Below, piece after piece: positions 1 through 64,000 of a stretch of DNA of 64,000 nt (within the stretch, counting starts at the first letter, position 1; each line of letters starts with the position of its first letter). A model generated the notes under the pieces. It searched no databases. It had not been told where the DNA came from and worked only from the letters and a program-made list of their open reading frames with translations. Source of the stretch: Isoetes taiwanensis (Eukaryota; Streptophyta; Lycopodiopsida; Isoetales; Isoetaceae); contig JAJEKV010000051.1 in NCBI GenBank assembly GCA_021234155.1, forward strand, positions 8,018,105 through 8,082,104. Direction: 5' to 3'. A program made the position numbers and the translations under genes.

Positions 1-2790
1 CATTGTACTTCGTTCAGTTACACGTATTGCACAGTGCTGGGTTTGGTCCTTTGCACTTGGGACTTGGTGATAAGATCTTGATTGAGCGAGCAAGGGCCCG
101 GCCAGATGGGTTTGGATCGGCACTCTCCGTTGTGGCGGTTAGAGTGACTTTTGCGATGTGAGACATTCCTTAAATTAGCGGTAGATTAAATTCTGATTTT
201 GTCGTGAGGCTTCCTAAGTCGCCGTAACCTCTGAGGCCAGTTTTTCAAAATTCCGGGACAAGGTTTAGATCAAAGTGTTTGCATTAGAGCGGTCAGGGCA
301 GCTTCGTTGGGCAGCCGTGGCACACTTAAATCAAACAAAGGCCTGGCGAGGGACCTTACTTGAGGCCACCTCATTAGAGGGGAGAGTCAGGACCCGAGGA
401 GGCCGAGAGCCAAAGTTTCAGAGGCTGACCTTTCTGGCCAGCTCCCGGTAGATGCAGCTAAAGACCACACTCTGGGATCTCGGTTCCCCTATCCCCAGAT
501 TTGAATCATGCGTTCAAGCCCTGTCTCCGATAAAGGTCCAAAAAACTCCAACATCGCGTCCCGTGAGAACTTATCAAGCATGCGGCGATCTACTTGTGCG
601 TAGTGTAGAAGCAAAGTGTTTTGTTGTTAGGACATTGCGGAGGCTCGAGATAAGCGATGCGACTTAAGCCACATCGTCAGGGAAGCGAAATTACCAGAGA
701 CAGCGAGTTACACGGTCGGTTTGCAAAGAAAAACATTCGTCCCTCACGTTCTGCGGTATTCGGCCGACCACCTCCTGAGCCAATTATTCACAGTGTGTTG
801 GACATGAGATAGTTTAGCCTTCCTACCTCGAGAAGGGGTGGTCTTTTGGCAAAACTTGGTCCCAATGGCGGTAAGGTCCATTGGCGAGGCCGAAATCACA
901 CGATTAGGAGAGGAAGTTGCCGTCCGCGTTGCCGGAGACGGGGGGAGGACTTTTGGGGCAAGCTGCTTCGGGTGGTTTTAGGGTCGTGCTTTCTGGCGTC
1001 AACACCCCCTCTACACGTCAAGAACGGAAAAAGGTCTAGTCGAATCGACAAGGGATAGACCCTCGAAAGCGTAAACCCTATGAGTTGCGAGGGTTCTAGG
1101 GGTTTGCGTTTTGGGTCTTGATTTTGGTCCTTTGCACTTGGGACTTGGCTGATAAGATGCGATTGAAGCAGCGAAGCAAAGAGGGGCGGAATGGAGTTTG
1201 GATCGTACTCCTCCGTTGTGGCGGTTAAGTAAAAGGGCAGCTTTTGCGTGTAGCAAGACATTCATAAATTCGTAATTAATGCATAATCGAATTAAATTCT
1301 GATTTTTTTGTCGGGGCTTCCTAAGTCATCGCCAACATCCTGAGGCCGGTTTTCAAAATTTCGGACAAGGTTTAGATCAAAGTGTTTGCATTAGAGCGGT
1401 CGGGGCAGCTGTTGTTGGGCAGCGGGCGGCACACTTGCCCAAGTCAAACAAGGCAGGACCTTGCAAGGCCACCTCATTAGAGAGAGTCAGGACCCGGAGG
1501 CGAGCCCAAAAGTTTCCGGCGGCCTTTCTGGCGGCGCTCCGGGGCGCCGTCGCGGCTAAAGACCACACTCGGGATCTCGGTTCCCTATCCATTGGTTGAA
1601 TCCTTGGTTCAAGGGCCTGTCTCGATAAGGTCAAAAAACTCCAACATCCGTCGTGAGAACTTATCAAACGCGAAGCGTCTGGCGGCCAGGTGTAGAAACC
1701 AAAGTGTTTTGTTGTTGGGACATTGCGGAGGCTCCGGGAATGGCGATTCGACTTAGCCACATCGTCAGGAGGCGAAATTACCCTAGAGACCAAGTTTGCG
1801 GTCGGTTTGCAAAGAAACACTTCGCCCTCGTTGCGGTATTACGGCCGACCACCTCCTAGGCCAATTGACTACAGTGTGTTGGACATGAGATAGTTTGGCT
1901 ACCTCGAGAAGGGGTGGTCTTTTGGCCATGAAACTTGGTCCCCGGGGGGCAATGTCGGCGTTCAGGAGTCCATTGGCGAGCGAATCGATTCGGGGAGGGG
2001 AAGTTGCCCGTCCGTCGCGGGCCCGGGGAGAGGACTTTTGGGGCAAAGCTGCCGGGGATGGTTTTAGGGTCCGTGCTCTGGCGTCAACACCCCCCTCTCA
2101 CGTCAAGACCGCGGCGCAAAGGTCCTAGTCGAATCGACAAGGATAGACCCTCCGGCGTAAACCCTATGAGTTGCGAGGTTCTAGCGGGGTTTGCGTTTTG
2201 GGTCTTCAGTTTTGGTCCTTTGCACTTGGGACTTGGCTGATAAGATCGGTTGAAGCGAAGCAAAGAGGCCCGGCGGAATGGAGTTTGGATCTGTACTCCT
2301 CCCGTTGTGGCGGTTAAGTAAAGGCGGCTTTTGCGGTAGCAAGACATTCATAAATTCGTAATTAATGCATAGTGCGGAATTAAATTCTGATTTTTGTCAG
2401 CAGGCTTCCTAAGTCATCGCCAACATCTGAGCCGGTTTTCAAAATTTCCGGACAAGGTTTAGATCAAAGTGTTTGCATTAGAGCGGTCAAGGGGCACCTG
2501 TTGTTGGGCAGCGTAGGGGCACACTTGCCTAAGAATCAAACAAGACCCAGGACCTTGCAAGGCCGTCTCATTAGAGGGGAGAGTCAGAACCCCAAGAGCG
2601 AGCCCCAAAAAGTTTCCAAGGGCGACCTTTCTGGCGGCGCTCCCCAGGGGGACCGTGCGCTAAAGACCACACTCCGGATCTCGGTTCCCCTATCAGACCA
2701 TTGAATCCTTACCGTTCAAAGGGCCCTGGATTCGATAAGGGCCAAAAAAATCAACATCGTCAGGAGAACTTATCAAACCGCCACCCGGGG
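1..2790. repeat. Tandem satellite, unit about 1.09 kb, about 2.5 copies
   Basis: The same landmarks recur in order. TTTGGTCCTTTGCACTTGG appears near 43, 1123 and 2211, and GATCAAAGTGTTTGCATTAG near 268, 1375 and 2462, giving a period of about 1,080-1,110 bp. Copies are clearly homologous but differ by many 1-4 bp insertions and deletions, mostly at G/C-rich spots. No reading frame is kept between copies, so this is non-coding satellite or a tandemly amplified piece of an unknown element. The array begins outside the window and stops near 2,790, just before a short duplication (CACCCGGGGGCTCAAACAT and CACCCGGGCTCAAACATTC). Confidence 0.9.
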
Positions 2791-3290
2791 GCTCAAACAT
2801 GCCACCCGGGCTCAAACATTCGTAAGTAGTAGCAATAGAAGATTGGTTAAATCGAATGTGATTTTATTTGCATATATGGCTCGGGAATGTCCAAATTAGC
2901 ATAAGGACAAACTTTCATGACCATCGGATGAAAAAAAGGCGCAAAAAATTAAAAGTGTTAGGCGTCGCTATAACAAAATCGTCAGCGGACCGTCGCATCG
3001 ACGTTAAGCCGATCGATTTTTGAAATCATATATCGATTTTAATCGTATATCGATTTAAAATCGTATATCTGATTTCAAAACTCGTCGCATCTTTGACGTC
3101 GCGTGGCGTATCGTGACGCCGTGTATTTCTGATCCGCGGGCGTCTTTTAGGGACCATTCCTAGGCTTCCTTCTATCGACTATTTTGGGCGATGTTATTCT
3201 CGACCTTGAGCGACTTGCAAGCACTCTTTTTAAGGTTAGTAGATCATGGTTTTGGATTGAATGGTTTTGGATTGAATGATTTAGTGTAGA
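2791..3290. other. Non-genic stretch with CGTCG-rich and ATCGATTT-rich low complexity
   Basis: No reading frame is supported. Around 2,960-3,130 the sequence is built from GCGTCG/CGTCGCAT words and three or four repeats of a TATATCGATTTTAA-like word. The same CGTCG-rich texture returns at 4,785-5,010, on the far side of the pyrimidine tract and tRNA-like repeats. Confidence 0.6.
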
Positions 3291-3720
3291 TTTCAAATTT
3301 TTTTTTTTTTCTATCTCTTTCCTTCTTTTTCTTCTTCTTGTTTACGCATTCTTCTTCTTTTCCTTCTTTCCTCATTTCTTTCTTGATTCTTCCCTTATTT
3401 CCTCTTCCATTCTTCCATTCTTCTATCTTCTTCCATTTCATTCTCTTATTTCTTCCATTCTTCTCTTTCTTCCCCTAATTTCTTTTTCTCCTCTTTCCCC
3501 TTCTCTTCTTTCTCCCACCCTTCTCTTCTTCTTTGATTCATTCATTTTTTTTCTTTCTTGTTTTACTATTTCTTCATTTTTTTTTTTTTTTTTTTTTGTT
3601 TCTTCTTCGATCTTTTTTTCTGTTGTTCTTATTCTTCTAACTCTTTGTTGCTTTCTATTTCGATTTGGACTGTCGGGAGTCTTGTTACCTGCGATCCTTC
3701 TTTTGGTAAGTTGATCGCTT
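3291..3720. repeat. Pyrimidine (T/C) tract of about 400 bp
   Basis: The plus strand is almost pure TTC/TTTC repeats with poly-T runs, including about 19 T near 3,577-3,596. The lysine- and glutamate-rich frame on the opposite strand is a by-product of this composition and not a gene. Confidence 0.9.
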
Positions 3721-3762
3721 GCATTTTATTTTTATAATTTTAAGCGGGGTTAAAAAATTGAT

Positions 3763-4043
3763 GGGTGGCTTGTTCAAGAAACGCGAATTCGGCTCCACCT
3801 AGAGTGGGGAGGGCCATGTGCCGGGTTGAAGAATCCACTTCACTACGATCATATATGTTTCCTAGGTTAAGGGTGGCTTGTTCAAAGGACGGTAGGCTCC
3901 ACCTAGAGTGGAGAGGGGCCCGCGTGCGGGTTCAAGTCCTGACCACTTGTTATTTTTAGGTTTAAAATAAAATTGTAGTGGCTTGTTCAAGAACGCGGTA
4001 GGCTCCACTACAGTGGAGGCGACCGGTGTTAGGTCCAAAGTCG
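3763..4043 (+). repeat. Three tandem tRNA-like repeats, period about 108 bp
   Basis: Copies start with GTGGCTTGTTCAA at about 3763, 3871 and 3978. Each continues with a GTAGGCTCCACCTAGAGTGG-like core (an inverted pair CTCCAC/GTGGAG). The middle copy contains GGTTCAAGTCC, which matches the tRNA B-box consensus GGTTCRANYCC, and ends GACCAC, which can pair with the initial GTGG. The outer copies carry degraded B-boxes. This fits a tRNA-derived SINE head or tandem tRNA-like pseudogenes. I see no convincing anticodon arm, so I do not call a functional tRNA. Confidence 0.5.
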
Positions 4044-5010
4044 ACTTTTCTTGTAATTCTTAGGTAGGGTGGCCAAATCTAGCTTATAACCCTAAAGCGT
4101 ATGTTAGCCAACTCTGGCTTTTATCCGACTAATCCATTTTGGAAGGGGCTCATTTTCGATGATGGGAGGGCTGCTTGAAAAAGAAGGTACATGACCTAGT
4201 CATAGTCTTATTTTTATTCTTTTGTTTTGTGTTAATCTATCGATTTATAGAAAAGGCAAAAGTGATTGCAAAATTGAAGTCGAATGCCAAAAATTGGGGG
4301 CGATTGGTCAAAGGTCCCTAAACCACTTAATCATCCCATAAGGAAGATATCAAGGTATTTGTTATTTGTTGCCATTAGTTCAATTCGAAATAAGACATTT
4401 AACTTGTCATGTTGTATTCCTTGCAATCGGATCACTTTCGAGCGTGCAAAGGATTCCAAGAAAAACATCGCCTCACAGTTTGCCAAGGCAACTTCAAACA
4501 AAGAATTAGTCTCACTTGGGTTACGGCGGTAGAAATAGATTCGTAAGTGCTATAAACTCTTAGTTCACGTTAACTTTCAATGTCATTGTCTAATATTGGT
4601 CGTATTGTTATAGAATTGGCTATCGGGTTTTCCCCTAACGGGGAACACGTAAAGATAGCCACTACTAGCCTCTTGCCTCTTGTATATGATATTGTGGCGA
4701 CTATTAAAATTCTTTCCTTTTTTTTTTTTTTTAAAATTTTTTTTTAATTTTTTTTTAATTTTTTTATTTTTTTTTTTTTTTTCGTCCACCCGTCGCCCAG
4801 CGGCGTCCGTCACGTCTGCTTGACGTCGGCGGCGTCGAGTCCGCGTCGAGTCACGTCTGCAGCGGCGTCGGCGATGCCTCGGACGTCGCATCGCGACGCC
4901 GCGTCATATCGGCGATAATGCTAACGGCGTCGGTAAGGCGTCGTGCGGCTAGCCGTCGGGCGTCGCATAGGCGTCGCTTCGAGCGTCGCTATAAACGTCG
5001 CTAAATGACC
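4044..5010. other. No gene seen; AT-rich, poly-T and CGTCG-rich sequence
   Basis: An 82-codon frame at 4284-4532 has no recognisable motif and is probably chance. Poly-T/A lies at 4,720-4,782 and CGTCG-rich low complexity at 4,785-5,010 (runs of GCGTCG, GACGTCG, CGTCGCAT). Confidence 0.5.
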
Positions 5011-5689
5011 CTTTTCTTGTTGTGAATCCTCGGTCCGACCATCAAATTGGGTTGGTTTGGTTTCACGCCCGGAACCGGCGTCCGTCCCTTAACCATTATT
5101 CTAATGGCCGCATAAACTTTGCCTTTGCGGTCGACACCATTCCTCATGAAAGAAGAAAAAAGGTTCACTTTGCGACTTGGAGAAACTCATGCATGTTATG
5201 CCTAAAGTTCGCCAAAGCATTTTGAACCTCATGCAAAGGCTCTTGAAGGCCGCCGCGTTGGCTAATGTTCATGCCACCACTAGAGGCTCAACAAAGACAA
5301 GAAGCACCTTCCCGTCTCAACCTCCGCGCTCTCGGACATATCAAATATAGGCTGCGAGAGGTTGACCTACTCAAAAGAGGTTCTTTGCTTTATTACCCAC
5401 GCCTCCGGCACACTTTGTGGATCCAGCCAGATCCTTTTTCTCATGTGCCTTTACGGAACTCCAAGAGGGGTGGCAAAAATCAAAATTCCTTTAAGTTTGG
5501 CAACAATTTTGAAACTACGTCACGCTCTCAAGGACCCGATTACCACTCCAGGCCGTTTTGGTTTGGGGCTTTGCTACCTCTACACCCACGGTCCATGCCA
5601 CGGTGGGCAATCAACAAGTCAACCATGTTCAAATTGGCGGTAAGCGCGGTTAATCTCATCGCGAATAAACTCGCCTTAAACAAATGGGC

Positions 5690-5960
5690 ATCAAACAACT
5701 CTATCGTGCCCCATATGACATCAAATTGGCTAATGGCCATATCCGCGACCTCAAAGCGTCGCGCCTCTTCTTCACATCAACATTGGTGATCTCAGATTCC
5801 CCTTGGAATTTGGTGTTTGGAAGGCTGGAGAAGATCCGGTGATTATGAAATGTTGGTGTGGCCGGACTTTTCTCCGCTTGGGCCAAGAGTATCCATTCTT
5901 GGGCCCGCGGATCAATTAGTCATCGGATGGTCACCTCAATGCCACCATGGACTTGGAAGC
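5690..5960 (+). pseudogene. Gypsy aspartic protease fragment (broken)
   Basis: Reading across frames gives YDIKLANG near 5,718-5,740 followed by an IGDLRFPLEF-like stretch at about 5,788-5,812. These resemble the flap region and second half of gypsy proteases (substrate-loop KLANG, then a hydrophobic IGD.RFPLEF strand). The catalytic D-S/T-G is not visible. At least two indels separate the pieces. It sits between a gag-like region (5,022-5,650, no zinc knuckle seen) and RT. Confidence 0.55.
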
Positions 5961-6599
5961 AGGCAAAATCATTTCCGTTGACAATCTTTGAACCCCTCTC
6001 TCCGAACCATAGGAGATTCGAGGGCCCCGGAGAATATCTATCAAGATTCGGGCTCCACTGCCGGGGATGCGCCTCGTCATCCCTAGGAATATAATGGCGG
6101 GAGAAATGACTCTTGATCGGGACCCGGTTTGTGGCTGCCTTGCTTGACCCTTACCTAGCTCCTTGCAATGCATCCAGCGTGTTGATCACTTTTGGATGCT
6201 GAACCTCCTGCTGACTCAGCCAGATGTACCCGGTTGTCATGAAGCAACCTGCGCTGATGAAACTTCGGCAACCTCTCTTCTTCACCACAGTGAGTGCCCC
6301 GCCTCTGTCATGCTTCAACCTCACGCTCATATTGTCGGACCGCGGAAGTTATCCCACATATTGAGACTCACGAAGTTGAATTGTGGGCGTGGGCAGCAAT
6401 CGGCTTTGTCGCATTCTTTTGCAAATCTTAGAGCGCCCTATCGTAGCGGGGCGTCCGCGCTCTTCAAAAAGTTCAAACACATTTTTGCTGGAGCTCTGAG
6501 GGAGAGACCGGGGGAATCAACAAAACCTTGGGGGAACTCACCATTCCTACCAAATCGATGCGTCTGTTTATAGCGGCGATGCCGGCTCAACCCCAATTA

Positions 6600-7015
6600 C
6601 CGTGATCGCGTCAAGGCGAGAAATTGACAAACTCCTTCTTTGCGAGGTTTGATCTATGAGGTCAAACATTACGAATGGGTGAGCCCCATCGTCATTGCAC
6701 TCAAACACAATGGGAAGATCCGCGTTTGCGTGGACTACAGAAAACTCAATCGGGGGCTTCAGGGGCGTGATCATTTTCCACTTCCTTCCACCGACCCGAG
6801 GTTACGGAAGGGTTCTTTGGACATGAGATGTACTCCTTCATGGATGGTTTTACGGCTCAATCGGATCTCAATCAAAGAATCGATCAACTCAAGACTACTT
6901 TCACCACCCAGGTAAGTCACTTTTTTACCTACAAGGTGGTTCCTTTTGGATTATCAAACTCTCCATCCCGTTTCAGCGTATCATGCTCTCGATTTTTCAT
7001 GATTTTATGAAGGAA
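6600..7015 (+). pseudogene. Gypsy reverse transcriptase fragment (frameshifted)
   Basis: The first part (from 6,640) reads EVKHYEWVSPIVIALKHNGK and then IRVCVDYRKLN, the fingers/palm entry of gypsy RT. About 6,770-6,900 gives DHFPLP and MYSFMDGF, and 6,850-7,010 gives DQLKTTFTTQ and FTYKVVPFGLSNSP, the PFGL motif. These lie in different frames, so several indels interrupt the domain. The YxDD catalytic box that should follow is not recognisable. The order matches the downstream RNase H and integrase. Confidence 0.85.
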
Positions 7016-7439
7016 AATCCCTTCTTACCAAATTTTTCAAGATGACTTCTACGCCTCTGAGTTCCATGGCTGACCATTTGGATAAGTGGAACTTCGTCTT
7101 TCAAGAAATGTGATGAGTCAGGCATTAGTCTCAATCGGAGAAATGCACCTTTTGCGTCGCCGGGTTACGTTAGGGCGCGTAGTCGACCAAAGCGGTATCA
7201 CCACGGATCTGCCAAAATCGAGTTGTGTGCTCAAGGCTCAAGCACCGGCCAATATCAAGGAGACCGCTCTTTCTTGGGTAAAGTCAATTATTACTCCACC
7301 TTCATTCACGGACTTGCGACCATTGCAGTCCATTCATAAACTCATGGGTGATGAATCCACACGGGCTTGGAATTCCCGGCGGAAGCTGCTTTCAACGGTT
7401 GAAGCTTTTACTTACTCGGGCCCGGTTCTTGTTCCTCCT

Positions 7440-7840
7440 CAATGGGACAAGCCCTTTCCGTCCATGTAGATGTCTCGGCGTTTGCTATTGGAGCTGTTCT
7501 TTCTCAAGAATATGATCGCTGCCCGACAAACCAAGCGAATCGCCCGGTAGGAAACTCAATTTTGGCGCGCAACTACTCTGCCCGCAGGCGTGAAGCCTTG
7601 GGTTTAATTTTACGTTGTCCAGCGCTTCCGTCACTATCTTTTGGGCGGTCGGATCAAATTCTTTGTTGACCACCAAGCACTTCTTTATTTGATCAACAAA
7701 TCCAGCCCGCGGGCGCATTGCTTTCGTTGGGTCCTCCTTCAAAAAATTTGCACCTTTTGAAATTGTTCACAAAGGCGGGCCAAATCTCATGTTGTCGGAT
7801 TATCTTTCGCATCCTGAGATGGTCCCTCCTTTGGAGTCTC
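7440..7840 (+). pseudogene. Gypsy RNase H fragment
   Basis: HVDVSAFAIGAVLSQ at about 7,462-7,508 matches the first catalytic strand of gypsy RNase H (usually a TDAS or VDAS box). NYSARRREALG near 7,570-7,606 corresponds to the catalytic-glutamate helix. FFVDHQALLYLINKS-like sequence at 7,656-7,706 and an ending near 7,800 resemble the connection to integrase. Frames change several times. Confidence 0.8.
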
Positions 7841-8109
7841 GGGCGCTTTCACGGCGGCTCAACTTTTTAAGGTCGGCAAGCACCACATTGGTTCCATGAC
7901 TTTCAGCGATATCTCCTCGCGGAGCTCTTCCGCGAGGGCCCCACGGCTCTCTCAAGCCAGCGACAATCGAGCGACATCAATTTCTCGGTGAGGTCGGTGA
8001 CTACACCTTGGTTCTTGAGGCCATCTTTACAAAGGGGGTAAGGATCACAGATCGCCCTTGGTGTGTTCTCCCTCATGAGGTCCCGGATATTGTTCGAAGC
8101 CCATGAAGG

Positions 8110-9170
8110 GCACCGGTGGTGGTCATTTTCATGGTGACACCCGCGACGCATAAAATCCTTCTTGCTGGTTATTTTTGGCCGCGCTCTTCAAAGGCGGCTC
8201 ATGCACCGCCCGCCCGCGTGTGATGCTTGCCCGGTGTGTGGGAAGGCCCACGGCCCGTGGCGCTCTTCCCTTGGCCGCGGTCGCCCGCCCGCCACTTCAC
8301 TTCAGCAAATGGGGGATGGATTTTGTGGGACCCATCGACCCTCTGCGGCGGCACACCCGTGTGCGCTACGTCAGTTCTCGCGACTACGCTACCAAATGGG
8401 CGGGAAGCTTGCGCACTTCCGGAACAACAACTGCGGCAAACACGACCAAGGTCATCTATCAACAAATCATCGCGATTTGGCTGCCCCCTGAGTGATCGGT
8501 GATCATGGTGTCCATTTTATCAATCGTACCATCAAGGGCGGCGGATTATCTCGATACATCATCACAAGAGCACACCTTACTATCCTCAAGGGAATGGTTT
8601 GGCGAAAGCACCAACAAAACTCGGTCACCATTCTCAAGAAAATTTGTGGCGCTTCTCGCTTGGCCCGGCAAACCAAGCTTCCCTCTTTGTTCTTTGGGCT
8701 TACAATACTTGTTTTTCAAAATAGCTACTGAGGTCACCTCCTTTCAAATTGGTTTATGGTCAAAAGCTCTCATGCGGTTTGAATACATCCTTCCAACTCT
8801 CCGTTTTCAAGCGGCTACCGCCCATAATCCCTTTCTTTGCACTCAAAGAAAGGGTTTATCAATTGGAAGCAGTTGGATGAACTTAGAAGGGATGCTTATA
8901 TTCGTGTTCTTCATGGACAACGGTTGCAAAAATCTTTACATGACAAACGTCTGAAGACAAAAACATTCAAAGAAGGAGATTTGGTTCTTCTTTATGATTC
9001 TCGGTACAAAAATTTTAGGGTAAGCTAAAGTTTTGATGGCTTGGCCCTTATCAATTGTTCAAGTGGTTCAACCGGTACGTTTTCCGGTGGTGAGTTAGAT
9101 GGAACTCCATTACCTACTTTGGTTAATGGCTTTCGCCTCAAAACATTTCATACCACGAGAAAGTGAAAAT
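8110..9170 (+). pseudogene. Gypsy integrase fragment (frameshifted)
   Basis: A degenerate zinc finger (CDACPVCG near 8,218-8,245) is followed by MGMDFVGPIDP-like sequence at about 8,310-8,345, holding the first catalytic Asp. A GDHGVHFINRTI stretch at 8,494-8,535 replaces the usual second-Asp segment. Then come an STNKT(L)VTILKK stretch and the C-terminal RRDAYIRVLHGQRLQKSLHD and FKEGDLVLLYDSRYKNF region (8,885-9,025). The reading frame breaks at least four times. No chromodomain is visible in the remaining sequence to 9,170. Confidence 0.8.
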
Positions 9171-9199
9171 CAACCAGCGGATCTTTGTTCGGGGCCTTA

Positions 9200-9960
9200 A
9201 ACACAACAGATAGTGACTAAACCAGTGGCATATTTATATTATAGGTGGAATTTTTTTACAAAATGTGGGCACAGCCCAGCATGGAATAATTTAAGGGCTA
9301 AACTTAGCTATTTGGCGATTTTTTAGCACATTTTCAAAAAAATTTGGCTAAAGTAAATGGAAAAAATTGGGAAAAAAATAATAATTTTAGCTTAACTTTT
9401 TCCGGGACTGCACCAACCCTGGAGCTCTTTAGCCAAATGCTAGCAAGTAAGAGAGCGAAATTTTATATTGTTTAGCCAAACCATAGAAAGTTTTAGAATG
9501 AATTTCGGGCTAGTTTAGCTAACATCATTCTAGTTTATATGAAATATATGATTAGTAGTTTAGTTTCTAGCATTATGAATTAATTTGAGTCCTAGACTTC
9601 GCTAGTTAACATTATTTTAGAATGTTTTCACAAAGAAAATGACTAAAATAAGTGGAAACGATTGAAAAAGGGTATAGTAATTTGGCTTAATATTTTCTGT
9701 TTGCCACACTATAGAAATTTTTGGGATGATGTTTGGGTTAGTTTAGCTAAATGCTAGAAAGTATGAGAGGAAAAATGTATATAGTTTAGCTAAACCATAG
9801 AAAGTTTTGGGATTAATATCGAGCAAGTTTAGCTAAAGTCATTCTGGCTAATAAGAAATATGTGATTAGTAATTTATTCCCTGCAGCCCAGCTATTTCCG
9901 CTATGGGCACTGCCCTATATACAAAAACGGGCTCAGAGCCCTATCTACTAAGTCCTAAGA
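9200..9960. repeat. AT-rich non-coding DNA with a diverged direct duplication (period about 311 bp)
   Basis: The segment from AAATGCTAGCAAGTAAGAGAG (about 9,436-9,590) returns as AAATGCTAGAAAGTATGAGAG (about 9,747-9,890). It includes the shared core TAGC(C/T)AAACCATAGAAAGTTTT and a later GAAATAT(A/G)TGATTAGTA. A third partial copy of the CTATAGAAATTTTTGGGATGA word is at about 9,710. It may be the LTR or 3' part of the preceding gypsy element, but I see no LTR borders. Confidence 0.6.
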
Positions 9961-9969
9961 AGAAAAACC

Positions 9970-12900
9970 CTCTACTCCGGGTTCGGGGGAGGAGGTGATC
10001 GCGCGGATGTGGTAGAGATTATGCTCGGGTCAGTGAAGGTGCGAGAATCACCTCCATCCCGTTGGTCGCCGGATCGGGATGCACCGGCCATCGGCACACC
10101 ACCCGTCCATCGCCATAGCCCCCGCGGTTGGCGGCGGCGCCCGAAGGTCGAACAATCCATCTTGCGGGTAATCCACTCCAAAGCGGTTTGAAGGCATGAA
10201 ATGCGGTTACCATGCAAACCGGCGGACATTCACCGGCGCCATCCGGATGTCTTAGCTTCACTCGGTTCGTCTTATATAGCCAGCAAGGAACTCCTTGTCG
10301 GCGTGGACCAATCGGAAAATTCGCCAGCGTGGTTGCAATGCAAAATTTTGTTTCTAAAGGAGAATCTTTTCTCCGTAGCATATCTAGCCATGGTACCGCC
10401 GACACCTTCGTTTTAATGATATCCCGCGTCGAGGTTACCCGGCATTAAATGCCATTCCTTCTTTTCACGCCCGTCGAACATTAATGTGTGTCCTTTTGCC
10501 TTTTGTCCCATCGGATCATTCCCTTCGTCTCGCCGCCGCAGTTCATTGCTTCCCCCCTTTACCATTTGGGAACTTAGCCAAAATTTTGCCTTTCAATTGC
10601 CAACCATCACGTAAGCCACACGGCATCATCAGCGGTTCGCGGTTTAAGCCCTCATCATGCCCCTTCGCCTCCACTTGCGGCCCCCCTAAACCTTTTAGTC
10701 TATCTGCGCCGGGTTTTACGTTCTCTACTCGCCTTCTCCGGATAGTTCATACGTTCCGGCGGCTTCGCCATGGCGCCCCAAACTTCCTACACTTCAAGCT
10801 TACGCTCCCAGAGATCGCGACTCTTTTTGGATGCGTATCTTTCTCGGCCCACCTTTCATTGAAGCCCTTCTTGGTCGGTCGGGAAGTTGGACGCATACAA
10901 ACTACAATTATGCCAAATGGAGCTCGGGCCCCAATCCGGAGCAATTGCAGCAGTTCATCGCTCACATCGTCAACAGCCGGGAGGGATTTGCTCACGGTGG
11001 TCGATGCTTCCACCATTTACTTACACAACATTTGCTTTACGAGGTATTCCGTATTCCCTTGCAAGAACCTATACATCTCTTGGGCTGCTTCTGGGACATG
11101 GGCGTCACTTTCGATTTGGTGCTCATGTTTATCAAGCCAACCAGCATCGCCTCACAAATATTGCCAACCACATGACACTTTTGTGAAGTTTACGTGGCGC
11201 CAAATTGCTGGAGGTATTCCATCAATAACACCCATATCAATAAACGTTTTATAATATGGTCATCTTTGCCATCCACTCCAATCTCCATGTTGATTGGCCA
11301 CGGATATTGTTTCTCGCCTTCTTCAAAAGTAGGCCGCGTCGGGCTACCCCCTCCTCTGTCTCGACATTTCGGTGGGTGGCCATCTTGGGGCACTCATTCG
11401 TCATTATCTTCCTGTTCACGAGAGCCCTTCCACTTCCCATGCCTCCCTTTCGGCGCTCTCGGCATTCCCGGCGTCAAACCCAGCGAGGTTTGTACCTTCC
11501 GCCCGGACTTCCCCACACCGGACCATGCATGTCACTGTATCCTCTTCCTCCCTCACGAGCCCGCGCCTTCCAATTCCGTCATGCCTCTCAACAATCTCGG
11601 ACAAAGGCAGCAGCGGGGGCTGCACCTCCACATCCTCGGCGGCTCTGTACAAATTCCGGCCAAGATGTTCAGCCGTGCCATGCGGCTTCCAAAGCATCCG
11701 GGGAGGCTCTCATGAATGGTGTTCAGGCATCACGGAGGCTTCGATGCTTTGTCAAAAGACCTTCAAGCTGCCCTTTGCCCACGTTCAAACTTTGGAGGCC
11801 CAACTTCAAGAAAAGCCGCGGCTCTAATACAGGCCGTATAGATCTCAAAAGTGCTCGGGATCGGACCAGCCTACTTTGAGATCGCGGGCTTAGCTCCAAA
11901 CCACAATTCAGGACTTATTGGAGCGAGAACAAGTCCAAAGATACCCTCACAGGTGACAAGGAGAAAGATATTGCTAAGCTAGGCGCCTTGTACTTTCGAG
12001 CTTTGTGACAATTCTGACACTCAAGTTCAAAACCTCAGCGGCGTGGCCTTCGACTCACCTCCCTTGAAGCTCGGCTTTCCCGCGGTGACCCGGTCGGTTA
12101 ACATCCCTCCAGATTTCGGCTTTTGGAGGCTGGAAACAAAAGGTCATCGATGGCCGGAGATTGCCGCGCACCGCCTCAATACTCGGGCAATCCTCTTCAC
12201 ATACCCGCTTCTGGTAAGCGGGTCCGTGATCAGTCCGTCTTTTTGTTAGAAAGGAGAATGGATCCGTGACACGGAACATCGGCTCCGACAAGCGGTTCAA
12301 TCTGGCTGAAGAAGCTAAAACAAGCGGAGGGCTATATTGAAATTGCTACCAACATTCTGTGGACTTCTCTACTCCTTCCAGCTATCTTGACTATGTGGTG
12401 GCCGGCGGCACCTTTTCCTTTTGAAGTAGTGCGGACCAATGGCAATGTTCATCAACTGACCACTCAAAAGTGCGGATTTTCTTGGATCTGGCGGGGATCT
12501 CTCTGTAGAAGACAAGGGTTTATTTTGTGCACTCTTAGTCTTTGATAAACTTCTTGTTGAAGATCTGAATTAGTCATCTTCGAGTTGTTGACCAATGGCT
12601 TATGTTTTCATGACTTCTACGGCGGATCTCCATGATATAAATTAGAGATGAGGCCCATTGTTTTTTTTTCGGCAACTCAATCTTTGCTTGGTTGTTGTCA
12701 CCAACCAACCCATCTTTCAAGGATCACCTTTCGGTCTCGGACTTTTGGCGGGGAGTACATCTTTGAACGCTTTCGGCCTTACCTCTGTGGCGGCTGAAAC
12801 CTTGGAGCAGGTAAACAAAATTTGGCGCATCGATGATCTTGAGTTTGCCCAAATTTATATGCGACGCGGGAGGCTACAATCAACTCGTGGCCTTACGGAA

Positions 12901-13950
12901 AGCAAGACCATCCCAACAGGTTGGGTAAATCCTCATCTATCAATTACTCTCTACTTGAGAATGGGACCATTGGTGTCGTGCTCTTGATCAAGATCTCGTT
13001 CGAGCATTCGAGGGGACATGGCTCACGCAACCACGCTACGGGCATGCTTCCTTCTCCATATGCTTCTCTAAGGAGTCCCTCCCGTCCAAAGTTTCTCTCT
13101 TCTAGCGGCGTCTCCCCTTTTTGGACAAAGGTCTGGATGGCCCTTGTTGGGGTGGACTCCGCCTCCCGGATCTCGGCCGGATCTCCGGTGGGATCCCGAT
13201 TTGTCGGGCGGCTCAATTGGGAGGATAATGCCACCTTGGACACCCTTTGAGAATTGGATTTATATCGGTAATGGCGTGGTTGGCAGCGGCCTGGCGATGC
13301 TTTGCATGGTCTTGATACCTTCTTGCGAGAATGCGCCACATCACCGGACCCTTGGTCCACCGTCAAGCTGGTTTACGTCTTTGCTCTCAAATGCATCTGC
13401 TTTCGGCTCTTTAATCCGGCGTCAATCTTTGCAATCCGAATGCGGCGTCGGTGCGCCGGTCTCGACAGTTGCCTTCTCATGGAGTGCGGTTTGTTCCTTG
13501 GGCCTGGCGCCACGGAAGACATGGTGCGCTCTCACTTCCTCATTGATGCGATCACGCCCTTGGGCTCAACACTCGGCGCTCTTCAAACCGCCGGGGACCT
13601 CATTGCTCATTACCATAATGGTGCCGTCCTACTTTCAGGCTTCTGGCGGCTTCAGCCCTCGAAACACTTCCTCCTTTTCTTCACCACGAGTGTCGTTTGG
13701 TGGGGGGTGTTAGTGATCTGTGCCTCACAGTACGGGACTATTCATCATTCCGCGGACCAAGTCAAGGCCAAGGATCCACAACCGGGAGCGGGTCATCAAA
13801 GGCTCGTGAGGAAGACCAAGCGGCCGGACCCTTGATCAAAGCTGCGTCCGGATCAACAAGAGGCGCCGGACAAGTGACGGCCCGTCACCGCCGCATTGCA
13901 TCGGCATGATTCTAGGCACTTCAAGAGAGCACTTGCCATTCATTCCTGCA
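9970..13950. other. About 4 kb of GC-rich decayed sequence, unassigned
   Basis: Many overlapping open frames of 60-256 codons exist on both strands (longest 10,484-11,254, plus). None shows a domain, zinc knuckle, protease, RT or integrase motif that I can recognise. Composition and indel texture match the adjacent gypsy element, so this is probably the internal part of another degraded LTR element with no conserved motif left. I do not call genes here. Confidence 0.4.
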
Positions 13951-13959
13951 AATGGGGCC

Positions 13960-14260
13960 TCCTTCGGGGTCGACGCGAGATCGGTCAGTGTCTATATTGG
14001 GCCAAAGGCCAGCGTACTATATATATGAGTAGAGCTAGCACATGAGTTTTTAGATGAGTTTTGAGTCTTGTCTCATTTTAGGTCTTCTCGATTGCGAGAG
14101 CTTATGTATGTTCATCATTGATATCAAGGAAGCTTATCATTTTCCTCTCATTGTTCTCTTTTGTTCTTTTTTCTCCTTCTTGTTCTCTTCTTGCAAATCC
14201 CGCGTGACATAGTCCCCCGGATTCTGCTGTTAGATCCACGGGTCCTCACAGAGGGCTGTC
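13960..14260 (+). repeat. LTR-like end (R-U5 resemblance)
   Basis: A CTATATATATGAGTAG box near 14,018 is followed by a T-rich stretch with TCTCATTGTTCTCTTTTGTTC (14,147-14,167) and by GATCCACGGGTCCTCACA. That layout resembles the TATA, R and U5 part of a plant LTR. No partner copy is present in the window and the borders are not defined. Confidence 0.3.
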
Positions 14261-14330
14261 TTGCAGGAGTTCCCGAACCCAGACCCCAAACACAGAGCAT
14301 GTAGAGCTTGAATCGGCCTGCCAACAGATA

Positions 14331-15106
14331 TTGATGGAAGAAACAAATCAATGTGGATATAAGAAAGCGGGAAACAAAGAAGGGCAAGCATTATTGGGAA
14401 GACAGGATGGCATGGAAAGTAGAAAATGTTACAACTGTAACAAAATTGGTCATTTAACCAAAGACTACCCTGAACCAGATCGCAGGAAAAGGAAGCACAA
14501 GGTTAATGAAAAGGAACAAAATAAAAAGAGAGGAGGCCACGCACAGGGTCATAAGGCTTCAAAGGCAAGTGATATGGATAGCTCCAGCAGTAACTCCATG
14601 ATCTAAGAGCTAAGGCCTTTATGGCAAGTTCAGAAGTAAGTGGAAAAGATTTTTGTTTTAAAAATCCTTGCTTTGCACTTTGGTGGCTTGCAATGTATGC
14701 CTGACATCTCTTGTTCTGTGTTGCCCAGCTTGCTGTGAATGCTTTTCAGGATACACAAGACTCGTGTTGTAGTCCTGATATCTTGAGTTCTATTAGTCTA
14801 TTGGCAGACATGGCTTAAGGTACTTGGTACCTAGATTCTGGAGCCAGTGACCACATGATTAGTAATAGAGAGTTGTTCAAACAACTCAAACTGCTGCCTG
14901 AAAATAAGAAGGTGAATATTGGAAAAGGAACTCTTGCAATAAATGGGTTAGGGACAGTCAATTTGCAACTTGCAGCAGGAAGTGTACAGTTGAAAGACAT
15001 CCTATTTGTTCCCGAACTAGAAGCAAATCTCATATCTATATCTAAAATGGATGATGCTGGGTTGTTTGCTACCTTTGGAAATAGGCAATGCTTGGTCAAA
15101 GATAAA
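14331..15106 (+). pseudogene. Ty1/copia gag zinc knuckle and protease (5' part of a split element)
   Basis: Near 14,430 the frame reads CYNCNKIGHLTKDYPEPDR, a CCHC zinc knuckle whose last cysteine is replaced by Tyr. At about 14,822-14,860 the sequence encodes WYLDSGASDHMIS, the aspartic protease active site (D-S-G) typical of copia. The frame at 14,855-15,109 continues the protease and linker (DILFVPELEANLISISKMD). Stops lie between gag and protease. The reading is cut at 15,107 by an insertion and resumes after 18,524 with the integrase, so the two halves were one element. Confidence 0.85.
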
Positions 15107-15599
15107 TAACAATGTTTGAATTGAAACGCACTTATTTAAGAAGTGCGTTTGAAAGATTCCCTCAAAAAAATTGGAAATTTTTAAAAAGAGCAAAAAATAG
15201 AGGCATTCAAGTTTTTTGGATATGATTTTTGCAAAGCCATCATGAAAATGACACTTTTGAAGAGAAATACTCTAAAAGCATAGGACCAAAAAAAAAAGGA
15301 AGCCATTTAGGGGGGTCAAGCAGAATTTCACGGGAGCCATAGAATTTCCATTGCCAAAATACATGCAATTGAAGTAGGTTGTGTTGCAAAGCGTGCATGA
15401 ATACTCTCACGGTAGCAGAACACATCGTTTAGCAGAAATAAATTCTTTAAACTTTTAACAGAGAAGAAAGCATTCGAAGTAAGTATTCATATTAAATAGT
15501 GTTACCAAAAGTTGTTACATAGCACTATCTGTATAAGGTCTTTAAATAACAGGGCATCTGTGTTGCAGAGAATGTTTCAAGTAAGAAATAGTCAGGTGC

Positions 15600-15662
15600 A
15601 GCGGTATAAATTTATACCGACAGGTTGAAATGAAAACCCAACGGTATAAATTTATACCACAG
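15600..15662. repeat. Two left-end GGTATAAATTTATACC palindromes
   Basis: The perfect 16-bp palindrome GGTATAAATTTATACC occurs twice, about 40 bp apart (near 15,603 and 15,642), each preceded by CG or AC. The same box, in shortened or mutated form, recurs near the other end of the element, which suggests a subterminal binding site. Confidence 0.75.
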
Positions 15663-17873
15663 GTGGTGGGTCCACCCAGTCCACAAGACTCTCATCACCT
15701 TGAGATTTTGTTTTCCTTGATGTCTCAGTCGTTCTTACGTATGCATTCGCCGGTATGCATTTGTTTGATAATTTGAAGTACTTCAGCCTGCTTATTGTAT
15801 TTAGCACTTTTTGGAGCTTGTGAAAGACATCTTGAATTTGATTAAATCTTCAAGTTTAATATGAATATTTTCTAGCTACCAATTAAGCTACTTTTGAGAA
15901 CTTAATGATAAATTCGAATTTGGTCAATCCAATCACAATCAAAGCTTGAAAGACCAAAGTTTACACAAAATTATCAAATCGACAATCAAGACATGCAAAA
16001 AAAGTTCTTGGCGACAAAAGAGCTTACCAGAAACTACAATGGAAGAACCATATTAAATCTTACGTAGTTTTTTATTAGAAAAGGAACCTTAACCTTTTCT
16101 TACAAAACCCAACACACATATTACTTTGAATCAAAAGAACATGTGATCGTTTTCAATTAGTGCCAACTCCTTGGCGATTTGCGGTGTTCTGGAGAACCTT
16201 GAATAAGCACATAACACATGGCGTAACACTTTTGCGAGATGGGCCATGCTTCCTTTTGGCTAGCATATCGCGAAACTTCTAGATCTGGATTGTACCATTG
16301 TGCCACGGTGAGATGAAGGTTTACACTAGGATTGAGACCATTATTACACCTTAAGTAACTTTAGAGTTTTTGAAAGTAACAACATAGTTACATCGTTCTC
16401 AATCTCCTTGCGTATAATACGTATAAGTGGAACCTTCTTGAATCTTCAAAAAGCCAATCTCACTTCTTTGCCAAGGTCTTTCTCTGAAAAGTTAAAGCTA
16501 TTTTTTGTTGATCCATTTCTCAATGGAATCTCTCTCCCTCTTGCCAAGAACTAATGGGCGGTGAGATGAGAACTTTGTAAAAAATTTACCTCGAGCAAAG
16601 TTTTTATCTCAGCCAAACTTGGAAGGAGTTGGCGAAGATGGGGTTTCATCTCGGGATCTTGCATATCAAAGTTGGTTAATGAGATTCAAAATGATCTTAA
16701 TCTAGGCAGATTTGGTGCAAGTATAGAAACAAAATGATCTTAATCTAGACATATGTAGTGCAAGTTTAAGAGACATACCCTAGCATAGGGAGACAAAGGT
16801 CTAGGGGCGAGAGAGCACCTTTGCTGCATCGTTTTCCTTTGGTGTCACTTGGGCGGGGCTCTTCAATGGGCCAGGTGCTTCAGCAGGGGCTTGTGCACCT
16901 TCCACAACTGCTTCAACAGGGAGCTACTTCCACAAGCTGCTACTTCTCTGGGTTACGCATATGCCTAAACTTGAGGAGGGGCGGTGCACTACAAAAAAAA
17001 CATCAGAGCTTTTTTACCTTTAAGTAGAAAAAGGCTCTTCTCGGGGCATTACGGAGCTCTTAGCTATGGTGGATAGTTGTCTTAGAAGGGCTCTTCTCGG
17101 CTATTTGCCAAAATGTGAACTCAGCCCTTGAGAATATACTAGCAATAGTCTCCAAAATGAGCAGACATAAAACAAGAAAAAGCTCCTCCTATTCCTGAAG
17201 CATCATTGATCCGTAGAGCAGCACCTCAACACATGGTTGCGCAGGGTTCCAACTATTCAAATTTCCAGTGGCCTTTTGTGAATCTTCGGCTATTCTAATG
17301 TTATTTCTTCTCTATATAACAAGAGATCCATGAATGGGCAGGAACTAAACTCAGGGTTGTGCCAAAACAGAGCCAAGATGCAAAACTCTTATAAACTGAT
17401 GGAAGATTTGTAGGCATGAAAAGGAACGTTTAGTAGCTATGAGAAGATCTAGGAGCAAGCAACATTACTTTGCTACTCCATCTCTCATTCTGATCCAGCG
17501 CCTCCGTCCCTCATATGCATATGCACGAACCCTAAACTGGCCGCATCAACAAAACCCTAAATGCTTTTTTCTTCCACTTTCAGAAGAAACTTATGCTCTA
17601 AGAAACTCCAGCATCAAGAAACTCCTGCATTCGTTAGAATATAGAAATCCCAAAGCTTCCTTCACAAAAACTTTTCCTAGTCTCGGTATAGATTTATCTC
17701 AAGTCAAAAACGAGATGTAGAACATATTTTGCCTTGTTTTAACCAACCCGTGGCATGTTATATCTATGCAATGTCACGTTATAACCATGAAGATAGTTTT
17801 ATATAAATGATTTTTTGTGTGTTATAGCATACTAGAGTTGTAGTAAAAGCGTTTCTAAAAGAGCTTTCTGTGC

Positions 17874-18056
17874 GGTATAAATTTATCACAAGTGGCTTCG
17901 ATGTAAAAAAAAATCGGTATAAATTTATCTTTGCTCAGCTCTTTTCTGTGGGGTGATGGTATAAATTTTATCCGCTTTCTTCTACGGTATAAATTTATAC
18001 TGCTTTCGAGTTGTCTCTCAGGTGCCTTTGCTTGAGCTCACGTGGTATAAATTTAT
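17874..18056. repeat. Five right-side GGTATAAATTTAT boxes
   Basis: GGTATAAATTTAT-like boxes occur near 17,874, 17,913, 17,959, 17,986 and 18,043, spaced about 27-57 bp. Most keep the left half GGTATAAATTTAT, while the right half is variably mutated (TATCAC, TATCTT, TATACT, TATATT). Confidence 0.75.
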
Positions 18057-18525
18057 ATTTTTATATGCCTCTTGAGCTCACCTATGCTTCAAATTCATAT
18101 CGTCCAACAAATGTGGGGAAATTAAAGCGCATAAAATATAACTTTGTTCAGAATGTCAAATGTATTACATTTTTTACAATTTTGTTTAAAAATTTGTAAT
18201 GGTTTCAAAAACTTTGAATATTATATGCTTTTGTTGCTCTAGTGGAATTGCTATTTGTTTCAATGTCAAATTTTTTATTGTATTTAGATTTGTTAGTATT
18301 TTTCATACCAAACTAGGGGGCCAAAACGGGGCAATAAACAATTTCGCATGTAAGCTAAGTTCAATTACCCCCTTAAAAAGGGTACCTAAAATGTCCAAAA
18401 TGTCACGCTTGTCACAAATAGATCGTGAAAATGGACCTTTTTTGGGGAATTTTAGGGAATCTTTTAAAGATTCCTTTTGAAGTGCGTTTGGAGCAAATTA
18501 GTGCGTTTCAATTTAAACTTTGTTA

Positions 18526-19310
18526 AATGACAAAATATATTGGCCCGTGTGGAAAGGAAAGGAAGTTTGTACAAATTGAGTTGGTACAAAAGATAGTCCA
18601 CTGCCCTAGCTGTGGTATCAACTAATGAGAATCAAATTTGGCATGAAAGCTGGGGGCATGCCAATTTTGATATTCTGAAGAAAATGAAAGAACAAAACTT
18701 GGTGCTTGAAATGCCTATAGTCAAAGCTCCTTTAAGAATATGTGAGGGTTGCGCCCTCGGAAAACTTAGCAGGAAGGCTTACAAACAATGCAAGGGTTCT
18801 CGTGCAAAGCATCCTTTGGAAATTGTGCACATGGATGTATGGGGACCAGCGCGTGTCACCTCTATTGGAGGATCAAGGTATTTCCTGTTATTAGTTGATG
18901 ATTTTTCAAGGAAAATTTGGGTGTTATTTTTGGCCTATAAATCTGATGTTTTTGGTCAGTTTAAAACATGGAAGGCCATGGTAGAGAACTTCACAGATAA
19001 GACCATAAAAACTATCAGAACAGATCAAGGAGGAGAGTTCGTTGGAGGGGAATTTTCTGAATTTCTCCAAAGCTTTGGCATTATCCATGAGACATCAGTG
19101 GCACATATCGTAGAGCGCAAGAACCATATTGTCTTGGAGTGTGCCAGGGCTATGCTTTTGTCCAAAAGCATTGACCACAAGTTCTGTGCAGAAGCCATCC
19201 ATACAGCAGTCTACATCATAAATCGGGTTGGCTTAGTAGACATCAATGAAGTGTTTGCAGGTTTCTTTTGGTGTGTTTCTAAATGTTGTGTGCACAGGTG
19301 GTTCTATAGA
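18526..19310 (+). pseudogene. Ty1/copia integrase (3' part of the split element)
   Basis: The frame from 18,612 encodes the GAG-pre-integrase HHCC module (WHESWGHANFDIL, then CEGCALGKLSR). It continues with the integrase core HMDVWGP (first Asp), RTDQGGEF (second Asp) and ERKNH (catalytic Glu region, usually ERKNRT). After about 19,225 the copia similarity stops (INRVG), so the C-terminal integrase, RT and RNase H are missing. Together with 14,331-15,106 it forms one truncated copia element in the plus orientation. Confidence 0.9.
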
Positions 19311-19340
19311 ATAATGATTGGTTGTTGTAGTTTGATATAG

Positions 19341-20750
19341 TGCTTTGCAGGTTGGATATGCCTTTGAGCAGTTTCTTAGGTTTTTAGATAGTTGTATGGG
19401 CTGTATATTTTTTAAGGGTAAGACTGTACTTTTTGTGCAAAATGTTCTAGCTTTTATATATACATTGCTGGATAGCGTAATTATACTAGAGTTATAATCT
19501 ACTCTAAGGGAGGGTGCTAGTGATAAGGTCAATATACTAGTATACTTGGCTCTTAAGTTTATATAGTGGATGGTGTTTGGTGCAAGCACAACAAACGTAC
19601 ATGAAATGTACATCAGATGCACCAAATGTACACTATGTTGTTTTAGGTCAATTAATGTACAACTATAGTACATTCAATATACATAAGTAAACATCAACAT
19701 ACATAGATATACATCAAGAATATCACAAAACAATGGTTCGTCGTGCAAAATGTACATTTATACAGCCATATTGTTATGGTTTTAATATGGTTTAGAGCAT
19801 GTAATTAGTTTGACATATGAAAGGTGTATTTCTAGAGCGTGCACATACTGTTAACTTGCTTATAATATTCTATAATATTTGCATATCCTAATATTAATAT
19901 AGTTATATCGCATGAGACGGGTTTGTTATGCCCCCTCATGCACAACCCAATGTGCACGCATACCCCATGGACTCCCTTGAATCCCCGCCGTCTGGTTAAG
20001 AGCCAATGGTCCAGATGATGATAGGTCATGGGGGATTTATGTATGCATCATGTGTTGCAGGTGTATGGGGGCATAGGCCATAGTTGCGAACCGTTGGATG
20101 AAAATATTGAAGCAAATCTTGGCGGTTGGTTACGGCGGGGATGTATGGGGTGTTTGGCGAGGGGACCCAAAGAGGGGTTTTGATATTGGCCGTTGAGATT
20201 GGATGTCAATTTGGGGCTTTTCATCTCGATCGTTGAAGATGAAGTTCGAGGTTAGGGGACAAGGAACGAGGAGTCAAAGTTTCGTGGTATTTCTTTGTGC
20301 ATTGTTCCTCCTCGATATACGAGCACTCTGTGTTCCTAGATTGTGATCTCGGGTTTTAGTTATGGTGGTCGGGGCGGGACGGTGTTAAATGTGGTGCATT
20401 GCGTGGGTGGAAGGGGAATGAGGTAAGCAAAATTTTGTGGCTTCTTAAATGGGTGTGTGTTTTAGTGTTCCAGGGGTTTGTTGGGCTCTTTTGTGATAAC
20501 TCTGTTGTGGTGATTGAAGGTCTTCGCATTTTGGCGATTGAAGGTTTGTGACTTGAATTGAAGTTTGTTGGAGTTCAGGATGAAATTAGCAGTAGCATGG
20601 CATAGAAATATAGACTAGTGGGGTAGATGACATTGTAGGAAGCTTGAAAGTTAGTTAAATTTGTGAATGCTAAAGAGAAAGAAAGATGTTGGTAAGATTG
20701 CATTGAAATTGTGGACATGCAGCTGATGATCAACAAAATTCAATTAAGGA
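19341..20750. other. No gene seen; possible copia 3' end and TGTACAT-rich DNA
   Basis: A purine-rich AAGGGAGGGTGCTAGTG at about 19,506 could be a polypurine tract. Between 19,560 and 19,720 short TGTACA(T/C) words recur. The rest to 20,750 shows no conserved frame or motif. Confidence 0.35.
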
Positions 20751-20753
20751 GTA

Positions 20754-21300
20754 TTGAGATGATCTACTTACTAGATTCGAAGGATTATATGAGAGTTTAT
20801 GCAGATTACAAAGGAGTAATGATCTTCAAGCATATGCTATCTTCTAATTCGAGTGCATATTGTTCCCTGGGAAGAATTAGTGTAGGCAGATGTGTTGGAT
20901 ATATGGGTGGCATATACCATGATGCCAAAAAAATATGTTGGTGCTGTTGTATCACATTTTCATAAGGAAGGGGAAAAAAAAGAGGGAATTGTGCAGAAGT
21001 GAATCTGTTGTGTTTGTAAGTACTTCCTTACGGAGTCTGATTGAGTAATCGTGAAACTTGCCATATTGGTTACGGATTTCTTTCATATGGTTGTCAAGTT
21101 GTCCTGTTTAATGTTCTCGTATATTTGGAAGTAGTGAAAGTTTGAAACTTAATTATAGAATTGATCTAGTTACCAGATTCGAAGGATTATATGAGAGTTT
21201 ATGCAGATTACAAAGGAGTAATGATCTTCAAGTTCTCCTGTTTAATATTTTTGTATATTTGGAAGTAGTGAAAGTTTAAAACTTAGTTATAAAATTGTGA
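20754..21300. repeat. Nested direct duplications (about 75 bp and 55 bp)
   Basis: AGATTCGAAGGATTATATGA and the following bases through TGATCTTCAAG occur at about 20,773-20,830 and 21,175-21,232. A second pair, TATATTTGGAAGTAGTGAAA with neighbours, lies at about 21,120 and 21,253. No coding function is evident. Confidence 0.7.
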
Positions 21301-21618
21301 GGGCTTAAATTTAAGGGGATTATTTATATATTGAGCAGTTTGTTTGATGTTGGTGTCGCTTTGTATGTGTAGGGTACGGATTCGAGAATAAGGTTTCGTG
21401 AGTAGTCTTTGGGCGTGATGTGCGGTGGAAGGTGGCATTATTTACATTGGTTGGTAAGGTCATGGTATTTTTGGATTGTCATGAGGAAGGTTGTCTGGTG
21501 AGTTTCTTTGGTGTGTTAAACATTCTAGGATTTGGGTAGCGAGGTAGTAGGTTGGATATTTGTGTGTGTATGCGTGTTTGAAAAAATTTGGAGTGTGAGG
21601 TTGTAATGCGAAGGTCTA

Positions 21619-22265
21619 GAGTACAGATTGATTCAAGTTATATATACTTTGCTGATGATGTTAGAAGATTGAGGCAAAACGAGTATAGGTGGAGATGGTA
21701 TGCAAATTTGGCTTATGATACCTTTCAGTGTCGACGATGGGAAATGTGTCCATTTGAAAGCTACAAATCCTTGCACTTAGGTATCGAGCCCGACCCAGAG
21801 TCTTGCAGGTAGTCAGCCCGGCTTTCTCGACGGGCGAGTCAAGAATGCCTCAGCTTGCCAACAATCAAGAAAGTACAGGCCTTCTTTCGACTTGCGGTCG
21901 AGAATTTCTCGACTTCGCAAAGGCGAAGAGGAGTGTACATTTTGGATTGTTGGCTGGTTGAGGGATTCTTCACTCATGAGTCAAGAATGCCGAAGGCTGC
22001 TGACAAAAAAAGAATGCGAGAAAGCGATGTCGGCTCTCTTGCATTCTTCGGTGTGTCTGGCGATAGTCGAGAGACTCTCCTTGACATATCTTGGTCAAAC
22101 ATTGTGAAGGGAAGTGTACCTTTGTCTGCTTGGGCCTGCAGGTCGGGCTTGCTATCTGTAAGTTAGATATACTTTGTTCATGAGCTTAGAAGATTGAGGC
22201 GAAATGAGTATAGGTGCAGATGGTATGCAAATTTGGCTTAGAATACCTTTCAGTCTTCACGATTG
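21619..22265. repeat. 100-bp direct repeats flanking a foldback-like insert
   Basis: A segment containing GATGGTATGCAAATTTGGCT occurs at about 21,640-21,735 and 22,165-22,255. Between them, 21,788-22,150 begins AGCCCGACC and ends GGTCGGGCT, a 9-bp inverted repeat. It also contains internal TCGAC-rich inverted words and two copies of GAGTCAAGAATGCC. This may be a small inverted-repeat element within a duplication. Confidence 0.45.
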
Positions 22266-22599
22266 CTGACACCACGGTTGAGTTTAAGAGTGGCGAGAAT
22301 AGATATTTCTGCTTGATTTTTTAAGTTCAAAGATGAAAGCAACGGACTAAGAAGACGTGTAATTCACTAGCGGATTTATAATTGGGCAAAGATGTGAGAT
22401 GGGATTAAGATCGAAAGTGTATGAGTGATGAATATACACTCCATACGTTTGGAGACCTTGCTTTGCAAAAACATGGCCTTTCTATCATTGTAAAGGAGCA
22501 AACCTCAATGCTTGGTCATAGTTTTGTAGCTACTTGATGAGATCATATAGATTTTGGCATAAAACCTAACGGTTCGTATGTGCGATGGTTCTTGAAGTA

Positions 22600-25335
22600 T
22601 ATAAAATTATGCACTTCTTGAAATTTACTTAAATTTGTGACACCTTAAATTCTGGGGACTATTTATATATGTTGAGTAGTTTGTTTCTTTGTTGATGTTA
22701 CTTTGTATGTAATGCGAGGGGCGGCTTGGAGGGTTTCGTGAGTGGATTTGGGGGAGCGGGTGCATGGGAGGGTGGCTGGGTGGTTCATCATCGTTGTCGG
22801 TAAGGTTATGGTATTTTTGGATTTGATGATAAGTAAGGTTGTGTTGGTGAGTCTGGCTGGTGTATTAAGTATTCTAGGATTTGGGTAGTGGTAGTAGGTT
22901 GAATATTTTTGTGTGTATCGTGTTGAAAGGATTGGAGTGTGAGGTTGCAATGCCAAGGCGGCGGATGATATCGGGCTCGTGGTTGCTTTGCGATTACGTG
23001 GGTTCATTGGATGTTAGTGATTGATGAGTTCAAGCATCGAGACTTCCCAATCTTTCTTTCCCCTCCTTTTTGGGCAATGTAGCTTAGTTTACATGCTAAG
23101 TTCCATTGTCAAAAGAGGGGTGAAAGCAAGGTTTGGGAAGTCTCGATGCTTGCACTCAGGTCGATTTGGGAATTCGCGATGAGTTCAAGCATCGACACTT
23201 CCCACTCTTTCTTTTGCCTCTTCTTTGGGCAATGTAGCTTGGTTTACATACTAAGTTCCATTGTCCAAAGAGGGTGAAACAAGGTTTGGGAAGTTTCGAT
23301 GCTTACCTCAGTCGAATTGGGAATTCATGATGAGTTCAAGCATGGAGACTTCCGGTCTTTCTTTCCCCGCCTCTTTGGGCAATGTAGCTTAGTTTGCATG
23401 CTAAGTTCCATTGTCCAAAGTGGCGATAACAAAAGATTGGGGCGTCTCAATGCTTGCACTCGATGCTGGCTTAGTCTCTTTTGTTTTTGTCTGTTTGTTG
23501 TATCTAAAGTGCAATGGTTCTTGAAGTACATAAAATTATGCACTTCTTGAAATTTACTTAAATTTGTGGCCTTTAAATTCTGGGGACTATTTATATATGT
23601 TGAGTAGTTTGTTTGTTGTTGATGTTACTTTGTATAAATGGGGGGCGGCTTGGAGGGTTTCATTGAGTGGATTTGGGGGCGTCTGGCGTGCATGGGAGGG
23701 TGGTGGGTGGCTGTCATCATCACGTTGTCAGTAAGGTTATGGTATTTTTGGATTGTGATAAGTAAGGTTGTGTTGGTGAGTCTCTTTGGTGTATTAAGTA
23801 TTCTAGGATTTGGGTAGCGGTAGTAGGTTGAATATTTTTGTGTGTATGCGTGTTGAAAGGATTGGAGTGTGAGGTTGCAATGCCAAGGCCCTTGAGATGA
23901 TATCGAGGGCTTCGTATGTGGGTTCATTGGATGTTAGTGATTGATGAGTTCAAGCATCGAGACTTCCCAATCTTTCTTTCCCCTCCTCTTTGGGCAATGT
24001 AGCTTAGTTTACATGCTAAGTTCCATTGTCGAAAAGAGGGGTGAAAGCAAGGTTTGGAAAGTCTCGATGCTTGCACTCATGTCGATTTGGAATTAGCGAT
24101 GAGTTCAAGCATCGACACTTCCAGTCTTTCTTTTCGCCTCCTCTTTGGGCAATGTAGCTTAGTTTACATACTAAGTTCCATTGTCCAAAGAGGGGTGAAA
24201 GCAAGGTTTGGGAAGTCTCAATGCTTGCACTTTCGAGGTCGAATGGGGAATTCATGATGAGTTCAAGCATGGAGACTTCCGGTCTTTCTTTCCCGCCTCT
24301 TTGGGCAATGTAGCTTAGTTTGCATGCTAAGTTCCATTGTCCAAAGTGGCGTAAAAAGCAAAGATTGGGGCGTCTCAATGCTTGCACTTCGATGGCTTAG
24401 TCTCTTTTGTTTGTCTGTTTGTTGTATCTAAAGTGCAATGGTTCTTGAAGTACATAAAATTATGCACTTCTTGAAATTTACTTAAATTTGTGGCCTTAAA
24501 TTCTGGGGACTATTTATATATGTTGAGTAGTTTGTTTGTTGTTGATGTTACTTTGTATGTGCGAGGGGGATGGCTTGGAGGGTTTCGTGAGTGGATTTGG
24601 GAGTGTGGGTGCATGGGAGGGTGGGCTGGGTGGCATTTGTCATCGTTGTGCGGTAAGGTTATGGTATTTTTGGATTGTGATAAGTAAGGTTGTGTGGGTG
24701 AGTCTGCTGGTGTATTAAATATTCTAGGATTTGGGTAGCAGGTAGTAGGTTGAATATTTTTGTGTGTATGCGTGTTCGAAAGGATTGGAGTGTGAGGTTG
24801 CAATGCCAAGGCCGCGGATGATATCAGGCTCGTGGTTGCTTGCGATTCTGTGGGTTCATTGGATGTTAGTGATTGATGAGTTCAAGCATCGAGACTTCCC
24901 AATCTTTCTTTCCCCTCCTCTTTGGGCAATGTAGCTTAGTTTACATGCTAAGTTCCATTGTCGAAAGAGGGGTGAAAGCAAGGTTTGGGAAGTCTCGATG
25001 CTTGCACTCAGGTCGATTTGGGAATTCGCGATGAGTTCAAGCATCGACACTTCCCAGTCTTTCTTTCGCCTCCTCTTTGGGCAATGTAGCTTAGTTTACA
25101 TACTAAGTTCCATTGTCCAAAGAGGGGTGAAAGCAAGGTTTGGGAAGTCTCGATGCTTGCACTCAGGTCGATTTGGGAATTCATGATGAGTTCAAGCATG
25201 GAGACTTCCCAGTCTTTCTTTCCCCTGCCTCTTTGGGCAATGTAGCTTAGTTTGCATGCTAAGTTCCACTGTCCAAAGAGGCGTGAAAGCAAAGATTGGG
25301 ACGTCTCAATGCTTGCACTCAGTGGTTGGCTTAGT
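22600..25335. repeat. Three-unit tandem array (about 0.93 kb each), each with three foldbacks
   Basis: TTAAATTCTGGGGACTATTT recurs near 22,645, 23,573 and 24,497, and a diverged earlier copy starts near 21,300. Each unit has a G-rich half (GTTGATGTTACTTTGTATG, then GGGTTTCGTGAGTGGATTTG) and a second half made of three foldback sub-repeats of about 150 bp. The three sub-repeats of a unit differ in the same way in all units (arms with CATCGAGAC, CATCGACAC and CATGGAGAC), so triplication came before amplification of the large unit. No protein frame is conserved. Confidence 0.9.
23031..25315. ncRNA. Cluster of nine long foldback hairpins (possible small-RNA precursor array)
   Basis: Nine foldbacks lie at about 23031-23152, 23186-23304, 23337-23456, 23951-24073, 24106-24227, 24264-24384, 24893-25004, 25038-25159 and 25193-25315. 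In the first, the left arm CAAGCATCGAGACTTCCCAA is exactly complementary to the right arm TTGGGAAGTCTCGATGCTTG. A second block (CCTCTTTGGGCAATG with CATTGTCCAAAGAGG) pairs nearly perfectly inside, leaving a small loop around TTTACATG. Arm length is about 55 nt. The geometry fits a MIRNA- or hpRNA-type precursor, but it could equally be DNA-level foldback repeats. No expression evidence is available. Confidence 0.45.
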
Positions 25336-25347
25336 CTCTTTTGTTTG

Positions 25348-25430
25348 TCCTGTTTGTTGTATCTAAAGTGCCCACTAGGATGAGATCGCTCGCTCATTTT
25401 AGGGGGCACTTTAGATATATACAAACAGGA
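25348..25430. repeat. Inverted repeat at the end of the hairpin array
   Basis: TCCTGTTTGTTGTATCTAAA and AGTGCCC (25,348-25,373) are complementary to GGGGCAC and TTTAGATATATACAAACAGGA (25,404-25,430) around a 30-nt centre. The left arm is the usual unit sequence of the array; the right arm appears only here, marking the array border. Confidence 0.75.
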
Positions 25431-25457
25431 TAATTGAAAAGGGAGTAAGCCTGGAGC

Positions 25458-26943
25458 GTGACCCTCTTGAATGGTTGTCAACTCACCAGGCTTGATATTG
25501 TTCGCGGCAAACAATATAGACTTCTCGAACCCATTAGGTATGTAGAGCACGTGCCACCCAAAGGAATGGAGTATAGAGTATACAATCCTGATGGCATTCA
25601 AATGCTGATTTGGCGTACCGGAGATACGCCTCACCTATCCAGTGGTTGGGAGGATGTGGATCATGTACTTTTCAAACCTTTTGATGGATCAGATCCGTCC
25701 CAGTTGGTCCATGGCTGTTTGGCCCCTTGGCATGCATAGATTACTTCTCATCAACAAGATTCTGTGGCATGCAAAGAGGTAAGCAGCAACGGAAGTCGAG
25801 ACGGGTCTGATCCGAGGAGAGTTCTGAAGGCACTACGGTTGACGGAGATAATGGAACACGGTGAACGGAAGGGGTAATCATCAACAGTGGACCGTGCCTC
25901 TTGCGAGACTTCATCTCCATCGAAATCGTTTCACAGAAAAGTATCCTGGTGTTAAGTGTCTTCCACTTCATTGTCAACAAAGAATGAGTAGATCATATAG
26001 GAGGCCCAACAGCGCTTCGTTGCTTGATCGTTATTTCTTGAGGCCTCCTGCTATAGAATTCTCGGAGCTAACCTATCTTCAGTAGCATGAACAGTACAGC
26101 TTTGTATCCTGTAGAGATAGAACGTATACTGATGGTGATCACCTTGAACTACCTAGGCCGCACCTTCCTAGGAACATAGTTCGGAAGAGAAGTAAGCAAA
26201 CCCTTATTTGTAGAATAAGGTTGGTGATGCCACGTGAGGGGGAGCTATTCTATTTGCGATAGTTGCTGCTGCATACTCCAGCGAGGTGTTGGGAAGACTT
26301 AAAGAAGTATAATGGGACTACCTATGATACCTATCAAGAAGTGATAACTGTTATGGGTTTATTGCATGATAGATCAGAGCCGGTTGTGACAATGCAAGAG
26401 GCAGTGTTGGCGTTGCAAATGCCGTCGCAATTGCGTTTCCTTTTTTCATTGCTTATCCTTGATGGTGCTCCGGCAAGTGAGTTGTGGTCGAATTTTCATG
26501 ATGAGCTGATAAAGGAGTTCCATGATATTTCAGAGACAGGCACTTTGCTTGCAGAGCAGCAAGCTCTTTTGTGCATTGAAAATGTGCTTGTGCAACATGG
26601 CTCTAGTGTTGCTGGCTTTGGGCTGCCTGAAATCCATATTCGGTCACAGCTAGTGTTGCAAGAGTTGTCAAAGTTTCCTCACCATAGATCTTACATAGAA
26701 GAGTCAAAAGTAATGTGGAAAGGACCTTTAGGAGAGTTTGAGAACAGGCGAAGACCAGGCAAGGGGAAATTGCTTAATGTGGAGCTAAGAGACAAGGATG
26801 TATGCAAATTTGAGTTGATTGGATTCTTACTTCCCTTGCTTTATGAATATTTAGAGAGTCGTCTTAATATATACAGGGAACGGAAATTCAAGCAACAATG
26901 TTTGACGAGGCAGCTGACAAATTCTACAACAGACTTGAGTTGA
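25458..26943 (+). pseudogene. Helitron (RepHel) helicase fragment
   Basis: Known family pattern: Helitron proteins have the region RxYFxRP...FxxLTYxxYYE, later a GExFYLRxLLL stretch, then CWEDLRTxxG.xYxTFxEAxxxxGLLxD and QMPSQLRxLF. Seen here: LLDRYFLRP with FSELTYLQ at about 26,020-26,085, then GELFYLR at about 26,240, LLLHTPARCWEDLKKYNG from 26,263, YDTYQEVITVMGLLHDRSE, and LQMPSQLRFLFSLLILDGAP. In-frame TAG codons near 26,083 and 26,260 break it. The Rep nuclease and the Walker motifs of the helicase are not seen. The frame 25,458-25,739 upstream is not recognised. Downstream RPA-like sequence supports a Helitron origin. Confidence 0.75.
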
Positions 26944-28030
26944 TGAAGGTAGGTTATAGGTTGATGCATAAATTGGGGATTATGTCATGAATAGAGGTAG
27001 TCGTTGAAGTTCTTTGTAGAGATGTAGGTGTATTACATCTCTAAAGGAGTTGTTAAACTCTTGAACAAAAGCGATATACAACCGTAAACCATGACTATCG
27101 GATAGCGCTTGATGCACAGTCAATAATTGAAGTTGCCAGTGATGGGACTGCGGAGGTGGGAAACTCAATGGGCGAAGTTTGCAAAAGTAGATGAATTGCA
27201 CAAGTACCTTGATGGGAAAGTGGTCTTTGGTACATGAAATACTTTTCGATTTGTTTGTTATGGTATTGAGATAGAATACATTGTATAATTTCTCACCGCT
27301 ATGGATGTCATTGGAATTGTTTGCTCGGTCTCGCGGTCGAAACTGTTAGAGTAGGAAATATGATAAGCAAGATGTTTTTAAAACGTACCATCAGCCTCCT
27401 TGATGAAAGGTATTTTATGAATACAACACGGCGTGTGGATATTTTCTAACAAAGGAAACATATTCCGGTGGAAAAAGTGTAAAGTGTGAGCCTATGGGGA
27501 GATCTTCCGCGTGAATGAAGGAGAGAAGTCATCGCAAATGTTGTGTGACATTCCAATAGTATCTTGACTTCGTGTTCGAGCTAGCAAATTCGAGGTTCTA
27601 CTAATACTATTGATTGAATTAAATTGCTGATTGAAACTGGCGATTAGATAGTGTCTTACGCAGGTGTGTCTTTGTCAACAACAAATAAAACAATGATGGA
27701 ATTAAATCCAAACCTTTGTTACACGCTTGCCTTTATTACATGGTATGGGTTACGTCACTTCCCTTTAAATATTGTAGCATGCTAATTCAACCACACTAAA
27801 GGTATGAGCAAGAGGGACAGAAGTGTACAACGACGCCGGCCGGTACATTGCATGATCGTGCATTTGTATCGGACATATTACAACCTTTCTCGTTGGGGAT
27901 GGGCGGTAGGTTGTTAGTATGAGGTATATTGATTCCTCGCTTTTTGCGGTTGCTTATTCTAAAAGCTGCTTCTTGTGAAGATTGAGTATTTCAATGTTGG
28001 CGTGCATAACGTTTATTGATCCAAACCAGC
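26944..28030. other. No gene seen between Helitron helicase and RPA-like fragment
   Basis: AT-rich sequence without a conserved frame. It probably belongs to the same decayed Helitron (intron or degraded helicase), but no motif supports this directly. Confidence 0.3.
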
Positions 28031-28544
28031 CAATGTGGTATGAGGCATGTCTAAGATCAAGATGAAGAAGGTAAGTGCGAGAATCGAGAATTTTGGTGCG
28101 AGAAATGTGGGGCTGACTCTTGAACCATTAAAGAGGTGAGAGAGCTCGATTTACCAATTGGTTTGAATGGATGTGTGATGTCATTATTATGATCGGTATA
28201 TATTCCATGCAACGTTGGGAGATGCAACGGGAGAAATTGTAGTTACTATCTTCAATAATGAAGGAGAACAAATCTTAGAGGCGGTATCGCAAATGAGATG
28301 TCAAAAATGAGGGATAATGTAAGATAAGATTGGGGTGAGATTTAGCGATGATTTTGTGATAGAAATGCTTGAGGTTATCGATTGCGAGGAGAATAATCAA
28401 CAAGAATATTATTCTCTCTTTATGGAGCACCTTTGGATTAGCAAAATATTCCGACTAAAGCGTAGTTCGAGATTGAGAATACAATGGATTCAAGAGTCAC
28501 GAGTTGTGGTTCGTGAAGTCACGACTATAGATTGGGAAATTTGA
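28031..28544 (+). pseudogene. RPA1-like C-terminal OB/zinc-finger fragment
   Basis: Replication protein A large subunit binds single-stranded DNA, and plant Helitrons often carry RPA-like genes. Seen here: MWYEAC (28,033-28,050), then REFWCEKCG (about 28,086-28,112), which match the first and second halves of the RPA C-terminal zinc ribbon. Next is DRYIFHATLGDATGEIVVTI with FNNEGEQIL (about 28,193-28,275), the OB-fold strands, and an EYYSLFMEHLWISKIFRLK stretch near 28,404-28,463. Frame changes and stops (TGA after GADS, TGA near 28,308) make it a pseudogene. An intron-like GTAAGT lies at 28,071. Confidence 0.6.
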
Positions 28545-29091
28545 ATGCGAGGTTGTCATAGGCCCGGAATAAAGAGGTCTAAAATAAGATTGGGAGGAGA
28601 GTTTAATCAGTTCAGCTTGGAATATCCAGTGGACAACGTATAGTTATCGTTTGCATAAAGGAGCTGCAACTCTGCTGTGGTCGATCTAACTAAGTAGTTA
28701 ATTTGAAATTGATATTATGTCATCTATTAGAAACTTTGACTTTTTGTTGTGAAGTTGTCTTTGTGTTTGGGATTTTGTTCTCAAACCCTATGTGTTTTCT
28801 TTATGAAATTTTGCTTCCATGGTACATGGAGATTTTGGTTAATTAGTAATAGCGAGAGGTACTTATATGAAGTGATTTGGATGATAGTATTCGGTCGTAT
28901 CCATGATTAAACTTACGCGTGAAACTTATTGCTAATATTTGTTACTGAAATGATGTTTAACAAGTGATAAATCTATTGATGGCATGACAACTGGTAAATT
29001 TAGTGGTGGTATTTGTCAACGAAGTGATGTGTATGATAACGTGTTTGAGAAAAAGACTGGTAAGTTATAGGTTAGTTTTGGACGACACGTC

Positions 29092-29640
29092 TTGAGATTC
29101 TTGGTATGCTTGAATAGTGAAGAGAGGGCGAGAGAAGGTTCATATGAAGGCAGGATTACGAATGACATAGCTGGGGTCAGTAAGTTGGAGGTGGAGAATA
29201 TATTGCTGAAGGCAAAGGTGGCGTCTATTATAGCGATGCTTTGGAGTTTACACGTTGAATATGAACCTCGGTACATGGACCATATTGAAGACGGAAATGC
29301 TGAAGCCCAGAAACAATTTTCGAGTTCTACGGTGGCACAGAAATCTGCTGAGGCTTTGCAGTCGAAAGATGACGACATGGAACACTTGAATAAGTTACAA
29401 AATAGAAAGTAGTTACAATGTCATTGTTATCAGAAAAGAACAAGGGAATTTGAACAGAAACTGACTGATTAACATTCAGGAATGAATAATTTCTCTGGAA
29501 ACAATAGTGAGAAAGATCATGGTGCAATAAATGCAGAGTATGATGACAAGGTGATTCAAGATTCAGGAACATTTGATTGTAGTAACAAAGTGAAAGGGGA
29601 GAAATTGCTGGTGATAAAAGAAATGTTATTAGAGGAATGT
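29092..29640 (+). pseudogene. ATG11-like coiled-coil fragment (autophagy scaffold)
   Basis: Plant ATG11 is the scaffold that links ATG1/ATG13 to the forming autophagosome and has a long coiled-coil region. The frame at 29,092-29,412 contains LEVENILLKAKVASIIAMLW, then AQKSAEALQSKDDDMEHLN. After a TAG it continues in phase with QCHCYQKRTREFEQKLTD (to about 29,470), then another stop. Plant ATG11 has the same order: ENxxLKAELAS, KTAEALxLKDEYxxHLQ, QCxSYEKRIQELEQRL. The next frame (29,482-29,871) may hold further exon and intron sequence. Two in-frame stops show it is not functional. Its position after Helitron-derived segments suggests capture, which is inference. Confidence 0.65.
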
Positions 29641-29649
29641 CTAACTTCA

Positions 29650-31468
29650 GAAGATAGAGCAAACTTCAAAATTCCATCTGGATTACTTGTGAAGAGTTTG
29701 TTTTTATTTTGCTTTTTCATGGCCATTGTATCTTGTGGTTTTGGTGGTAAGAGTACATTAAATATGTTGCATACAATTTCAAGCGTATTACGTGTGGGGA
29801 AACCTGTGGGAAACTCTAAAGCGTGGGAAACTCTAAAAAAAGATGCTAGTTATGATGGTGTATTCCCTTAGATTGAACTCACTGCGAAAGTATATCTTTG
29901 CAATAAAGATATTGTATGGATACAAGTTCTAGCCAGGGATTTGATCTAATATAGGATAGAAAAATATAGCGATCTCGTGCCTCTATGTGATTTCACAGCT
30001 TCAAATCTCTACATATTCTTTACATTTCATTAACTACTTGGCATATATTCTCAGTTTTTATAATGGATATCTGGTTATTGTATCATAGTGAGCAATGGGT
30101 CTATTGGGTATGCTATATGCATACACAACTATTAGGATGCCAGCACAAAGGGGGGTTTGAATGATATTTAGTTCTTTAACAAATCATTTAAACATTTTAA
30201 ACATTTAAACACATTATGATAGTTGCCTTTTTGTATGGAATAATTTGATGATATGGGATCTTAGTTTTTTGCTTTATGAATGTTTTCTACCTTATGTTTG
30301 CAGGGCATAAAGTTCGCATAGAGTTGCAAGGCAAAGTCGGGTGATCATAGCTGTGAATGAAGTTATTTCCGCCAAGACCGCTTGTGTGAATTACTTGCTC
30401 GTCTTCAGCTATGGAATCTTGAGAATAATATCTCGTTTCAAGACGTCGCATACGATCAAGAATGCTTTCTTCTTATGCAAGGTTGGTCTACAAACAATGT
30501 CTGTCGAGTATAAGAATTCCCGTGCCTTTTCGATACATGTTCTTGTGCAAAACAAATCAAATGTCACAATGTTTGTATCAAATCTCATTCTGGGACACCA
30601 CCAATGTTACTAACTTTGGGTCCGCAACATTTCCAACCGATTCATTTAACTTATGAATAATAAATGCTCTGCAAATCTCAGATGATTTAATAGAAGTAGC
30701 TATTGTTGCACTTCTCCCTGCAGCTGGTACTATAAATGTAAACAAATAGACATGTTCGTCCAATTCTTATGTATTTATCCAGTCCATTCTCTAAGAAATG
30801 TTCGAGTTTCCCATACTAACAAGTGTATGAAACTAGTTAGAAACAGTATTACCTGGCCTTTAGGTTTGTTGTGATGATTTGAAATAATGCCCAATGTGCA
30901 CAATAAGGACGTGATATATTTGAGAAAATTTCTTCAGTGCACACAATATTTTAGGTCTATAACTAACTGATCTTACTCTAAATTTAAAAAGGATTTTGGT
31001 GGCACGGAATCCCGATGCTTGAATAGACTTGGCGGTCAACTGCTCCTGTTCCATGGTTGGACTTGGGGAAAATTGGGATAGGGATCTAATTTGCTGGTTC
31101 ACATTAGCACCCTCATTCTGGGCAATCGAGTTTGGCTAGGTGTATCCTAACTAATGAATTAATTAGCTTAATTAACTTACTTAGGTAATTAACCTTTAAT
31201 TAAACCCTTATTAATTTAGCATAGCTAAATTAATCGTTTATGGTTAATTCCGTAGGTTAGATACCCCCATGATGGCATATCCTCAGCCCGTGACGTGTCC
31301 GTGTATTTATACATACACTGTATAAATATGTGGAACATCACAACATCTTTAGCTTCTTATTAAAAAAAAAATTCTTTTTCAGAGTAAGAGTTGGTTTTAT
31401 CATTAATTATAAAGATTCAAGTACAAAGCATCACACATGGTTGAGAAGACTGTGTCATGATGAGAAAA
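29650..31468. other. AT-rich intron-like or intergenic DNA; no supported gene
   Basis: TTTGCAG at 30,296-30,302 looks like a 3' splice site, followed by about 180 bp of less AT-rich sequence (30,303-30,480) encoding ELLARLQLWNLENNISFQDV in one frame. I do not recognise it. The rest is AT-rich, with TTAATTAA-type repeats at 31,150-31,260. Confidence 0.3.
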
Positions 31469-31769
31469 TTATAGTGAGAGATCGCTATAGGAAATACATA
31501 GCATAGCATCACTATCTTCAAAATGCCATAGTATAAGCTTATGGATCATGGAAAAAGATGGAATTGAAGTAGGTATTGAAGGGCTCAGCAGTCCCAAAGA
31601 TATAGCAATTAGCAGGCCAGTTGCCGAGGTAGAGTAGACGGAAATAATCATCATCTCCCAACAGAATAATGAGCCATATAGATCTGCAATCTGTCTATGA
31701 TTGTAGTACATCGATCTGTATCTAGAGAGCTGTCTTTCTGTTAGGCTGAAGTGATAGTTCCACAAGAAC

Positions 31770-32397
31770 CACCATAAGCAGTGAACCTGGATAACCTCTC
31801 TGCAGAAGATTGCTGCCCATAACTCTTCACTATCCTTCTTTTGTGCTAGCTTACCAATACGCATCAGATACTGTTCCTCTCGAGATGCCATATTGTTCTG
31901 AAACACACCATCAATTATTGGATCCCGAAAGGGAGAATGTTTGAGAAGCTTCGTTTTCCCCTCTCCCCTTAAAAAGTCAAGGTATCCTAGGATCATCAGA
32001 GAATAAAGTATTAGAATCCAGTAGGTCCAGATTAGAAGGAAACATATCAAAAGATCTTTAAGGAATGAACAATAGGTAAGTTTACTAAAATACCATTGTA
32101 GAGCTTCATTTTCTGGTGCTGTAGAAGCGGCACTCTCTGCTTCAGTATCTCATCCAATGTTGCATCAGAGCGGATTTCAGCATGAGGATGAGAAACCCCA
32201 TAAGGAATCGGCATTTGTGTAGCAGGATCAATATTATGGTAGTGTCCACGATGATCCGGATCAGCAGAAAGGTTGTCCCACATGGCAACTTTATGGCAGA
32301 TAGGGTCCATTGGGCAGTTTTCATGAAGGAAGGAGGCTGAATCAGAGGACAGTGATGCAGAGCTTAGGAGATTTGCAAAAGTGCGAAGAAATGCCAA
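31770..32397 (-). pseudogene. Unidentified gene-like remnant with exon/intron signals
   Basis: On the minus strand a frame starting at 32,397 (MAFLRTFANLLSSASL, an N-terminus resembling an organelle-targeting leader) runs to about 32,105, where AATG is followed by GTATTTTAG, a possible 5' splice site. A second block at about 31,898-31,805 (NNMASREEQYLMRIGKLAQK and KDSEELWAAIF) is preceded by GTGTTTCAG, a good 3' splice site, and followed by GTTATCC. Coding-like character and splice signals suggest a host gene or captured fragment. I cannot assign a family, and the 3' end is unclear. Confidence 0.35.
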
Positions 32398-32399
32398 AT

Positions 32400-35300
32400 T
32401 CTTAGGGTTTAAATGGTGATATCATTCACCACATAATTCACCACATGCATCACATGTCACGACATGATTCACCACATGTACGACATGTCACCATATGATT
32501 CACCACATTAGTACACCTTGCAACAAACATATCAGGCGTCACATGGGATAATTAATACCTTAAAATCTACGAATTCATCTTGCATAGATTAAAAATTCTG
32601 GTCTCTTTTGTGTATTGCCTTTATTTTAGAGAATAGACGTTTGAATCCATATCCCAAGTTGGCTTCTTCTATGGAGATATTTGATGTCTGACTCAGTCAA
32701 ATAAACACATATGTTGTTTAAATCGTCGTTTCTCATACGCGAAACTAAAAAAAAATAAAAAAAAGAAACATTTCTCTTCCTTTTTTCCCCCGCGTAAATG
32801 AAACTTTGAGTTTCGCTCACGCGAAAAAAGTTTCGCCTAAGCGAGCCTGAAGGTTTCGCTTACGCGGAAAACAAAAAAAAGAAATTTCCAAGTGGTGCAG
32901 GAATAGGTTATGATGGACAAAAGGATCATCGACTGAGTAACAAACAAAGGTCATGGACAAGAAAGAGAGGCAACATGAGGAAGAAAAAATTCGAATAACA
33001 TAATTAATTTCTTAATTATTCAATTCTTCAAGACTTCTTTGTAGTTAGTTCTTGAATTGGACTTCAACTTCCTTTTCCTATTAAATGGCATCCTTTCAAA
33101 TAATAGATCACACACGAATTTGAAGAGCTAAGATGGTATATGGTGAATTAAAACCCGAGATTTTGCGTTGTATACTTTCACATTCCATAATGCCTTAGGA
33201 TTGCTTTAAAAGATTTAGAAGATAGATTTGAGATTGTCTATCGACAATGCAAAAGCAGAATATTTCTTGACGGCACAAACTATATAGACGGATTTATGTC
33301 TCCGTTTAACCTCTTAGATGTCTCAAATGGATGTAATTAAGATGTGCTTCAATTTCTCATATATTAAACCTACATTTCACATCGGAGGCCTAAGAACAAA
33401 CCTAGTTATTAGAGTCAGAGGATATTTCATTTAGAGCCAAGATGCAATATAAAACTAATTATGAGAAGGTTTCATCAGATTTCTTATGTAACTTCTAAGG
33501 AACTTTTCGCGTTTATGTTGACAAAATCGTAAGGGAATAATAGGGAACTTACATTAGAGAATTCCGCATCTTCACATACATGTCTATTTGACGGAGTCGA
33601 TGACAGAGAACGCATCGCAAGGCAACAACCTCCTCGACATGGATTTCCCGGTCCATAGGGTTCATATGAAAAATGTAGGATGTCGTTTTTAGTGTTTTAC
33701 TCATGCGGCGACTCTCAGGAAGAGAAGCTATATGACGACCTTTGATTATCACAAGATATTCATTGTTTCCTTTTGGTCTCAAAACAGTGCGTTTTATCAC
33801 TCTCGGAGAAAATTTATGGGAATTTAATAAAACAGTGAAGATATCTAGGCCAAATTACTAAAACAAAATAAAATTATGAAACTATCATGCTGATGTAGTG
33901 GTAAATTAAATAATGACCCATAGGCATATGTGAACGCAGGATATGCCAATAGTAGCAATCTTGCTATCATTTTTTTGTATGCCAATCAGAATTAGGTAGA
34001 AATAATCAATCATACGTGTGCAACTACTCGTGGTTCCTTCCTGTTCAATCCATAATCTTCCCCACATTTATGGTCATAATCTTTTAGGGTAAAGTTTTGA
34101 AGGCAAACATGATTACGTCTCTGTTTATGATGATAACCTTCTAAGATAAGGTTTGCAAAACAACAATGCTGAGGTCTATAAAACAAGTTCACTATTTAGA
34201 CATAAGAAGTATTATCGTTCCCCCTAGCCATTTGTTTCAATCTTATCTTGCTTTTCCTTCTATGTTTCTTTACGATTTAAGGGGCCTAGGTCGCCCAAAC
34301 TCAAGGAGCTTAAATTTGTGTATTTAATCCCGTTTTTGATATATGAGATAACAGCTACATAACCTAAGATGTTGTCCCAACTTTTTTTGAGGCATCTTTT
34401 GACACACACCATGATCTCCCTATCATAGAAAACAAAATGTGAGAAAATGATCTTTGAATTTTATAAATGCTACTTATAGAGCTCTAGCTTTATTTGAAGT
34501 CAAATATGTTAATGGAATAAGGATAAATAACATTACATCCTAGACATTGCATGCCAGGTTCGTAAGGTGCATATAAGTGTCTATTGAGTGCAACCTTGCC
34601 CAATTAATCTTACAATGACCATTGACAAATTGTACACCACTAATATTTTGAGACATATACAATTAAATTCAGGAATTAAGAATTGCCTGCTCAAATTAAA
34701 AGGAAGATCGGATACAATTACGATATCCATTCTGCTTCAAATCATCGCTTAAATTCAAGCTAAAGTAGCTCTTCGCATTTATGATAGACAGCTTATAGAA
34801 TTTCCTGATGCTATGAATACCAATGGGATGCATGATTTCATGCATGTACGTCTGATCTGTGTTCGACTTCTTCCTTTCCTCTACTGTTCTTGCTCAATTG
34901 CTCCAAGGTTATTTGCAAAGAAAATTCTCAAATTAAAGAATAGAAAGTGAACTCGTTTATGGATTAGAGAATTAGGAAACATGCACTTTTAACATCTGCA
35001 AGCTAATCCATGCTTTCTTGCGAGATAACTTTGGCTTGATGTCGGATCAGGGATGGGCATTCGAGTCTTAGCTGATGTAGTGGTCAGATCACCCCCAAGC
35101 ATTTGGTAAAGCATAAGTCAACAATTTTGGTGAAGCGTAAGTCAACAATTTGGTGAAGCTTAGGTCAACAATTTTGAAGTCAACAAGCAATTTACATTAA
35201 CTAATTATAATTACAATTACTAAACAAGTGCCAAGTCAACATAACATGATTGGTGTCCAAAAAAGAATGGCCATTTGAGGATAGATATTTTTTTTTAATG

Positions 35301-35650
35301 TTTTTAGAGAATAAAATTATGGTCATTTCGAAATAATTACATTTCACTTCGTATCCTACTAAATCATTACGATTAAGATACTAATGGTACGAAAATCCTA
35401 AAATCGTAGGGTACGAAATTAATTTCACGCCAACTTTTATATGGTCGTGAAGGAGAAGGATCGGCCAATTCTGCCAAACAGAATGCCGAAGGCTCCGCTC
35501 AGCTCTCCTTCCCACCCCCGCCGCCCTTGAAACACCGGGAATTAATTTCCTTACCTTTTCGAGCTCTTAGCCGGTTATGGCATAGGTTCTTGGCTAATTC
35601 TGTCGCGAGGAGCCCAAAGAAGACCTTCATGAAATTTCGAAACCAATTAC
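32400..35650. other. About 3 kb AT-rich DNA, no supported gene
   Basis: Short repeats are present: TCACCACAT(G/A) words at 32,425-32,510 and TTTCGC(T/C)(T/C)ACGCG words at 32,790-32,868. A minus-strand frame at 33,549-33,800 (83 codons) has no recognisable motif. Nothing else stands out. Confidence 0.35.
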
Positions 35651-35683
35651 ATTTGAAAGTCAGGAGCCTTCGATGATTCGGCG

Positions 35684-35978
35684 GTGATTACTCTTCTTCC
35701 GAGCTTTCTTACGAGGTGGATTCTTGAAGTGGATTCCTCGGCGTGGATTCTTAGAGATGCGGCCAGTATGATTGAGAAGATGAGGTGCGGAGGCGAATCT
35801 TCGGGAACCAGCGAAGAAGTAGACCCGGACCCAGAAGAAGAAGAGAATTTTTTTGAATTTCAAAATTGGCTGGAAAGTAAGTAGCATGCTTTTCATTTTT
35901 TGCTTTCTTTTCGATAGAGCTCTCTAACTTTGTGAATTTTTGTTACAGATGAGACCTCAAAACCCTGCAGCTCATGAA
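35684..35978 (+). CDS. Small acidic exon pair, hypothetical 3' end of a gene
   Basis: An open stretch encodes GGESSGTSEEVDPDPEEEEN followed by FFEFQNWLE. It then meets a GTAAGTAG 5' splice consensus at about 35,877. TTTTTGTTACAG at about 35,937-35,948 is a matching 3' splice site. Joining them would add a few residues and a stop near 35,978. There is no in-frame ATG upstream (an in-frame TGA lies at 35,654-35,656), so an upstream exon would be required. It may be the end of a small gene or a coincidence; no family is recognised. Confidence 0.25.
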
Positions 35979-35989
35979 GACAGGCTTTG

Positions 35990-36260
35990 CTTTTTCTTTC
36001 TTTTGATCAAGTTCTTGAGAAATAGGCCTTTTGTGCCTTTGTAATTTTTTGATCCACAGATGCTATAGGCCTTAGTGCCTTTCTTTGTAATGGCCTTGTG
36101 CGTTTGTAATTTTTTGAAAAACAGATGCTATAGACCTTAGTGCCTTTCTTTGTAATAGCTTTGTGCCGACCCTTCTGTGAAACAGGCCTTAGTGCCTTTG
36201 AAATGTAATGCCTGTGCCGACCTTTCTGTAATACAGGCCTTAGTGCCTACTTTAATATAT
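35990..36260. repeat. Short tandem repeats of a GGCCTTAGTGCCTTT word
   Basis: Variants of AGGCCTTAGTGCCTTTCTTTGTAAT and of GTAATTTTTTGA..CACAGATGCTATAG recur four to five times at roughly 50-70 bp spacing. The stretch is non-coding and ends near a GGTGCCCAGCGTTGCTGGGC palindrome at 36,270-36,290. Confidence 0.7.
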
Positions 36261-36604
36261 AACTAATAATGGTGCCCAGCGTTGCTGGGCAGAAGTTGTT
36301 AATGCATGGTGGCATATTAGTCTTTCAAAGTAGTGTTATATGCAACTCCCACTCTTTAATGTCTTCTAAGTAATATCTTATGGCCAAGACATAAGGCAAG
36401 ACTATAAGAAATTTATGCGCCTAGAAATTACTCTCTATGAGAAGGTGAATACTTTGTTGTCCTATGAATTGAACTCGCAACTTTGGAAATAGTTCATTGA
36501 GCTTTGCATAGACAATGGTACAACCACATCCCTTGAAACACCCCTTCGTGGGTTCAATTTTGTTGCTTTTCATGCAAGTTGCTTTTCAATTGTTTATCTT
36601 TTTC

Positions 36605-36830
36605 TTTCTTTGTCAACACATTGTAAAGAATGTTGGAATATTAGAGATTTTATGTCAACACAATTGTAAAGAATGTTGGAATATTATAGATTTGTCCTAA
36701 GATGGTGGGCAAGATGAGGCAAAATGTTATTTTAAGCAATAATTGTCTTTATTCATGAGATTGTTGGAATATTAGCGATCATGGTGGGCAAGCGTGGCAA
36801 AAATGCAATGCCTTATGGGATTCACATGAA
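36605..36830. repeat. Short direct repeats (AATGTTGGAATATTA; ATGGTGGGCAAG)
   Basis: GTAAAGAATGTTGGAATATTA occurs near 36,624 and 36,667, and a partial TTGTTGGAATATTAG near 36,761. ATGGTGGGCAAG followed by GGCAAAA occurs near 36,702 and 36,780. The stretch is non-coding. Confidence 0.7.
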
Positions 36831-36840
36831 GAACTTTTTT

Positions 36841-36930
36841 TCCAGCGCTGAAACAGCGCTGGGCAGTTTATCAGCAGCCTAGAAAACTCTATTCAGCATC
36901 GCGCCGCTCACGGCGCGAGCGCTGAGTCGA
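36841..36930. repeat. Two compact GC-rich hairpins
   Basis: CCAGCGCTGAAACAGCGCTGG (stem CCAGCGCTG with a 3-nt loop) and GCGCCGCTCACGGCGC (stem GCGCCG) lie within 60 bp in otherwise AT-rich DNA. The preceding CCCAGCGTTGCTGGGC at about 36,272 is a relative of the first. Confidence 0.7.
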
Positions 36931-38660
36931 AATTTTGTGCCTGGCTGAGGCAGTGCTTAACACCTCGGGTGAATTCAGCAGACCAGACAGAAAAATTTTC
37001 ACACAAAAGAAGTCAGCAGCATGTGAATGGCTGCGGGGTTCGGGAGTTCAGCGCGGGTCAGCAAGGCTTCAGCCCTCGCAGATAGACTTACTCAGATAGA
37101 CTTACTCATGTGATCGCTACATTATATTGTGTTTATTTATATTGAAATTCTTTTTGATTGAATGCAGTAAAGTTATATTGAGATAATGTATGCAAAATAT
37201 ATAAAAGTGCATGTAACAAATATAAGTACATCAGATAATCCATTTTAGATAATCCATCTAGCTAAATGGATGTTGCCTAATGTTGGTAAGGACTAGGGGA
37301 TGGTTGTACTATACCATAATACTTGGTAAGAAATAAAGAGAAAAAGTAAAAATGGAACATAAATGACAAAAAGTTTGCATAACTTTGTGATAATATAGCT
37401 TATCTGACTGGCCTCTAGTGAAAAATGTCAAATCTGTCATTAAATGGGAAGAAATAAATGGGCTTCAGACAAAGGCATATCTTTATTATAACTACTACTA
37501 TTATTGTAGATGGGAATTTACTTACTGAAGTCATTTTGTATATGTATATGATAAGCATACATGCATTTGCGAGCAAATCAATGTGAAAGAAGAGAAATCT
37601 TAATTGTTAATGCTTCAACAGAGATTACTTTTGATACAAAGGTGTTTGTTACATGGTAAATATGGTAAATAATGTAACTTTTTGTTACATGGTATATAAG
37701 GTGTCTGTTGGCCATATTTCAGGGCAGTGCCATTGCAAAAGCTGAAAAAGAGAGAGAGAAGAAATATCATACCTCTCTGCATAGCCAGGGACCATGCCAT
37801 TATCCTTGACCTTTTGAGGTCTTGAATGACATGAAATTTAGAAAATGGTGATAAGTACTGCTATTAAAATTATGATAAGTTCTGCTACCTGTTAAAGGTT
37901 ATTCAAGCTGCAAAATAGGCTCATGGAAGCATTTCAAAGTAGACACTATCTCAGAATTTTAAATACGAATCCCAAGACATTTAGATATGGACCTGGGTGC
38001 ATGCCTGGCATTTCTGTTAAGTTCAAGTATTTAGCAGATCTATGAATGGCATCAAAGTCACCTGCATAAGCTCGTTGCATCTGAGTGATGGATACCCGTT
38101 TGCTCCTTTGTATCTTAATATCGCCAATGCTAGTCTTTCCTGCCCCCTAAGAGTGATGATCTTTGATATGGTGACATAACTATGTAGTAATGGCAGTATT
38201 TAAGTTGTCTGTCACTATGCAACTTCGCCATAGCTAGCATGTTGGGTCTTCACATCCAGCTATAAAGGTTAAGCGCTAGCCCCTGTTAGAAACAACAACA
38301 ACTCTATGATTCTGACCATGTCTCCGATGTCTTCTATGCAACTTCGCCATAGCTAGCAAGTTGGGTCTTCACATCCAGCTATAAAAGTTAAGAGCCAGCC
38401 CCTGTTAGTAGAGAGTGTTAATTGCACTAAACAAATGGTGGAGGAGAGCAGCTCATTCATATCTTACACTGTTGGATCAAGCTCCAGAAGTCTATAATCA
38501 TCGCCGGATTTATTCCACAGATCTGCTCTTTATAAGTCGTGCAAACAGCTCTGTCGTACAGCTCCATGCTATGCTGCCATGCAAGCCAATGACATGCTCT
38601 GCCATCCCTGCTAGAATTGAACCATTAAGAAATTATAATAAACCCTAAGTATTTTAAAGC
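36931..38660. repeat. AT-rich DNA; one 75-bp duplication at 38,216-38,290 and 38,336-38,410
   Basis: ATGCAACTTCGCCATAGCTA, GTTGGGTCTTCACATCCAGC and CCCCTGTTAG recur in order in two copies about 120 bp apart. No gene is supported in the rest of this stretch. Confidence 0.6.
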
Positions 38661-38674
38661 TTAGATAAACACCC

Positions 38675-38810
38675 AATCCATGCCAGAATCGAGCCTGTGA
38701 ACTCGTCATTGGAGAAAGTGAGCTTTTTTAGAGAGGTGAGATTTGCAATGGAGCTTGAAATTTTGCCGGAGAAGCCACTCTTGGCAACAAAGTTCCTCAT
38801 AAAGTACACT
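38675..38810 (-). pseudogene. Leucine-rich-repeat (plant RLP/RLK) fragment
   Basis: On the minus strand the sequence reads KSGFSGKISSSIANLTSLKK and then LTFSNDEFTGSILAWIG. This fits the plant extracellular LRR consensus LxGxIPxxIxNLxxLxxLxLSxNxFTGxIP across one and a half repeats. LRR receptor-like proteins act at the plasma membrane in ligand perception. Only this short piece is recognisable; the flanks (repeats of AAAGTACACTAA at about 38,804-38,850) are non-coding, so it is a gene scrap. Confidence 0.6.
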
Positions 38811-40561
38811 AATAAACTAAAACCATACACTAAAACTCATAAAGTACACTAAGCTAGAACCAGAAAAATCAAAACTTACAGATGGATGAAAGCCCTTTCT
38901 TGTAATACCAAAGTAGCAAGCTGGTGCTCCAGGCCTAGCTTTGGCTATGGCAGATCGAGCTTTATCCAAAGGTATAAAAGACATGAAAATGAAGAACCCT
39001 AGAACCGTAGTCCTTTACGATTGGGCAAAGCCAATCTTCATTATCCCTGCTTCTACTTCCATCATCCATTCTTCTTCTCAACCAGCCTTTGCATCATGCA
39101 ATTCCAGATGCAGATTTTTTGCTATCAGAGCATCTTCTGTCGCTAAAAATTGCTGGAACTCCATCGCCGCAGAGAGAGAGAGCAAGATTCTAAAATGAAA
39201 ACTTAGAGTTCTTTGTGCTCTGCTACCGTAAGCTCGAATGGCAAGAATAACTGTTCCCGTTGAAGGTCGCCATAGCCAGAGATGCGGCCGCCGGATCCAC
39301 ATTCTTTTTTGACTGTTTAAGCATAGAAGAAAGCAACAGGCAACCATTTCTTAACGCTCCTGCAACAATATTATAGGCATCCTTCTTTCATGGATGCATT
39401 ATTCACTACTTGAGTCTCATCAAGAACTATATACTGCCATATTCTTACCTTCAACAAAAAAGAGTATTCCAAAATTATAGCTGTACACTTTAACATCTAC
39501 AACCTTAAAGCAAAAAATACAGAGGCCAGCAGCATGCAAGTGTCAGCGACAACAACACCATTGCAGTTGTGGACTACACAAAGGTAGATGAACAATGAAT
39601 TGTTCCTTAACTACTTCATAAAAAAAAAGGCAGCACCAAAGAAAGTTACATACAATACATATGGGATCTGGAAAATAGATGCCATCCTACCAGTCACATG
39701 CTGTTAAAAACCAATGTTAAAATCCAGGAACACAACATTCCTAAGAATGAATCACAAGGCAAAGGATGGGGTGATATGATTTCTCACATTGAAACAAAAG
39801 AAAAAGGATCTGCAGATGGCAATTCTCACAAGAAAACAAAATAAAAGTGATGGGATAAAAGTGTTTCTGATAGTGATGTAACAGAAATAGGAACTCATGA
39901 TACAAATGACCGAACCAACTACAATATGCCTGTAGAGTTTGTGTTGCTTTACATCAAATACAATATGGTTGTGAAGATTGTGTTCCTTTCTTCTTCTTCT
40001 ATATTTGAATACCTATATAATAAAGTGCACTTTGGCAAAAATCAAATTGGGAAGACTGTTGAAGCACACCATGCAAAGTTCATAGAAGATAAACTCCACA
40101 GAATATTTTCTGTTTCCTGCACAGTAGTAAAATTCGACCTTAGATTGCTTATGCTATTTTATATACTGTAAAATTTGACCACCGACAGTTGAATAGTTTT
40201 ATTGATTTTGAAGATAAATTGCATCAAAAATTATCTATGTATACACAAAATTAGACTCTTCTTCAAAAAGATAAGTAGTAAATTGTATTACTTCCTACGA
40301 TTACAAAGGATGAACAGTCAGTATATAGTCATGTTAATAGTTATAAGTGGAAAACTCACAGAGGCAACAAAATATCTATTAGATAAAAGTAAACATTCAG
40401 AACTTCTTCTGGTCATGCTGTGCTCCACCACGATAGATGTTCATTGTCCATTCAACCTCACCTACGACTCGGAATTCCAATGTATCACCAACTTTAAGAG
40501 AATAGTGGCTGACTAGCAGATCCCAATTATGACTCAAATAATATCGACTATGATAGTTGAG
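38811..40561. other. AT-rich DNA, no supported gene
   Basis: Several short frames (for example minus 39,347-39,078) lack recognisable motifs. This is the left flank of the copia insertion at 40,567. Confidence 0.35.
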
Positions 40562-40566
40562 TTTTT

Positions 40567-41156
40567 TGTTGGATTAATAAAAAAAACAATTCCTTGCAAG
40601 GATGTAAGCTCGACACAATGATTTACTTGTACTTTCAATCTAGCAATATTAAATCAATAAAACATCTTCAAGTACAAAAGCATCTAGTATCAAGAAAGCC
40701 AAGTTATGGTCATTCATTCCTTGATATGCTCAAAATCATTTCATCACTTTTACTCTAAGCAATGAGTACTTCCTAAGCTCAAACTATAGATCATCATCAT
40801 CGAGAGCTCCACACACCTCAAACCCGGCACCCCATTCCTATGTATCTCTTGCACGACGGTTACGGCTAGATCTCAGTGACTCAGAATAGAAACCTCATCT
40901 ACAGCTTATATCCCACATGCCAACAAAAGGAATATAGCGTTTTCATCAAGCACATAAGGCACATAAAGCACTTAAAGCACATAAAGCACTTATATGCATA
41001 AAGCACTCAGTTGTATACGAATCTTCAACTGTAAGACCATTACAACCCATCGCCACTTTGCTTCTCATAGGTTGATCTTGAAAGTAAAAATATATTCACT
41101 GCCACTGCTTCTCATGAATATAAGATGCATATAATATAACCTGATACACACTAACA
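40567..41156 (-). repeat. Copia 3' LTR
   Basis: In the plus direction it starts TGTTGGATTAAT and ends CACACTAACA, forming the TGTT/AACA inverted terminus. It contains a run of CATAAAGCACTTA-like words near 40,960-41,005. The adjacent polypurine tract lies at 41,157-41,170. Confidence 0.97.
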
Positions 41157-41274
41157 TCCTCCTTCATGTTATACTTATATGCATTATTTTCCCTTTTAGA
41201 TAGCTAAATCTTGTCTCAGCTAGAGATTTTGTAAGCAAATCTGCTAACCGATCTTGATCTGATATATACCATAT

Positions 41275-42660
41275 TTACAAGGTCTTTTCTAATGACCTCC
41301 CGATAAAGTGCATTTCAAGTTCTATATGTTTAGTCCTCTCATGTAGAATTTGGATTCTTTGATAAAGCAATGCGGCTTGTACTATCACACCAAATGTTGG
41401 TAGCCAATGATTGTTCAAATCGGTTCTATGATTAACCTTCTCTCCCAAATAATTTCCTTTGAGCATAAAGTAGCAGCAGCATATTCTGCCTCAGCACTGG
41501 ACATAGCTATGGCAGTTTGTTTTTTGCATTTCCAAGATATAGGGGCTCCTCCCAGCATGACAAGATATCCTGAAGTTGACTTCCTTGTATCTATATCTCC
41601 TCCCCAATCCGCATCACAAAACCCTTCTAATTCCAAGTTATTAGTTTTGTATGCAACTCCTTCTTCAGCAGTACCTTTTAAATATCTTAAAACTCGTTTT
41701 GCTGCAGTCCAATGTTCTCTGCCAGGATTAGTGTTGTACCTGCTTAACATGTTAACACTATGTGCAATATCAGGCCTTGTGCAATTGGCCACATATGCTA
41801 AACATCCAACCAGGGATCTGTAAGGTACTGACTCCATATCTTTTCTCTCACCTTCATTTTGTGGACACATACTTTCAGTCAACTTACACCCAGGTACAGC
41901 AGGAGTTTTACATACTTTGCAGTCTTGCATGTTAAATCTTTTCAACATGTCATATATTTGTTTCTTTTGGGTGAGCATTACTATACCCTCTGCCCTATTT
42001 CTGGCCATTTCAACACCAAGAAAATTTTTCAACTCTCCTAAGTCAGTCATTTCAAATCTTTGTCTTAGCAAATCTTTACACATATTCAAGCAGGTTGTTC
42101 CTTTAGCCACCATTATATTGTCATCAACATATAAGGCTAAGACACACCATTCTTCTCCATCTTGAAACTTGTAAAGATTACCATCATTATCTAATTTAAT
42201 AAATTTTTGCTCTCTTAAAAAGCTGTCCATGCACTTGTACCATTCTCGGGGGACTGTTTCAAACCATACACTTTGCTCTCCGAGCTTCCAAACTTTGTTA
42301 GTTCCTGCTCAAATCACGGGGCCTGCTTCATAAATATTTCTTCTTCTAAAGTTGCATTCAAAAATGCGGTCTTAACATCCATATGATGTACTTCTAAATC
42401 ACATGCATTTGCAATTGCCGATTAACATTCTCACACTATTCATTTTGACTAATGGAGAAAAAGTTTCATCAAAATCCCGGCCTTTTTTTGTGAGAATCCT
42501 TGTGCCACCGGTCTAGCCTTGTATCTAGGTGTCTTTCCATCCACACTGTTTTAATTACGAATAGCCACTTGTTTCCAACAATATTCTTTCCACAAGGAAT
42601 ATCAACAAGTTCATATGTGTTAGTATTGTGAAAAGAATCCATTTCCTCATTCATAGCATT
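41275..42660 (-). pseudogene. Copia reverse transcriptase and RNase H
   Basis: The RT start is NEEMDSFHNTNTYELVDIP, with VGNKWLFVIK (42,654-42,469). After a broken middle, the long frame 42,230-41,415 has the catalytic box ALYVDDNIMVAKG (YVDD) and DLGELKNFLGVEM. RNase H follows: GFCDADWGGDIDTRKSTSGY and ISWKCKKQTAIAMSSAEAEY, with the catalytic Asp and Glu in place. It ends with HIELEMHFI at about 41,330 (usually HIDVRYHFIR). RT copies the RNA and RNase H removes the template. At least two frameshifts lie between 42,230 and 42,470. Confidence 0.92.
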
Positions 42661-42854
42661 TATCCATTTATCCTTATCTCGCTGAATTTAATACATCCTC
42701 ATATGTACTTGGAATATTTGGATCTAGATGAGTCGGGATCTCAAAAAAATACTATCCAGCTCTCCTTCTATATCTTGAAGTCTTTTACTCTTACCTCGAG
42801 TTGTTCTACCATGAATTGATGGATCAACCTTGATATTTGCTTGCCGCAACCTTT

Positions 42855-43252
42855 CTACTTTGATTGATTTTTTTTTCTCGATGGTATGACAGCACTGGTT
42901 GATGACTCTGATGGCTCAGCTGAAACACCTTGATTTTGGACTTGTGTTTCTTCTGAGTCACCTACTTCTTCATTGGTGTTCTCCTCAATTTCTGCATTTA
43001 TATTCTTAAGGTCATCACGGAGCATCATCATCATAATCAACCACTTTAGTACTTGACCTATTATTTTCAAAGATTATCAACATTCGTTATGTTCTCAATA
43101 ACTTCCTTTTGCTTGTTTTCCTTTATCAGAACTTTATACACTTGTGTTTCATCAAATGTAACATCCCTACTCACCACTACTCCTCTTGTGCTTGGATTAT
43201 ATAATCTGTAGGCTTTGGATTGTTTATCATACCCAACAAGGTAGGTAATCAT
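42855..43252 (-). pseudogene. Copia integrase C-terminal region and linker to RT
   Basis: YLVGYDKQSKAYRLYNPST and RDVTFDE are the standard copia IN C-terminal block (GY....KGYRL.dP.t..v..SRDV.FdE). It is followed by an acidic linker containing NAEIEENTNEEVGDSEETQ, typical between IN and RT. Two frames (43,252-43,067 and 43,070-42,855) overlap. Confidence 0.85.
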
Positions 43253-43420
43253 GGCCTGTCATCCAGTTTCCTCCTCGGTTCTTTCCGGAATGTGTGTGTA
43301 GGCCAAGCATCCATACAATCTTAGCCTACTATAATCCGGTGTCTTCCCCGACCAAAGCATATCGGGAATTGCACCTTGTATGCTCACCGAAGGTAGGCTA
43401 TTTTGAATCATGGCAGCGGC

Positions 43421-44356
43421 TTATGCGGCCTCTTCCCATAGGAAATTTGGAAGCCACGAAAATTTCAACATACTTCTACTGACATTAAGCAAGGTTCTGT
43501 TCTTTCTTTTGCAATCCCATTCGTTGAGGCGTGTATCCGCAAGTAAGTTGTCTTTTATTCCTTTCATTTTGCAATATTGTTTAAATTCCCCTGACAAAAA
43601 TTCTCCACCTCTGTCAGACCTCAAGCATTTGATCTTCCTGCCAGTTTGAGTCTCAACTTCATTTACATATTGTTTGAACACTTCCATTGCCTTATGTTTT
43701 GTTCTCAAACAATAAATGTGAGTATGTCTACTAAAATCATCAATCAGGGTCATGAAATATCTTTTTCCAGATAAGCCTGTTACATTCATAGGTCCACATA
43801 AATCAGTATGTACAAGATCTAATAACCCTTGTGCCTTTTTGTTGGACCTTTTGAAAGCTAATCTACTATGTTTGCCAAGAGCACATCCAGGACATACAGT
43901 TTTTCCAGTTTCATTCAAGTCTGCTTCAATAAATCCTTTTTTGCATAAAAGCTCAATAGTTTTTGAATTTACATGACCAAGTCTTCCATGCCATGTATCA
44001 ACTGATGGCATGGTTATAAGATTAAGACAAGCTGGTTCACAATGTATAGCTTCAAGTCCAAATAGATTTCCAATCCTTTTTCCAATAAACTTCACTTTAT
44101 TTCCAAGTAACACATTACATTGCAATCTCTCAAACACAACCTTATAACCAAGGTCTACCAATTGAGCAATAGAAATTAAGTTTCTAACAAGTCCAGGTAC
44201 ACACAAAACTTTTCTTAACACTACCTTCTTTCCTTGCAAATCAAATAACTCGAGCATCCCACTATCTTTAATTTGCTTGAGTTCTCCATTCCCAAACCCG
44301 AACATGTCACCGGCTTCACCCTTACAATTTTTCAATAGCCTTGAGCTGGACGCCAT
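43421..44356 (-). pseudogene. Copia protease end, pre-integrase and integrase core
   Basis: A 311-codon frame contains the pre-integrase motif DTWHGRLGHVNSKT with CPGCALGKHSR. Next come the integrase core HTDLCGPM (first Asp) and RSDRGGEFLSGEF (second Asp), and a DCKRKNRTLLN segment where copia usually has the catalytic Glu (VERKNRT); here Glu appears to be replaced by Lys. The frame continues to LPNFLWEEAA and stops. Its protease half is joined to the previous frame by an indel near 44,340. Integrase inserts the cDNA; as read, this one is probably inactive. Confidence 0.9.
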
Positions 44357-45438
44357 CTGATTTTTCAGCTCCTGAATCTAAAATGAGAACACCCTTGTCA
44401 TGACATTTTTCCTTTGAAAAATAATTATTTGAGATGTTTACCTCAATATCTTCATCCAGCTCTTCCTCCTCGGATTCTTTAACCATATTTAAGCTTGGAC
44501 TGTTTCTTCCTCCTCTGTTTTTATTCTCAGAATATTTCTTATCTTGTGCTTTATTTCTTTTTGGACTAGGGCACTTATTTGCCATATGACCCTTCCCTTC
44601 ACAATTATAGCATACTATTTCTCTGTCTATCTTAGGACAGTTTCTCTTCAAATGTCCATAACTGTTACATTTAAAAGCAGGGGACCTAACTTTTCTTTAT
44701 CAAATAATTTCTTACCTCTTTTGCCGGCATATAGAATTTACGCTTCATCATCATCGCATCCTTCCCTTGCTCAAACTCGCACGAATCATTTTGATAGCAT
44801 GCTCCTTTGACACGGCAACATTTCTTAAAAGAGTAGCAAGTTGTGAGTTATGAGATCTGACTCTAGAAATGGCAGCAATTGGTAATCTTCATTCAAGACA
44901 ACTCCCGCACCCTCAAGGTCAGCAATAATAGACTCAAACTTCTCAAGAAATTCAGTGATGTTGTCTTTTTCATAAAGTTTTAATCTTCTCAAACTGTTTT
45001 TCCAAAGACATCAATTTGAGAGGATGATTTAACCTCAAAGTTATCAATCATATACTTCCACATGTCTGCTGGAGATTTACCTCTTAATTTTAACTTTATC
45101 ACAGTTCCAACCTTGTTACTAATTATTGATTGTGCTTCCATAATTTTCGTTTTCTCTTCTGCACTTGTCCCTCTAGTACTTGTACTACCAGTTCCTCTTA
45201 CATCTGCAGTTTCAGTTTGTGCACCACCACCTGCAACAGAACTAGCACTGGCACTACCACTAGCTGCTCCAGCACTTCCACTACTTGCTCCAGTACCAGC
45301 AGTATTTGAATCACACAAGTACCATAAGTTCTCAAACTCCAATACTTCCTTTATTCCTTGCTTCCATAACTGGAATCCGCTATCTCCCTTAAACACCTCT
45401 ATGGAATTAAGGAGATTAGCTCCAAACCGTGTTGACAT
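44322..45438 (-). pseudogene. Copia gag with zinc knuckle and start of protease
   Basis: The ATG at 45,438 opens MSTRFGANLLNSIEVFKGDS, a copia gag start (SIEVFKGDSGFQLWK), including a Gly/Ala/Ser-rich insert at residues 46-75. The frame ends near 44,989. A second frame (44,651-44,322) has the zinc knuckle CYNCEGKGHMANKC (CCHC complete) and then LILDSGAEKS, the protease active site D-S-G where copia normally has DSGAS. The frames are separated by indels around 44,660-44,990. Gag forms the particle; the knuckle binds RNA. Confidence 0.9.
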
Positions 45439-45457
45439 CCTGCAGTTGGAATTTTAT

Positions 45458-45471
45458 GGCTCTGATACCAA
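45458..45471 (-). promoter_or_regulatory. Copia primer-binding site (initiator Met tRNA)
   Basis: On the minus strand TTGGTATCAGAGCC directly follows the 5' LTR end. It is complementary to the 3' end of plant initiator-Met tRNA, the standard primer for minus-strand DNA synthesis. Confidence 0.9.
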
Positions 45472-46060
45472 TGTTGGATTAATAAAAAAAACAATTCCTT
45501 GCAAGGATGTAAGCTCGACACAATGATTTACTTGTACTTTCAATCTAGCAATATTAAATCAATAAAACATCTTCAAGTACAAAAGCATCTAGTATCAAGA
45601 AAGCCAAGTTATGGTCATTCATTCCTTGATATGCTCAAAATCATTTCATCACTTTTACTCTAAGCAATGAGTACTTCCTAAGCTCAAACTATAGATCATC
45701 ATCATCGAGAGCTCCACACACCTCAAACCCGGCACCCCATTCCTATGTATCTCTTGCACGACGGTTACGGCTAGATCTCAGTGACTCAGAATAGAAACCT
45801 CATCTACAGCTTATATCCCACATGCCAACAAAAGGAATATAGCGTTTTCATCAAGCACATAAGGCACATAAAGCACTTAAAGCACATAAAGCACTTATAT
45901 GCATAAAGCACTCAGTTGTATACGAATCTTCAACCTGTAAGACCATTACAACCCACTGCCACTGCTTCTCATAGGTTGATCTTGAAAGTAAAAATATATT
46001 CACTGCCACTGCTTCTCATGAATATAAGATGCATATAATATAACCTGATACACACTAACA
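45472..46060 (-). repeat. Copia 5' LTR
   Basis: Same sequence and borders as the 3' LTR. It is followed on the minus strand by the primer-binding site at about 45,458-45,471. Confidence 0.97.
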
Positions 46061-46065
46061 TTTTT

Positions 46066-48309
46066 GTGTACTTTTGGAATATTATTTCGTACCATCACAA
46101 ACTATTATACAATTTCAAGAATTGCGAAATTACTTCTCGAAGTTCAAGCGTAACATGTGGAAATGAACGTGAGATATCCTCTATTACCAATGTACTAATT
46201 GCAGGCATCTCATGAGATAATGTATTAAATAACATCTTATGGAAATCTATATGTAATTTGAACATTTTCACCCTTTTTTATCAAGATAATTATATCAAAT
46301 TACTCTTCCTTATAAACATCTTCTTTATATTCATAGCCATCCATTACTATTACATGCAAAGTCAAATATTTGGTCCAAAAATATTTCTATTTAGTAACTC
46401 AGTCCATTAAATTTAAACGAGTCAGAAAAGAGAAATCTTCATGGCAAAATGAGAACATCTCTAAGAGAAATGTTCTTATAGAGTGCCCAAGATCTGTAAA
46501 TTATGAACTGCTCCTACATGATGTTAAGGCAATTCATATATATTCATTCTAACTAACATAACCAGATCTGGAACCTTGAACATTCCCACAAAAATAAGTC
46601 TAAGGAAAATTTATTCGTACAATACACAATTCATTTTGCACAGACCTTAAATAACAAGGGACTTGTACTATAACTATGGTTTATATAGGTATGTGTTTTG
46701 ATGGTACATGCAAGGTATTTTTTCCTCTTCTTGACTTCTACTTTACATGCAGGTCTCGAGCGAGACCATTTTAGCACTTATAACGACTTCCTTAGCTTGC
46801 CAGGAAGTCAGAAAGAGTCGCCATGCTTGAGCACAATGGGATTAAGATTGAGGTGGGCGAGGCCAGATTCAAATCCCTTGGGCCCCAAATAGGTGGAGAA
46901 TGGATGCGGAACAGAGATCTTTAGAACCTGATTGGCTATAGATTATCCTTAAAGACCTTGGTTGTCTCCATGTATTCCAAGTATGACAATGTGTTTCTTC
47001 TGATTCTCGTGATGAGGACTCGCGATATACGCACACTAAAACACCGGCCAATAGATAGGCTTTTCATTCATCACAGCAGCAGTATATGTTGGGTTTTAAA
47101 TGTTGAAGTGAGCGGGTAGCCGACCATAGACACAATATCGGACTACCCCATATAAGGAAAAAATGATAATAACATCATGGTAGGGCTAGGCAAAAGGTCG
47201 TGGTTGATGAAGAGCTGATGGACGTTTTGGTGGTGGATGGATGCCACTCTATCAATATCCATGTATTGTTCACATGCATCTTCAATTTGCTCTTGCGATA
47301 TCTGAATCTCAAGCAGTCTTAACATTGTGAGGGAGCTGCAACTGGAAGAGTTGGGGGGGTGGGGGGGTGGCTAGTCACAGGAGTATGAGAGACATCCATT
47401 GAGATGGGAGCTGATCTAGGAACATAGAGTGCCTGATTGATGGAGGCCAAGCTATTTTCCACAACCCTCATTTACGTCTCTTCCACAACTCCTCATCAGA
47501 CCACTTCAGCACAAGGAATAGGCTAAGGGTCCGGCTATGGCAGGGGATCGCCAAATGTGCTCCGTCTCCATAACTTAGAATATTCCCCAGAAAAGTATGC
47601 CAGAAATATGTACCCAGGTAAAAGAATTGTACGCGTCGCCAAGATAATAGAGCGCAAAAGAATCGAATGCTTGGAAAATGAATTATATATGTGCAGATGG
47701 CATCAATGTACAAGAAATTTGTTAATTAAGATCGAGAAGATTTCAATGTGCTTTTGGACTTGTATTATTGGAATATGCAATGTCTGGGCTTGCATTACAG
47801 AAAGAAAACGTGAACTACAATGAAAATAAATTGTATCAGTGAACCTTGCGATATTGAACAAAGATAAGGGTTTTAGGGAGCATGAGGGCTAGCTCAGGAC
47901 CATTCAACAAGGACAGCTTGAATGGAAAAAACATGGGCCAGCTTTCAACGACAATTGTTTGAGGTAGTTTAAACATATGTAGTTGGAAATTAGAGACAAA
48001 TTGTTTCTTTTGCCCCATCAGACAGTTCTATATATAAGCAATCAGATATATCCTCAGCAAATCCATTCATTCATCTTGCACAAGATATTGTTGAACCCTT
48101 CCTCTTCATACATTTTGACCATACTACTGCTTCACATTTTCTTAGTGTTCTGTCTGCGGTTTGGCCTTTTTTAGTGCATCAAGGTTCTTAAGGCATCCAC
48201 ACTATTTTCTATGGCCCTAAAGGCTAGCGTGATAAAGCTTAGAAAGAGCAGGCAGCTGATTCTTCTTCCTATGAGGTTCCAGCATAGCTTAAAGCCATAG
48301 AGGGCAGGT
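46066..48309. other. Right flank of the copia insertion; no supported gene
   Basis: AT-rich DNA with scattered short frames. A G-run (GGGGGGGTGGGGGGGTGG) lies at about 47,354-47,371. No conserved motif was recognised. Confidence 0.35.
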
Positions 48310-48762
48310 TTGGAAGTCAAGATAAGCAGCTTGAATGGCGTATTAGAGAGCATGTTGCAGGCTAAATTAGACGATCTTAATGGCTCCAAGGCAGAAATTG
48401 TTGTGGCATTGGAATCCAAGATCTCATCTCTGCAAGAAAAGATTCAACGAAAGAACAAGAAACCAAGAACCCCTGTCTTAATGTTTCAAAAAAATATCAA
48501 ACAATTTGATTTCTTGAATCAATTGGAGGACTCCTTTGCCGATTTAGAATGCCATTTGCAGTTACACAAGACCCTGGATGCAGCAGCCAAGAACATCATT
48601 GACAAAGGTAACTCTTTAATTTCTAACAGGAAAAATATAATCTGCATCAGAGATAGAGAAGGGCCAAGAGTTGCAGAATTCTCTGAGATGGGGGCTTTAA
48701 CACTTTCTGATGTAAAGAACAGCCATAATGTGAAGATTTTACTCTGCGAAATGTCTCGCTAA
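48310..48762 (+). CDS. Hypothetical 150-codon frame with coiled-coil character
   Basis: The frame begins GAGGTxKISSLNGVLESMLQ-like (first codon TTG, not ATG) and has heptad-like Leu/Ile spacing (ISSLNGVLESMLQAKLDDL, then LESKISSLQEKIQ). A basic stretch RKNKKPR and no known domain follow. Codons look plausible over 150 residues, but there is no start or splice evidence and no relative I recognise. It could be an exon of a host gene or chance. Confidence 0.25.
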   Translation: MEVKISSLNGVLESMLQAKLDDLNGSKAEIVVALESKISSLQEKIQRKNKKPRTPVLMFQKNIKQFDFLNQLEDSFADLECHLQLHKTLDAAAKNIIDKGNSLISNRKNIICIRDREGPRVAEFSEMGALTLSDVKNSHNVKILLCEMSR

Positions 48763-49280
48763 AAAATATTTGGTTTCAGTAACATTTGGCAAGAAAAGAC
48801 TTGCCAAATCTCAATGTTTATGATCCCTAGTCCTATTTATTTTAATAATCAAAGCCCTTTCCCTGTATTTCACGTGATTCTTTCCATCTCTGTGTTTCTT
48901 TGCATTTCCTATCTAAGCCTTTGGCAGCCTTGTAATTTAGTTTGCAGCCTTCAGATCATAGCAAGAATCATGCCAGGATCGGCGGTCAGACCTTCAGCCT
49001 CGGCAAGACTTAATTGGTCTTTTGGTCTTCTTTTCCATTGTAATGCATGTTGCCTTAGTAAATCAATTTAGGGCATATCAGTTTCTGATCTTTAGCCCGA
49101 TTAGATTCCATGTTAAGAATGAGGTAGTGGTGACTGCTATAAGTAGTGGTGATTTCAAATCAATGTGGTGAATTAACCTATGGAGACCTTATAATCCGAT
49201 ATTGGTATAATTGGTTTATTTGCTAGTTATATGATGTTTGGGCTCGATTGTTGTTTTGTGGCTATCTATGGTCGATGGAT
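48763..49280. other. AT-rich DNA up to the truncation point of the gypsy copy
   Basis: No motif is recognised. Gypsy similarity on the minus strand stops at about 49,283, so the junction with unrelated DNA lies there. Confidence 0.4.
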
Positions 49281-50744
49281 GTGCCAAAACATTCTGGGGG
49301 ATGCAAAGTTATGGCTACTTCCCGAGTCTATCAGGACTATGAAGGACTTGGCCTTGGCCTTCCCTACTGTGGAAATTACCTTGTACTGGCTCTCTGCTTG
49401 CTCTGTGTCTATTGCGGCAAAGATATGACACTCACCCTGGAAGTAGTCGCGGGCTGCCTCGCCGTCGTCGTCAGACATAATGTCCCAATCTCCCAACTCC
49501 GCTAGTGCCGCACTCATGACGTAAGGGCAGTTCGCTGTCCTCCTATGGCCTGGCTGGAAGCACCTGAAGCAAAGCTGCTTTTCTATGCACTCCTGTCTCT
49601 TTTCCTTGGGCATAGCCTGCAAAAAGGATCGCACTGCTTTGGAGTAGTTTGACCCCTCCTGCTTGTCCTTGAAGGACACCTGCTTCTTTTCCTGCTGCTT
49701 CCCCTGGTTGCCACCATATGGGGCTCTAGTTGGGCCTGGGCTGGCTGCCCTAGGGCTATAACTCCCTGTTGCCTTGCCTTTGTCCTGATAATACTGCTGC
49801 CTCTGCCCGCTATTCTGAGGCCCTGTTCCTTGCAAACTTATTGCCTTGGACTCTGCTTCTGATACTGTCTTAGGGTTTATTGCCCTTACAAGCTTGCGGA
49901 TCTCATCATTCAGCCCTTCAATATAGCTTTCCACTGCATGCTTTTCACCCAGCTTTGGCACATAAAGCCTTAGCCTCATGAATTCCTCTGTATATTTCTG
50001 GACTGATTTGTTTCCCTGTTGCAACCTATAGAACTGCTGCATCATGCTGGACTTGTGCTCTCTTGGGACGTAATGGCGCTTGAAGGCTTTAGCAAACTTT
50101 CTGAACCTGCAAGCATCCCTGCTCAAGCCATGGGCCTTTGCATACCCCTTCCACCAAATGCGTGCTGCTCCTTTCAGGTTGGCTGTTGCCACCCTGCCTT
50201 TATCCTTGTCCTTCATACCATAAGCGTTGCCATATTCACTCATCTCATCGAGCCAAGCCTCTGCCTCCATGCCTGACCTGTTCTCGCCTGAGAATTGCTC
50301 GAGCTTCCTGGCCTTCCAAACATTTCCCAATGCAGAGTCTACCTTCTTCTGGTAATTAGAGGTTCTTGTGTCCTTTTGTCGTCCATCTGTGGTATCCCTC
50401 TGCCTTCCATCTGCAGTGTTCCTCTGCCTTCCATCTGTTCGGACCTGGGCCTGCTCTTCCTCTTCCTCGGAGTCGGAGTCCGAATCGGAGCTTGAGTCGG
50501 AGGATTTCGAGCTGGAGGACCTCCTTCTCTTGCGCCTCTTCTTGTCCCTTCCTGTTTTCCGAGCTGATGCTTGAGGCAACTGAGCATTGCCCACCGAACC
50601 CACTCCTGCTTGTGCGGCCAGCAAAGCCTTTATCTGCTCAAGGTCTGTTCTCATCTGTGATATTTCCTCTTCTGGGGTCATGGGTCCAAATTCCTCAAAC
50701 AGGTTCCTTGCCGGGGGTGGCCTGGGCGGACTCTGTTCTTCCAT
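49266..50744 (-). CDS. Ty3/gypsy Gag and N-terminal protease (truncated polyprotein)
   Basis: The frame opens at 50,795 with a GTG; the first ATG is at 50,744 (MEEQSPPRPPPARN) and I take it as the start. In full-frame numbering: a basic/serine region (KKRRKRRRSSSSKSSDSSSD, about 90-115); three DGRQR(N/D)T repeats; the retrotransposon Gag capsid domain (LEQFSGENRSGMEAEAWLDE, ARIWWKGYAKAHG, LQQGNKSVQKYTEEF, about 165-310); the CCHC zinc knuckle CFRCFQPGHRRTANC (about 409-423); and protease active site FIVLIDSGSSHNFAS (D-S-G at 490-492). The frame ends 17 residues later where gypsy similarity is lost, so RT, RNase H and integrase are missing from this copy. TTGTGTATGCAG just upstream of the frame resembles a 3' splice site. 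Gag builds the particle and binds RNA. Confidence 0.93.
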   Translation of the reverse strand: MEEQSPPRPPPARNLFEEFGPMTPEEEISQMRTDLEQIKALLAAQAGVGSVGNAQLPQASARKTGRDKKRRKRRRSSSSKSSDSSSDSDSDSEEEEEQAQVRTDGRQRNTADGRQRDTTDGRQKDTRTSNYQKKVDSALGNVWKARKLEQFSGENRSGMEAEAWLDEMSEYGNAYGMKDKDKGRVATANLKGAARIWWKGYAKAHGLSRDACRFRKFAKAFKRHYVPREHKSSMMQQFYRLQQGNKSVQKYTEEFMRLRLYVPKLGEKHAVESYIEGLNDEIRKLVRAINPKTVSEAESKAISLQGTGPQNSGQRQQYYQDKGKATGSYSPRAASPGPTRAPYGGNQGKQQEKKQVSFKDKQEGSNYSKAVRSFLQAMPKEKRQECIEKQLCFRCFQPGHRRTANCPYVMSAALAELGDWDIMSDDDGEAARDYFQGECHIFAAIDTEQAESQYKVISTVGKAKAKSFIVLIDSGSSHNFASPRMFWHIHRP

Positions 50745-50962
50745 GTTGTCTCGGCGTTGTCGTTCCCCTGAGCCTAGGCCTCTAGCTGCATACACAAGTA
50801 ATTCATGGCTATATGGTTAGTTTTACTTGTTCTCTTGCATTATATGTGGTTTGTTGGCATAGTTGTGGAACAAAATACATCAACAAAACATTTAAGGTGC
50901 AAAAGAAATTATATTTATATTATATAATATTTTAGTACAAAATCTCCGGGATCAAGAGTCTA

Positions 50963-52485
50963 TTAATCTTGAAATCGCCGGTAAGATGGGTTGTCCTCAA
51001 GGAACTTCTTAACTTGGGCCGTTCCTATCGAGCTTCCCAAGTTCCTAAGGACATTGGTCGACGTCCCGCCCTGCAAGGCCGTCACCAACTCTTCCACCCT
51101 GCGGTCGGAGGTGTAGGCCGCGGTTACTGCCAATCTTCCCTGCCGTCGGTAGGGCACGGCGAAGTCAAAGAGGTCAAGTGCCATTGCTCTCTTCACTAGG
51201 ACAGCATAGTCGACATTTGCCGCTATTCGAGCATGCCTGCCGAAGCCTGAGAGTGCAATAAGCATGAACACTCCTTCTTCACCTCGTGGGCTGAATTTGC
51301 GGTGTATTACCGCTATTCTCCCATCCAGAGCAGGGGCAGGTAGTACCTCAGCAACCTGTCGTTGTGTGTCGCAGATGATTCTCCACTTGTTTGGCCTCCC
51401 GCTCTATGCCGTCCAGCGTAGTCGTCGACCTCTATCTCAGTCAGCTCTCGGTAGTCTGCAATTGTGGAGTCGACTCGCCTGATGTCGATTCCTGCTCCTC
51501 TTGCTGGAGGTGGTGTCGAGGGGCTCGGCATCAAGATGCTGGTGGTCTTGCCTCTGATCCCCATTCGTTCCTGAATGGCGAGGAACTCTTCTTCCGATGG
51601 CAGGTCTCCGGCCTCCATAACCTGTCTTATGTTGCTGTAGGCCTGTATATCAGACGTCGACTCCCCTGTGTAGGTGTCGGCTTCTCGCACTTGAAGCGGG
51701 AAGTCTGAGGCTCCCCGGACGATGAAGTCGTCCATTTCTGGTTGCCGTAGTTGGTGCAGCAACTCATCAAGTCTGAGCTCCCTCTCCCTGCATTCAGGGA
51801 GGTTCTGGATGTCACTGAGGAGTAAATACTCCTCTCCGTTGATGATGATGGGGGCTAGGCTTGTGATGCCTAGCCCGAGTGGGGGAGCAATTCTGAGGGT
51901 CTGCCGGCTCCGCTCCATGTTGGCCAGCTCCTCTTCTGCTTGGCGCCGTTCTTCGTCTGAGTTGAGCTCCGTGTACTCTTCGTCGTCCGACTCCTCTTCT
52001 TCTTCTCTTCCTTCTTGCTCCTGCTGGTACTGCAAAAGCATCCGCTCTGCTGCTTGGGCTGCTATGGGGTCCACCTCCATCGGAGGGATAGAGGTTGCCC
52101 CCATTGGGTTTTCGGCGCGGTGGGATAGGAAAATAGCTAGGGCGGCGGTGTAGGAGAAATACTTGGTCCTGTCAACTGTCAGGACCATGTAGTCTGGCAG
52201 CCTCTGCGCCTTGTTAGTCAAGTACTTGGCGATGTTGGGGACATCACCCAAGGCTGCTTGAAGGGATGGGCGGGGAACAAAGTAGCCTATGCAAGGGGGG
52301 AGCTGAACTAGGGAGGGTCCTACCCTAGCTTGGAACTCTGCTAGAACTTGTCTATATGCTAGGGTTGCATTTAGAGTGGCTTGGACATCTATTTCTTTCC
52401 CAAAGACTCGGAAGATGTCATTGACATCCGCCTCGGCAGCATGGGCACTGGCGCTGTACCATCGCCTGAAGTCAGCAGTGGCCAT
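50963..52485 (-). CDS. Unidentified accessory protein with acidic tract (cassette 2, one frameshift)
   Basis: The ATG at 52,485 lies about 115 nt downstream of a CTATAAATAG box and opens 390 codons (MATADFRRWYSASAHAAEAD). It has a folded-looking N-terminal part (about 1-130, with FVPRPSLQAALGDVPNIAKY and YMVLTVDRTKYF), then an acidic tract (EGREEEEESDDEEY, about 165-180), and helical charged sequence to the stop near 51,313. A second frame overlapping this end continues to 50,963 (IAVIHRKFSPRGEEGVFMLI, GFGRHARIAANVDYAVLVKR, a conserved-looking 100-residue C-terminus), so one indel near 51,320-51,360 probably splits a protein of about 500 residues. I recognise no family. Acidic tracts occur in histone chaperones, but that resemblance alone proves nothing. 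It lies between the H3-like gene and gag on the same strand. Confidence 0.6.
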
Positions 52486-52598
52486 TGATCTAGCGAAGAA
52501 GAGACTATCAAACAGATACAGAAGCGCCTCAGGGAGCTGGGAGATCGCCTAAGCAGTCGAGAGCAAGCTTGTAGGGTGCTAAATGAGAAATGGGGGAT

Positions 52599-52608
52599 CT
52601 ATTTATAG
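52599..52608 (-). promoter_or_regulatory. TATA box of cassette 2
   Basis: On the minus strand CTATAAATAG followed by ATCCCCCATTTC. It lies about 115 nt before the ATG at 52,485. The decamer and following CCCCCATTTC, and a later GCTCTCG(A)CTGC..GGCGATCT leader block (plus coordinates about 52,545-52,566), are shared with cassette 1. Confidence 0.7.
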
Positions 52609-52798
52609 AAAAGGGAAAAACCCTAATTTTTGGATAACCTAGAATTTACTGGGATTGGGTGATTCTGATCTATTAAGAGGTGCAATTGAGAGTTTGAAGA
52701 CTACTTTTAGGGTTTGAGCATGCTAAGATGGACTAATGAACCTATTGCAAGAAACTGGAGATGATTTGGATATGGCATGGTGAAGAAAATGCTGAGAG

Positions 52799-52865
52799 GT
52801 CTCACACGTTGCGCCCAGACCGATAATGAAAAGTTCATTTTCTGCCCTGGCGCGACGTGTGAGAC
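52799..52865. promoter_or_regulatory. Palindromic module P1 (A-type, 67 nt)
   Basis: Arms GTCTCACACGT and ACGTGTGAGAC are perfect complements. Inside them GCGCC pairs with GGCGC, and the centre has AATGAAAAGTTCATT, itself a hairpin (AATGAA/TTCATT). It lies about 190 nt upstream of the cassette 2 TATA box on the minus strand. Confidence 0.9.
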
Positions 52866-53000
52866 ATGGGCTCTAAATGGGTTAAACTTGATCAATTTGG
52901 GTAATCTAAGGGTGTAATTCTACTGGACTTATCGAGATAGGCAGAATTGACCCCTTATTTGGTCGATTTGGAGCTGTTTTGGGCATTTTTGGGTACCATG

Positions 53001-53049
53001 GTCTCACACGTGAGATTCTCATTTTCTGTCCTGGCGCGACGTGTGAGAC
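53001..53049. promoter_or_regulatory. Palindromic module P2 (B-type, internally shortened, 49 nt)
   Basis: Same outer arms GTCTCACACGT and ACGTGTGAGAC, but the left GCGCC block is deleted. The centre is the B-type TGAGATTCTCATTTTCTGTCC. It lies about 140 nt upstream of P1 on the minus strand and just after the end of the H3-like gene. Confidence 0.9.
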
Positions 53050-53193
53050 ATCGTCTCAATTTTGCTCAAAAACTCCAATTTGATCAAAACAAAAGCTAGA
53101 ATTCAATATTTTAACCTAGTTAAGCAAGATTGGACACATTATTTACACAAAAATTCTTTATATTAACAAAATTTTTCATTATTTACAAAAAGT

Positions 53194-54365
53194 TCAAGGG
53201 CGTTCTCCCTTGATGTGTCTAGCCAGATGCATATCCTGTCTCATGAGTGTGACCCTCTTCGCGTGAACTGTGCAGGCCGTCGAATCTTCAAAGTGCTGCA
53301 CCAGTTTTTGCTCTGCTGCCTCCTGTAAGCACAGCAACATTTCGTCGGTCACCCGCATGTCTGTGTTATATTTCTGCATAACCTCTCGGACCAAGCGTTG
53401 AAACGGTGCCCGGGGGTTCAAGAGTCCGTAACTTCGCTGGAAGTGCCGGATTTCCTTGAGGGCTCTCTGCTCCTTCTGCTTGCTGTTGGTCCGCTTCTTT
53501 CCTGGTGCTCTGGGAGGCTTGGGCCTGGGTGGCGACGGCTTCAGGGTCTGGCTTTTTGTCGGGCGTCCGCCTTCTTCGGATAGACCTTGACGGGGTCTAT
53601 CACGTACGCCTCCCGTTGTGGCCGTGGGGCTTTGACCCTATCCCACGTCGGGAATGGTGGGGGCTTCGGCGCCTGCCCGGGCTGCTCCTGCTCAGGTGCC
53701 ACCTGCTCGGGTACTTCCTTCTCCACGACCGGGGGTTTCGAAGAGCTTGCCCCCCCAGTGTTGGGGATGTAATCTTCGTCCGAGTCGTCGGTAGAAGGCG
53801 GGGTCTGCTCGCCTGATGGCTCATTGATGACGGGACCCTGCGCTCGCCTACCAACCTTCACAACTGTTCTCTTGCCCGCCTTAATGCCTTTGGCCCTCTT
53901 CCTCTTCGGCTCGCCGGCTGTGGTTGGCTCGTCCTCCCGTCTTTTTGTCCTCCTCTCTCGGCGGCGCTCTTTGGCTTCATACTTGCTGATGAACGCCGCG
54001 AGGTCTTCTTCTTCAGCAGGGCTAAGCTTCGGCTGCCGCTGCTCCTCTCTCTCTTCAGCTTCCTGCAGACGGGCCCAAGCTTCGAGTTGTTCCTCGACGG
54101 TTGGCTGTCCTTTCTGCTCCCGTTCCTCCTTGCTCCTCCTTTCCTCCTCGGCGATTTCTTCGAGGATCTGGTGCATGACATCCAGCTGCTCCTCCCCTAT
54201 GACCTCTGTTCTGTCGCTTTGGTCCGAGTGTGCCTCCTCACTGGATGAAGATTCGCCTTGCCGAAAAAGGCGTTCTTGAAGTATCCTCTGTATCAGGGCG
54301 GGGTCACTAGCGCTGGAAGATTCGCCTCGGCGGGGCTTCCTAGCAGTCTGCTTTGTCCGGGTCAT
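53194..54365 (-). CDS. Retrotransposon-borne histone H3-like protein with long inserted region (one frameshift)
   Basis: I chose the ATG at 54,365, about 100 nt after a CTATAAATAG box; the frame is open further upstream (ATG at 54,518), but that lies before the TATA box. After Met, the protein starts TRTKQTARKPRRG, which matches the histone H3 tail through K9 except T for A1 and P for S10. About 260 charged, low-complexity residues follow (acidic SSSSEEAHSDQSD, NLS-like PKRKRAKGIKAGKR, TDDSDEDYIPNTGG). A TGA at 53,541 ends this frame. In the frame one base back, the sequence continues without stops to 53,194 and encodes a full H3 fold: alpha-N ALKEIRHFQRSYGLL, alpha1 PFQRLVREVMQ, loop 1 with TDMR, alpha2 LQEAAEQKLVQHFED, then CTVHAKRVTLM and DMHLARHIKGERP. 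By H3 numbering R83, C110, H113, R116, D123 and L126 are kept. My own alignment to canonical H3 gives about 47 of 89 identical residues without gaps. Full length would be about 390 residues versus 135 for H3. It is the first cassette after the primer-binding site. Confidence 0.88.
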
Positions 54366-54465
54366 ATTCGATGGTTCGTCGATCGGAGCTATGCGCCAGA
54401 AGATCGCCTTTGCAGCCGAGAGCAGATTTTCTAAGGAAGGGACGCGGAAATGGGGGTGCCTAAAT

Positions 54466-54475
54466 CTATTTATAG
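54466..54475 (-). promoter_or_regulatory. TATA box of cassette 1 (H3-like gene)
   Basis: On the minus strand CTATAAATAG, then ATTTAGGCACCCCCATTTCC. The ATG is about 100 nt downstream. The leader (plus about 54,396-54,425) shares GCTCTCG(G)CTGC..GGCGATCT with cassette 2. Confidence 0.7.
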
Positions 54476-54567
54476 GGGTCGATTTTAGGTCAAATTTCAA
54501 ACTACCTTTTTGGGTCATCTGGAATACCTAGAACACCTAAATTCAAGCATGGTCTCACACGTTGCGC

Positions 54568-57500
54568 CATAGTTACCCGGAACGGGAACTTTTTGGGAAC
54601 TTTGACCCAAAATCCGGAACGGGAACGGGAACGGATGGGAACGGGAACGACCAACATTCAAATTTTTCATTTTTGAAAATGGATTTGAAGTTCCCTTTGC
54701 TTAAAGAACATCTTAGAACACTTAGAATTAAAAAATGTTTCAAGGGGAGTGAGTTGCAAGCCTAAACATCTATAGCTACTCCGTAACAATAATATTAGAA
54801 CTTTAAACAACATTTTCCCATTTAGAACGTATTTTTTTAAGTTAACATATTGTCATTTATCAAAACATACAAGTTGAAATATTTATAAAGCATAAAGAAC
54901 ATAAGTCACATAATATAATAAGTTCTTATAATTTCAAACCTTCTATTTTCATGGCCTTCATCAACCTGCAAAGTAAAATTAAATATGTTTTAAATCACAT
55001 AATAGCTAGAAAGTAGGAAATAGTACATATGTGAAATAAAAAAAGAATATTACCTTCATTTTGTTCCCCTAAACCCTCATCCTCTTCATCCACTGAATCT
55101 TCTGCATTTGCATGACTTGTGTCTTCTCCATTTTCATTCCCATCTTCCACTATAGGTGGAATAGTTTCTTCTCGGTGCAGCCCAATAAATCTTTCACTTG
55201 CATTATCCAACATCGAGGAAAGCTCAATTAAGCGCATATTTGCAGCAACAAACGCTAAGTCATTGGTTTTTTGAGTGCCAAGACGATTTCTCTTCTTCGT
55301 TGCAATGTCTCCCATGGTGCTAAACAACCTCTCCATGGAAGATGAGCTGCAAGATTGTGACAATATCTTAATGGCCAGTTTTTGCAAGTTATTCTTTTCT
55401 GCCCCATTCTCTTCCCACCACAATGTGGCATTCACATGAAAGCGATCCTTCTTAGCATCTCTTGTTCCAAACATCCCTTCGCCTACCCTATACTTAGACC
55501 ATGCAGAACGTACATCTCTTCTTATATCCTCATCAGGAACTAATTTTTCAAGCATTTGATTCCATCCAATCATGACAAGCCTTTCACTTTCTTGATCTTG
55601 CCCTTGGAATTCAGGGTCAAGTATATAAGCGGCCGCATGAATAGGTGAATGATATTCCATCCATCTATCATTAATAAACCCCACCAACTCTGAGCGTATA
55701 TAATCATCATGCTCAACATTCTTCACGTGCGCAATCAAGGAATGCATACCCTCAAATATCTTGCCAATGCAAGGAAAAGGGCCATCCACAAGTCTAAGCA
55801 TCAAAATTATTGGCTTTACAAGAGCTAAAATATGAGCAACATCTTCCCAAAAACTCTCATCAAATAAAATATCAAAGCACAATTTGCTTGCCTTTGTACG
55901 AGACTCCTTAAGATTCTTGAAACTTGGACTCACAAACAATTGTTGCAAAGGTGTCAAAAGCTCATGAAGGCGTTCCAACATAATGAAATTGTAGCCAAAC
56001 CTAGTATCTGAATACTTCAAAAGCTTCTTATAAGAATACGTTTGCAATGAAGCGCTTACCTTGGAATGGTTCTTCACAAAAGTTACAACCTTGTTCCCTT
56101 TCTCACATTTGCAATGTGAGGTAGCTTTGTAAAATCCTTCAGCAAGTTATTAATGCAATGTGCCATACAAGGTGAGAAGATAATGTGAGGAAACTCTGCC
56201 ATAATCATCTTGCCTGCGGAACGGTTAGCTTGCTCACCATCTCCAACAATTTGAATAACATTTTCAGCACCAACTTCTGCCCCTGCAACACGCAATAACT
56301 CCATGTATATGCCTCCCTTGAGTGTCGGACCAGCCATCAACAATCAATGAGACACCCCATTTTACCCAATGCCCACGCAATGTGTCAAGAGTCATTGTTA
56401 CCTCTTTCTTCTCCCTTGCTACCAAAGATACTCTCAAATCTTCATACTTAGGGAGTTCCATATTTGGACCACATTTCCCTGCTTCTGCCATCATGTATTT
56501 GAAGTGATTATCTCTAATAACATTGAAAGGAATCTTATTGTGGATAAAGTGCCTTGCAATGGACCGCCAGAATCTATCTTTTCTTTCTGGATCAAGACTA
56601 TCCTGAATATTCTTTTGTCTCTTTCTTGCTGCTGGTGGTGAGAAATAGCTTTCTAGATTTGAAGTGCATCCTCCGCCAGATGAACCGGACATAAAGTTTG
56701 TAGGTGGAAGTGTAGGTGTAGAAGCCATAGGACTCACCAGGGCTGCTGCACATCTTGCAGCATTCAGCCTACTATTCTTGCTTGCCGTAATGCCATCTAA
56801 AATTCTAGAAAAGTTTTGAAGGCGCTCCTTAGTACCATCATCAATTGCGGTGCAATCCCTTGATCCTGTCCCTTCTCCAGTCAAATGTTTTTTCACTCTG
56901 TCAGTTCCTCCAGTTGTTTCATATGAACAATACCTGCAACGCCACTTCCTAGCACCACCACTAGTAGGAGGAGGACCAACCAAAATAACTTCGTCCCACC
57001 ATTGTGAAGGATTGGGCCCTTTTTTTCGGGCTTTTGCTCTCTTAGGAAGTACGGATGATGCAATTTCCTCACTCTCCTCATCGGGTTGTGGAGCATAATT
57101 CACATCACGGTCTTGATCATCCATATTTGATTGATTGATTGATTGCACCTAAAACAAGAACAATAGAAGAATGCTTAATACAATAGACAAACAATAGATA
57201 AATAGAAGCAAGAACGTAGCAAAAAAAAAGAAATATACGAAGCTATAACTTACTTGGAACTTGGAAGCGCTGAAGTTCTGATCAAGAGCTTTAATATTTC
57301 TTCTCTATTTCCGCCTTATTCTAGCAGCCTGAATCAAAAGCAAGCAATATAAGAATTAGCAAGAGCAAATGGGCAGTCATTTTCTGCCAAATAGGAACAA
57401 ATTCATTGAATGCCCCTGTTGGCAGCACATCATGATGAAAGCAATGAAAAAAAGCTGCTCTAACATAACCACCAGGTTCTTTATTAACAGTTTTTTTTGC

Positions 57501-58359
57501 TTAATCAAAGCTTTTTAACTGTCAAGACCTTCTGACTGTTAAAATACTGCAAGATCTAAGCTAGTAGTAGAAGAAAAAATAATCTCATGCAAGGATTCAT
57601 GATATAATGCAGACAACCAAACATAGAAAACAGTAATAAAAACATGGTTCAATCAAAAACTTACTGTTCTGGTGGTCCTGAGTCTGGCATGAGAGCAGCT
57701 CAGCAGGTAGAAGAGTCGGCAGCAGAGTGGGTAGAAAAGTTGGAGCTGGAAGCTTCTGTGCAAGATGAACAGGCTGATCGATGCAAATGAAAAGAAATGA
57801 AAATGCAAATGCAAGATGAATGCACAGGCTGATCGATGCAAATGAAATGCAAATGCAAATGAAATGAAAATGCAAATGAAATGAAAATGCAAACCTTTTT
57901 GAGTGATAAGAGTCGGTAGCAGAGCAGCTCAGCAGGTAGAAGAGTCGGCAGCAGAGCAGTGAGGTAGAAGAGCAGACAGGAGAGTCGGCAACAGAGCCTC
58001 TCCTATGATCGATCCTCTCCTATGATCGATCCTCTTCTTTGACAGACTGGCAGACAGTCTTCTCTTCTTTGACGGGCAGACTGGCAGAGGCGGGAACGAA
58101 GAACAGTAGCAGCAAGCAACGTAGAAAAACCAAAAAAAAGGAATTTTGTTATTGACTTTCTTGAATTATTCGAAACAATTGGGGGTTAACAATTTCTTTA
58201 CCGGGAACTTGGTTCCCAGAAAATGGGAACTAGTTCCGGAACTTAGTTCCCGGTAACAGGCCAAATGGGAACATCCCCAAGAGTTCCCGGAACGTCCGAC
58301 CCCCGGGAACTAGTTCCGGAACGGGAACGAAGTTCGGAACTTAGTTCCCGGTAACTATG
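54568..58359 (-). mobile_element. hAT DNA transposon, 3.8 kb, with perfect 8-bp target duplication
   Basis: The element starts CATAGTTACC and ends GGTAACTATG, a perfect 10-bp terminal inverted repeat. It is flanked by CGTTGCGC on both sides (54,560-54,567 and 58,360-58,367), the 8-bp target duplication expected for hAT. Both subterminal regions are packed with GGGAAC/GTTCCC words (54,576-54,650 and 58,199-58,349), probable transposase-binding repeats. It carries one transposase on the minus strand, broken by at least one frameshift. Purine/pyrimidine-biased repeats (AAATGAAATGCAAATGC-type) lie at 57,780-57,895 between the transposase start and the right end. Confidence 0.96.
54995..57124 (-). 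pseudogene. hAT transposase (BED finger, DUF659, hAT dimerisation), disrupted
   Basis: The first ATG is at 57,124 (the frame opens with GTG at 57,148). In full-frame numbering: BED-type zinc finger with C71, C74, H88 and C99 (WRCRYCSYETTG), then DUF659-like sequence (FIHNKIPFNVIRDNHFKYMM) and the first catalytic Asp region LIVDGWSDTQGR. The frame is lost near 56,264. A second frame (56,343-56,083) continues with ENVIQIVGDGEQANRSAGKM (second Asp) and PHIIFSPCMAHCINNLL; the stretch normally lying between seems shortened. A third frame (56,077-54,995) starts at KNHSKVSASLQTYS and has the C-terminal dimerisation motif SSSSMERLFSTMGDIATKKR. The last two frames differ by one base near a GAAAGGGAA run at about 56,095. 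As read, no complete transposase can be made. Confidence 0.92.
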
Positions 58360-58553
58360 CGTTGCGCCCAGCCCGATAATGAAAAGTTCATTTTCTGTCC
58401 TGGCGCGACGTGTGAGACATGGTGGGTCCCGCTGCTAAATTTTATACTTTCTAAGCATATAACATGCTAATTCTACTACTTCTTAGCTCAAATTTAGAAT
58501 TATCATGTTATTTTTCTGTGATTTATAACTTTTTAGTGTGTTTTAAGCTGAAT

Positions 58554-58620
58554 GTCTCACACGTTGCGCCCAGCCCGAAAATGAGATTCTCATTATCTGT
58601 CCTGGCGCGACGTGTGAGAC
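58554..58620. promoter_or_regulatory. Palindromic module P4 (B-type, 67 nt)
   Basis: Outer arms GTCTCACACGT and ACGTGTGAGAC; inner GCGCC/GGCGC; centre AATGAGATTCTCATT, a hairpin with stem AATGAG/CTCATT. It lies about 190 nt after the primer-binding site on the minus strand and is the most upstream module of cassette 1. Confidence 0.9.
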
Positions 58621-58812
58621 CACCCTACTTTTTGAAGGTTGGCTCACCAATTTTAGTCTTTTTATGTTTTCATTCATTTTAACTGGTTACTAGCTTAGCA
58701 TAACTACAAAAATGAGAAAAAAAAATTCCCATTTTTCGAGGCTTAAAGATCTTATCAAGTTAGTACTACTGGGAGCATGGCCAGTGCTTTGCTCTTGGTC
58801 TCCAAGAACATT

Positions 58813-58824
58813 GCTCTGATACCA
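58813..58824 (-). promoter_or_regulatory. Gypsy primer-binding site (initiator Met tRNA)
   Basis: On the minus strand TGGTATCAGAGC, one base after the LTR end (GACGTCACA, G, TGGTATC). It is complementary to plant initiator-Met tRNA. It marks the LTR as 5' LTR for copy B to its left. Confidence 0.95.
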
Positions 58825-59751
58825 CTGTGACGTCCCCTACTCATATACGGTGCACCCACCGTATACAAACAGGAGTTCATCCCCCATACCAGCTCCATAC
58901 TGATACAGGGCCCTCCACAATCACTGCACCCGTAAAGAGTCCCAGTGGGAAGAGTGAAGGGGTCATTTCACTCCGTCTCCCTCGGGGCCTACCTAGCTGC
59001 GGAAGCGTAAACATACATGTCAGTATACAACATAAACACATATCCACCTCGAAGGGTGGGGCATCAACATCTGCATAGACAACGATCAACATCATACATA
59101 GGGTCCTACCCAAGGCTCAGACTCGAAGGGATGACTGACGGCTTGGGTCTCCATAGTTCATTGCAGACAGAATTCATGGCAATGGATTTGGCTGGCATAA
59201 GAACATGACCTAGGGTTGTCCACTCCATCCGCCCCTCCTGTGCACACTTTGCAGAGTAGGCTGAAAAGTGTTGGGACCTGACTGTAGCCCGCCGGGTGCA
59301 TAGCCAAAGGGGCTATTCCTGGGTTGCATCTCCCCAGTCCCGATGGGGCAGGTAGGGATCTCCCCCTCCAGAGATCTACATGCTGACTCGAGGAGACTAG
59401 AGGGCCACTGCCCTTCTTCGACTTGAACCCACTGGAGAGTGACGCATCACCCCACGGGTGTCGAGCCCATGCCTTGCCCACACTCAGTGGTAAGCCATTA
59501 GACCTAGTCCCAATGATCCCCGGTAGACATTACACACCAGAGGGATCGTTCAAGAGTCAGAACACGAACCTCTTTATAAGCCAGTCTGGCCCCTTCACCC
59601 ACAACCCGGTGTGGCTCTTGTGCACAGGCCGCATCTATAGTGTGCTAGAGAGGCTAATCTAGGAGCATCTACTACCAAGCTTTAGGTCTCTTCCCCCCTT
59701 CCCAATACACGGAGTTCATAGAGATACATCAACCATATACATCACAGAAGA

Positions 59752-59806
59752 ACTAAAGAACTAGACCTAATCTATATCATAGATTTAGGTTCTTTAGTTA
59801 GAGTCT
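59752..59806. repeat. Hairpin in the gypsy LTR
   Basis: AACTAAAGAAC with CCTAATCTAT pairs with ATAGATTTAGG and GTTCTTTAGTT, a stem of about 20 bp with one or two interruptions. It lies downstream of the TATA candidate on the minus strand, so the RNA would include it; a role in packaging or RNA processing is possible. Confidence 0.7.
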
Positions 59807-60182
59807 GGTATCTAGAGATCTAGAGGGCTGCTATGGGCAATTTAATAGGCTAAACCTACTGATTCGAAGACTAGAAGATGGTTTAGGCTATTAAATTGAC
59901 CTAAATACCCGATCCTTGAGTTCCTCCTCGACTGAGCTCAACCATCACGCCAAACCGCTTTCGAATCGAGGGAAACTAATGGGGCAATTCGCCGCAGGGC
60001 CAGTGCTGGGGGGCGGTTTTGACCCACAGGGCGATCAAAACAGAGCTCTAAAATCCTAGAAACGAAAAATGGGCAAGTTAGGGTTTCCTTTCTTAAATAG
60101 ACAAGGGGGTTGGCTAGGGTTTCCAATTATCCCCCTTAGGCATGTGGGATAATTGCGAATGGGCCCACTTGCCTTTAATGGC

Positions 60183-60365
60183 TAGGTGGCAAAATGTGCC
60201 CACATGGAAAGGTGTGCACCTTAATAAATGTGCACATTGGTAAATGTGCACATTAATTGCACACTTGGGTATGGCCCACTTGGCATAAAGTGTCCACATG
60301 GGAAAATGTGCATCTAGATAAATGTGCACATGGTTAAATGTGCACATTAATAAATGCACACTCCT
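60183..60365. repeat. Tandem AATGTGCACATT palindromes in U3
   Basis: TGTGCACATT-type words occur at least six times (for example near 60,225, 60,245, 60,325 and 60,341) with AAATG spacers, together with related GTGTCCACATG and GTGCCCACATG. They lie 130-310 bp from the U3 border, where LTR enhancers usually sit. Confidence 0.8.
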
Positions 60366-60495
60366 TGCAAGTTGCCCCCCTAGGGGCTACCCGCCTGGCT
60401 ACACATCGGCGTACACGTCAGTCGGGGTGGCGTGTACGCGTGACGGGGCAGTATAGTATACGTCCTGGGACCGTATACTGTGCTGGAACGTCACA

Positions 60496-60508
60496 TTCTC
60501 CCCACCTT
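60496..60508 (-). promoter_or_regulatory. Gypsy polypurine tract
   Basis: On the minus strand AAGGTGGGGAGAA ends exactly at the LTR start TGTGACGTTCC. This is the primer for plus-strand DNA synthesis. Confidence 0.9.
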
Positions 60509-60848
60509 GAAATGATGCTGTCCGCAGCATCGCGGGTCTCCCCCCCTTGGAAACTTCCTAACCTACAATCAACCTGATACATACGATATACTACTATAAT
60601 ACTTACACATTTACTGAGATTACCTTAAGGTAATATTTTTAAAACATTATTACGCCCTTAACTTATAAAATAACTTATCAATCTATAACATCGTCAAACA
60701 AGTTACTCAACAATTCACTTATCACAACAATTTAGTTTATCAAAATTTTAAATTAACGTTTGAGGTACTCTTCATTCCTTGCAACACATTCCAACAAAAT
60801 TTGTGTTGCAAGTCTTCGTAGCTCGACCTTTTTGCCCTCCGGAGCGTT

Positions 60849-61871
60849 CTATTGGCCTGAGCCAATTTCTTCGGAGATGACCTTGCCGTCCCATTGCTCC
60901 ATAAACTGTGGGTACTGCTTTAATAGATCCTTCTTGAGTACCCATGTCGCGTCTTCCACTGGCAAGTGTTTCCACTTGACCAAGTATTGGAGAAACTCTG
61001 ATCTCCTTGTTTTCTTGAAGGCTTTATCAAGAATTAATTCTGGAACTATTTCCAGCTGCTCCTCCGTCATTTCCAACAACGTTGGAGTGTCTAAGACTTC
61101 GTCTGGATTTGGAGTGTGCTTCTTCAACAAACTCACGTGGAAGACCTTATGAATCTTTAGGTGTGCTGGCAAGTCTAGCTTGTAGGATTGACTACCTACT
61201 TTCTGGACTATTCTGAAAGGTCCAGCCCACCTTGGAGCAAGCTTCTTGCAATTCCCGATTGTGAGCTTCGCCTGCTTTACCTTGATCTTCAACCAAACAT
61301 AGTCTTCAACTTGGAACTCTCTAACTGTTTGATGCTTGTCGGCGATGCTCTTTTGTCGACTCCTTGCCGCTAGGAGATATCCTCGAACTTGCTGCATATC
61401 AGCCAACATCTGCTGCGAAACTTCTACTTTTGACACGGGATTGTGCCAAGTGTCTGGAGTTAGGCATTGATAGTCGTAATTGATCATAAACGGCGACATT
61501 TGGGACGATTCCTGCTTGGTGCTATTATATGCAAACTCCACCAAGTGAATAAATTCTTCCCACATACCTTGCTTATTCCAGACATAGTTTCGTAGCATGT
61601 CCTCCAAAATTCTGTTGGTCCGCTCCGTTTGGCCATCCGTCTGAGGATGATACGCCGTGCTCATTGATAGCTTCGTCTGAATGGTCGCAAAGAGGTCTTG
61701 CCAAAAGGCACTCATAAACTTCGGATCCCTGTCGGAGATAATCTCCCTTGGCATGCCATGAAGCCTGAAGATCTCTTTGGTGAAGAGCTTTGCTGTATCC
61801 ATAGTCGTATCTGTGGTCCTGCAAGGCACAAAATGTGCCATCTTCGACAACTTGTCGACCACTACCATCAA
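60849..61871 (-). CDS. Integrase core and C-terminal chromodomain (chromovirus)
   Basis: 340 codons. The core has SDRDPKFMSAFWQDLF (second Asp, D47) and YHPQTDGQTERTNRILE (Glu, E83), giving the D-x35-E spacing of integrases; the first Asp is in the preceding frame. The GPY/F module KLAPRWAGPFRIVQKVGSQS with FHVSLLKKH is at about 205-250. The C-terminus 277-325 (PELILDKAFKKTRRSEFLQY, LVKWKHLPVEDATWVL, LLKQYPQF) is a chromodomain of the chromovirus type. In related elements the chromodomain directs insertion to chromatin with methylated histone H3. A frameshift near 61,880 separates it from its N-terminal part; otherwise it is open to 60,849, about 340 bp before the polypurine tract. Confidence 0.93.
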   Translation of the reverse strand: MMVVVDKLSKMAHFVPCRTTDTTMDTAKLFTKEIFRLHGMPREIISDRDPKFMSAFWQDLFATIQTKLSMSTAYHPQTDGQTERTNRILEDMLRNYVWNKQGMWEEFIHLVEFAYNSTKQESSQMSPFMINYDYQCLTPDTWHNPVSKVEVSQQMLADMQQVRGYLLAARSRQKSIADKHQTVREFQVEDYVWLKIKVKQAKLTIGNCKKLAPRWAGPFRIVQKVGSQSYKLDLPAHLKIHKVFHVSLLKKHTPNPDEVLDTPTLLEMTEEQLEIVPELILDKAFKKTRRSEFLQYLVKWKHLPVEDATWVLKKDLLKQYPQFMEQWDGKVISEEIGSGQ

Positions 61872-61885
61872 GGCATCTTTCCCTC

Positions 61886-62455
61886 TTACCGTAGCCCTGT
61901 TATAAAATCCATGCTAATGACCTCCCACTTAGCGTTTGGCACCGCTAATGGCTCCAAGGCTCCTGGGATTCGAAGCTGCTCTGCTTTGGTCTGCTGACAC
62001 AGCTGGCATTCCCGAATGTATCTAGCTATCTGTTTCTTCATTCCTGGCCAGAAATAGCTGCTTCGAATCTTGAAATAGGTCTTCATAAAACCCGCATGCT
62101 CGGCTATTGGACTGTTGTGCGTGTCATGAAGAATTAGCTTCCTTACCCCTGATGATTCGGGCACGCACAACTTATGCTTATGATACAACAGGTTGCCTTC
62201 CTTCTTATAATGCTTGAAGGCTTCCCGTTCTTTATCTGTTCTAGCCTTCCTAGAGAGGCTTTCCCATGCTTCCTTGAATTCCGTGTCTGTTGGCAGAGAT
62301 TCTTCAATCTTCTTCCCAAAGTCGTTGGAGAGCGTCGAAATTGCATTGCAATGCACTCTAGTTGTCAGGGGATGCCTTGAAAGCGCATCTGCTACCACAT
62401 TGAGCTTCCCTGGCTTGTAGACTATATCAAAGTCATACTCTTCCAGGAACGCCAT
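61886..62455 (-). pseudogene. RNase H end, integrase zinc finger and first catalytic Asp
   Basis: The frame reads KPGKLNVVADALSRH (end of RNase H), then a linker and the integrase HHCC finger (IAEHAGFMKTYFKIRSSYFW, then CQLCQQTKAEQ). It ends WEVISMDFITGL, where the Asp is the first of the DDE triad. It stops at 61,886; the next frame resumes within a few codons (VVVDKLSKMAHFVPC), so a single indel near 61,880 separates them. Confidence 0.92.
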
Positions 62456-63697
62456 CTACCTCTCTGCCTCAGGTTGAGGTGTGGTTGTTTGAATACGTAC
62501 TGGAGGCTCTGATGGTCTGTATCCAATTGGAACTTCCTTCCCAAAAGGTAATGCCTCCAAATTCTTAATGCCCTGACAACCGCAAGCAATTCCTGATCAT
62601 GCGTGGGGTAAGCGTTTGGCGTCGTTCATCTTCACCGAGTCATACGATACCACACGGTCTTCCTGCATGAGCATGAGCACTGTAGCTATCTTACTGCGCA
62701 TCCGTGGCTACAAGCTTATCTTTTTCTGGGTCTGGCAAGGTCAAGACAGGGGCGGTCGTCAGAGCTTCCTTCAACAATTCAAACCCCGCTTGGGCTTTCT
62801 TGTGCCAATGCTCGCCCAATCTTTCACCTTTTCCGCCCTTTGTCAGTCTGTTGGCGGGGCGCTATCTTGGCAAAGTTCTTCACAAACCTACGTAGTACCC
62901 TGCTAGGCGAGAAAACTTCGACCTCATGCACATTCTTGGTTGCAGGCCCTTTGAATGGCGACGACCTCAATCTTGGCGGGGATCCGTCGATATTCCTTCC
63001 TTTGAGATCATATGACCCGGTATTCTACTCTCCGTTCTGGAAGTGACGCCGACAACTTGGCATGCATAACCGGTGCCTCTTCAACTTCTCCGGCCTCTCC
63101 TTAAGTGTTGTAACGTGTTCTTCAAGGGATCTCGCTATACACCAAAATGTCATCAAAGAATACTATCACAAAGGTGTCCAAGAACTCCACGAAGATGTCG
63201 TTCATGAGCCTCATGAAGCGTTCTTTGGGGGCATTCGATAAGCCGAAAGGCATTAAAAGGAACTCATAGTGCCCATACACGGTCTTGAAAGCCGTCTTAT
63301 GGATATCTTCCTCCTTTATCGGATCGATGATAACGACCTTAAGTCAATTTTGGAAAAGACCTTTGCACCACTGGAGCTGATCCATCAAGTCATTTGATCC
63401 GGGAGCGCATACTTGTTCTTAATGGTGTGCTTATTCAAGCGCCTATAGTCTATGCACATCCTTAAAGCGCCATCCTTCTTCTTAACAAGCGGAATGGGCT
63501 CGAACGGGCGAGACACTAGGTCTAATGAAGCCTAGGTCGAGCAACTCCCGCAATTGCTTCTTTAGCTCTGTCAACTCTGGCGTCGTCATTACGTATGGAG
63601 CCTTACTTGTCGGCTTTGTTCGGCTCGAAAGTGCTATCTCGCTTTTCGACTCCCCTATAAGGAGGGAGCTGCTTGATCTCATCTCGAAAGAGATCAT
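62456..63697 (-). pseudogene. Gypsy reverse transcriptase and RNase H, frameshifted
   Basis: The start [20 protein letters not shown] with [12 protein letters not shown] (63,600-63,500) is the classic chromovirus RT entry. The catalytic box reads [12 protein letters not shown] at about 63,130-63,170 (Asp-Asp kept, first position F). RNase H begins near 62,750 with TLPDPEK and a VATDAQ remnant of the ETDAS motif, and is followed by [20 protein letters not shown] at the start of the next frame. Frames change repeatedly, so the enzyme is not functional in this copy. Confidence 0.85.
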
Positions 63698-63722
63698 GGA
63701 ACTCGTGATCGTTAGCTACCGC

Positions 63723-63971
63723 TTAGGTAACTTCTTTGAGCCCTTCATCCTCCTTACCTTCTTCTGGCTCAGGCTCTTGGATCTCAAGCTTGAAGATATA
63801 AGCTACCTGCTCACTCCTTATGCACTTGAGCATCCGTTTAGAAGACATACACTGCATGATGGGAACAACTTCTTTACCTCTGATCTCAATGATCTTGCCG
63901 TCGGGCGTTGGGAAGGTCACTTTCCGCTTTCCACAATCAACGATGGCCCCTGCTGGTCCAAGATACTCCAT
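63723..63971 (-). pseudogene. Gypsy protease C-terminal part
   Basis: MEYLGPAGAIVDCGKRKVTF, then EIRGKEVVPIM and a glutamate-rich end (EPEPEEGKEDEGLKE), the usual stretch between protease (GMDWL...) and RT in chromoviruses. The active site itself would lie beyond 64,000. The frame stops at 63,723, just before the RT frame. Confidence 0.7.
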
Positions 63972-64000
63972 TCCTATGATCAGGTCATACTTGCCAATGC

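Follow-up and report, generated by a model that had tools for sequence, protein, structure and literature searches.

Several mobile elements that carry a histone or another host-type gene have been described. According to the available part of its report, a hAT-type DNA transposon of Pyrenophora tritici-repentis carries an H3-like gene, H3L, for which ESTs are reported along with 26 H3L genes of very high similarity (PMC3538342). As at the locus described here, this mobile element combines the H3-like gene with genes of its own and with another ORF of unknown function, but it is a fungal DNA transposon with terminal inverted repeats (PMC3538342), whereas our locus belongs to an LTR retrotransposon and combines a linker of approximately 265 residues with TATA modules of its own. 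Among plant Ty3/gypsy elements, the Gypsy elements of Phalaenopsis hold an AlkB-type 2-ODD gene, a host-type gene that was stably acquired in Phalaenopsis as an additional ORF, although it encodes an RNA demethylase and not a histone (PMC9289625). The accessible sections of the same study describe a screen of 121 angiosperm genomes with 15 extra domains, nine of which are named there, with no histone among those nine. Plant LTR retrotransposons with additional ORFs likewise hold extra genes beyond gag-pol, and the available portion of a review of such elements names no histone and places the most frequent extra ORFs between pol and the 3′ LTR (PMC7264820). Giant DNA viruses such as Melbournevirus and Medusavirus, which are reported to bring core histones of their own, offer a further parallel but are large DNA viruses. 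In addition, some retrotransposons read chromatin marks via a chromodomain, as reported in the available text for MAGGY and H3K9 methylation (PMC3350952). Among the papers listed in searches of the open-licence PMC literature, none was on an H3-carrying LTR retrotransposon. While elements with acquired host genes are already known, an H3 gene in an LTR element of plant type has, as far as we could find, apparently not been described before.

Here, an H3-like gene was located at 53194-54365 on the minus strand of the window, the whole stretch of 64,000 nt that was analysed, and all features of the surrounding element given below lie on the same strand. Read from high to low coordinates, the order is a pol half, polypurine tract, LTR, primer-binding site (PBS), a leader with hairpins, the H3-like gene, further hairpins, a second ORF (ORF2) and gag-PR. 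The LTR (58826..60495; 1670 bp) has TGTGACG...CGTCACA ends, is directly preceded by the polypurine tract CAAGGTGGGGAGAA (60496..60509) and is followed, one base past its end, by the PBS TGGTATCAGAGC (58813..58824), which we take to be of the initiator-Met tRNA type. The Ty3/gypsy hallmarks, namely an LTR with TG..CA ends, a PBS and a polypurine tract, are thus present with a single LTR in the window and no pair, and no second LTR copy was seen among the repeats listed for the window (20 of 27 direct-repeat families). Gag and the start of an aspartic protease occupy 49266..50795 (Pfam Retrotrans_gag 6e-18, Ty3_capsid 4.7e-16), and gag-PR stops short near 49290, as placed by eye from the reading frames. 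On the opposite side of the one LTR, a degenerate half with PR, RT, integrase and chromodomain spans 60849..63998 (Integrase_H2C2 1.5e-19; Chromo, PF00385, 1.5e-10). A single LTR flanked by a polypurine tract and a PBS is how two tandem elements sharing an LTR would look. The initial annotation had placed the gene in a gypsy retrotransposon, and this context holds insofar as a chromovirus-type LTR element contains the H3-like gene, but the element is not complete in one piece, as gag-PR is broken and the pol half lies beyond the LTR.

The chromodomain that follows the integrase retains the tryptophan of the aromatic cage and lacks the other two of the three cage aromatics, Y24 and Y48, whose positions were placed by eye in an alignment to a Chd1 chromodomain. 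In the available text of the study that defines it, the plant group II chromodomain is characterised by the absence of Y24 and usually of Y48 (PMC3350952), and the chromodomain of our element has these features of the plant chromovirus group. The designation of the element as plant type is deduced from this chromodomain type (PMC3350952, as far as available) and from the neighbouring features. Since two of the three cage aromatics are missing, it is doubtful that this chromodomain directly reads the K9-methylated tail of the element's H3-like protein, and it probably has no such simple self-reading role.

The LTR, PBS, H3-like gene, ORF2 and gag are consecutive, with one insertion in between. 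This is a nested hAT DNA transposon (54568..58359, minus strand), foreign to the LTR element, with a hAT dimerisation domain (1.7e-12), DUF659 (6.9e-9) and a weak BED finger below the cut-off. Its insertion duplicated the 8-bp target CGTTGCGC, now found at 54560 and 58360, and it sits inside a leader hairpin; the same 8-mer is also present in two of the other hairpins. A histone gene carried as hAT cargo, as in Pyrenophora, was considered and rejected: the target duplication of the hAT at 54560-54567 marks its end there and leaves the H3-like gene outside. When the nested hAT is set aside, the H3-like gene is the first gene past the PBS, as originally proposed, and the leader from the PBS to the H3 start codon measures 662 nt.

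The first part of the H3-like gene (53541..54365) encodes the tail MTRTKQTARKP and a charged linker, 274 aa in all, and is closed by a stop codon. The H3-like N-terminal tail, beginning at 54365, was confirmed by a six-frame scan of the window, in which TRTKQTARKP matched ARTKQTARKS at 8/10 positions as the top hit, compared with 5/10 for the runner-up. The replacement of S10 by proline and the retention of K4 and K9 were likewise as first described. The linker between tail and fold comprises approximately 265 charged-region residues, and the tail and linker part displayed a 3-base periodicity of 0.0376, compared with a maximum of 0.0195 among 500 shuffles. The tail frame is open farther upstream, as far as an ATG at 54518; the start was nevertheless set at 54365, because a TATA box at 54474 falls between the two positions. 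The N-terminal position of the tail, with 54365 as its start codon, is therefore deduced from the promoter, and on an LTR-driven transcript the tail could be internal rather than N-terminal.

The second part of the gene (53194..53637; 147 aa open) lies in a different frame and encodes a complete H3 fold from alpha-N to alpha-3. The stop codon of the tail frame lies at 53541 and the fold frame opens no earlier than 53637, which amounts to a -1 frame change with a 97-nt overlap, and codon usage places the switch roughly between about 53600 and 53510. The expectation that tail and fold share one frame was thus not borne out in this copy, and as the two frames differ, no single continuous protein can be made from it unless an intron or a programmed frame change intervenes. 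Because both the H3-like gene and ORF2 are frame-broken, the simplest reading is that the element copy in the window has decayed.

The identity of the fold as a histone H3 was established by several comparisons. Its best Pfam match was the histone family PF00125 (E 1.6e-28), followed by CENP-T at 5.4e-4, under its cut-off, which excludes a better fit to a non-histone family. Against PDB sequences, 175 matches were obtained, the best of which was histone H3.3 (E 2.3e-27). Alignment to a canonical plant H3.1 reference from outside the databases revealed 48/89 identical residues with no gaps, in agreement with the gap-free fold reported in the initial annotation. The H3-H3′ contact positions C110, H113, R116, D123 and L126 are all retained, loop 1 is of canonical length with no CENH3-type insertion when compared with non-database reference sequences, and VTLMR is present in alpha-3, all as first noted. 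A structure model of the fold, of low confidence (mean pLDDT 57.7), placed the helices in H3 order with alpha-2 split; in a Foldseek search with this model, the best 50 of 155 matches were nucleosome or hexasome entries, at TM-scores of only ~0.3. The probability of a chance resemblance to H3 is negligible, and we reject it given E values of 1e-27 to 1e-28 for the fold and the separate match of the tail.

We then compared the derived residues of the fold with those of other divergent H3 proteins, using eight of 15 other sequences, with P0013 left out and with CENH3 references likewise from outside the databases. At sites where both the window fold and Arabidopsis CENH3 differ from H3.1, the same residue was found in 11/26 cases (2.25 expected), and the corresponding counts were 9/22 for rice CENH3 (1.62 expected) and 6/21 for maize CENH3 (1.68 expected). 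Human CENP-A shared 6/20 (2.19 expected) and yeast Cse4 3/16 (1.83 expected), while the proteins P0002, P0007 and P0008 of our protein collection shared 9/23 (2.38 expected), 7/22 (2.33 expected) and 4/21 (2.2 expected), respectively. All eight share residues above expectation, Cse4 and P0008 slightly, and plant CENH3 and P0002 the most. In a tree that included these CENH3 references, the window fold adjoins the three plant CENH3s with a support of only 38. The VTLMR and ALKEIRHFQ stretches of the fold are, we presume, as in Arabidopsis CENH3. The earlier description of the protein as a mosaic or a diverged H3 agrees with these derived residues, which other divergent H3s also share. On this sequence evidence, we call the fold a divergent H3 with CENH3-like residues, and not a CENH3.

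When the whole H3-like protein was compared with the protein collection, 13 matches were obtained among 4278 candidates, 12 of which cover 14 to 26% of the query and one of which, P0002, covers 54%; a close relative of the whole protein was not found among them. P0002 (317 residues) resembles the window protein in that it starts with MTRTKQTARK, continues with a long middle part and carries an H3 fold near its C-terminal end, with 46/90 identical residues in the fold. However, its middle part is not clearly related, and the linker match is insignificant. Both P0002 and P0011 open with an H3 tail and carry an H3 fold near the other end, separated by a long middle part, and long-tailed H3-like proteins may be more widespread. 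No relatives were confirmed in viral_contigs or genome_contigs, collections of viral and prokaryotic sequence in which little was expected.

The H3-like gene is accompanied by ORF2, which is also split between two frames. Its first part (51313..52485; 390 aa) is 42% identical to the protein P0014 and has no Pfam match, and its last part, in the other frame (50963..51310), shares 65% identity with the C-terminal portion of P0014. The frame of ORF2 is broken near 51310, whereas P0014 (501 residues) runs uninterrupted. In full, ORF2 would amount to about 500 residues and, by eye, includes an acidic stretch. No Pfam family was found for ORF2 or P0014, comparison of ORF2 with the PDB gave matches only at E 0.6 or worse, and a further protein search, with scoring confined to the 8000 candidates that had most words in common with the query, returned P0014 again and nothing else. 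The structure model of ORF2 (mean pLDDT 39.7) was unusable.

Both genes have a TATA box (TATAAAT) upstream, at 54468..54474 for the H3-like ORF and at 52601..52607 for ORF2, as part of a TATA/5′UTR module common to the two; the modules align with a score of 37, compared with 22 for the best of 200 shuffles. An LTR origin of these internal promoters was considered and rejected, as their similarity to the LTR was not above that of shuffles. The third-position GC was 0.65 in the N-terminal part of the H3-like gene, 0.61 in the fold frame and 0.62 in ORF2, as opposed to 0.45 in gag. Because the module is shared and the third-position GC is unlike that of gag, the H3-like ORF and ORF2 look like one long-cohabiting cassette. 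A hairpin of the form GTCTCACACGT...ACGTGTGAGAC was observed in four copies beside both cassette genes; of the three that were folded, two are very stable and one is weakly so. In the leader, one copy lies at 58552..58621 (-39.8 kcal/mol, z -8.05) and a second, split by the hAT insertion, at 58360..58422, both belonging to repeat D9. Between the H3-like gene and ORF2, a shortened copy lies at 53000..53051 (-17.2 kcal/mol, z -2.5, with 5/200 shuffles as good) and another at 52799..52865 (-40 kcal/mol, z -9.67). Before gag, TTACTTGTGTATGCAG (50760-50830) resembles, by eye, a 3′ splice site, and gag may be expressed from a transcript in which splicing has removed the H3 cassette.

Past selection was weighed against neutral decay by several measures. 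The fold sites kept from H3 (46/86) vary less than the replaced sites among 10 H3-like proteins (0.72 vs 1.43 bits, permutation p 2e-5), a set that comprises the 13 proteins found minus P0009, P0012 and P0013 and that, having been found by resemblance to the query, favours this result. In three non-database CENH3 references, a different comparison set, the kept sites showed 0.66 changes vs 1.55 at replaced sites (p 7e-5). Neutrality was rejected only weakly by a simulation of 400 runs starting from H3.1, in which no stops arose in 9% and the conservative fraction was reached by 64/400 runs. The BLOSUM sum of the fold was 236, compared with a simulation mean of 212 (sd 11, maximum 238). The 3-base periodicity of the fold frame was within its shuffles, as was that of the last part of ORF2. 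The pattern of kept fold sites fits past selection, and host selection prior to capture could also give it.

The reading that we favour, with moderate confidence, is that a chromovirus stably acquired this divergent H3 gene, which would once have been functional in the element and is now decayed. Its once-functional status, which we hold jointly with stable acquisition, is supported by the kept sites, by the shared TATA/5′UTR module together with the third-position GC, and by the conservation of ORF2; against it stand the one copy and the breaks in both cassette genes. Those same observations speak for a one-off capture, in which a single copy took up a gene of the host, for H3, CENH3 or a long-tailed H3 variant, that has been decaying since with no role in the element. 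The weak rejection of neutrality in the simulation also agrees with such an event, and captures in one or few copies are described in the part of the review available (PMC7264820). We nevertheless judge a one-off capture unlikely, for the kept sites track constraint in other H3 variants (although pre-capture host selection would match this too), the linker retains coding periodicity, ORF2 is conserved in another source (P0014), and the promoter modules of the H3-like gene and ORF2 have diverged from each other, pointing to a long residence. Alternatively, the H3 and ORF2 cassette may belong to a host gene pair or to another virus or element and have entered an ordinary gypsy element by insertion in its leader. 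The cassette's own TATA modules, its third-position GC unlike that of gag and the lack of a Pfam match for ORF2 are compatible with this origin, and the hairpin repeats that flank the H3-like gene might be the borders of a unit that was moved or duplicated. However, the hairpins start ~190 nt past the PBS, within the leader itself, and no other repeat surrounds the cassette among the listed repeats (20 of 27 direct families, at least 40 nt), so that we consider an insertion of this kind quite improbable.

If the gene was acquired by the element, as we favour, the following course may be envisaged. A plant-type chromovirus (Ty3/gypsy, with a chromodomain integrase) would have gained a divergent H3 and ORF2 as a two-gene cassette between the PBS and gag, with a separate internal TATA promoter driving each gene. 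The H3-like protein could then pair with host H4 and enter host nucleosomes as a long-tailed H3 variant, whose tail would be able to carry K4 and K9 marks but no S10 phosphorylation. Chromatin altered in this way over element copies or target sites might result in escape from silencing or in a choice of insertion sites. We regard this chromatin-deposition mechanism as tentative. A more specific version is doubtful. In it, a chromovirus lineage would encode a CENH3-like histone bearing an H3-type tail, together with ORF2 as its partner protein, would express the two from internal promoters and would assemble nucleosomes of its own at its copies or target sites. As a special case of the favoured acquisition, a CENH3-type histone might steer the element to centromeric chromatin. 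The residues shared with the reference CENH3s of Arabidopsis (11/26) and rice (9/22), the plant CENH3 neighbours in the tree and the common VTLMR and ALKEIRHFQ stretches point in that direction. Yet the support of 38 for the grouping, the 9/23 residues shared with P0002 as well, the loop 1 without a CENH3-type insertion, the canonical-like tail and the canonical H3s among the best PDB matches argue against it, and we find this centromeric role distinctly unlikely.

Retrotransposons are silenced by their hosts via H3K9 methylation. A histone H3 provided by the element, in which K4 and K9 persist while S10 is replaced, could change the very substrate on which silencing acts. If the element did build its own nucleosomes, a retrotransposon would write, and not merely read, its chromatin. 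An H3-carrying element would also be a natural experiment on the residues that a foreign H3 has to retain, and if the histone derives from CENH3, the locus would bear on how elements establish themselves at centromeres.

Other repeats were observed elsewhere in the window. At 40567-46061, two direct repeats of about 592 bp, which are 99.2% identical and lie 4905 bp apart, delimit an element whose inner ORFs look copia-type by eye and which is probably a recent insertion. At 22548-25320, a repeat array has a period of about 925 bp and contains inner repeats.
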